Assembly: GCA_947624085.1 (NCBI GenBank)
Contig: CANQIK010000011.1
Coordinates: 1-33,694, forward strand
Direction of reading: 5' to 3'
Source: an uncultured Bacilli bacterium
GTDB lineage: Bacteria; Bacillota_I; Bacilli_A; RF39; UBA660
Length of the DNA: 33,694 nt
Numbering within the stretch: position 1 is the stretch's first letter; every line of letters begins with the position of its first letter. Below, one piece after another: positions 1 to 33,694 of the stretch. The notes under the pieces were generated by a model. That model was not told the origin of the DNA. It ran no database searches and saw nothing but the letters and a program-made list of their open reading frames with translations. The position numbers and the translations under genes are program-made.

Positions 1-90
1 GAAATGATGAAAGAAATAGCAGATTTAAGGAACAAATATCATTTAAGTATGAAAGTAGAAAAATTTAAGAGTTTGGATGGTGATGAATAA
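1..90 (+). CDS. 3' end of an unidentified protein (partial)
   Basis: The first 29 codons of the window are open in frame 1 and end at TAA (88-90). The visible residues are a charged, probably helical C-terminus ending in SLDGDE. The stop overlaps the start of the next gene as TAATG, which implies translational coupling and one operon with the decarboxylase-like protein and the cupin. The start lies outside the window, and the fragment is too short to assign a family. Confidence 0.55.
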   Translation, partial: EMMKEIADLRNKYHLSMKVEKFKSLDGDE

Positions 91-419
91 TGAAGAAACA
101 AACAGCAGGTAGAGACAAGTTAGGTAATATTGCACCTAAATTTGCCGAATTAAATGATGATGTATTATTTGGCGAGGTATGGTCAAGGGAAGATAAATTA
201 TCGGCAAGAGATAGAAGTTTAATTACGATATCAGCTTTATTTGCGATGGGATTATACCCCCAATTAAAAGCCCATTTAGAAATGGGAAAAGAACATGGCC
301 TTACAAAAGAGGAAGTTGTTGAAGTGGCAACGCAATTAGCATTTTACTGTGGTTGGCCTAAAGCATGGAGTACCTTTCCTTTAATCGAGGAAGTATACGG
401 GAGTGATAAAAATGAATAG
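90..419 (+). CDS. carboxymuconolactone decarboxylase family protein
   Basis: This 109-residue protein has the family signature: LSARDRSLITISALFAMG (about residues 37-54), then LKAHLEMGKEHGLT with His61, and a closing helix QLAFYCGWPKAW. Length matches single-domain members. The family includes gamma-carboxymuconolactone decarboxylase and AhpD-like thiol peroxidases. The AhpD CxxC pair is absent here (only Cys88 in the last helix), so a peroxidase role is unlikely. The ATG shares bases with the upstream stop (TAATG), and the 3' end overlaps the following cupin gene by 8 bases. CMD-cupin pairs recur in bacterial operons and are often annotated as handling small carbonyl or aromatic compounds. 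The substrate here is unknown. Confidence 0.85.
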   Translation: MKKQTAGRDKLGNIAPKFAELNDDVLFGEVWSREDKLSARDRSLITISALFAMGLYPQLKAHLEMGKEHGLTKEEVVEVATQLAFYCGWPKAWSTFPLIEEVYGSDKNE

Positions 420-840
420 GGAAGAATTTGATAAATTAAATGTCTTTGGATTAGGAAATCCAAATGATGCGTATGCCGAGGATTTTACAGGTAATAGTTA
501 TTTAAAACAATTAGCCAAAACAGAAAATGGGATTAGTTTTGCAAATGTAACGTTTGAACCCGGATGTCGAAACAATTGGCACATTCATAAGGCTAAATCA
601 GGAGGAGGACAACTTTTAATATGTACTGCCGGATATGGCTATTATCAAGAATGGAATCAACCAGTAAGAAAATTAAAGCCCGGTGATATAGTGGTAATAC
701 CAGCAAATGTTAAACACTTTCATGGAGCAAGACCTGATTCTTGGTTTAGTCATATTGCGGTAGAAGTTCCAGGAGAAGATACATCAAATGAGTGGCTAGA
801 ACCTGTATCTGATGAAGAATACAATAAATTAGATAATTAG
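412..840 (+). CDS. cupin domain protein, hydroxynitrile-lyase/CMD-associated type
   Basis: This is a 142-residue single-domain cupin. Motif 1 is GCRNNWHIHKAKSGGGQ, giving metal ligands His57, His59 and Gln67. Motif 2 is KPGDIVVIPANVKHFHGA, giving His102 or His104. This H-x-H...Q...H pattern and the WHIH / KHFHGA spacing match the small cupins related to bacterial manganese-dependent hydroxynitrile lyases. The ATG at 412 is chosen over an in-frame GTG at 403 because GGGAG (399-403) sits at correct spacing before it. It overlaps the upstream gene by 8 bases (ATGAATAG). It is followed by a terminator, so it closes the operon. The reaction cannot be named from sequence. Confidence 0.85.
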   Translation: MNREEFDKLNVFGLGNPNDAYAEDFTGNSYLKQLAKTENGISFANVTFEPGCRNNWHIHKAKSGGGQLLICTAGYGYYQEWNQPVRKLKPGDIVVIPANVKHFHGARPDSWFSHIAVEVPGEDTSNEWLEPVSDEEYNKLDN

Positions 841-852
841 AAAATTTATAAA

Positions 853-879
853 GCAAACCAGTTGTAAGGTTTGTTTTTT
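853..879 (+). terminator. Rho-independent terminator after the cupin gene
   Basis: The stem GCAAACC (853-859) pairs with GGTTTGT (868-874, one G-T pair) around an 8-base loop. It continues into a T-run to about 879. It lies 13 bases after the cupin stop. Confidence 0.75.
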
Positions 880-915
880 AATGTCTAATAATTATTTTAA
901 ATAATAAAAAAGTTA

Positions 916-944
916 TTGCCAAACAAATGTTCAAACTATATAAT
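916..944 (+). promoter_or_regulatory. sigma-A-type promoter for the RhuM gene
   Basis: TTGCCA (916-921) and a perfect TATAAT (939-944) are separated by 17 bases. The TTG of the -35 box is also an in-frame alternative start codon. The promoter match argues that this TTG is not the translation start. Confidence 0.8.
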
Positions 945-966
945 AATGTTATTAAGGAGGTTAAAT

Positions 967-1974
967 ATGCAAGAAAGTAATATTATTTTATATGAAACAG
1001 AAGATGGAAAAATAAATATAGATGTAATTTTAAGAGATGAGACAATTTGGCTTACTCAAAAAAGCATGGCTGAATTATTTGATTGTTCTAAAGATAATAT
1101 AGGATTACATTTAAAAAATATATTTTTAGATAAAGAATTAGATAAAAATGCAACTACCGAGATTTTCTCGGTAGTTCAAAAAGAAGGTAATCGTGATGTT
1201 AAAAGAAATGTAGAATTTTATAACTTGGACGCTATAATCGCCGTAGGTTATCGAGTAAATTCTAAAAAAGCAACACAATTTAGAATATGGGCTACTAATG
1301 TTTTAAAAGATTATATTATTAAAGGTTTTAAAATAGATGTAGAAAGAATGAAAAATGGACCAAAATTTGGTAAAGACTATTATGAAGAATTACTTGAAAC
1401 AATTAAAGAAATTCGTCTAAGTGAACGAAGACTTTATCAAAAAATTACCGATTTGTTTGAAAGTACAAGTATAGATTATAATAAAGATTCTGAAGAAGCA
1501 TATACATTTTTTAAAATTGTTCAAAATAAACTTCATTATGCTATATCTGGTCATACTGCAGCAGAGCTTATATATGAAAGAGTAGATGCCAATAAAGAAC
1601 ATATGGGACTTACTAATTGGAAAAATTCTCCAAATGGAAAAATTATGAAATATGATATAAGTATTGCTAAAAATTATTTAAACGAACAAGAAATTAAAAA
1701 ATTAGAAAGTTTAACAACCTTATTTTTAGACTATGCCGAAGATATGGCAAATGAGCATAATCTAATGACTATGCGAAAATGGATTGATGCAACAGATGAT
1801 TTATTGAAATTTCGAAAAAAGAAAATTTTATCAAATTCCGGTAATATTTCACATAAAAAGGCTTTAGATAAAGCTAATGAAGAATATGAAAAATTTAGAA
1901 TAAAACAAGATAAAATTTATGTATCATCAATGGATGAATTATATGAAAAATATTTAGAAGAAAATAAAAAATAG
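967..1974 (+). CDS. RhuM family protein (virulence-protein-like, KilA-N/Bro-type N-terminus)
   Basis: This 335-residue protein matches the RhuM family throughout. The N-terminal DNA-binding-like region contains TIWLTQKSMAELFDCSKDNI and HLKNIF, then a segment ending EGNRDVKRNVEFYNLD with AIIAVGYRVNSKKATQFRIW and VLKDYIIKGF. The C-terminal half has the family block HYAISGHTAAELIYERVD. The start is ATG 967 behind AAGGAGG (954-960). The family is named after a Salmonella SPI-3 gene and is common in mobile and accessory DNA; its biochemical role is unsettled. It stands alone, with a terminator before it and its own strong promoter, and no restriction or toxin partner is adjacent. Confidence 0.88.
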   Translation: MQESNIILYETEDGKINIDVILRDETIWLTQKSMAELFDCSKDNIGLHLKNIFLDKELDKNATTEIFSVVQKEGNRDVKRNVEFYNLDAIIAVGYRVNSKKATQFRIWATNVLKDYIIKGFKIDVERMKNGPKFGKDYYEELLETIKEIRLSERRLYQKITDLFESTSIDYNKDSEEAYTFFKIVQNKLHYAISGHTAAELIYERVDANKEHMGLTNWKNSPNGKIMKYDISIAKNYLNEQEIKKLESLTTLFLDYAEDMANEHNLMTMRKWIDATDDLLKFRKKKILSNSGNISHKKALDKANEEYEKFRIKQDKIYVSSMDELYEKYLEENKK

Positions 1975-2010
1975 ATTTGATAAAATACTAGCCTCCTAGG
2001 GGAGAAAGAA

Positions 2011-2055
2011 ATGTTGAAAAAAAGCAAAAGATTTTGTTTAATAATATTGCTGTAG
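2011..2055 (+). other. tiny ORF or remnant of a secreted peptide start
   Basis: A 14-codon ORF starts at ATG 2011 behind GGGGAGA (1999-2005) and reads as a signal-peptide-like start (LKKSKRF followed by a short hydrophobic run), then stops at TAG. The purine-rich RBS is directly preceded by a complementary CTCC, so a small hairpin could mask it. It may be the residue of a broken gene, a leader peptide, or chance. Nothing else in 1975-2071 looks coding. Confidence 0.2.
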
Positions 2056-2071
2056 AAATACTCGAAAAGTA

Positions 2072-2095
2072 ATTTCAAACAAATTTGCTTGAAAT
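2072..2095. repeat. 24-bp near-perfect palindrome
   Basis: The 24 bases starting ATTTCAAACAAA and ending TTTGCTTGAAAT are self-complementary except for one symmetric mismatched pair. There is no spacer and no following T-run, so this looks like a dimeric-protein DNA site rather than a terminator. It lies about 30 bases upstream of the extended -10 of the editing-protein gene. Confidence 0.5.
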
Positions 2096-2123
2096 AATAT
2101 TATTTCATTTAGTATTTAACTAA

Positions 2124-2132
2124 TGCTATAAT
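2124..2132 (+). promoter_or_regulatory. extended -10 promoter for the editing protein operon
   Basis: TGCTATAAT is a perfect extended -10 (TG-N-TATAAT). No good -35 is seen at 17 bases (TTTCAT-like). This is typical of promoters driven by the extended -10. The palindrome at 2072-2095 lies just upstream. Confidence 0.6.
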
Positions 2133-2199
2133 AATACATAGATAAAGAATCACTTGCAATAAATTTGAAGTTTTTAAAATGCTGGAAAGGATTATAGCT

Positions 2200-2700
2200 A
2201 TGGATAAATACGAAATATACGATTTTATTAAAAAGAAAAATATATGGTATGAAATAACTGAACATAAAGCCGTTTATAATATGCAAGAACTTGATGAAAT
2301 AGATTTGCCTTATAAAGAAGCTGAGGGTAAAAATCTTTTTGTAAGAGATGATAAAAAAAGAAATTACTATTTAATTACTCTTAAAGGAGATAAAAAATTA
2401 GATTTAAAAACTTTTCGCAATACATATCATACTCGCCCATTAAGCTTTGCAAGTGAAATAGACTTAATGAATATTTTGAAATTAACGCCTGGATCTGTAA
2501 CACCTCTAGGGTTACTTAATGATAAAGAGTTGCAAGTAGCTTTCTATCTGGACGAAGAGTTTTTGGCTGATAAAAAAATTATAGGTATTCATCCGAATGA
2601 TAACACAGCAACCATTTGGTTAAAAACTGCAGATTTAGTTGACATTATTAAAGAACATGGTAACGAGGTAAATATAATTAAAAAGGATGATCATGAATAG
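2200..2700 (+). CDS. prolyl-tRNA editing protein (YbaK/ProX family, PrdX type)
   Basis: This is a 166-residue free-standing trans-editing domain that hydrolyses mischarged tRNA, typically Ala-tRNA(Pro). Family blocks are all present: EHKAVYNMQE (21-30), KNLFVRDDKKRNYYLI (44-59), LKGDKKLDLK (61-70), PLSFAS (80-85), LKLTPGSVTPLGLLND (93-108) and IGIHPNDNTATIW. The ATG at 2200 is chosen because GGAAAGG (2184-2190) lies 9 bases upstream; an ATG at 2179 has no such site. It overlaps the next gene by 8 bases, so the editing enzyme, a lipoprotein and a flavodoxin are co-transcribed. No functional link between the three is obvious. Confidence 0.88.
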   Translation: MDKYEIYDFIKKKNIWYEITEHKAVYNMQELDEIDLPYKEAEGKNLFVRDDKKRNYYLITLKGDKKLDLKTFRNTYHTRPLSFASEIDLMNILKLTPGSVTPLGLLNDKELQVAFYLDEEFLADKKIIGIHPNDNTATIWLKTADLVDIIKEHGNEVNIIKKDDHE

Positions 2701-3190
2701 AAGATTCTTATTTATCTTAATGATAGCTACCTTAATATTTTTAGTAAGTGGCTGTTCAATTCATACTATAGATTTTAATCAAAATAATATAAGTGAGCAA
2801 GAAATTAGCGATGAGAATTTAGGAGTTGAAAGTGAAATGAATAATAATGATTTTGAAACTGAAATCCATGTTACAATTAATGAAAAAAAGTACAACCTAT
2901 TTTTAGAGGACAATGATACAGCTCGAGAATTTTTAAATAATTTGCCTCTTGAGTACAATATGAAAGAGTTAAATGGTAATGAAAAGTATATTTATATGAC
3001 AAAGAAATATCCTACTAATTCATTAAAATTTGAATACATTAACCAAGGCGATGTAATGTTATATGAAGATGATTGTCTAGTTATTTTTTATAAAAGTTTT
3101 GCTACATCATATAGTTATACTAAAATAGGCCATATTGAAAATTTAGAGGATTTGGGAAGTGGCGATATAACCGCTAAATTTACGAAATAA
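2693..3190 (+). CDS. lipoprotein with cyclophilin-like domain
   Basis: This 165-residue protein begins with a lipoprotein signal (MNRRF, a hydrophobic run, lipobox LVSGC with Cys21), so it should be anchored on the outer face of the membrane. An acidic, Asn-rich linker leads to a domain of about 110 residues with the cyclophilin-like pattern: EIHVTINEKKYNLFLEDN, REFLNNLPL, NQGDVMLYEDDCLVIFYK and SYTKIGHIEN. Proteins with this domain often lie next to flavodoxins, as here. Prolyl isomerase activity should not be assumed; the single-domain bacterial members have no established reaction. The start at 2693 is preferred over ATG 2687 because AAAAGGA (2681-2687) then has usable spacing. Confidence 0.8.
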   Translation: MNRRFLFILMIATLIFLVSGCSIHTIDFNQNNISEQEISDENLGVESEMNNNDFETEIHVTINEKKYNLFLEDNDTAREFLNNLPLEYNMKELNGNEKYIYMTKKYPTNSLKFEYINQGDVMLYEDDCLVIFYKSFATSYSYTKIGHIENLEDLGSGDITAKFTK

Positions 3191-3206
3191 TGAAAGGAGA
3201 AAGAAT

Positions 3207-3674
3207 ATGAGTGAAATTTTGGTGAGTTTCTTTTCAGCAAGTGGAGTAACAAAAGAAGTGGCAAATAAAATTGCCGAGTATACAGGAGGAGATTTATTGG
3301 AAATAGAACCTGTAAATAAATATACAGATGAAGATTTAAATTGGCATGATAAAACTAGTAGATCATCAGTTGAAATGGCTGATTCAGCAGTAAGGCCAGC
3401 GATAAAAAATGAGGGTAGTAACATAAGTGATTATGACACCATTTTAATTGGCTTTCCTATATGGTGGGATTTAGCTCCTAGAGTTATCAACACATTTATT
3501 GAAGAAAATAATTTTGAAAATAAAAAAGTTTATGTGTTTGCAACTTCAGGGGGTTCTAGTATAACAAATAGTTTTAACACTTTAAAAAATACTTATAGTA
3601 ACATAAATTTTATAAGCGCTAAAAGATTTACAAGTAGTGTATCTCGTGATGATGTAACAAATTGGATAATTTAA
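3207..3674 (+). CDS. flavodoxin family protein
   Basis: This is a 155-residue FMN-binding electron carrier or NAD(P)H-dependent reductase of the short flavodoxin type. The phosphate loop is FFSASGVTKEVA (8-19). The segment IGFPIWWDLAPRVINTFIE carries aromatic residues expected to stack on the isoalloxazine, and FATSGGSS is the later flavin-contact loop. GAAAGGAGAAAG precedes the ATG at good spacing, and the gap to the lipoprotein is only 16 bases. The C-terminus ends abruptly (DVTNWII), slightly short of what is usual. Twelve bases after the stop begins the remnant of a WG-repeat gene, so the last residues may have been altered at a deletion junction. Confidence 0.9.
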   Translation: MSEILVSFFSASGVTKEVANKIAEYTGGDLLEIEPVNKYTDEDLNWHDKTSRSSVEMADSAVRPAIKNEGSNISDYDTILIGFPIWWDLAPRVINTFIEENNFENKKVYVFATSGGSSITNSFNTLKNTYSNINFISAKRFTSSVSRDDVTNWII

Positions 3675-3686
3675 ATCACTATTTTT

Positions 3687-3826
3687 AGAACATGAGAGTT
3701 TGTGCCGAAATTGAAAAGCTTGATGATAAAATATTTGCTGATACTTTAATATCACTTTATAAACAAAACCCTAGTGTTCAAGAAGAGTATCCAACATTAG
3801 CAAAAAAAACTTTAGTTTATAAATAA
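3687..3826 (+). pseudogene. 3' remnant of a WG-repeat protein gene
   Basis: From about 3687 the DNA matches the 3' end of the WG-repeat gene at 3955-5931 (its bases from about 5767). A 2-base deletion relative to that copy lies near the left edge. The surviving frame from ATG 3692 gives 44 residues, including VCAEIEKLDDKIFADTLISLY and SVQEEYPTLAKK, which align with the tails of both complete paralogues. No RBS precedes the ATG. This is best read as what remains after deletion of most of a third WG gene, with the break next to the flavodoxin stop. The terminator of the lost gene is retained. Confidence 0.8.
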
Positions 3827-3827
3827 T

Positions 3828-3863
3828 AACCTAATAAGTTTAATTAAGCTTATTAGGTTTTTT
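3828..3863 (+). terminator. terminator of the remnant WG gene, now ending the flavodoxin operon
   Basis: AACCTAATAAG (3828-3838) pairs perfectly with CTTATTAGGTT (3849-3859), and the bases between them extend the complementarity. A run of six T follows. The same element is repeated after the next WG gene (5912-5945). Confidence 0.9.
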
Positions 3864-3895
3864 GTTTAGATAGATACATTATCAAAAAAGTATAT

Positions 3896-3923
3896 TTGAA
3901 ATTTAAAGGTTGTATGGTAAAAT
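3896..3923 (+). promoter_or_regulatory. promoter of the first WG-repeat gene
   Basis: TTGAAA (3896-3901), 16 bases, TAAAAT (3918-3923) with an upstream TGG giving an extended -10. AGGAGG (3941-3946) then precedes ATG 3955 by 8 bases. Confidence 0.7.
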
Positions 3924-3954
3924 AAAAGGCAATTATTTATAGGAGGTTATTGTT

Positions 3955-5931
3955 ATGAAAAAAGTAAGTGCAATTATTAAAGAAAAGAGTGCATATAACT
4001 TAGACACAGTTATTAATGATATCGCTTTGGCATCTAATAACGCCGGGGAAACAGGCCTCATAAATATTAGAACCGGGGAAGTTGTTGGTAGCTTTGGCGA
4101 TTATGATAGCCGTTATGATTTATATCAAAAATTATTTTATCAAGAAAGAACAATTGAAGACGAAAGTAAAGATCCAGAAAAAAGCAAAACTTATATTAGA
4201 ATTTATGATGCTTTAAATGAAAAAATGATTGTAAATGGCTGGCTAATTGTTGAAAGAATTGTAGCAGGGAACTGCCCTGTTATTATTCTCCAAGATCCTA
4301 GTACAGGTAAATATCATTTGCTCAACAGCAGTAATAGTAAATCACCCGGAGATATATTGGAAGATGCACTTGATGAAGTAAATGACTTAAACTATGATTT
4401 GGGTGGAGATTATTATTTTAGGGTATCTAAAGGAGGCAAAAAAGCTCTTTACTCATCTTTTCAGGGGCTAATTACACCATATGAATATGATGATATTCAA
4501 AAGATAGGCATGACAATGGTATTTACCAAAGGGAAACACAAATTTTTTATTGTTGGAAATAGAATCAATGATAAAAGCCCTTTATTTGATGAAATAAAAC
4601 CCGATGAGAACGATCCAAAAATAATTTATTGTAAGAAAAAATCTACTATAACAATATATTATGCTGATAATAGCTTTTATGAAGCATTATATAATTTTTC
4701 TGGATATGATGATGTTAAATGCTTGCAAAAAACAGATGAACTTTACATTGACCAAAAGTTTGAATATAACTTCTTACTTAAGAAAAAAAACAAATATGGG
4801 CTATGTTATGGCGTTAGACGTCACTATCAAGAGGCCGATAACAGCTCTTGTAAATTGTTGCTAGATATAGAATATGATGCAATAGAATACAAAGATGGCG
4901 ATTTTTATCTTACAAAAGATGGTAAGTTAGGATTATTAACAGGAACAGGTGAGAAACGAACATTTATATCACCTAAATTTGATAAAATAATTAAGTTAAG
5001 AAATGAACCTTATTATGAAGTATTTAATGGTGATGAGCGTAGTATTATTAATGCAACTGATGAAAGTGTTGTAATAAGCAATTATAAAATAATCGAAAAT
5101 GTTAATGGCGGCGATCCTATAATATTTGAAAAAGATGGTAAAAAAGGAATACTTTATATCTTACTTCATGGAACTTCATTATTAAATGGCTATGATGATA
5201 TTGTCCATATAGTGGGTCATTATTATCTAGTTATAAAAAATGGAAAAATGGGACTTATTTTTAGTGGTAAAACAATTGTTGAACCAATATATGAGTCAAT
5301 TGAAATAAATGGCTACAGCTATGAGCAATTTAAAAGTGCACATAATCCATTTGAGGATAATAACAACATTAGTTGTTTATATTTAACTTTGAAAAACCCA
5401 AGTGAAACTTATGGTATTGTTAAATGTAGAAGATCACACTTTGACACTTTGAGAGAAACTGAATTAGAAATTTTGAGTGGCACAGGCTTTAAGGACATAA
5501 AGCTTTTAGAAGATATAGTAGTTTTAAAAGAATTTAATAAAACTTATGTTTATGATTACTCTAATAAGTTATTAAAAACTTTTCCTGAAGATGTTCAAAT
5601 AAGTGCTGATACTTCAATGGGACATAATTTTTATTTAGTAGATGGCGAGCATTATAGATATGTAAATGAAGAATTTCAAAAAGCATATTTTGAAGATGTA
5701 GAGTTATATGCTACAGCCTATGAAAGTGAGTATGGCACTGTAGTAGTAAATAGCCGTGATAAAGCAGAACATGATAGAATTTGTGCCGAAATTGAAAAGT
5801 TAGATGATCAAACATTTGATGATACTTTAATATCACTTTATGGCCAAAACCAAATATCACTTTATGATCAAAGCTCTAGTGTTCAAGAAGAGCATCCAAC
5901 ATTAACAAGAAAACCTAATAAGCTTAATTAA
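3955..5931 (+). CDS. WG-repeat protein, paralogue 1
   Basis: This 658-residue protein has no signal peptide or membrane segment, so it is probably cytoplasmic. It is built from degenerate WG-beta repeats of the form [D/N]GKxGL..G...I.P.YD.I. Examples are KNKYGLCYGV (about residue 278), KDGKLGLLTG (321), KDGKKGILYI (392) and KNGKMGLIFSGKTIVEPIYE (427). The Trp of the repeat is replaced by Tyr, Leu, Lys or Met. The N-terminus shares MKKVS and IYDALNEKMI with the paralogue at 8790. The C-terminus carries the shared tail YESEYGTVVVNS...EHDRICAEIE..DD.TFDDTL, with a private 24-bp internal duplication. The last five codons lie in the terminator stem and loop. The family's function is unknown; a protein-binding scaffold is plausible. 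Confidence 0.8.
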   Translation: MKKVSAIIKEKSAYNLDTVINDIALASNNAGETGLINIRTGEVVGSFGDYDSRYDLYQKLFYQERTIEDESKDPEKSKTYIRIYDALNEKMIVNGWLIVERIVAGNCPVIILQDPSTGKYHLLNSSNSKSPGDILEDALDEVNDLNYDLGGDYYFRVSKGGKKALYSSFQGLITPYEYDDIQKIGMTMVFTKGKHKFFIVGNRINDKSPLFDEIKPDENDPKIIYCKKKSTITIYYADNSFYEALYNFSGYDDVKCLQKTDELYIDQKFEYNFLLKKKNKYGLCYGVRRHYQEADNSSCKLLLDIEYDAIEYKDGDFYLTKDGKLGLLTGTGEKRTFISPKFDKIIKLRNEPYYEVFNGDERSIINATDESVVISNYKIIENVNGGDPIIFEKDGKKGILYILLHGTSLLNGYDDIVHIVGHYYLVIKNGKMGLIFSGKTIVEPIYESIEINGYSYEQFKSAHNPFEDNNNISCLYLTLKNPSETYGIVKCRRSHFDTLRETELEILSGTGFKDIKLLEDIVVLKEFNKTYVYDYSNKLLKTFPEDVQISADTSMGHNFYLVDGEHYRYVNEEFQKAYFEDVELYATAYESEYGTVVVNSRDKAEHDRICAEIEKLDDQTFDDTLISLYGQNQISLYDQSSSVQEEHPTLTRKPNKLN

Positions 5932-5945
5932 CTTATTAGGTTTTT
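5912..5945 (+). terminator. terminator overlapping the 3' end of WG paralogue 1
   Basis: AACCTAATAAG (5912-5922) pairs with CTTATTAGGTT (5932-5942), followed by a T-run. The left arm is coding sequence (PNK) and the stop TAA (5929-5931) sits in the loop. In the remnant copy at 3824 the stop comes before the stem. Confidence 0.88.
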
Positions 5946-5986
5946 GTTTAGATAGATATATTTTAATAAAGTTTAAAAAAATATAT

Positions 5987-6014
5987 TTGAAATCAAACGC
6001 CTGTGTGCTATAAT
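5987..6014 (+). promoter_or_regulatory. promoter of the ankyrin-WG operon
   Basis: TTGAAA (5987-5992), 16 bases, TATAAT (6009-6014) preceded by TGC as an extended -10. The geometry is identical to the promoter at 3896-3923. GGGAGG follows at good distance from ATG 6046. Confidence 0.8.
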
Positions 6015-6045
6015 AAATAGCAATTAGATTCAGGGAGGATATGTA

Positions 6046-8763
6046 ATGAAATATAGTTCAGAAAGTCAAATTAGAGCACTTAATTATTTAATTGAAAACG
6101 CACCTCATGATATGGAAAAATTTCGAAATTTATACAATATAGAAGTCGATGGTCTTAGAGCTGAAATCTCATTCGATGACATCTTTCTTAGTAAAGTATG
6201 GACAGCAGAAGAAAAAATTCAATTGATAAAATTATATGGGCATACAGAAAATAAGAATGGCGATTGGAGATGTCGATGTTTCATAACTAAATATAAGTGT
6301 GCAGTTGATTTATGTATAAAGGAGAAAAATTATTCAGGTTTACAAGCTGTTTTAAGCTTGGGCGCTTTTATTTCACAGTCAACTATTTCCGATATTATCA
6401 AATATATAGATGACCCAAATGAACGTTATGAATATTGTAAGTTAATAATTAGCTATTATGGCGATAAAGAAAACATAAAAGTATGTACTAGTGAACAACG
6501 AAATTCATCATTTGAATTTCGGGTAATAGAAATACCAACATTATGTGATTTATATTATGATGATCGTTCATCTAGCTTTTTAATAAATCATTGCCATAGT
6601 CGTGAAGATTACATGAGTTCAATGAAAGATATTTGTGCTACTGGTGATTTAGAATTGGTTAAGTTGTTTTTGCCAACAGTAAAAAATATTAATCAATTAT
6701 TTGTATTTGCTGTAGAAAGCCAAAATATTGAAATGGCTAAATTATTTATTGAGGCAGGTGCAAATGTTAATTTTCAAAATTTATCAGTATTAGACCCAAG
6801 CAGAAGAATAATTGAATTGGTTAAATTATTCGCTAAGGAAGATGATGTTGAATTATCAAATATATCAGAGCCATATTTTGAACCATACTTTTTTAAAACT
6901 CCATTAAAAACGGCTATTGATAATGATGATTTAGAAATGGTTAAATTTTTGCATCAAAATGGAGCTGATTTAAACTTTGTAGATCATAGTGAAAAAATGC
7001 AAAAAGTAGTCGGTAAACGTAAGAAAGATAGTTATGCTTATAATGTTTTAACTAAATCTCCCCTTGAGTATGCTATTAATATAGGACCTGGATCCATTAC
7101 TTATACAAAAGTTCGCGAAGGCAAAAAAGTTGGTGATCGCGAATACAAATCTTTTGAAGATCGAATGGCGATTGTTAGATATTTATATGAAAATGGCGCA
7201 ACATTTGGTAATGGAGAAATTAATTATACCGATTTAATTTGTTTTGCAATTAGAGCGGAAGACTATAAATCTACTAAATACTTTTTTGAAGAAGCAGAAA
7301 AAAATGGTAGTAAATTAGATATGGCAAAAATAATAAGTTTTATTCATGAGCCGGGTGTAGAGAAAGATTATAAATATAAAATATTTCCTTTAGGCGCCAA
7401 ACCTTGGATTAAACTATGTGAAGAATATTCGAAAAAAATTGATGCCGAAAATTATACTAGAAATGTAAAATTATTATTAGAAAAAATATTTAATAATGTT
7501 AATTATGAAAATTATGAATTATATAGTGATTTAATAGCTGATCTTAGTAAGCTATTGCCAAAAGAGGAACTTAAAGATATTCCAGCAATTTTTAGTGTAA
7601 GCGAGAAGCATTTAGAAAGTATTCTAAGCTTAGGTTATGATATAAATTGTATTAAAGATGATAGAAATATTTTGATGGAATACATAGTAAGTAGACCCGT
7701 TAGCATTGAGCAAATAAATAAGTTAATTTCTTTAGGCGCAAATATTAATTATATCAGTCCTAAAAGTGGTGATAGTGCTTTAAGTTTAGCGATTAATATG
7801 CTTACTAAATATGATTTTTATAGATTTGAAAGTGTAACTAATGGTTATACATATCTGCCTCAAGGAATTGAAGAAGAGCTAATCTCATTTGTTAAAGCAA
7901 TAATTGAACTATCGAGTGAAGAAGTTATAGGCAGTGAAAAGGTAAAGGAAAATGCGTGCTCACGAATAAGCCCTGGATTTTCTCAAGTAATATATAATGA
8001 ATTGTTGGTAGCATTATCTAAAAAAGGGTTTAAAGTTGATGATGATTATGTAGCAGATTCATTTTACGGCTTTTTATACCAATATGGATTTCGCAGTAAA
8101 GCAACTGATGAATATATAATTAATCCATGGGAATATTTACAAAATTTATATAATAACTTTTCTAATAGCCTTGTTGGAAGAAATTTTTATTTCCCTGAAA
8201 TTAATCAAGTTAAAAATTTTCCGTATGGTACAGAGCAAAATGATACTATATTTAATCTAATAATTGAACACTTAAAAAGAAATTTTATAACTTCAATAGA
8301 ACAAATACCTAATCCTGATGAAATAGTCAATAAGCTAACTTCTAATACACAAAGGGCAATTTATATGTATGGCATTGGAACAGCTTTACAAAAAGCTCAA
8401 GACAATTTATTAAAAGAAATTTCAAGATATATTGGCAATTTAGACTATCGTCAAATAATAGAATTACTAGATAATTTTCCTTTCATAGATATAGAAGCAA
8501 TTAATAGAAATGAATTAATAATAAAGGCTATGGAAAAAGGGGAAATCAAGCTATGTGAAGAGTTAATAAAAAGAGGAGCTACTATTATTTGCTATGATAA
8601 AAATGGCCATGATGTAACATTCAAGATATATAGACCTGAACAAATTAATCTTTTCCAAGCGTTAAGCTCAGGTCAATATAATCCTAATCAAGAATTTGAA
8701 GATTTATTAAGAGAAATAGGCTGTGGCAAAGGAATGTCTAGAAACCTTAAACAAGGAAATTAA
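6046..8763 (+). CDS. large ankyrin-repeat protein
   Basis: This 905-residue protein has no signal peptide and no membrane segment. Ankyrin-type repeats are scattered along it: IEMAKLFIEAGANVNFQN (about residue 236), TPLKTAIDNDDLEMVKFLHQ plus NGADLNFVD (304), MAIVRYLYENGATFGNG (381), INKLISLGANINYIS (561) and IKLCEELIKRGATIICYD (841). Stretches between them look like degenerate helical repeats. No catalytic motif is visible. It has a good RBS and its own promoter. The second WG-repeat gene follows after 26 bases without a promoter, so the two are co-transcribed. Ankyrin proteins are usually binding scaffolds; pairing with WG-repeat proteins suggests a complex, but this is inference. Confidence 0.85.
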   Translation: MKYSSESQIRALNYLIENAPHDMEKFRNLYNIEVDGLRAEISFDDIFLSKVWTAEEKIQLIKLYGHTENKNGDWRCRCFITKYKCAVDLCIKEKNYSGLQAVLSLGAFISQSTISDIIKYIDDPNERYEYCKLIISYYGDKENIKVCTSEQRNSSFEFRVIEIPTLCDLYYDDRSSSFLINHCHSREDYMSSMKDICATGDLELVKLFLPTVKNINQLFVFAVESQNIEMAKLFIEAGANVNFQNLSVLDPSRRIIELVKLFAKEDDVELSNISEPYFEPYFFKTPLKTAIDNDDLEMVKFLHQNGADLNFVDHSEKMQKVVGKRKKDSYAYNVLTKSPLEYAINIGPGSITYTKVREGKKVGDREYKSFEDRMAIVRYLYENGATFGNGEINYTDLICFAIRAEDYKSTKYFFEEAEKNGSKLDMAKIISFIHEPGVEKDYKYKIFPLGAKPWIKLCEEYSKKIDAENYTRNVKLLLEKIFNNVNYENYELYSDLIADLSKLLPKEELKDIPAIFSVSEKHLESILSLGYDINCIKDDRNILMEYIVSRPVSIEQINKLISLGANINYISPKSGDSALSLAINMLTKYDFYRFESVTNGYTYLPQGIEEELISFVKAIIELSSEEVIGSEKVKENACSRISPGFSQVIYNELLVALSKKGFKVDDDYVADSFYGFLYQYGFRSKATDEYIINPWEYLQNLYNNFSNSLVGRNFYFPEINQVKNFPYGTEQNDTIFNLIIEHLKRNFITSIEQIPNPDEIVNKLTSNTQRAIYMYGIGTALQKAQDNLLKEISRYIGNLDYRQIIELLDNFPFIDIEAINRNELIIKAMEKGEIKLCEELIKRGATIICYDKNGHDVTFKIYRPEQINLFQALSSGQYNPNQEFEDLLREIGCGKGMSRNLKQGN

Positions 8764-8789
8764 AATTACAAAAAGGAGAAAATAAAATT

Positions 8790-10679
8790 ATGAAGAAAGT
8801 AAGTAAAGTTTCAAATAGTAAATCTTTATATACTATTTTGGAAAGTAAAAATAATATTGCATATGTATCTTTTGCCAGTGGGAAAAAAGCATTAGTCAAT
8901 ACCAAAACCCATGAAATAATCACTAAAATTGATGATTATATAAATTGTAAGGCTTATGGTAGATTCTGTTTATTAGAGAAAAAAATAGACAATACGCGAA
9001 AAACTGTAACAATTTATGATACTTTAAATGAAAAAATGATTGCTGATGGTTGGGAATTTGTGAAAACACTTGATCGTGGTGATGAAATTAAAGTATTAAA
9101 ATCCACACTGGATGGCAAACTTCATATATTTTTCGAATCTATATATGATGATGTATTTGATATGCCTTTTGACTCAGTTGAAGAAATAGAAAATGATGGC
9201 CATTTTATTTATTATGTTTTGACTACTAATGGAAAAAAATTAATTTTCCAAAGCTCTTATGGGTTTAATAGTAAACTATGGCCAAAAGAATATGATAATA
9301 TAGAAAAAGTGGGAACTATTATTGTTTTCACTGAAAACGGCAAGAAATCTTTTACATTTTCAATTGAATATTCAGTAATTGATGGTGATTTTGATTCCAT
9401 TACTGTAGATTCTAATAATGATAGTATAGTATATTGTAAAAAAGATGGTAGAATTAAAATTTATACTTCAAAGAAAGAACGATTATTGTTAGATACAACA
9501 TATTATGATGATGTAAAATATATTAGTGTTAAAGAATATAGTGTTCCTTGTGGTTATTATTCTAAAAGATATGGTAATTATTGTTTTAAAACTGTTAAGG
9601 ATGGCAAAGTAGGGATTCTTAATATCGATTGTGGTTTTTCAGATGAACATTTATTTACGATCGAAGTATTGACTCCATGTTTGAAAGAAATTCGAGAACT
9701 AGGAGATGATAAATGGCTTTTAATAGAAGATGACAAAAATAAAGGGTTACTTTCCTACTTTGAAGACTATGGCTATGACTTATGCCCCATTTTAGAGTGC
9801 GACGACATAGTTTTATTTGGTGGTGATTATTGTGGTCTCATCAAAAATGGGCGCTGTGACATTGTAAAAATGACTAACCAGGGATGCGCTTCTTATCTTG
9901 TCCCCCATTGTGAAATGGCCTCTTCACAATATAAAGATGGGAATATAGTATATAAACAAGATGGTAAATATGGAATTGTTATGCAAGGCATAGTATCTCC
10001 GGCAAAATATGATAATATCATTAATGTGTCAGAAAACTATTTCGTAGTTGAAGAAAATAATAAGCAAGGATTGATGCGCAAAAATAAAATGATTTTGCCT
10101 GTAAAATATGATGAAATTAAATTGCTTCAGCCTGAAGAACAGAAAGATCCTGATGATTTAAAAACTTTATTGTTTATTTTGAAAAATGAAAATCATTATG
10201 AATTAGTTAAAATAACCTTGGCAAATGGTGCAGTACGTACATATGATTATGAATTTGAGACAGCTGAGTATTTTAGTGACATAATAGTACTTACAGATGA
10301 ACTTGCAACATACATTTATGATTATAATGGAACCAAATTAAGAGTATTTCCTTTGAAACCTGAAATTACCGAAATAGAGACTCAAGATTGTAATTATGAA
10401 AAAAGGTATTTATATTATATTGATGGCGAATATTATTTAAATGATGGAAAAAACTTTGAACCTACTAATGCCGTTAAAGATGGTATCAATTTATATATGA
10501 CCGCTTATGAAAGTGAGTATGGAACAGTAGTTGTAAATAGTTTAGATGAAGCAGAACATGATAGAATTTGTGCCCAAATCGAAGGATTAGATGATCAAAC
10601 ATTTGATGATACTTTACTTGGTCTTTATGAACAAAATCCTAATGTTCAAAAAGAATATCCCGTTTTAAAAAGGAAATAA
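8790..10679 (+). CDS. WG-repeat protein, paralogue 2
   Basis: This 629-residue cytoplasmic protein is paralogous to the one at 3955. It shares the MKKVS start, IYDTLNEKMIADGW (paralogue 1: IYDALNEKMIVNGW), YDNIEKVGTIIVFTENGKK (paralogue 1: YDDIQKIGMTMVFTKGKHK), and the repeats KDGKVGILNID (about 270), QDGKYGIVMQGIVSPAKYD (390) and NNKQGLMRKNKMILPVKYD (421). The last 60 residues are the shared tail YESEYGTVVVNS, AEHDRICAQIEGLDDQTF and DDTLLGLYEQNP. The middle has diverged strongly from paralogue 1, so tail and N-terminus evolve more slowly than the repeat body. AAGGAG (8773-8778) precedes the ATG at slightly long spacing. It is the second gene of the ankyrin operon. Confidence 0.8.
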   Translation: MKKVSKVSNSKSLYTILESKNNIAYVSFASGKKALVNTKTHEIITKIDDYINCKAYGRFCLLEKKIDNTRKTVTIYDTLNEKMIADGWEFVKTLDRGDEIKVLKSTLDGKLHIFFESIYDDVFDMPFDSVEEIENDGHFIYYVLTTNGKKLIFQSSYGFNSKLWPKEYDNIEKVGTIIVFTENGKKSFTFSIEYSVIDGDFDSITVDSNNDSIVYCKKDGRIKIYTSKKERLLLDTTYYDDVKYISVKEYSVPCGYYSKRYGNYCFKTVKDGKVGILNIDCGFSDEHLFTIEVLTPCLKEIRELGDDKWLLIEDDKNKGLLSYFEDYGYDLCPILECDDIVLFGGDYCGLIKNGRCDIVKMTNQGCASYLVPHCEMASSQYKDGNIVYKQDGKYGIVMQGIVSPAKYDNIINVSENYFVVEENNKQGLMRKNKMILPVKYDEIKLLQPEEQKDPDDLKTLLFILKNENHYELVKITLANGAVRTYDYEFETAEYFSDIIVLTDELATYIYDYNGTKLRVFPLKPEITEIETQDCNYEKRYLYYIDGEYYLNDGKNFEPTNAVKDGINLYMTAYESEYGTVVVNSLDEAEHDRICAQIEGLDDQTFDDTLLGLYEQNPNVQKEYPVLKRK

Positions 10680-10770
10680 ATCTTTTCTTACAAAAAAAAT
10701 AAATTGTGTTACAATCATTTTGCTGTGCCAAAATACTATTAAACCAATTTTATCAATGAATAACAAAAAA

Positions 10771-10806
10771 ACGTAAGTTTAATTGAATAAGGACTTACGT
10801 ATTTTT
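10771..10806. terminator. bidirectional terminator between the ankyrin-WG operon and the sortase gene
   Basis: ACGTAAGT (10771-10778) pairs perfectly with ACTTACGT (10793-10800). There is an A-run on the left and ATTTTT on the right, so it can stop transcripts from both strands. Apart from it, 10680-10922 holds only a 30-codon ORF. Confidence 0.85.
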
Positions 10807-10833
10807 ATGCCCAAATAATAGGCGAAAATATTT

Positions 10834-10926
10834 ATGAAAAAAATTGATTTAGAAAATCTATTTTGGGGCTTATTAAAAGATTCTTCTTTTAAAAATGGAT
10901 TAAAAAATATCAGTGTTAATGACTAG
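10834..10926 (+). other. 30-codon ORF of doubtful status
   Basis: ATG 10834 to TAG 10926 would encode a short peptide beginning MKKIDLENLFWGLL. There is no RBS or promoter, it lies downstream of a terminator, and its end overlaps the sortase stop on the other strand. It may be chance in AT-rich DNA. Confidence 0.12.
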
Positions 10927-11522
10927 GCTTTTGGCTTTGCTATAACGACTAAGCGATAGCTATTATTGTTTTCACAAGTTATAAGAGTTAGTAGTTTTCC
11001 CTCTGCTCTTTGCGTAAAATACGACATATCAGTATCTTTTATGGTATGTTTTTCCAATACTTCAAAAAAGTATGTCCCTTTATGACTAACTATTTTAATT
11101 TCATCACCAATCTTAAGATAATGAAGAGCACGAAATACATTAGAGGAATTATGGCCTGCTAAAAAGATGGTGCCATTTTTATCATCAATATTTATGGAGC
11201 CATCCATCATTCCCACAAGTCCGTTATCAAAATCTTTAGTTTCCGTGCCTTTAATAATAAGTCTTTTAATGCCATAACTAGGTATTTCAATATAGCCAAG
11301 ATATTCATTTGTTAGACCTATATTGGCACTTTCATTTTCTACATTTGTATCATCTATAATGGGAGGCGTAACATTTCCAAACATTTTTTCAACAATTTGT
11401 TCTGTTTTTATTTCATCTTCATATTGTTGCACCTCTAAAATAAAAGTATGTAGGAAAGATACTATAATTAGAATCATCCCTACATACATTATAATTTTAT
11501 CTTTCTTTTTTTCTTTTAGCAT
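10923..11522 (-). CDS. sortase, class C/D-like, adhesin-linked
   Basis: This is a 199-residue membrane-anchored transpeptidase. It has one N-terminal membrane segment (about 11-29) and no C-terminal one. The catalytic triad is visible: LAGHNS (His124), TLITCEN (Cys183) and SYRLVVIA (Arg190). The strand YIEIPSYGI (77-85) followed by LIIKGTE is the usual sortase core start. Its first codons overlap the 3' end of the adhesin gene by 26 bases, so it is translated from the same mRNA and almost certainly anchors or polymerises that adhesin. The ATG at 11522 has AGGAG only at long spacing (15 bases); an ATG at 11489 is an alternative start. The lack of a second membrane segment argues for an anchoring (class D/E) enzyme rather than a classical class C pilin polymerase. 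Confidence 0.85.
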   Translation of the reverse strand: MLKEKKKDKIIMYVGMILIIVSFLHTFILEVQQYEDEIKTEQIVEKMFGNVTPPIIDDTNVENESANIGLTNEYLGYIEIPSYGIKRLIIKGTETKDFDNGLVGMMDGSINIDDKNGTIFLAGHNSSNVFRALHYLKIGDEIKIVSHKGTYFFEVLEKHTIKDTDMSYFTQRAEGKLLTLITCENNNSYRLVVIAKPKA

Positions 11523-14500
11523 ATAGTATTAGACTCACTCCTGCTAAGGTGGTAGCATTAATCACAAAGAAACTTCCCAGCTCAGTATTATAAGTATTAG
11601 GCATTTTTATCTTTTCATCTTTCATAACAACTTTAATAATTTGCTTATTTTCGGTAATACTAAACTCAACTTTCTTTTCATTTATTAAATATCCCTCGGG
11701 TGCTTCTTTTTCTAAAATATAGTAGTTGCCATATTCTAAATTATCTATTATAATTTGGCCGTTTTTATCTGTTCGGCCAGAAAAGAGTAGTTCATCATTT
11801 TCGGCATTATATATTTCAATTAAAGCATTTGCTAAAAGGTTATTATCAAAATCTTTTTTGGTAAACTCTAAAGTACCTTTGATTTTATGGTTAATCATTT
11901 TTACATTAACAGCTTGGTTATGGTCTTTGATGGCAAATGATATTTTTTCTTCACTCAGTAAGTATCCCTTAGCTGTTTCTTTTTCGATAATATAATACTC
12001 GCCATATTCTAAATCACTTAAGGTTATTTTGCCGTCTTCATTTGTTCGACCGGCAAAAATAAGTTTACCTGTATTAGCATTATATACTTCTATAAGGATA
12101 TTAGGCATAGGGTTTTCCTTTGTATCTACTTTGCTAAATTCTAAAGTGCCCTTAATTTTTTTATCCGTCATTGTCTTTTTTACAATAGCACCATCTTCTT
12201 TAATTTCAAAATATAATTTTTCGGTGTTTATTAAGTATCCTTTAGGAGCTTCTTTTTCTATTAGGTAATATTCGCCAAATTCTAGATTAGCAATTCTAAT
12301 TGAACCTGTACCATCCGTTTTTTGCGCCATAATTAGTTCATTAGTTTGCGCATTATATATTTCAATTAAGGCATTTGCTAAAGGACGGCCATCTTCACTT
12401 AATTTAGTAAACTCGAAAGTTCCTTTGATTTTTTCGTTAGTCATTTTTAGCTGTACTACTTGCCCATTTTCTTTTATTTCAAAAAAGATTTTATCACTAT
12501 TTTCCTTATACCCCTGTAAAGCTTCCTCTTCAATTAAATAATACTTTCCTAAAACTAAATCATTTATTACAATTTTGCCATTTTCGTTAGTTTTTCCTGA
12601 GTATATTAATTCATTATCCATGGTATATACCTTTATTTTTACATCTTTTAAAGGTTTATCAGAATCTAAATCTGTCTTTAAAAATTCCATAGAACCTTTA
12701 GCTAGATAATTAATTAATGTAAGTTCCTTAGTTACTTTGGCAGTGTACTGATCTTGATAAGCTAAGTTTATTTCGTAAGTGTTATCATCTAAGACAAAGC
12801 CTGGAATGGTTGCTAATTCTTTTAAATTATATTTGCCGAGTTTTAAATTTTTTATTGATATATGACCTGTATCATCGGTTGTATATTTATTAATTAACAT
12901 ACCTTTACTATCGTATAAACCAAAAACAATATTAGCAAGGGGCACCTGTTCATAAGTATAAGTACCATCTTTAATAACTAATTTTTCACCATATTTTTGC
13001 AGTTTTATATCACCTTTAACTTCTTCATTAGTAAACTTTAGTTTTATGATACTACCTAAATCATCAGTGTGTTGTAGCTCTGAGTCATCATTAATTGAAA
13101 ACTTTAAAGGTGTTGCATTCCATAGATAGCCCTCGATTGCTTGGTCAACTTCTTCAAGCTGGTAATCGCCAACAGTTAAAGCATAAGGTGTAATTAAAAT
13201 TCCGTTTTCATCAGTTGCAAATTCACAATAAGTTTGATGGTTAGGATAAGAAATTGTTTGACATACATATTCGTTTGTATTAAGATCTTTAATCTTAAAT
13301 TTAATGCCGGAGATATTAATATTATTGCCGTCTTGATCAACTTTAATAACTTTAACTCTTGCACTTAGCGTCGCATTACCAAATACTTTACTTATAGTAG
13401 GACCTGGTTCTGTGATTTCAAATTCAAAATCTTGAATTTTTTCATGTCCAGATGGCGTTGTCAATTGTCTAAGGGTATATTTGCCATAGGGTAGAGTAAA
13501 AGTAATTTTGCCCTCATCATCTGTTGTGAGTTTTTGCACAAGCTTATCTCTTTTATTATAGATACCAAATTCCACATTAGGTTCGGGTGTAAGCACTTCG
13601 CTTTTATTCGAGGCAACAACTTTAGTAATTACGTATTCTCTTTTAATAACCTTTTCACTTACTTGAACAATCGGTGTTAAAAGTTTCGTAGTTATTTCAA
13701 AATAATGTTTTTCCGGGTCAAGTAAATAACCTTGACTGGGCGTTAACTCTTTTAAATAGTAACGACCTAAATCTAGATAATCACTTATTGCATATCCGTT
13801 GGCGTCAGTTACAATCTGAGTTACAAATGTATCATCTTCTTTGTAAATGCCATAGACAGCCCCTTTCATAACAGCATCGCCTTGAGGAGCGGCTAAAGTA
13901 GTATCAAAATCATGTTTATTTAGTCCAACTTTTCCTCCTGCGATATTAAGATTTATCTTGCTTTCAACAGGTGTATAACTTCCGATTTCTGCTAAATCTT
14001 GGCCATTATCTTTAACATATACGATCGTTGGATGTGAATAGTTAGTATCTTTTTTAGTTAACTTAAGCTCAATATTGCCAAATCTATTAGCTTTTATATT
14101 TAAAGTATTGTTATTTTTGGTTACCGTTACATAATCATTACTTAATACTTCATAATTTTTAAGAACCCCATTTTTATCTGTTAAATTCTGTGATTTCCCG
14201 ATGGTTAAATTGTATGATGTTTTACCAAAATCTGGTGTTATTTCATGATCAACGAGTAACTTTTCCATTTCACTTATTTCCGCGTCAAATGGCGCTACCT
14301 CTTGTCCATTTAAAGTATCGGTAAAATATATCCGCCAGCCCCGAGGTACCGTTTGCCAAATTAAATATTGGGTTACAGCATACCATTTTAAATCAGAATG
14401 ATTATAGTTTGTATCTTGATAACCATAGCCATAATAAATAAGTAACTCAATGCGGTGCCATTGCTCACTAGTTAGTTTAGTAGCTATTTCCTGATTATTA

Positions 14501-14763
14501 TCTTGGCCCGCATAATTTTGGCCTGGTAGTATTGGTGAGTCTACTTCCAAACAATAAACTACATGGCCATCACTTGCTTTAGTTATCGTCGCCATTTGTT
14601 CATAATGGATTTTACCACTAGGTTCAGCTCTATCAATAAATATATTGGGAATAACTGTGGTTCTATCGTAAAACTGCTCTGTATAAGTTGTAGCATTACC
14701 CTTTAATGGACTTACGACAAACATAACTAATAAAAGTAATAAATATTTTAATTTTCCTTTCAA
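11497..14763 (-). CDS. thioester-domain, multi-Cna-B sortase-anchored adhesin
   Basis: This is a 1088-residue surface protein. A signal peptide (1 to about 24) is followed by a thioester domain with HVVYCLE (Cys71) and WYAVTQYLIW (Gln132), the pair that forms the Cys-Gln thioester in TED adhesins. Next come a beta-rich spacer and eight Cna-B/SpaA-type domains starting with strands such as GDIKLQK, GSMEFLK, GTFEFTK, GTLEFSK and GTLEFTK. The last four are exactly 91 residues each. Each of these four has a strand-A Lys and a Glu in YYxIEKEAP-like loops, as for internal isopeptide bonds. The C-terminus is a sorting signal: MPNTY instead of LPxTG, a hydrophobic segment, then KRKKER. The TTG start is supported by AAGGGGGG six bases upstream. 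The sortase gene overlaps its end; a sigma-like regulator precedes it. Confidence 0.9.
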   Translation of the reverse strand: MKGKLKYLLLLLVMFVVSPLKGNATTYTEQFYDRTTVIPNIFIDRAEPSGKIHYEQMATITKASDGHVVYCLEVDSPILPGQNYAGQDNNQEIATKLTSEQWHRIELLIYYGYGYQDTNYNHSDLKWYAVTQYLIWQTVPRGWRIYFTDTLNGQEVAPFDAEISEMEKLLVDHEITPDFGKTSYNLTIGKSQNLTDKNGVLKNYEVLSNDYVTVTKNNNTLNIKANRFGNIELKLTKKDTNYSHPTIVYVKDNGQDLAEIGSYTPVESKINLNIAGGKVGLNKHDFDTTLAAPQGDAVMKGAVYGIYKEDDTFVTQIVTDANGYAISDYLDLGRYYLKELTPSQGYLLDPEKHYFEITTKLLTPIVQVSEKVIKREYVITKVVASNKSEVLTPEPNVEFGIYNKRDKLVQKLTTDDEGKITFTLPYGKYTLRQLTTPSGHEKIQDFEFEITEPGPTISKVFGNATLSARVKVIKVDQDGNNINISGIKFKIKDLNTNEYVCQTISYPNHQTYCEFATDENGILITPYALTVGDYQLEEVDQAIEGYLWNATPLKFSINDDSELQHTDDLGSIIKLKFTNEEVKGDIKLQKYGEKLVIKDGTYTYEQVPLANIVFGLYDSKGMLINKYTTDDTGHISIKNLKLGKYNLKELATIPGFVLDDNTYEINLAYQDQYTAKVTKELTLINYLAKGSMEFLKTDLDSDKPLKDVKIKVYTMDNELIYSGKTNENGKIVINDLVLGKYYLIEEEALQGYKENSDKIFFEIKENGQVVQLKMTNEKIKGTFEFTKLSEDGRPLANALIEIYNAQTNELIMAQKTDGTGSIRIANLEFGEYYLIEKEAPKGYLINTEKLYFEIKEDGAIVKKTMTDKKIKGTLEFSKVDTKENPMPNILIEVYNANTGKLIFAGRTNEDGKITLSDLEYGEYYIIEKETAKGYLLSEEKISFAIKDHNQAVNVKMINHKIKGTLEFTKKDFDNNLLANALIEIYNAENDELLFSGRTDKNGQIIIDNLEYGNYYILEKEAPEGYLINEKKVEFSITENKQIIKVVMKDEKIKMPNTYNTELGSFFVINATTLAGVSLILYAKRKKER
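11605..12696 (-). repeat. four tandem 273-bp repeats encoding Cna-B domains
   Basis: The domain boundary K-G-[S/T] falls at 12694, 12421, 12148 and 11875, and the equivalent Lys-Met before the sorting signal at 11602. Every interval is exactly 273 bp (91 codons). The copies are clearly diverged in sequence yet have no length change. Confidence 0.85.
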
Positions 14764-14879
14764 TGTAATCCCCCCTTGGTATTAAAATTTCTATTATCTA
14801 CATCATGTTATTTTATTTATAAACAAATTATCAACATTTCTTAAGTTTTAAACATTTAGCCATCTTCCTTTCTAATTTT

Positions 14880-15335
14880 TTATTTAAAGCACATATAATC
14901 TAAGCCTAAAGCAGAAACAAATTTTATACATGCGCTTTTTTTAATTTCCCGAACTTTATCTTTGCCATAATTAATGGTAGTTATGATGTCATCTTCACTT
15001 GCTCCTTTGTAAAAAGTTAAGTCAAAGACCTGCATTTCTAGATTATTAAGTTTACGCATTGCTAAGGTTATTTTGGAAAGTAGCTCGTAGCAATCGTTTT
15101 TATCTTTAACTGTAATTAACAAGTCTTTTAAATCATAATTACTAATAGAGCTACCTTTAACTTTAATAAAATCATCATATCTTACCCGATAATTACTTGT
15201 TATTTTAGGTATAGCAACATTAGTATCCATTAATTTTAAGTATTTAAATGTTTTAAAAATATCTAGTATAATGTTTTTTAGCCTGACATAATCATATAAA
15301 GATAATTCACTTTTCCCTAGTAATGTATTGTTCAT
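14880..15335 (-). CDS. sigma-70 region 4-like transcriptional regulator (ArpU-like)
   Basis: This 151-residue protein ends in a helix-turn-helix resembling sigma region 4 or ArpU-type regulators: KLNNLEMQVFDLTFYKGASE, DDIITTINYGKDKVREIKKS and ACIKFVSALGLDY. The first two thirds are not recognisable. The start ATG 15335 follows AGGGGG (15343-15348) at 7 bases. The frame stays open upstream to a TTG at 15428, which would add 31 residues and run through the leader hairpin. The gene is the first of the adhesin operon (116-base gap to the adhesin), so it probably controls adhesin expression and possibly its own. ArpU-like proteins are usually prophage late regulators; no other phage gene is present. 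Confidence 0.6.
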   Translation of the reverse strand: MNNTLLGKSELSLYDYVRLKNIILDIFKTFKYLKLMDTNVAIPKITSNYRVRYDDFIKVKGSSISNYDLKDLLITVKDKNDCYELLSKITLAMRKLNNLEMQVFDLTFYKGASEDDIITTINYGKDKVREIKKSACIKFVSALGLDYMCFK

Positions 15336-15403
15336 TAATGATCCCCCTGACTTATTGATATAAAATGAGCACTCTTTAATTTGTTGGATTGATATTGTAG
15401 GAT

Positions 15404-15449
15404 AAAAAAAGGAAGAGCCGTTGTCCAAGGATACGTACTACTTCCTTTT
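15404..15449 (-). terminator. leader terminator/attenuator upstream of the regulator-adhesin operon
   Basis: On the minus strand AAAAGGAAG (15449-15441) pairs with CTTCCTTTT (15415-15407), giving a 9-bp stem with a 25-base loop. A run of seven T (15410-15404) begins in the 3' arm. It lies after the predicted promoter and about 70 bases before the ATG at 15335, so transcription must read through it to reach the operon. The loop contains the self-complementary TCCTTGGA. No known riboswitch class was recognised. Confidence 0.7.
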
Positions 15450-15485
15450 GTGATATAAATGCTATAAAAAATTAATATGAGAACT

Positions 15486-15514
15486 ATAGTATAACGAAAT
15501 GGTAAAAATATCAA
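15486..15514 (-). promoter_or_regulatory. promoter of the regulator-adhesin-sortase operon
   Basis: On the minus strand TTGATA (15514-15509) is followed after 17 bases by TACTAT (15491-15486), or after 15 bases by TATACT (15493-15488). The first spacing is standard. The resulting leader is roughly 140 nt and contains the terminator hairpin. Confidence 0.5.
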
Positions 15515-15546
15515 GAATTATTAATCAAAAAGTGCTCATTTATATT

Positions 15547-15594
15547 TTGAATGCGAATCTTTTGTGGATAACGAATTAGATATCTCGCATTCAA
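15547..15594. repeat. inverted repeat with a DnaA-box-like sequence in its spacer
   Basis: TTGAATGCGA (15547-15556) and TCGCATTCAA (15585-15594) are perfect inverse copies with a 28-base spacer. The spacer contains TGTGGATAA, the complement of the consensus DnaA box TTATCCACA. No T-run follows, so it is not a terminator. Confidence 0.6.
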
Positions 15595-15779
15595 TTTAAT
15601 TATAGCAAGATAACTTTTTTTCGTAAATTAGGAACAAATGTCTTGAAAAAAGCGTTAAAAATGTCTGATTAAATTAAGAATATTTGCTTAAAATAAGGCT
15701 TATTTTTATAATAAATAGTTACATAGATATTAAGGCAATAATGACGGGTTTAATTTTTTAATATCTAAAAATGTTAATA

Positions 15780-15808
15780 TAGACATATGTTTTAAAATAC
15801 AATATAAT
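15780..15808 (+). promoter_or_regulatory. promoter of the PepSY protein gene
   Basis: TAGACA (15780-15785), 17 bases, TATAAT (15803-15808). AAAGGAG lies just ahead of ATG 15839. Confidence 0.75.
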
Positions 15809-15838
15809 GAAAGTGCAATATAAATAAAGGAGTTTGTT

Positions 15839-16408
15839 ATGAAGAAAAGTACTAAAATAGTAATTATAGTAATAACGAGTCTTGTTCTCTTAATATTATT
15901 TGGCTTGCTCGGCTATTTACTATATATGAAAAATACCTATTTATCAAAAGATGTTGTTAAGGAAATTGTCTTAAACGATACTAAGTTAAATGCTAAAGAT
16001 GTGACCTTTAAAGATATTGAATTAGATAATGATGATGGATTACATAAATATGAAGTTGATTTTTATTATAATCGTCAGGAATATTCTTATGAAATAGACG
16101 CTAAAACGGGTAAAATAATTTATAGTAACTATATTTTAGATAATGTAACTAGTACTGATAACTTGCCAAAAGATAATGTTACTTCTAATAATAACCAAAA
16201 CTATATTACGAAAGAAGAAGCTACCAATATAGCTTTAAATGATGTTAATCTTGCTCTTAATAATGTCACTTTGCAAAAGGTAGAATTTGATTATGACAAT
16301 GGTATAGCAATATATGAGATTGAATTTATAAATGGTAATTTAGAATATGATTATGAAATAAATGCTATTACGAAAGAAATAATTAGTAAGAAACAAGAAA
16401 GAAGATAA
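15839..16408 (+). CDS. membrane-anchored double PepSY-domain protein
   Basis: This 189-residue protein has one N-terminal membrane helix (about 7-30) and an extracytoplasmic part with two PepSY-type units. Unit 1 runs from SKDVVKEIVLNDTKL to YEIDAKTGKIIYSN, and unit 2 from TKEEATNIALNDVNL to DYEINAITKEIIS. An Asn/Thr-rich linker joins them. The pattern (helix, then DxxxxYEIxF, then YEIdAxTGkII) is that of PepSY domains, which are found in protease propeptides and as regulatory or binding modules at the cell surface. The two units look like an internal duplication. The gene has its own promoter, RBS and terminator, so it is monocistronic. No partner peptidase is adjacent. Confidence 0.85.
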   Translation: MKKSTKIVIIVITSLVLLILFGLLGYLLYMKNTYLSKDVVKEIVLNDTKLNAKDVTFKDIELDNDDGLHKYEVDFYYNRQEYSYEIDAKTGKIIYSNYILDNVTSTDNLPKDNVTSNNNQNYITKEEATNIALNDVNLALNNVTLQKVEFDYDNGIAIYEIEFINGNLEYDYEINAITKEIISKKQERR

Positions 16409-16410
16409 AT

Positions 16411-16435
16411 AGAGCTTTGAAGCTTTATTTTTTTT
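16411..16435 (+). terminator. terminator after the PepSY gene
   Basis: AGAGCTT (16411-16417) pairs with AAGCTTT (16420-16426) in a compact hairpin with one G-T pair, followed by an eight-T run (16428-16435). The T-run also occupies the -35 position of the copA promoter. Confidence 0.75.
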
Positions 16436-16448
16436 GCTTAAATAAATA

Positions 16449-16457
16449 TGCTATAAT
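16449..16457 (+). promoter_or_regulatory. extended -10 promoter of copA
   Basis: TGCTATAAT is a perfect extended -10. The -35 position falls in the T-run of the preceding terminator. Only about 10 bases separate the expected transcript start from the ATG, so the leader is little more than the RBS. No CopY-type operator was recognised. Confidence 0.65.
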
Positions 16458-16474
16458 ACATTAAGGTGGTTAAG

Positions 16475-18706
16475 ATGAAAAAGATTATTTTAAGCATAGA
16501 GGGAATGACTTGTAGTGCTTGTTCTAATGGCTTAGAAAAATATTTAAATAAACAAGAGGGTATCAAAAATGCTTCGGTTAACTTAGTAATGTCTACTGCG
16601 ATAGAGTATGATGATAAATTGTCTATAAAAGATTTAGAAAATTTTGTAGCGCAAGCTGGTTTCAAAAGTCTTGGCAAAGCAGATCTTTTTAAAGAAGATA
16701 AAAAAGATAGTAAAGTTTTATTTATTGTACTAGGTATTTTAGCTCTTATTTTAATGTATGTTTCAATGGGACATATGTTTCATCTTCCTAAATATCTATT
16801 TATAAATCCTCACACTAATCCTATTTTATATAGTTTAACTTTATTAGCTCTTACCATTTTTTTCATTATATTCGGTTTTGATATTATAAAAAATGGTTAT
16901 AAGAATTTTATTCATAAAATGCCTAATATGGATACGTTAGTTACCTTAGGTATTATTGCAAGTTTTGGTTATAGTATATTTAGTGTTATTATGATTTTAA
17001 ATAAAAATTTTAACTATGTAGATAATTTGTATTTTGAGTCAGTTGCTTTTATTATTTACTTTATTAAACTAGGAAGATACATTGAGAAAAATGCTCACGC
17101 TAAAACAAAGGACGCCATTAAAGATTTAGTACGTGTTACGCCTAGCTTTGCAAGATTGAAAGTGGGTACTGAGGTAAAAAACGTAACCATAGATGAAGTG
17201 AAAAAAGGTGATATTTTAATTTGCTATGCCGGAGATAAAGTAGCTGTTGATGGTAAAGTTATAAAAGGTAAAACGCATACGGATGAATCATTTATAAATG
17301 GCGAGTCAAAACCGGTTAAGAAAAAGAAGGGGGATCTTGTCATCGCAGGCTCTATCAACTATGATGGAATTATTGAATATAAGGCTGAGAAAATAGGTAG
17401 GGAATCGACGATATCAGAAATTGTTAACCTTGTTGTTGAAGCAACTAATACTAAATCGCCAATAACTAAATTAGCCGATAAAATTTGTAATTATTTTGTA
17501 CCCGTTATAATTTTTATTGCCTTTATAAGTTTTATAATTCATCTTATTGTCGGTAGTTCTTTAGCAAGTAGTTTTACATCTTTTGCAAGTGTTTTAGTTG
17601 TTGCCTGTCCATGTGCTTTAGGACTTGCTACACCTCTTGCTATTGTTGCTTCTCAAGGGTTATGTGCTAAAAATGGTATTTTAGTTAAGTCAAGTGAAGT
17701 TTTAGAACTTGCTAGTAAAGTTAATGTTATTGCTTTTGATAAAACTGGTACTTTAACTAAGGGAAATTTAACAATATCTAAGTTATTTAATTATAGTAAA
17801 TATAGTGATGAAAAGCTATTAGCTATATTAGGTTCTATGGAAGCTAAAGTAACTCATCCTATAGCTCTTTCTATTTTAAATTATCTTGAAGAAAAAAAGA
17901 TAAAGTATGATGAAGCAAAAGTAGAAGCAATACCGGGCATGGGCATTAAAGCAAGTCTTAATAAAAAAGATTATTATGCCGGTAATAATAAATTATTAAA
18001 AGAGCTTGATATTAAAAGTACTCATGAAGAAGATGAAAAAGCGCTTTTAAATGATGAAAGTACAATTATTTATATTATTGAAAATAAGAATATCATTGGG
18101 TTAATTGGTTTAAAAGATGCTGAAAGAAGTGAAGCAAAAGAAGTTATACAAAAACTAAATGAGGCCCAAATTACAACCATCATGATAACGGGTGATAATC
18201 AAAAAGTGGCCAAGAAAGTTGGTACTAATTTAGGCATTGAAACTGTTATAGCAGATACTCTTCCCAAAAATAAAACAACTGTTATTAAATCTTTAAAAGA
18301 TAATGGTAGTATTGTTGCGATGGTGGGAGATGGCATTAATGACGCGCCTAGTCTTGCGACTAGTAATATAGGTATTTCTCTTAAAAATGCTACTGATATT
18401 GCGACATCATCAGCCGAGGTAATATTATTAAATGATAATTTAAAAGGGATATTAAATCTTTTAAATATTAGTAAGAAAACTTTAAGAATAATCAAACAAA
18501 ATTTATTCTGGGCTTTTATTTATAACATATGTATGATTCCTATTGCTACTGGCCTTTTTGCTAGATGGCATATTACTATTAACCCTATGATAGCAAGTCT
18601 TACCATGGTTTTATCAAGTATGTTTGTCGCATTTAATTCATTAAGATTAAATAAAATTAAATTAGGAGATAATAATGAGTCTAAAATCGAGAATCCCAAT
18701 TCCTAA
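16475..18706 (+). CDS. copA: copper-exporting P1B-type ATPase
   Basis: This is a 743-residue heavy-metal P-type ATPase that pumps Cu(I) out across the membrane. A single N-terminal HMA domain carries GMTCSAC (Cys13, Cys16). The transmembrane metal site is ACPCALGLATP (Cys378, Cys380), which specifies P1B-1 (Cu+/Ag+). The phosphorylation site is DKTGTLT (Asp422), the HP motif is VTHPIA, and the hinge is VGDGINDAP. The C-terminal membrane helices follow. ATG 16475 is chosen over GTG 16466 because AAGGTGG (16463-16469) is its RBS. The 3' end overlaps the next gene by 32 bases. No copper chaperone or CopY/CsoR regulator is adjacent. Confidence 0.95.
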   Translation: MKKIILSIEGMTCSACSNGLEKYLNKQEGIKNASVNLVMSTAIEYDDKLSIKDLENFVAQAGFKSLGKADLFKEDKKDSKVLFIVLGILALILMYVSMGHMFHLPKYLFINPHTNPILYSLTLLALTIFFIIFGFDIIKNGYKNFIHKMPNMDTLVTLGIIASFGYSIFSVIMILNKNFNYVDNLYFESVAFIIYFIKLGRYIEKNAHAKTKDAIKDLVRVTPSFARLKVGTEVKNVTIDEVKKGDILICYAGDKVAVDGKVIKGKTHTDESFINGESKPVKKKKGDLVIAGSINYDGIIEYKAEKIGRESTISEIVNLVVEATNTKSPITKLADKICNYFVPVIIFIAFISFIIHLIVGSSLASSFTSFASVLVVACPCALGLATPLAIVASQGLCAKNGILVKSSEVLELASKVNVIAFDKTGTLTKGNLTISKLFNYSKYSDEKLLAILGSMEAKVTHPIALSILNYLEEKKIKYDEAKVEAIPGMGIKASLNKKDYYAGNNKLLKELDIKSTHEEDEKALLNDESTIIYIIENKNIIGLIGLKDAERSEAKEVIQKLNEAQITTIMITGDNQKVAKKVGTNLGIETVIADTLPKNKTTVIKSLKDNGSIVAMVGDGINDAPSLATSNIGISLKNATDIATSSAEVILLNDNLKGILNLLNISKKTLRIIKQNLFWAFIYNICMIPIATGLFARWHITINPMIASLTMVLSSMFVAFNSLRLNKIKLGDNNESKIENPNS

Positions 18707-19331
18707 ATATACTCTAGGAGAAGAAATTACAAGCGCTATACTTCATGGAGTGGGTGTTATTTTTTCTATAACTGCTTTGGTTTTATGCGTTGTATTTAGT
18801 GCTATTCATCATAACATATATGCGGTAGTTTCTAGTGTTATCTATGGAACTACTTCTCTTATTTTATATATGACTTCAACTTTATATCATTCCCTAAAAG
18901 TAAATAATGCTAAAAGAATATTTCGCATTATTGATCATTGTAGTATTTATTTACTTATCGCTGGTACATATACTCCTTATGCTCTTGTAGCTTTGCCTAA
19001 GGCTTTAGGTTGGACTATTTTTGCTATTAATTGGAGCTGTGCTATTTTAGGAATTGTTTTAACCAGTATTAATATGAAAAAGTTTAAGGTTATTGAAAAG
19101 GTTTTGTATCTAATTATGGGCTGGCTAATCATCTTTACGATAAAACCTTTAATTCAAAGTGTTGATAGAGCTTGTCTTTATGTTAGTTTAGCCGCGGGAA
19201 TTATATATACTGTGGGGGCAATTTTCTATGGCATAGGCAAAAAGCATAAATATATGCATTCCGTATTTCATGCTTTTGTTCTTGCCGCGAGTATCTTATT
19301 CTTTATAGCTATCTTATTATATATAATATAG
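18675..19331 (+). CDS. trhA: hemolysin III family (PAQR-like) membrane protein
   Basis: This 218-residue protein has seven predicted membrane helices and the family's conserved polar residues: GEEITSAILHGVG near the N-terminus, STLYHS (Ser, His) in helix 2-3, IDHCSIYLLIAGTYTPY (Asp, His) next, and MHSVFHAFV (His, His) near the end. These Ser/Asp/His residues form the putative metal site of the PAQR/CREST superfamily. Bacterial members have been linked to membrane homeostasis, not to proven haemolysis. TTAGGAGATAATA precedes the ATG inside the copA 3' end, so translation is coupled to the copper pump. Confidence 0.92.
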   Translation: MSLKSRIPIPKYTLGEEITSAILHGVGVIFSITALVLCVVFSAIHHNIYAVVSSVIYGTTSLILYMTSTLYHSLKVNNAKRIFRIIDHCSIYLLIAGTYTPYALVALPKALGWTIFAINWSCAILGIVLTSINMKKFKVIEKVLYLIMGWLIIFTIKPLIQSVDRACLYVSLAAGIIYTVGAIFYGIGKKHKYMHSVFHAFVLAASILFFIAILLYII

Positions 19332-19336
19332 CATAA

Positions 19337-19371
19337 AAAAACTTTACTAGTTTTTCTTTAGTAAAGTTTTT
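19337..19371. terminator. bidirectional terminator between trhA and the proline-rich gene
   Basis: ACTTTACTA (19341-19349) pairs perfectly with TAGTAAAGT (19359-19367), extended by flanking AAAA and TTTT to about 13 bp. It serves the plus-strand copA-trhA operon, and the convergent gene, whose stop codon lies at its right edge. Confidence 0.9.
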
Positions 19372-20629
19372 ATTCTGATTTAATATAAGTTCCTGCTAAA
19401 TACTCTTCGGACGTTACCGTTAAATCATCACCACTTTTTTTGATTACAGTATCATCTTTAGTAAATGATTTGGCTTCAATAGTTATACTGTTATTTTTTA
19501 ATTCATAAGGCGTAATAAGTGTTTGATTTTTACCGCTATTTGCGGCTAATGATATAATTCCGCCATTTTCATATATTTGGTTAATAATTATTTCGCCACC
19601 ATCAGTTTCATAAAAACCTGACCAATTATCATTAGAAGATGTAACTTTAGCAAAACTGCCAGATATATTATACTCACTATCTTTATCAGTGCTACTACTA
19701 TCAATAATTATACCATCTTCCGTTTTTGTTAATTTAATGCTTAATTCATCTCCTAAAAAATCATCTTCATATACTATTTCTTTTAAAGAGGTAACATCAA
19801 GAGATATTTGGGCAGCACCACTTCCTTTTTTAATTGAAATATCAATTACTTTAGGAGCTGAATAATAAATATCAATAGTTGCTTCATCATTTTCATATGA
19901 ACCTAGCCAAGACATATCATAGTCAGCAATTTCTTCGGGTTCTGGTTCAGTATCTGGCGTGACATTTTCGGTAGTATTATTATTTGTTTGATTAGTATTT
20001 TCAGTAGTGTTTTCTGTAACATTTTCCGTTACATTATTATTTGTAGTAGGAGTAGTCTTTTTCTTATTAGGATTAAAGAACATAAAATATAAAACACATA
20101 TGATAACAGCGATTATAGCTGCTACAACTAATATAATAGTTTTGGTATCAAATTTACTTCCACCTTTTTTAGGTTCATTATTAGGATCAGGATTAGGTGC
20201 CGGTGGTATATTGCCATTTGGCGCAGGCATTTCTGGATTTGGTGCTACGGGATTTTGCATAGGAGCCATACCTGGTAAAACAGTAGGAGTTGGCATTCCA
20301 GGCGCTGGGGCAGGATTTGGCACAACAGCGGGAGCTGGAGTTGTAGCTTGACCTGGCATTTGAGGATTTGTTTGTGGCATAGGAGCTACGGGAGTTTGTC
20401 CTAAAGGTGCTGGTGCTACAGGCTCTGCAGGATTAGGATTTGGCACTGGAGTTGGTGCAGGAGCAGGAGCTACCGGTGCCGGTGTAGGAACTGGCCCCGG
20501 AGTAGGACTTACTGTTCCACTTGCTTGAGGCGCTTGATTTAAAATATCAGGAGTACCAACCGGGCTAGTAAGATTAGGATTTGGATTATTTATAGTTCCA
20601 CCTATATTTGGATTTTGATTATTATTCAT
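19370..20629 (-). CDS. single-pass membrane protein with long proline-rich cytoplasmic region
   Basis: This 419-residue protein has three parts. Residues 1 to about 155 are rich in Pro, Ala, Asn and Thr (runs such as PAPVAPAPAPTPVPNPNP). One membrane helix (about 167-187) is preceded by KKGGSKFDTK. After an Asn/Thr/Glu linker with VTEN/TTEN micro-repeats comes a beta-rich domain (DMSWLGSYENDEATIDIYYS...). With no signal peptide and positive charges on both sides of the helix, an N-inside topology with the C-domain outside is likely. AGAGGG precedes the ATG. No family was recognised. The Asn/Thr-rich linker ending EPEPE resembles that of the protein at 31209. Confidence 0.7.
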   Translation of the reverse strand: MNNNQNPNIGGTINNPNPNLTSPVGTPDILNQAPQASGTVSPTPGPVPTPAPVAPAPAPTPVPNPNPAEPVAPAPLGQTPVAPMPQTNPQMPGQATTPAPAVVPNPAPAPGMPTPTVLPGMAPMQNPVAPNPEMPAPNGNIPPAPNPDPNNEPKKGGSKFDTKTIILVVAAIIAVIICVLYFMFFNPNKKKTTPTTNNNVTENVTENTTENTNQTNNNTTENVTPDTEPEPEEIADYDMSWLGSYENDEATIDIYYSAPKVIDISIKKGSGAAQISLDVTSLKEIVYEDDFLGDELSIKLTKTEDGIIIDSSSTDKDSEYNISGSFAKVTSSNDNWSGFYETDGGEIIINQIYENGGIISLAANSGKNQTLITPYELKNNSITIEAKSFTKDDTVIKKSGDDLTVTSEEYLAGTYIKSE

Positions 20630-20772
20630 TTTAATTACCCTCTCTATATTCTTTTTTATTATGTATCAATTATATCACAATTCGCAATAAAATAGTAGCA
20701 ATATTTGCATTTTGTCCATAATTTTAATGAAAAATAGTTATAAATAGAGCAAATTAGGGCTATATTCTAAAC

Positions 20773-20802
20773 TTGCAGATAGGCCAAAAGTCATGCTATA
20801 AT
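20773..20802 (+). promoter_or_regulatory. promoter of the 20833-22881 operon
   Basis: TTGCAG (20773-20778), 18 bases, TATAAT (20797-20802) with TGC directly upstream, so both -35 and extended -10 elements are present. Confidence 0.75.
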
Positions 20803-20832
20803 TTGGCTATAATATGATGGAGGGTGTCAAAG

Positions 20833-22284
20833 ATGGGTTTATTTGGCAAAATATTTAAGAAAAAAGAACCTGAAGTAGTAAAAGTCGTTATACCTCCTGT
20901 GGAGCATGAAGAAGAAAAACAATTTGATTTTCCTGAAGGACAGTTAGTACCATTTCCTCCAGGAGTAATTGACACTACTTCAGCTGAATATATTGCGATA
21001 TTTAAACATAATCTTGAATTTTTAAAAAGTAAAGCTAAAGAGCAAGGCTATATAGATAAATTTATGTTAATTAGAGAAGATGATTATTTTCCCGTTGACT
21101 ATAAATGGCGAGTAAATTCCAGTTCAACTATATTAGAAAAAAGAGTTTTAGGTTTATCTTATGCTATTCGCAATAAATATGCTCTTGAAAATGCTGGTAT
21201 TAATAATACTATAAATGGGATGTCTTTACCTGTTGATCCTAAAGTCTTAGAGCAAGCACGAAGTAGAGTAGATCTTTTACTTGGCGCTATTTATCAACCT
21301 GCTTATTTTCGCTCGACAAAGCATTTTACTATTAATACCCCTTTAGAAGTTACCGGTTCATATAATCAAGTAGAAATGACGCGGGATTTTACTATTCTTG
21401 ATTCGCTAGATAATTTCTTAACATCTGGCTATGGCTATTCTTTAGGTTATTATGATGCTTATCTTGATGTCAGTCATGAAGCTTTAGATATATCACCTTT
21501 AGCTATTATTCTTATGGAGAAATCTAAATATGATGATTTAACTAAAGATGTTAATCTTGCAAATACGCTTAAACAAAGAAGAGTAGTTTTATATGAAGGA
21601 GATCAAACTTTAGCTATTGAAATGCTTTTAACCCAAGAAGGTATTTTGCCATCCCAAGTAGGCGAAATGTACTGTGAATATGATGATGAATTAAATAGCA
21701 TTATCCAAAATAGTTTAAGTAATTTAGCTTCTTCTTATAATCTTTTATTTAATCAAAGTCACTCAGGTTTATTTGCTCCTGAAAAAGGGCATTTTTCAAA
21801 TTATTTTGATGAGCTAAATCCGGATCTTAAAGTATATCTTGATGAATTTATAAGTTTTATGCAAGCTAAATTCCCTGATAAAGCTTCCTTATTTACTTCT
21901 TACGCAGTAACTAACTCTACTAAAGCCGAAGAAATAGTTAATGCTCTTGGTACTAAACCCCTTCTTATGGCTATTAATGAATACAATAAACTAGCTCTTG
22001 AAAGATTTAATGAAAGAAAAGCTCAATATATCAAAGACCATGATAATATTACTCCTGAAAATCGCAATATTATATTGCAAACTATTGCATTAATAAAAAA
22101 TAATTATCATGTTAATATGACATTTGAAAATAGTGAAACTAAAATGTTACTTGATAGTGCTATTTGCCAGTTTTATCAAGCACCTACAATTGCCGAAGAA
22201 CTTGAAGCTGCTAAAACGATTTGGCGTATTTTAGATTTTAAACTTGAAGATACGCAAAAAATAAATCCAAATATTTCAAGATAG
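20833..22284 (+). CDS. unknown 483-residue cytoplasmic protein
   Basis: Not recognised. The start MGLFGKIFKKKEPE is a short amphipathic basic segment of the type that attaches proteins to the membrane face; an acidic Pro/Glu stretch follows. The body is mixed helix and strand with no signal peptide, no transmembrane helix and no obvious nucleotide-binding or catalytic motif. ATG 20833 is chosen over an in-frame GTG 20824 because GGAGGG (20819-20824) then lies 8 bases upstream. A small membrane protein follows after 12 bases, so the two form an operon. Confidence 0.7.
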   Translation: MGLFGKIFKKKEPEVVKVVIPPVEHEEEKQFDFPEGQLVPFPPGVIDTTSAEYIAIFKHNLEFLKSKAKEQGYIDKFMLIREDDYFPVDYKWRVNSSSTILEKRVLGLSYAIRNKYALENAGINNTINGMSLPVDPKVLEQARSRVDLLLGAIYQPAYFRSTKHFTINTPLEVTGSYNQVEMTRDFTILDSLDNFLTSGYGYSLGYYDAYLDVSHEALDISPLAIILMEKSKYDDLTKDVNLANTLKQRRVVLYEGDQTLAIEMLLTQEGILPSQVGEMYCEYDDELNSIIQNSLSNLASSYNLLFNQSHSGLFAPEKGHFSNYFDELNPDLKVYLDEFISFMQAKFPDKASLFTSYAVTNSTKAEEIVNALGTKPLLMAINEYNKLALERFNERKAQYIKDHDNITPENRNIILQTIALIKNNYHVNMTFENSETKMLLDSAICQFYQAPTIAEELEAAKTIWRILDFKLEDTQKINPNISR

Positions 22285-22296
22285 GAGAAAAAAGAT

Positions 22297-22881
22297 ATGA
22301 AAAAAGATAAATCGACTTTTATTATACTTATTTTATTAGCGGTCATTGCTTTAATTGGTTACTTCTTTTTAGGAAGAACTTCTGATAAGTCTGATAAGTT
22401 AAAACAGTTAATAGTAACAACAGAAAGTGGGCAAAAAATTCAAACGGAGTATTCAACTATTAAAAAGGGCAAATTCTTTATTAAAGTTCCAACCCAATTT
22501 GTAGAAATGTCTAAAGAAGATATGCAAGCAATATATCAAGATGATACCTTGGATAAAGTATATACTAGTGAAGATAAATTAGTTAATATCATTATGAATG
22601 TTACGGATAAAGATATTAAAGATGAAGATATAAGTTCTTTTAGAGCAGAAGAAGTGAATAATATTGAAAAAAGTTATTCTTTTAATAAATCAGAAATTAG
22701 AGAAATTGATAATCATAATGTAGCTTCTATAGAATATCAAGATGATACTAACTATTATCATCGACTTTATTTTACTTATGAAGGCAAACTTGCTATAGTA
22801 TCATTTATCTGTTCACTAGATATAATTAATGAATGGCATCCTGTTGATACTTTTATTATGGATTCTCTTTACTTTGATTAA
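22297..22881 (+). CDS. small membrane-anchored extracytoplasmic protein
   Basis: This 194-residue protein starts with MKKDKSTF and one membrane helix (about 8-26), followed by an exported domain of about 150 residues. The motif sequence GKFFIKVPTQFVEMS, IIMNVTDKDI, VASIEYQDD and YHRLYFTYEGKLAIVSF is reminiscent of PsbP/MOG1-like folds (lipid-anchored or exported small domains), but this is only a resemblance. It is 12 bases after the preceding unknown gene, with GGAGAAAA as RBS. Its stop codon overlaps the stop of the convergent sortase gene in a shared TTAA (22878-22881), with no terminator hairpin visible between them. Confidence 0.7.
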   Translation: MKKDKSTFIILILLAVIALIGYFFLGRTSDKSDKLKQLIVTTESGQKIQTEYSTIKKGKFFIKVPTQFVEMSKEDMQAIYQDDTLDKVYTSEDKLVNIIMNVTDKDIKDEDISSFRAEEVNNIEKSYSFNKSEIREIDNHNVASIEYQDDTNYYHRLYFTYEGKLAIVSFICSLDIINEWHPVDTFIMDSLYFD

Positions 22882-23720
22882 TTTTTATATTCTCTTTTAA
22901 TAAGTTTGGCATGAATAACCATTTTTTCATTATTGCTATAGCAGGTAGATAAAGTTATTATTTTGTCATCTTCCTGAACTTTTGCTCCAAAATTATACAT
23001 ACTTCTATTAATTAGTTTATTAATAAAATTGGTAAATTCTTCATTTGAATGAAAATTAATTTGTGAATAGTCTAACTGAGGAGCATTAGCAATATGATAG
23101 CAACTAAATATTTGCCAAAGAGAATTTTCTTCAGGAGTAGAAATCTTTATAATAAAATTATCTTTATTAGTAGTCCAATCATTATTTAATATATCATTTA
23201 AAGAACCAAACATGGTTTTATTTAACCGACCATGCCCATAAATAATGGTATTTTTATCTTGCCATAATTTATTACGATAATCTAAAAATATCCATCCAGC
23301 TTCATTAGAGGATTTATCTATACTATGAGATAAATAATACTCATTATCACTTGCTTGGACAAAAGGATAATTTACTTTAGTTCCCATTACTTCTATCCAA
23401 CCAACTACATCTGCATTTTCTTTTTGCAGTTTTTTAAAATCGACATCGATAAAATCCATAGCTAAATATTTAAGAACATTATCATCATACTCTTTAGTTA
23501 TAACCTCAACATTATCGCCTAAATTTTTCTTGATTTTAATAGTATCTAATTCCTTAATTAAATCTTGAGTTTTCTTATTATCGATTTGCCATTTTATTAT
23601 TTTAAAACTTGAAAAACTAAAAAGACCTAGGAAAATAATTATTGTACCCCATAAGGTATATTTAATTATTTCCTTTTTTGAGCTTAACTTCCTAAATTTT
23701 TTCTTTTCTTTTTTATCCAT
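22878..23720 (-). CDS. class B-like sortase with Lys in place of the catalytic Arg
   Basis: This 280-residue sortase has a basic cytoplasmic start, one membrane helix (about 22-43) and a class B-type core: NADVVGWIEVMGTKVNYPFV (102-121), DNEYYLSHS, then IIYGHGRL (His163) and ITLSTCYS (Cys260). In sortases an Arg follows the Cys strand by about 7-12 residues. Here that place reads CYSNNEKMVIHAKL, so it is Lys266. There is no other Arg until residue 276, past the strand. Length and start (CGGAGG before ATG 23720) are normal. No sorting-signal substrate lies next to it, so it is either a housekeeping enzyme acting elsewhere or a weakened one. The gene ends by overlapping the opposite-strand gene by 4 bases. 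Confidence 0.85.
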   Translation of the reverse strand: MDKKEKKKFRKLSSKKEIIKYTLWGTIIIFLGLFSFSSFKIIKWQIDNKKTQDLIKELDTIKIKKNLGDNVEVITKEYDDNVLKYLAMDFIDVDFKKLQKENADVVGWIEVMGTKVNYPFVQASDNEYYLSHSIDKSSNEAGWIFLDYRNKLWQDKNTIIYGHGRLNKTMFGSLNDILNNDWTTNKDNFIIKISTPEENSLWQIFSCYHIANAPQLDYSQINFHSNEEFTNFINKLINRSMYNFGAKVQEDDKIITLSTCYSNNEKMVIHAKLIKREYKN

Positions 23721-23790
23721 AATTGCCTCCGAATAATGATGTTATTTTAATAAAACTGTTGTATAATTATATTGTTAAAAGGAGAATAAT

Positions 23791-24525
23791 ATGTTAAAAG
23801 ACAAAGTTGCAATTATTACGGGAGGTACCCGCGGAATAGGTTTAGAGACTGTTAAAGTGTTTAAAGAAAATCATGCCGAAGTTGTTTTATTTGGCTCTAA
23901 AGAAGAATCTGTTGCTAAGGCAATTGAAACTTTAAAAGCAGAAAATATAATGGTCGAGGGTTACTATCCCGATTTAAATAATCCTGAAGAAGTTAAAGAT
24001 ACCATAAAAAAAGTGTATGATAAGTACGGTCATATCGATATATTAGTAAATAATGCCGGTATTTCTGCTAAAGAAAGTATTGATAATACTAGCTATGAGG
24101 ATTTTACAAAAATTATGGATATAAACATTAATGCCATGTTTAACGTTACTAAAGAAGTAATACCTTATATGAAACAAAAAGGGGGCGTAATTCTTAATAC
24201 TAGTTCAATGGTAAGTATTTATGGCCAACCTTCAGGTATAGGTTATCCAACTTCTAAATTTGCCGTTAACGGGTTTACGAAGTCTTTATCAAGAGAACTT
24301 GCCCCATTTAATATAAGAGTTAATGCTGTAGCTCCAGGTATAACGAAAACAGATATGGTTGCTTCTTTACCCGAGGAGATGATAGCACCTCTTGTTAAAA
24401 CGATTCCCCTAGGAAGAATTGGTGAGCCACGGGATATTGCTAATGCTTTCTTATTCTTGGCTAGCGACTTAGCAAGTTATATTACAGGCGTAGTTTTATC
24501 CGTTGATGGCGCTGCCAGAAGTTAA
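23791..24525 (+). CDS. short-chain dehydrogenase/reductase, FabG-like
   Basis: This is a 244-residue classical SDR. The NAD(P) motif is TGGTRGIG near the N-terminus, and NNAG marks strand 4. The active site is Ser139, Tyr152 and Lys156 (SS...YPTSK). The C-terminus has NAVAPG, GRIGEPRDIA and SDLASYITGVVLSVDGA. These features fit 3-oxoacyl-ACP reductase-type enzymes, but no fatty-acid synthesis gene is nearby, so the substrate is open. TATAAT (23762-23767) and AAAGGAG give it its own promoter and RBS. It diverges from the sortase gene across a 70-base gap. Confidence 0.9.
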   Translation: MLKDKVAIITGGTRGIGLETVKVFKENHAEVVLFGSKEESVAKAIETLKAENIMVEGYYPDLNNPEEVKDTIKKVYDKYGHIDILVNNAGISAKESIDNTSYEDFTKIMDININAMFNVTKEVIPYMKQKGGVILNTSSMVSIYGQPSGIGYPTSKFAVNGFTKSLSRELAPFNIRVNAVAPGITKTDMVASLPEEMIAPLVKTIPLGRIGEPRDIANAFLFLASDLASYITGVVLSVDGAARS

Positions 24526-24575
24526 TAATTATTGCAATTTTTATGATTTTAATGGATAATATTAATGAGGTTGAT

Positions 24576-25265
24576 ATGAAAAAGTATTTAATTATAGGTT
24601 TATTATTTGTTTTATGTTTAGGCTTGGGTGGCTGTGGCGAAAAGTCTGATGCTGTAAAATTTAAAGAAGAATATGAAGCTGTTAATGGTCAAAAATCCGG
24701 CAATAATATTATTAGAACATTAGATATCGTGGAAGATAATCCATTCATTTATAAAAATGCTCAAGATATTGTTGAGGCTATTAATAATGATGAAACATTT
24801 GTCGTTTATTTTGGCTTTGCAACTTGTCCTTGGTGTCGTAGCGTTCTTCCTTACTTAATTAAAACGGCTAAAGAAAACAATATTGAAAAGATTTACTATG
24901 TTGATGTTAAAGAGATAAGGGATACAATCGCCTTTGATGATGAAACGCAAGAATTTAAAACAACTAAAGAAGGCGATAAAGGTTATATGAAACTTACAGA
25001 ATTATTAAGCGATGTCTTAAGTGACTATTCTCTTACAGATCAAGATGGTAATTCACTAACTACGGGTACAAAGAGAATATATGCTCCTAATATTGTTGTA
25101 GTTGAAAGAGGTATTCCTATTGGTATGGCCTCAGGTATTTCTGATTATTTAAATGACCCTTATATGGAACTTACTAAAGAAATAACTGATGATACTGAAA
25201 ATAAATTCAATGAACTTTTTGATTTATTAAACCATGGTGTTTGTACTAAAGAAGAAGGTTGTTAA
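24576..25265 (+). CDS. thioredoxin-fold lipoprotein with CPWC active site
   Basis: This 229-residue protein has a lipoprotein signal (MKKYLI, hydrophobic run, lipobox LGGC with Cys20) and a thioredoxin-like domain with FATCPWC, giving the redox pair Cys84-Cys87. YAPNIVVVERGIPIG probably contains the cis-Pro strand. It is expected to act on thiols at the outer face of the membrane. The C-terminus (HGVCTKEEGC) has two extra cysteines. ATG 24576 is chosen because GAGG (24567-24570) precedes it; an upstream ATG at 24543 would bury the signal peptide. TTGCAA-17-GATAAT (24532-24560) upstream could be a promoter but leaves almost no leader, so read-through from the dehydrogenase gene is also possible. 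Confidence 0.85.
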   Translation: MKKYLIIGLLFVLCLGLGGCGEKSDAVKFKEEYEAVNGQKSGNNIIRTLDIVEDNPFIYKNAQDIVEAINNDETFVVYFGFATCPWCRSVLPYLIKTAKENNIEKIYYVDVKEIRDTIAFDDETQEFKTTKEGDKGYMKLTELLSDVLSDYSLTDQDGNSLTTGTKRIYAPNIVVVERGIPIGMASGISDYLNDPYMELTKEITDDTENKFNELFDLLNHGVCTKEEGC

Positions 25266-25271
25266 AAAATT

Positions 25272-25293
25272 AAAGAGCAAAAGCTCTTTTTTT
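25272..25293 (+). terminator. terminator after the thioredoxin-fold lipoprotein
   Basis: AAAGAGC (25272-25278), loop AAAA, GCTCTTT (25283-25289) and a continuing T-run. It is a compact perfect hairpin. Confidence 0.9.
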
Positions 25294-25308
25294 GATGACT
25301 TAATAAAG

Positions 25309-26013
25309 TTATTTTGAAAAATACACTATAATAGCAATTATTAATACAAGTACCCATCCTAGGGCTACAAAAAGCAAAATTTTTTTAGCATTTTGTGAAT
25401 AAGCTTTTTTGGCCATTTTTCTATTATTATTGATTTTGTTATATATATTTTCAAGTTGATTATTATCAAAATTATTTAGTAACCAATTTTTATCATAGTA
25501 CTTGTTAGTATTTTTATCATAAGTATACCTAACGCCCACATCAGGATAACTAGATGCATCTCCTATGGTATCCCATAGGCTAAAGCAATAGCAAAGAATG
25601 GAATATAGCGATATAACGGAATCGAGGTTTTGATACTCATCAAGTAAAAAGACATAAATATTGCTATTTGTTAAAGGAATAATTACTTGGGCTATTTGTT
25701 TTTCTACATCATATATACAAATGTTATTTACAACTCCCGTTGCTTTTTCATAACAATTATATAGATTATTAGCTATATCGATTGTTTCTTTGTCTATTTT
25801 ACTTGTAATATTATTGTTAGTATCCTTTAAAGTAAAATGATTTATCTTGGGCTTTTCAACATAGTAAAGAAGTTTATCATCTTTAGTAGTAATAATGTAA
25901 TTAAGGGAAGAAACATCCTCATTTAACCAGGATTTACCTGCTTTATATTTTATTTCATTATTTATTTTAATATTAAATGAATTATTTTTAATATGCTCTA
26001 TTTCAATAATCAT
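25309..26013 (-). CDS. unknown protein with C-terminal membrane anchor
   Basis: This 234-residue protein is not recognised. About 205 cytoplasmic residues, rich in Asn, Lys, Ile and Tyr, are followed by one membrane helix at the very C-terminus (about 210-231), ending VYFSK. It therefore looks tail-anchored. The N-terminal half has a strand-rich character (short I-K-I and Y-Y-V segments); a tubby/LURP-like fold was considered but not supported by a motif. AGAGGT precedes the ATG by 7 bases. It is a single-gene unit, divergent from rny. Confidence 0.65.
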   Translation of the reverse strand: MIIEIEHIKNNSFNIKINNEIKYKAGKSWLNEDVSSLNYIITTKDDKLLYYVEKPKINHFTLKDTNNNITSKIDKETIDIANNLYNCYEKATGVVNNICIYDVEKQIAQVIIPLTNSNIYVFLLDEYQNLDSVISLYSILCYCFSLWDTIGDASSYPDVGVRYTYDKNTNKYYDKNWLLNNFDNNQLENIYNKINNNRKMAKKAYSQNAKKILLFVALGWVLVLIIAIIVYFSK

Positions 26014-26154
26014 ATCAATACCTCTTCTTCTTTTATACTATTATAAATAATGTACATGATAAATAAAATAAAGTCAAATATATCAAGAAAAGTATGACAT
26101 AGGCCTTAAAAACTATATAGTTTCTTGGAGTATAAAACTTTGGCTTTTTTGCAC

Positions 26155-26183
26155 TTGCTAAAATAGGCAAAAAAATATATAAT
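26155..26183 (+). promoter_or_regulatory. promoter of rny
   Basis: TTGCTA (26155-26160), 17 bases, TATAAT (26178-26183). The leader is about 50 nt. Confidence 0.75.
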
Positions 26184-26240
26184 GAAATTATAGGAATTTG
26201 TTGTGTGCAAGTTGCTAAATAATAAGAAAGCGAGGAAAAA

Positions 26241-27794
26241 ATGGATATTTTAAAGAATTCCATTTTTACTCTAGTAATTGGATTATTAGTAGGAGCTTTA
26301 TTAGTATTTGTAATTAATTTGATTATAAATAAAAAACGTGTTAATGACGTAAATAAACTAATTGAAGACGCTAAAAAAGAAGCAGACAAACAAAAAAGGG
26401 ATTCCCTTTTAGAATTGAAAGAAGAATCTTTTAAATTAAAACAACAAACTGATGCCGAAATAAAGGAAAAGAAAGCGGAATTAAAACAAAGTGAAGACCG
26501 CTTACTAGTACGCGAGAATAATCTTGATAAAAGAGAAGAAATGCTCCAAAAAAGAGACGCTTCTCTTGATGAAAAAGAGAAAAATCTTATCGCAAAATCA
26601 GAAAATATCCAAGAAAAAGAGGAAAAAATGGATGCTCTATTAAAAGAAGAAATGGAGCAATTAGAAAAGATTTCCGGATATAGTAAAGAAAAAGCAAAAG
26701 AACTTATTATGAGCCGGGTAGAGAGTGACATAAGCAAAGAAATCGCAGAATATATGCGCGAAGAGATGGCTAAAGCTCAAGTTGAAGCAGGCGAAAAAGC
26801 CAAACAATTAATTGTTAATTCGATGGAAAGATATGCTGATGAAGTTGTCGGACTACAAACAGTCAGTACTATTGATTTGCCAAATGATGACATGAAAGGT
26901 CGTTTAATTGGTAGAGAAGGGCGAAATATTAGAACTATAGAGTCAATTACAGGAGTTGATTTAATTATTGATGATACTCCGGAAGCAATAGTTATTTCTT
27001 CTTTTGATCCTTTAAGAAGAGAAGTTGCTAAAATAACGCTTGAAACTTTGATTAAAGATGGCCGAATTCATCCGGCGCGAATAGAAGAAGTTTATGATAA
27101 AACTCTTAAAGATATCAATAATAAGATAACTGAGCTTGGAAATAAGACGGTTCAAGATTTAGGCCTAACTAAAGTTGATCCGGAATTACTTAATTTAATT
27201 GGAAAATTAAATTATCGAACTAGTTATGGTCAAAATGCTTTACAACATTCTATTGAAGTTGCTAATTTGACAGGGCTTATGGCTTCTGAATTAGGCGAAA
27301 ATATTACTTTAGCTAAAAGAGCAGGGCTTTTACATGATATAGGTAAAGCCATTGACTTTGAAGTAGAGGGTAGCCATGTTGAACTTGGTTATGATATTTG
27401 TAAAAAGTATCACGAAAATCCTATTGTACTAGATGCTATTGAATCACACCATGGAGCAGTAGAACCTAAATCTATCATAGCCGTTCTCGTTTCTGTTGCT
27501 GATACTTTAAGTGCTGCTAGACCAGGAGCTCGTAATGATTCCCTTGAAAATTATATTAAACGTCTTGAACAACTTGAAGTAATTGGTAATAGCTTCGAGG
27601 GTGTTGAAAAAACATACGCCATGCAAGCAGGACGGGAAGTTAGAGTTATGGTTAAACCTGAAGAGGTTGATGACGCTAAAAGTTATAAGATTGCTCGCGA
27701 AATGAAAGAACGCATTGAAAAAGAAATGCAATATCCAGGTACTATTAAAATAACTGTTATTAGAGAAACAAGAGCTCAAGAAGAGGCAAGATAA
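26241..27794 (+). CDS. rny: ribonuclease Y
   Basis: This 517-residue membrane-bound endoribonuclease starts bulk mRNA decay in Firmicutes. The order is canonical: an N-terminal membrane helix (about 7-28), a long charged coiled coil (about 30-160, with repeated E/K/Q), a KH RNA-binding domain with GRLIGREGRNIRTIE (about 216-230) and a metal-dependent HD domain with LLHDIGKA (about 363) and ESHHGAVEP. Length matches the family. GCGAGG precedes the ATG. Its stop codon lies inside its own terminator loop. RNase J lies immediately downstream on the other strand. Confidence 0.97.
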   Translation: MDILKNSIFTLVIGLLVGALLVFVINLIINKKRVNDVNKLIEDAKKEADKQKRDSLLELKEESFKLKQQTDAEIKEKKAELKQSEDRLLVRENNLDKREEMLQKRDASLDEKEKNLIAKSENIQEKEEKMDALLKEEMEQLEKISGYSKEKAKELIMSRVESDISKEIAEYMREEMAKAQVEAGEKAKQLIVNSMERYADEVVGLQTVSTIDLPNDDMKGRLIGREGRNIRTIESITGVDLIIDDTPEAIVISSFDPLRREVAKITLETLIKDGRIHPARIEEVYDKTLKDINNKITELGNKTVQDLGLTKVDPELLNLIGKLNYRTSYGQNALQHSIEVANLTGLMASELGENITLAKRAGLLHDIGKAIDFEVEGSHVELGYDICKKYHENPIVLDAIESHHGAVEPKSIIAVLVSVADTLSAARPGARNDSLENYIKRLEQLEVIGNSFEGVEKTYAMQAGREVRVMVKPEEVDDAKSYKIAREMKERIEKEMQYPGTIKITVIRETRAQEEAR

Positions 27795-27807
27795 TTGCTT
27801 CTTTTTT
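27783..27807 (+). terminator. terminator overlapping the end of rny
   Basis: GAGGCAA (27783-27789) pairs with TTGCTTC (27795-27801, one G-T pair) around the loop GATAA, followed by TTTTTT. The left arm is coding and the loop contains the stop codon. Confidence 0.8.
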
Positions 27808-27815
27808 CTTGCCCA

Positions 27816-27838
27816 AACAAAAAAGGCATTAAAGCCTT
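27816..27838 (-). terminator. terminator overlapping the end of the RNase J gene
   Basis: On the minus strand AAGGC (27838-27834) pairs with GCCTT (27827-27823), followed by a T-run. The RNase J stop codon (27839-27837) overlaps the start of the stem. Only 42 bases separate the two ribonuclease genes. Confidence 0.7.
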
Positions 27839-29513
27839 AACTTGGAGTATTAACTTCCATTATGACAGGAAGTATTATTGGTCTTCGGCCCGTAATGTCA
27901 TTTATATAAGGAAGTAATTCAAATATTATTTGATTTTTTAAATCCGTGTAACTGTAGATTGACTTAGATAGATACTCATTTACAATACCCGTGATTTTAC
28001 TTTCAATACGATTCATTAATTCTTGATTTTCATTGACCATGACAAATCCCCGGGCAGTTACATTAGGTTTAGTAAGTAATTTTCTTGTTAAAGTATTAAT
28101 ATTTAAAATGGTAATTAAAATTCCATCGTGACTCATTAATTTTCGATCTTTAATAACAACTGAGCCTACATCACCAATTCTTGAACCATCAACATAAATA
28201 TCCCCGGCTTGAACAGTGCCATCTTTATAGACTTTACCATCTTTTAATTTAATGACATCGCCATTTTCGGCAATAATAATGTTGTTTTCATCTACACCAC
28301 AACGCATGGCAATTTCACCATGTTTTTTTAGCATCCGATATTCTCCATGCATCGGCATAAAATATTCCGGTTTTATAATGCGAAGCATCCATTTAAGCTC
28401 TTCTTCTTTAGCATGTCCTGATGTATGAATATCACTAAATTCGGCATTAGTAAATACGCGAACACCTTTAAGGTAAAGTTTATTAATTATTTTATTAATA
28501 CTATCAGCATTACCCGGTATAGCACTTGAAGAAAAGATAACTAAATCATCATTTAAAAGCGATATTTGTTTATGCACGCCATTAGCAATTCGCGATAATG
28601 CGGCTAAAGGTTCTCCTTGAGTGCCGGTGCATAAAATACAAACTTCATTTCTTTTTAAATTTTTAGCTTGATAAGCATCAATAAATTGGTCTTTATCCGT
28701 TAATAAATTGTTATTTAAGGCAAGTTCAATGGCATTTTCCATACTTCTACCAAAAACAACAATTTTACGATTATATTGTTTACAAGTTTCAACAATGTGT
28801 TTAATTCTAAAGATATTTGAAGCAAAAGTTGCTATAATAACTCTGCCATGATGTCTTGAAATAATATCATTTAAAGTGCCATCAACAGAACTTTCACTTT
28901 TAGAAAAACCTTCAGATAGAGCATTTGTCGAATCGCTTAGTAATAATTTAACACCCTGACTACCTAACTTTGCCATTTTATGAATATCTGCCATAGGACC
29001 AATAGGTGTTAAGTCAAATTTAAAGTCGCCAGTTTCAAAGATTATGCCATTTGGAGTATGAATGGCAATTGCAAAACTATCAGGTATAGAGTGAGTCGTA
29101 TTAACAAATTCGATTTGAAAATGTTTAAAGTTAATAACTAAATCTTTATTAATAATCTCTATCTTATCATAAGGAATGTTTCTTTCAGCTAGCTTTTTAT
29201 TAATTAAATCCGCAGCAATCTTTGGCGCATATATAATAGGTATATTAACTGATTGAAGTAGAAAGGGAATACCTCCTATATGGTCTTCATGACCATGGGT
29301 TATAATTAAAGCTTTAATTTTATCTTCATTATGTTTAAGATATGAGACATCTTGAATAACATAATCAATACCTAAAAGATCATCTTCGGGAAATAATACC
29401 CCGGCATCAATAATAATGATTTCATCACCATGAGTGACAACATACATATTTTTTCCTACTTCGCCAAGGCCACCCAAGGCGATGACCGACGTTTCGCCTA
29501 TATCATTTTTCAT
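27837..29513 (-). CDS. rnj: ribonuclease J
   Basis: This 558-residue metallo-beta-lactamase/beta-CASP ribonuclease has 5'-3' exonuclease and endonuclease activity in mRNA turnover and rRNA maturation. The metal motif is THGHEDHIGG (His73, His75, Asp77, His78), with later metal ligands in THSIPDS and FETGDFKFD. The beta-CASP part has CTGTQGEPLAALSRIA and HTSGHA, with MPMHGEYR after it. The C-terminal domain continues to the end. Length is standard. It cannot be assigned to RnjA or RnjB from this sequence alone. GAAGGAAA precedes the ATG, and a clear promoter lies upstream. Confidence 0.96.
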   Translation of the reverse strand: MKNDIGETSVIALGGLGEVGKNMYVVTHGDEIIIIDAGVLFPEDDLLGIDYVIQDVSYLKHNEDKIKALIITHGHEDHIGGIPFLLQSVNIPIIYAPKIAADLINKKLAERNIPYDKIEIINKDLVINFKHFQIEFVNTTHSIPDSFAIAIHTPNGIIFETGDFKFDLTPIGPMADIHKMAKLGSQGVKLLLSDSTNALSEGFSKSESSVDGTLNDIISRHHGRVIIATFASNIFRIKHIVETCKQYNRKIVVFGRSMENAIELALNNNLLTDKDQFIDAYQAKNLKRNEVCILCTGTQGEPLAALSRIANGVHKQISLLNDDLVIFSSSAIPGNADSINKIINKLYLKGVRVFTNAEFSDIHTSGHAKEEELKWMLRIIKPEYFMPMHGEYRMLKKHGEIAMRCGVDENNIIIAENGDVIKLKDGKVYKDGTVQAGDIYVDGSRIGDVGSVVIKDRKLMSHDGILITILNINTLTRKLLTKPNVTARGFVMVNENQELMNRIESKITGIVNEYLSKSIYSYTDLKNQIIFELLPYINDITGRRPIILPVIMEVNTPS

Positions 29514-29551
29514 AATTTCCTTCTTTCATAAAAGATTTCAAATATAAATGA

Positions 29552-29580
29552 ATTATAGCACAATATTTAGTGTTTGTCTA
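29552..29580 (-). promoter_or_regulatory. promoter of the RNase J gene
   Basis: On the minus strand TAGACA (29580-29575), 17 bases, TATAAT (29557-29552), with TGC directly before the -10. Confidence 0.75.
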
Positions 29581-29656
29581 CTGGACTTTTCGGGTATACA
29601 TTTTATTTTTATCAATAGTTTTCTTTTAATTATTTGGGGAATATTGCTAAAAATAA

Positions 29657-29685
29657 TTGTATATTTACCGGTTATGGTTTAAAAT
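29657..29685 (+). promoter_or_regulatory. promoter of the acidic unknown gene
   Basis: TTGTAT (29657-29662), 17 bases, TAAAAT (29680-29685). The RBS ahead of ATG 29712 is weak (AAAGCGG). Confidence 0.5.
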
Positions 29686-29711
29686 AAATTTTTATAGAAA
29701 GCGGTAGTACT

Positions 29712-30809
29712 ATGAATGCTATAGAAATAGCAAAAGAATTTTGCAGAATATCAGTTAAATTACTAAAGATGTATAAAAGACTATCAGAACTTGAAATGTT
29801 AGGTCAAAATGATAGTCATGAATATCAAAGTATTTTGGAAAATCTTAATGAACTTTTCAGACAAGAAGCTCTTTTAGCTTCGGAAATTTCTGATGATATT
29901 CCTAAGGCATATGAAATAGCAAAAACATTATTTCCGCATTGGTTTTCTTGCTTGCCTGATGAATTAGAATTTATTAAAAGACAAGATGAAAATAACTTAG
30001 TTTTAGCTCACATAGGCGTTATACTAAATAATATAATAGTAAATGCTTCTTTAGAGGATGAAGAAGATGAGTCTTACGAAGCAGAGAATGAAAATGATTC
30101 GAGTTTACAAAAAATGTTTGATCGTCTAAATGATCTTTATCAATATGAAAAGAAACATGAAAATTCTACTCATGAAGAAGATGATGATTTTCAAGAAGAT
30201 AGTGACCTTCAGGAAGAGGATGATCTTGAAGAAGAATTTGCAGAAGATAGTGATCTTGAAATTACTATTGAGGATGATATAATTCAAACTGTTTTAACTT
30301 TATTAAGTAGGTATATTTTAAATGAAAAAAATGAAAATATTAAAAGAATGCTTGTTAATATGAAAGCATATATTGCTTTTGTATATCCTGAAATAAGTGA
30401 TGAACTTCTAAAATCAGGCTTTAAAGTAAGGGAATCTCTAGTTTGGATGTCATATATAGTAGGCAATACGCAGTCTTCATCTTCAAAAGAGGTAAAAAGT
30501 TTAATATTAGATTATATTATTGATATTGTTGGTAATCAAATTGATAGCTATTATGATGTGATAGGGCAAAATGATCCGGAACTTAGAAAATCTTACATAT
30601 TATTTACGGAAATAGTTTTAAGAGCATGTATAATGTTCTTTAACGATATCGAAGTAAGTAGAGCTAAAGAATTATATAAAGAAGATATAGAAGCCATATC
30701 CTTGGAAGCTGATGTTAAAGAATCATTAAAGCGAGTATTTGATAGCCGTCAGGAAGATCAAAGTTTACCTTATGTTTTAAGCTTGGACCCTAAATTCTTT
30801 TCTAAATAA
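29712..30809 (+). CDS. unknown helical protein with acidic middle
   Basis: This 365-residue protein is not recognised. Two predicted helical domains (about 1-115 and 195-365) flank a very acidic segment (about 116-195) with EDEEDES, HEEDDDF and several EDSDL repeats. No signal peptide, membrane helix or catalytic motif is visible. The acidic linker could be a binding tail for a basic partner or simply a flexible spacer. It is monocistronic, with its own promoter and no hairpin directly after the stop; the next strong hairpin on this side is the tRNA-Met terminator at 30937-30962, which may serve both strands. Confidence 0.65.
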   Translation: MNAIEIAKEFCRISVKLLKMYKRLSELEMLGQNDSHEYQSILENLNELFRQEALLASEISDDIPKAYEIAKTLFPHWFSCLPDELEFIKRQDENNLVLAHIGVILNNIIVNASLEDEEDESYEAENENDSSLQKMFDRLNDLYQYEKKHENSTHEEDDDFQEDSDLQEEDDLEEEFAEDSDLEITIEDDIIQTVLTLLSRYILNEKNENIKRMLVNMKAYIAFVYPEISDELLKSGFKVRESLVWMSYIVGNTQSSSSKEVKSLILDYIIDIVGNQIDSYYDVIGQNDPELRKSYILFTEIVLRACIMFFNDIEVSRAKELYKEDIEAISLEADVKESLKRVFDSRQEDQSLPYVLSLDPKFFSK

Positions 30810-30930
30810 AAATAAGTGAGCAAAAAATCTATATTAATTAGAAATTCTCTATTCTTAATTTACTGTTTTATAAATATTAATGTATCTTTTTGTTGAAGAA
30901 CATAATCCTATTTTTTATAGTGCTTTAAAA

Positions 30931-30962
30931 TCAAAAAAACTAATTCAATCACGAATTAGTTT
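30931..30962 (-). terminator. terminator of tRNA-Met (possibly bidirectional)
   Basis: AAACTAATTC (30937-30946) and GAATTAGTTT (30953-30962) are perfect inverse copies. An A-run on the left gives a U-run on the minus transcript, and TTTT lies on the right. A second perfect hairpin (AAACTCAAA/TTTGAGTTT, 30967-30986) lies between it and the tRNA. The rest of 30810-30930 holds nothing recognisable. Confidence 0.85.
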
Positions 30963-30995
30963 TATCAAACTCAAAACTTTGAGTTTCTAATCACC

Positions 30996-31072
30996 TGGTA
31001 GCGACGGGGAGATTCGAACTCTCGACCTGCCGGGTATGAACCGGATGCTCTAGCCAACTGAGCTACATCGCC
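30996..31072 (-). tRNA. tRNA-Met (anticodon CAT), probably elongator
   Basis: This is a 77-nt tRNA read on the minus strand, from GGCGATG to encoded CCA. The acceptor pairs GGCGATG with CGTCGCT (two G-U pairs). The D arm is GCTC...GAGC, the anticodon loop is TTCATAC (CAT), and the T arm is TTCGAAT. The anticodon stem lacks three consecutive G-C pairs next to the loop and there is no C1-A72 mismatch, so it is not the initiator. A CAT anticodon could also be tRNA-Ile2 (lysidine), but the acceptor resembles tRNA-Met. Two pairs are mismatched (27-43 and 50-64). Confidence 0.9.
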
Positions 31073-31084
31073 ATCACAAGTACA

Positions 31085-31113
31085 ATAATACCAAAAAAAC
31101 GGGGGTTATGCAA
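31085..31113 (-). promoter_or_regulatory. promoter of tRNA-Met
   Basis: On the minus strand TTGCAT (31113-31108), 17 bases, TATTAT (31090-31085), about 12 bases before the mature 5' end. Confidence 0.7.
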
Positions 31114-31170
31114 GAGTTTTTAAAATAGGTTTTGATATGATTAGTGCTTTTTTTATTGCCAACTTTATAG

Positions 31171-31176
31171 TATAAT
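31171..31176 (+). promoter_or_regulatory. -10 box for the 31209 gene
   Basis: A perfect TATAAT lies 33 bases before ATG 31209. No convincing -35 is present at 17 bases (T-rich). Confidence 0.5.
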
Positions 31177-31208
31177 AAAGAGGAATAAAAAGATAACAGG
31201 TGTTGATT

Positions 31209-32135
31209 ATGGGAAAAAAGAAAAAGCAAGTTAGTATATCATGGAATCCATTACAATCTACAACTATTGGCACCATTAAGGAAAATAAATATGGCTGGAT
31301 AGGAACAATTATTTTATTTATCCTTTTTGTCGCTGTAATCTTTTATTTGCCTGAATTAATGGATGCTTACAATAATTATATGGCTAATAAGACTAATACT
31401 ACAGCAGTAACTAATAATACTACCCCTGATAACGGTACAGAAGAGCCGGAACCTCCTACAATAGAAAAATATACTTTAGACCAAAAGAAATCTTTTGATT
31501 TTGATAATTTCTCTGTAAAAGATGTTAAAATATTTGCTAGTGCTTTTAGTTATAAAGTAGTAAATACTTCCGATAATGATATTAATTTATCAGATTTGAA
31601 TTATTTCTTTCAATTCTATGATGAATCAGGTAGCGTTGTCCAAGCTATATATTTAAATGGCAAAATTGCCAAAGATGAAACTAAAACATTTAATGAAGAA
31701 ATAACAAATTCATCTATAGTAACAGCTTATTCTTTATCTATTATTGATGAGAAAGATTTTACTTATTTTAATTTAGACATTGATCCTGATACTAATCAAG
31801 CTGTTCTTACTTGTCTAAAAGATTCCCAAAGTTTAACTTATACATTTATAGATGAGAAATTAAAACAAATAGATGATACAGTTACATATAGTCCGGAGTA
31901 TGAAGACTATAATGAAAAATATGATTATTATCAAGCATTAGTAGATAAGTATAATAATAAAAAAGGAATTAATATATCTTTAGATACTCTAGATGAAGGA
32001 GGATTAAGCTATAATGCCACTATCGATTATAATAGTGTAAATAACGTTTTAGATGAAGGATTTTATTTCGGGGTAAATACTAGTCCACGAGTTGTTAAAT
32101 TTAAAGCAGAAGCAATGGGATACACTTGCTCATGA
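31209..32135 (+). CDS. single-pass membrane protein with Asn/Thr-rich linker
   Basis: This 308-residue protein has a basic N-terminus (MGKKKKQVS), one membrane helix (about 33-52), a linker rich in Asn and Thr ending EEPEPP, and an extracytoplasmic domain. Part of that domain (NFSVKDVKIFASAFSYKVVN, then NDINLSDLNYFFQFYDESG) looks like a DUF4352/FxLYD-type beta-sandwich, in which a hydrophobic pattern precedes ...FxF.D..G.VV. No enzyme motif. ATG 31209 is used because an AGG (31198-31200) lies ahead; an in-frame GTG at 31200 is less likely. It ends 8 bases before scpA and probably shares its transcript. Its TGA stop (32133-32135) is the only TGA stop among the main genes here. Confidence 0.65.
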   Translation: MGKKKKQVSISWNPLQSTTIGTIKENKYGWIGTIILFILFVAVIFYLPELMDAYNNYMANKTNTTAVTNNTTPDNGTEEPEPPTIEKYTLDQKKSFDFDNFSVKDVKIFASAFSYKVVNTSDNDINLSDLNYFFQFYDESGSVVQAIYLNGKIAKDETKTFNEEITNSSIVTAYSLSIIDEKDFTYFNLDIDPDTNQAVLTCLKDSQSLTYTFIDEKLKQIDDTVTYSPEYEDYNEKYDYYQALVDKYNNKKGINISLDTLDEGGLSYNATIDYNSVNNVLDEGFYFGVNTSPRVVKFKAEAMGYTCS

Positions 32136-32142
32136 GGAGAAA

Positions 32143-32862
32143 ATGAATTTAAACATTAATGATTTCAGTGGTCCATTAGATTTATTATTACATATGGTCA
32201 AAAAACATCAAATGGATATATATGAAATTGATATTAAAATGATTATTGATGAATATATTGAATTTATAAACTCACTTGATCGTCAAGATTTAGATAGCAA
32301 AAGTGAGTATTTAACTATGGCATCAGAACTCATTCACTTAAAAAGTAAAATGTTATTAGGTTTTGATGATGAAGAAGATGATGCGGATGTTTATGAAATT
32401 AATTCTGAAGAAGATTTACGTAATAGAATTATTGAATTTGCTAAATATCAAAACATAAGCAATGATTTTCGCTTGTTAGAAACAAATCGGCAAGAATACT
32501 ACACAAAAGTTCCCGAAAGCTTAAAAGAATATTATGATGAAAACGCCAAAATAAGTGGTAATGTTGATTTAGAAGATTTACTTGAAGCTTTTCGTAATCT
32601 TCAAGAAAGATTAGAATATAAAACTCCTAAAAATACTAAGATAGCTCGCAAAGAATTAAGCATTAAAGATAAGACTAATTATATAAAAAGTATATTAAAA
32701 GAAAAAAGTAAAGTTGAATTTACTGAACTTTTTGATAATGCTTCTAAAGAAGAACTAGTTGTAACTTTATTATCTATTTTAGAAATGTGCAAAAAAAGCG
32801 AAGTTTTCTTGTCGCAAAGCAAAAATTTTAGTACAATATTTGTTGAGGCAAGAAATGAATAA
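32143..32862 (+). CDS. scpA: segregation and condensation protein A (kleisin)
   Basis: This 239-residue kleisin bridges the SMC dimer heads in the bacterial condensin complex. The family signature is at the very start (NDFSGPLDLLLHMVKKHQMD), followed by IYEIDI and SEYLTMASELIHLKSKMLLG. An acidic middle follows, and the C-terminal winged helix region contains KVEFTELFDNASKEELVVTL and LSILEMCK. GAGGAG (32134-32139) directly precedes ATG 32143, which marks the start; the frame is open further upstream but the extra residues do not match the family. The stop overlaps the start of scpB by 8 bases. Confidence 0.95.
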   Translation: MNLNINDFSGPLDLLLHMVKKHQMDIYEIDIKMIIDEYIEFINSLDRQDLDSKSEYLTMASELIHLKSKMLLGFDDEEDDADVYEINSEEDLRNRIIEFAKYQNISNDFRLLETNRQEYYTKVPESLKEYYDENAKISGNVDLEDLLEAFRNLQERLEYKTPKNTKIARKELSIKDKTNYIKSILKEKSKVEFTELFDNASKEELVVTLLSILEMCKKSEVFLSQSKNFSTIFVEARNE

Positions 32863-33406
32863 ACAAGCAGTTTTAGAGGGATTACTATTTATTAAAGGTG
32901 ATGAAGGTATTTCTTTAAAAGAAATTACCAATCTTTTGGATGTAACAGAAAAAACTGCTCAAGAGCTTCTTAATAAACTTCAAAAAGAGTATGAAAAAGA
33001 AGATAGGGGTCTGCGTATTAGCTTTTTGGCCGATACTTTTAAGTTAACTACTAAAAAGGAACACAATGAATATTATAAGAAACTTGTAAATAGTGAAAGT
33101 AATAATACGTTATCTGAAGCTGCTCTTGAGACCTTGGCTGTCATTGCCTATAATGAGCCGATTACTAGAGTCAAAATTGATGAAATACGAGGTATATCTT
33201 CAGCTTTTATGCTTAGAAAGTTAGTTGCTAAAGATTTAGTTAAACCATGTGGGAAAAGCGATTTGCCGGGGCATCCTACTTTATACAAAACTACTAACGA
33301 ATTTTTGGATTATTTTGGCTTAGCTACACTTGCTGACTTACCTAAATTAGAAGAAGATAAAAATTATGAAGAAGTAGATCTTTATAAAAGTAAATATCAT
33401 GAATAA
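32855..33406 (+). CDS. scpB: segregation and condensation protein B
   Basis: This 183-residue protein dimerises and binds ScpA to regulate the SMC complex. It has two winged-helix units: VLEGLLFIKGDEGISLKEI at the start and a second containing LSEAALETLAVIAYNEPITR, VKIDEIRGISSAFMLRKLVA and GHPTLYKTTNEFLDYFGL, all typical of ScpB. ATG 32855 is used because TTGAGG (32843-32848) lies upstream. Overlap with scpA (ATGAATAA) couples their translation. Confidence 0.96.
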   Translation: MNKQAVLEGLLFIKGDEGISLKEITNLLDVTEKTAQELLNKLQKEYEKEDRGLRISFLADTFKLTTKKEHNEYYKKLVNSESNNTLSEAALETLAVIAYNEPITRVKIDEIRGISSAFMLRKLVAKDLVKPCGKSDLPGHPTLYKTTNEFLDYFGLATLADLPKLEEDKNYEEVDLYKSKYHE

Positions 33407-33408
33407 AT

Positions 33409-33438
33409 TTGCTTAAATCCCATAGTGCATGATATAAT
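33409..33438 (+). promoter_or_regulatory. promoter of tRNA-Leu
   Basis: TTGCTT (33409-33414), 18 bases, TATAAT (33433-33438), 9 bases before the mature tRNA. Confidence 0.75.
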
Positions 33439-33446
33439 TAGCTTAT

Positions 33447-33533
33447 GCCTGTATGGCGGAATTGGTAGACGCGCTGGACTCAAAATCCAGTGGTAGCAAT
33501 ATCGTGTCAGTTCGAGTCTGACTACAGGCACCA
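33447..33533 (+). tRNA. tRNA-Leu (anticodon CAA)
   Basis: This 87-nt class II tRNA pairs GCCTGTA with TACAGGC and has encoded CCA. The anticodon stem CTGGA/TCCAG encloses CTCAAAA (CAA, reading TTG). A long variable arm (TGGTAGCAATATCGTG) is characteristic of tRNA-Leu, and TTCGAGT is the T loop. Confidence 0.96.
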
Positions 33534-33543
33534 GAAAGATAGC

Positions 33544-33584
33544 AAACTCGGACTTTTAAATTATTTGATAAGTTCGAGTTTTAA
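33544..33584 (+). terminator. terminator of tRNA-Leu
   Basis: AAACTCGGACTT (33544-33555) pairs with AAGTTCGAGTTT (33570-33581) with one G-T pair, followed by a short T-run. Confidence 0.8.
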
Positions 33585-33620
33585 TATACTTCAATTCATG
33601 ATAAAATAATTTTAGTGAGA

Positions 33621-33656
33621 TAGTGTGAAAAGTTTTATGGAAAAATGATCACACTA
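33621..33656. repeat. 8-bp inverted repeat near the window end
   Basis: TAGTGTGA (33621-33628) and TCACACTA (33649-33656) are perfect inverse copies with a 20-base spacer. No T-run follows on the plus strand. It could be an operator for a gene beyond the window. Nothing coding is seen in 33585-33694. Confidence 0.35.
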
Positions 33657-33694
33657 AACAAAAAAGATATTAAAATGAAAATTTTAATATAAAT

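Follow-up and report, generated by a model that had tools for sequence, protein, structure and literature searches.

WG-like genes beside an ankyrin gene in an uncultured Bacilli bacterium may be orphan sensor-type genes of a MoxR-like AAA+/VWA machine

Results

The window analyzed here is a stretch of 33,694 nt (contig CANQIK010000011.1, positions 1 to 33,694 of the forward strand, assembly GCA_947624085.1). It belongs, as contig 11, to the draft genome (1.22 Mb; 94% complete) of an uncultured Bacilli bacterium. We confirmed three long open reading frames on the plus strand at positions 3955-5931, 6046-8763 and 8790-10679. They encode a WG-like protein of 658 aa (WG-A), an ankyrin-repeat protein of 905 aa (Ank) and a second WG-like protein of 629 aa (WG-C). 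WG-A and WG-C are paralogues, which share 31% identity over the full length (E-value 6e-70). A third WG-family gene is represented by a stump of its last ~45 codons directly behind a flavodoxin gene, at positions 3689-3826 of the plus strand. The initial annotation had described this stump, and it is real: over the final 40 aa of WG-C the identity is 60% (1.9e-10), and the stump is also found at the DNA level as repeat D1. Two further full-length WG copies are present in the same genome, at positions 6407-8377 and 8513-10438 of another contig (C26). The proteins at the locus had been described as cytoplasmic. In agreement with this, hydropathy analysis revealed no signal peptide or transmembrane segment in WG-A, Ank or WG-C: the maximum values over 19 aa were 1.29, 1.17 and 0.99, respectively, as compared with 2.42 for the neighboring sortase. 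No Rfam family was detected in window positions 1-16,000.

Several neighboring genes should be mentioned. Window positions 916-1974 encode a RhuM-family protein, which matches PADLOC candidate PDC-S05 (6e-141) and is mobile or hot-spot-like. At window positions 10923-14763, a sortase gene overlaps the gene for a 1088-aa surface protein with a thioester domain and SpaA repeats; the syntenic protein in genome G007 has 1270 aa. On contig C26 (L025:341-6310), the two WG paralogues are directly preceded by a gene for an NPCBM/F5-8C surface protein of 1635 aa and by one for a protein of the choloylglycine hydrolase family.

As the initial annotation noted, no fixed role is known for WG repeats, and our literature search found no role for the WG-A/WG-C family. 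PADLOC gave no match for the WG proteins. WG-C contains one repeat that passes the curated cutoff of PF14903 (WG_beta_rep; 26.8 bits against 25.6). WG-A has no PF14903 match, and most homologues of WG-A and WG-C score under the cutoff. Thus, we regard this as a degenerate family of WG/beta-propeller-like proteins. In other words, the earlier description of two paralogous WG-repeat proteins holds as regards paralogy, while the repeat label applies to WG-C and not to WG-A. The family further differs from WG_beta_rep in having its own C-terminal tail. The predicted structure of WG-C (pLDDT 73.5) is all-beta except for three helices at the terminus, this helical tail covering residues 587-622. Its best matches among solved structures in a Foldseek search were largely tandem WD40 propellers (E-value ~1e-9), with TM-scores of only ~0.15 and an open model (pTM 0.52). 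Because the TM-scores are low, we regard the propeller-like fold as a lead and not as a demonstration.

The C-terminal tail of WG-C (approximately residues 566-629; positions 10486-10676, plus strand) is conserved, whereas the body has diverged. Between WG-C and WG-A, the last ~64 residues are 75% identical and the body 28%, and the DNA of the tails is 83% identical over 146 nt. The corresponding values for tail and body are 83% and 63% between the two C26 copies, and 54% and 41% between the two WG proteins of G488. When WG-C was compared with the WG protein of an operon in G260, there was no excess in the tail (33%, against 36% for the body). Thus, the tail of WG-C groups with its genome-mates and the body does not. 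This likeness may reflect either gene conversion or a partner within the cell that all these tails have in common. In a phylogenetic tree, WG-A groups with the two C26 copies, the sister of this group is the WG protein encoded in an operon of G304 (support 100/99), and WG-C lies on a long branch.

Ank matches the Pfam families Ank_2, Ank, Ank_3 and Ank_4 above their cutoffs; the Ank_2 match (45.6 bits) covers residues 197-312. No catalytic domain was recognized. The single-chain model (pLDDT 45) was too poor for a fold search. The PADLOC candidate PDC-M72A resembles the ankyrin stretch (2e-15), but the best stretch covers ankyrin repeats only (profile positions 230-342 of 392). Likewise, the likeness to the Dot/Icm ankyrin effector of NCBIfam is confined to the repeats and scores 18.9 bits against a cutoff of 600. 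Therefore, we do not regard Ank as an effector.

The 75 nt upstream of Ank, WG-A and both C26 WG genes are homologous and contain an extended -10 promoter and a ribosome-binding site. Upstream of WG-A (3884-3954, plus strand), the promoter reads TTGAAA-16-TAAAAT; the copy before the ankyrin gene (5975-6045, plus strand; repeat D5) reads TTGAAA-16-TATAAT. The identity of the Ank upstream region to the three WG promoters, summed, was 134. The best score among 32 other upstream regions was 100, and 2000 shuffled sequences gave 87.6 +/- 6.3 with a maximum of 109. The promoter type had been said to be shared by all three genes. This is correct for WG-A and Ank; WG-C has no WG-like promoter of its own. 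Because WG-C starts only 26 nt behind Ank, the arrangement suggests that the two genes are probably co-transcribed as one operon. A terminator-like hairpin (CCTAATAAG..CTTATTAGG, followed by a T run) is located behind the stump at 3828-3866 (plus strand) and recurs behind WG-A and both C26 copies. The homologous promoters and the common terminator show that the WG gene has been copied as a promoter-gene-terminator unit. The simplest reading of the window is that Ank was inserted between a WG promoter and WG-C.

We then consider the distribution of the two families. By profile search, the WG family was found in 15 and the Ank family in 8 of the 385 genomes of the order. Only two genomes possess both: the window genome and G062, in which the two families are on separate contigs. 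Thus, the families are apart in 19 of the 21 genomes that possess either of them, and they are adjacent in the window genome only. When the window genome is left out, the overlap is one genome (Fisher p = 0.23). None of the nine congeners (9/9) has either family. In a class-wide search, the WG family was essentially confined to the taxonomic family of the source, and a wider scan of contigs returned only the G036 contig again and a short match in Chitinophaga. A phage, viral or plasmid origin was considered and set aside, as neither family had a match in viral contigs, phages or plasmids. Damaged copies are frequent: the WG gene has three stops in G213 and two in G251 and is shortened in G371 and G262, and the Ank gene is split in G309 and reduced to a stump in G012. 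These results bear out the initial annotation in describing a duplicating, decaying and strain-variable gene set. The site itself also varies. In the congener G007, entirely different genes stand between the same two flanks, namely the sortase/pilin block and a RhuM gene with 95% DNA identity. In G006, the flavodoxin, CMD and cupin genes are contiguous.

In four cousin genomes, the WG gene is part of an operon. We surveyed the DUF2201_N genes of the order (51 genomes) and read their surroundings. In G304 and G357, the operon is complete and WG is the last of four genes, which encode a MoxR-like AAA+ protein, a small AAA-like protein of ~131 aa, a DUF2201_N metallopeptidase/VWA protein and the WG protein. 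The MoxR-like AAA+ proteins of these two genomes were assigned by their P-loop and by homology, since only one of them matches AAA_5, and weakly. In four genomes (G304, G357, G036 and G260), WG lies directly downstream of the VWA gene, overlapping it or within ~10 nt. In G036, the operon is truncated by the end of the contig and shows VWA and WG, and the G260 operon is split over two contigs with the break inside the VWA gene. The WG-linked VWA proteins form a single clade (support 100/99). The presence of a DUF2201-bearing genome background was associated with WG (p = 0.008, or 0.0015 counting G036) and with Ank (p = 0.013 or 0.05), these values being nominal and uncorrected for kinship. WG homologues in G488, G253, G371 and G377 have no visible operon, some of them being at contig edges, and in some WG genomes an AAA relative is kept elsewhere, on other contigs.

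The AAA proteins of the WG operons are short (359-390 aa), as compared with 556-960 aa for 44 complete AAA proteins from WG-less operons. The difference corresponds to an N-terminal region of ~280 residues, which is present in 44 of the 45 complete WG-less relatives and absent from the AAA proteins of WG operons. We aligned this region in ten members, in which it matches DUF6273 weakly; the remaining long AAA reading frames were classed by length. The ratio of short to long AAA proteins was 3:0 with WG and 1:44 without it (Fisher p = 2.3e-4), the WG cases belonging to one clade. The single exception, in G259 (L141), is a short AAA with neither the sensor-like region nor WG; since no plausible start codon precedes it, this gene is possibly decayed. 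A tblastn search of the WG operons, the window and contig C26 found no trace of the N-terminal region.

In five of the WG-less sister operons, this region is the target of a retroelement. At nine loci, a family of open reading frames lies upstream of the AAA gene, and the seven of them that were scanned all proved to be reverse transcriptases (RVT_1). One small protein upstream of AAA is bAvd-like, with a score below the cutoff. At five loci (L117, L137, L146, L153 and L158), a template of 77-100 nt is located 1.35-1.42 kb upstream of the AAA gene, and the variable repeat corresponds to AAA residues ~69-105. Among the 74 mismatches between template and variable repeat at these loci, 63 are at template adenines and none is at a variable-repeat adenine. 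This pattern is the hallmark of a diversity-generating retroelement. Together with the reverse transcriptases, it shows that the element targets the N-terminal domain of the AAA protein. Thus, the five retroelements diversify a DUF6273-like domain fused to a MoxR-like AAA+ protein, beside a DUF2201 metallopeptidase/VWA gene. At the WG operons, no template/variable repeat pair with a nearby reverse transcriptase was found. Because the sensor-like region is hypermutated in the sister systems and absent from the AAA proteins of the WG clade, the WG proteins probably replace it. In other words, the WG clade probably exchanged a variable AAA domain for a separate WG protein, and, since all operonic WG cases belong to one clade, the replacement would be a single evolutionary event.

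We looked for the other components of the operon in the window genome. At 94% completeness, it contained no relative of the DUF2201/VWA protein, and no relative of the operonic AAA protein was detected at 1e-5. The one other MoxR-type AAA_3 gene found, of a general type, is on contig C38 and precedes a gene for a protein of 897 aa with hydrophobic segments. The absence of AAA and VWA relatives and the placement of WG-A and the C26 copies beside the G304 protein led us to read the window WG genes as orphan genes for sensor-type subunits.

In genus g54 there is a second type of WG neighborhood (L067:8498-14275 and L072), without AAA or VWA genes. The WG genes there flank genes for an SDR-like enzyme, a 299-aa protein of unknown family, a repeat-like protein of 195 aa and a GDPD-like enzyme.

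Discussion

MoxR-vWA ternary conflict systems have been described, and they include a subtype that contains beta-propellers (Kaur et al. 2020, PMC7159879; Kaur et al. 2021, PMC8195603). The cousin operons resemble these systems: a MoxR AAA, a vWA and a third component stand together in the WG operons of G304, G357, G260 and G036. They differ in that the VWA is fused to a DUF2201_N metallopeptidase domain and in that a small AAA-like protein is encoded between AAA and VWA. Searches with Pfam and PADLOC profiles, which are not the authors' own, detected no known effector and no VMAP/iSTAND component among the WG-operon proteins. WG repeats are not mentioned in the MoxR-vWA paper of Kaur et al. 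The window locus differs further, because its draft genome has no detectable core: neither the MoxR AAA+ nor the vWA component of a ternary system was found in it. Retroelement-diversified sensors of MoxR ternary systems have also been reported (PMC10907252), the diversified domain being fused to the vWA protein. The sister operons have the same equipment, namely a reverse transcriptase, a bAvd-like protein and an adenine-mutagenized template/variable repeat. However, their diversified domain is on the MoxR AAA itself, and the WG clade possesses a WG protein and no diversified domain. The initial annotation had likened the gene set to systems under conflict or to strain-specific scaffolds. The idea of a conflict system is supported by the WG homologues that belong to MoxR-VWA operons, since a sensor-like domain diversified by a retroelement is present in relatives of these operons.

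We propose that the WG protein is most likely the recognition subunit (sensor or adaptor) of a MoxR-like AAA+/VWA (DUF2201) machine. Its variable, propeller-like beta body would bind a target, and its C-terminal helical tail would dock on a common partner, which in the operons would be the AAA or VWA protein. The metallopeptidase-VWA protein is a possible executor. In the operon, WG would substitute for the sensor-like domain that is hypermutated in the sister systems and located at the N-terminus of their AAA proteins. In the window genome, the WG genes may have lost the AAA+/VWA core and then been duplicated as promoter-gene-terminator units (the stump, WG-A and the two C26 copies). The copies would have diverged in the body, kept a common tail and partly decayed, and the ankyrin gene would be independent accessory cargo behind a copy of the WG promoter. 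Thus, we read the locus as an orphan array of WG genes, that is, the sensor-type genes of the machine cut loose from their core, with Ank as an unrelated accessory, and we put the probability of this reading at about one half. The more specific idea that WG proteins are exchangeable sensors in place of the hypermutated domain, of which the window genome keeps an expanded set without the machine, is offered only tentatively.

If WG stands in for a hypermutated antigen-sensor-like domain, it gains a concrete and testable role, namely target recognition. The locus, so far unexplained, could then be understood in terms of conflict systems with variable sensors, whose logic is known. The setting is uncultured Bacilli with small genomes, as compared with the multicellular bacteria stressed in published surveys.

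The strongest rival of the sensor reading is that WG is a client. In other words, the MoxR-AAA/VWA pair would be a maturation chaperone or metallopeptidase for WG, and the orphans would no longer need it. MoxR-VWA pairs commonly act on a partner encoded in the same operon, as is reported for NorQ/NorD and nitric oxide reductase (PMC9976466), and the position of WG as the last gene, overlapping or nearly so, fits such a role. However, the 44 sister AAA proteins without WG have an additional region at the N-terminus, and it is missing in just those operons that encode WG; moreover, the WG copies of the window exist without the chaperone. Therefore, we consider a client role unlikely.

Alternatively, WG and Ank may be independent cargo of a variable site, that is, decaying duplicates of no current function that became adjacent by chance. 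The absence of both families from the nine congeners, the different genes between the same RhuM and sortase/pilin flanks in G007 and the many broken copies in other genomes are consistent with this. However, the window genome keeps four WG reading frames of 629-658 codons open behind conserved promoters, and copies with divergent bodies share a conserved tail. These features suggest selection or active gene conversion, and decay without function seems improbable to us.

The initial annotation had proposed a single complex for strain-specific recognition, made up of Ank and both WG proteins, and had named homologues lying apart in most genomes as the finding against it; although the genes are adjacent on one strand, with Ank and WG-C in a probable operon and homologous promoters before WG-A and Ank, the families lie apart nearly everywhere and co-occur no more than by chance without the window genome, and the nearest Ank homologue in sequence is among mobile-element-like genes in G475, so that we reject Ank-WG as one system and consider such a complex very improbable. 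What links Ank and WG in the window is, as judged from the sequence, a copied WG-type promoter and the probable co-transcription of Ank with WG-C, from which we do not infer a physical complex.

Ank homologues are encoded in seven other genomes, in none of which a WG gene is adjacent. The closest one (L075:8806-11541 in G475; 59% identity) lies among integrase-like, repressor-like and RhuM-like genes, as if on an integrative element. We also considered Ank as an alternative fourth gene of DUF2201 operons and set this aside, because the Ank profile matched none of the surrounding open reading frames. In G062 and G397 (L028:3881-6543 and L074:12095-14559), two genes for AAA_14/DUF4143-type ATPases stand in tandem before the ankyrin gene, and these ATPases are another possible set of partners for Ank.
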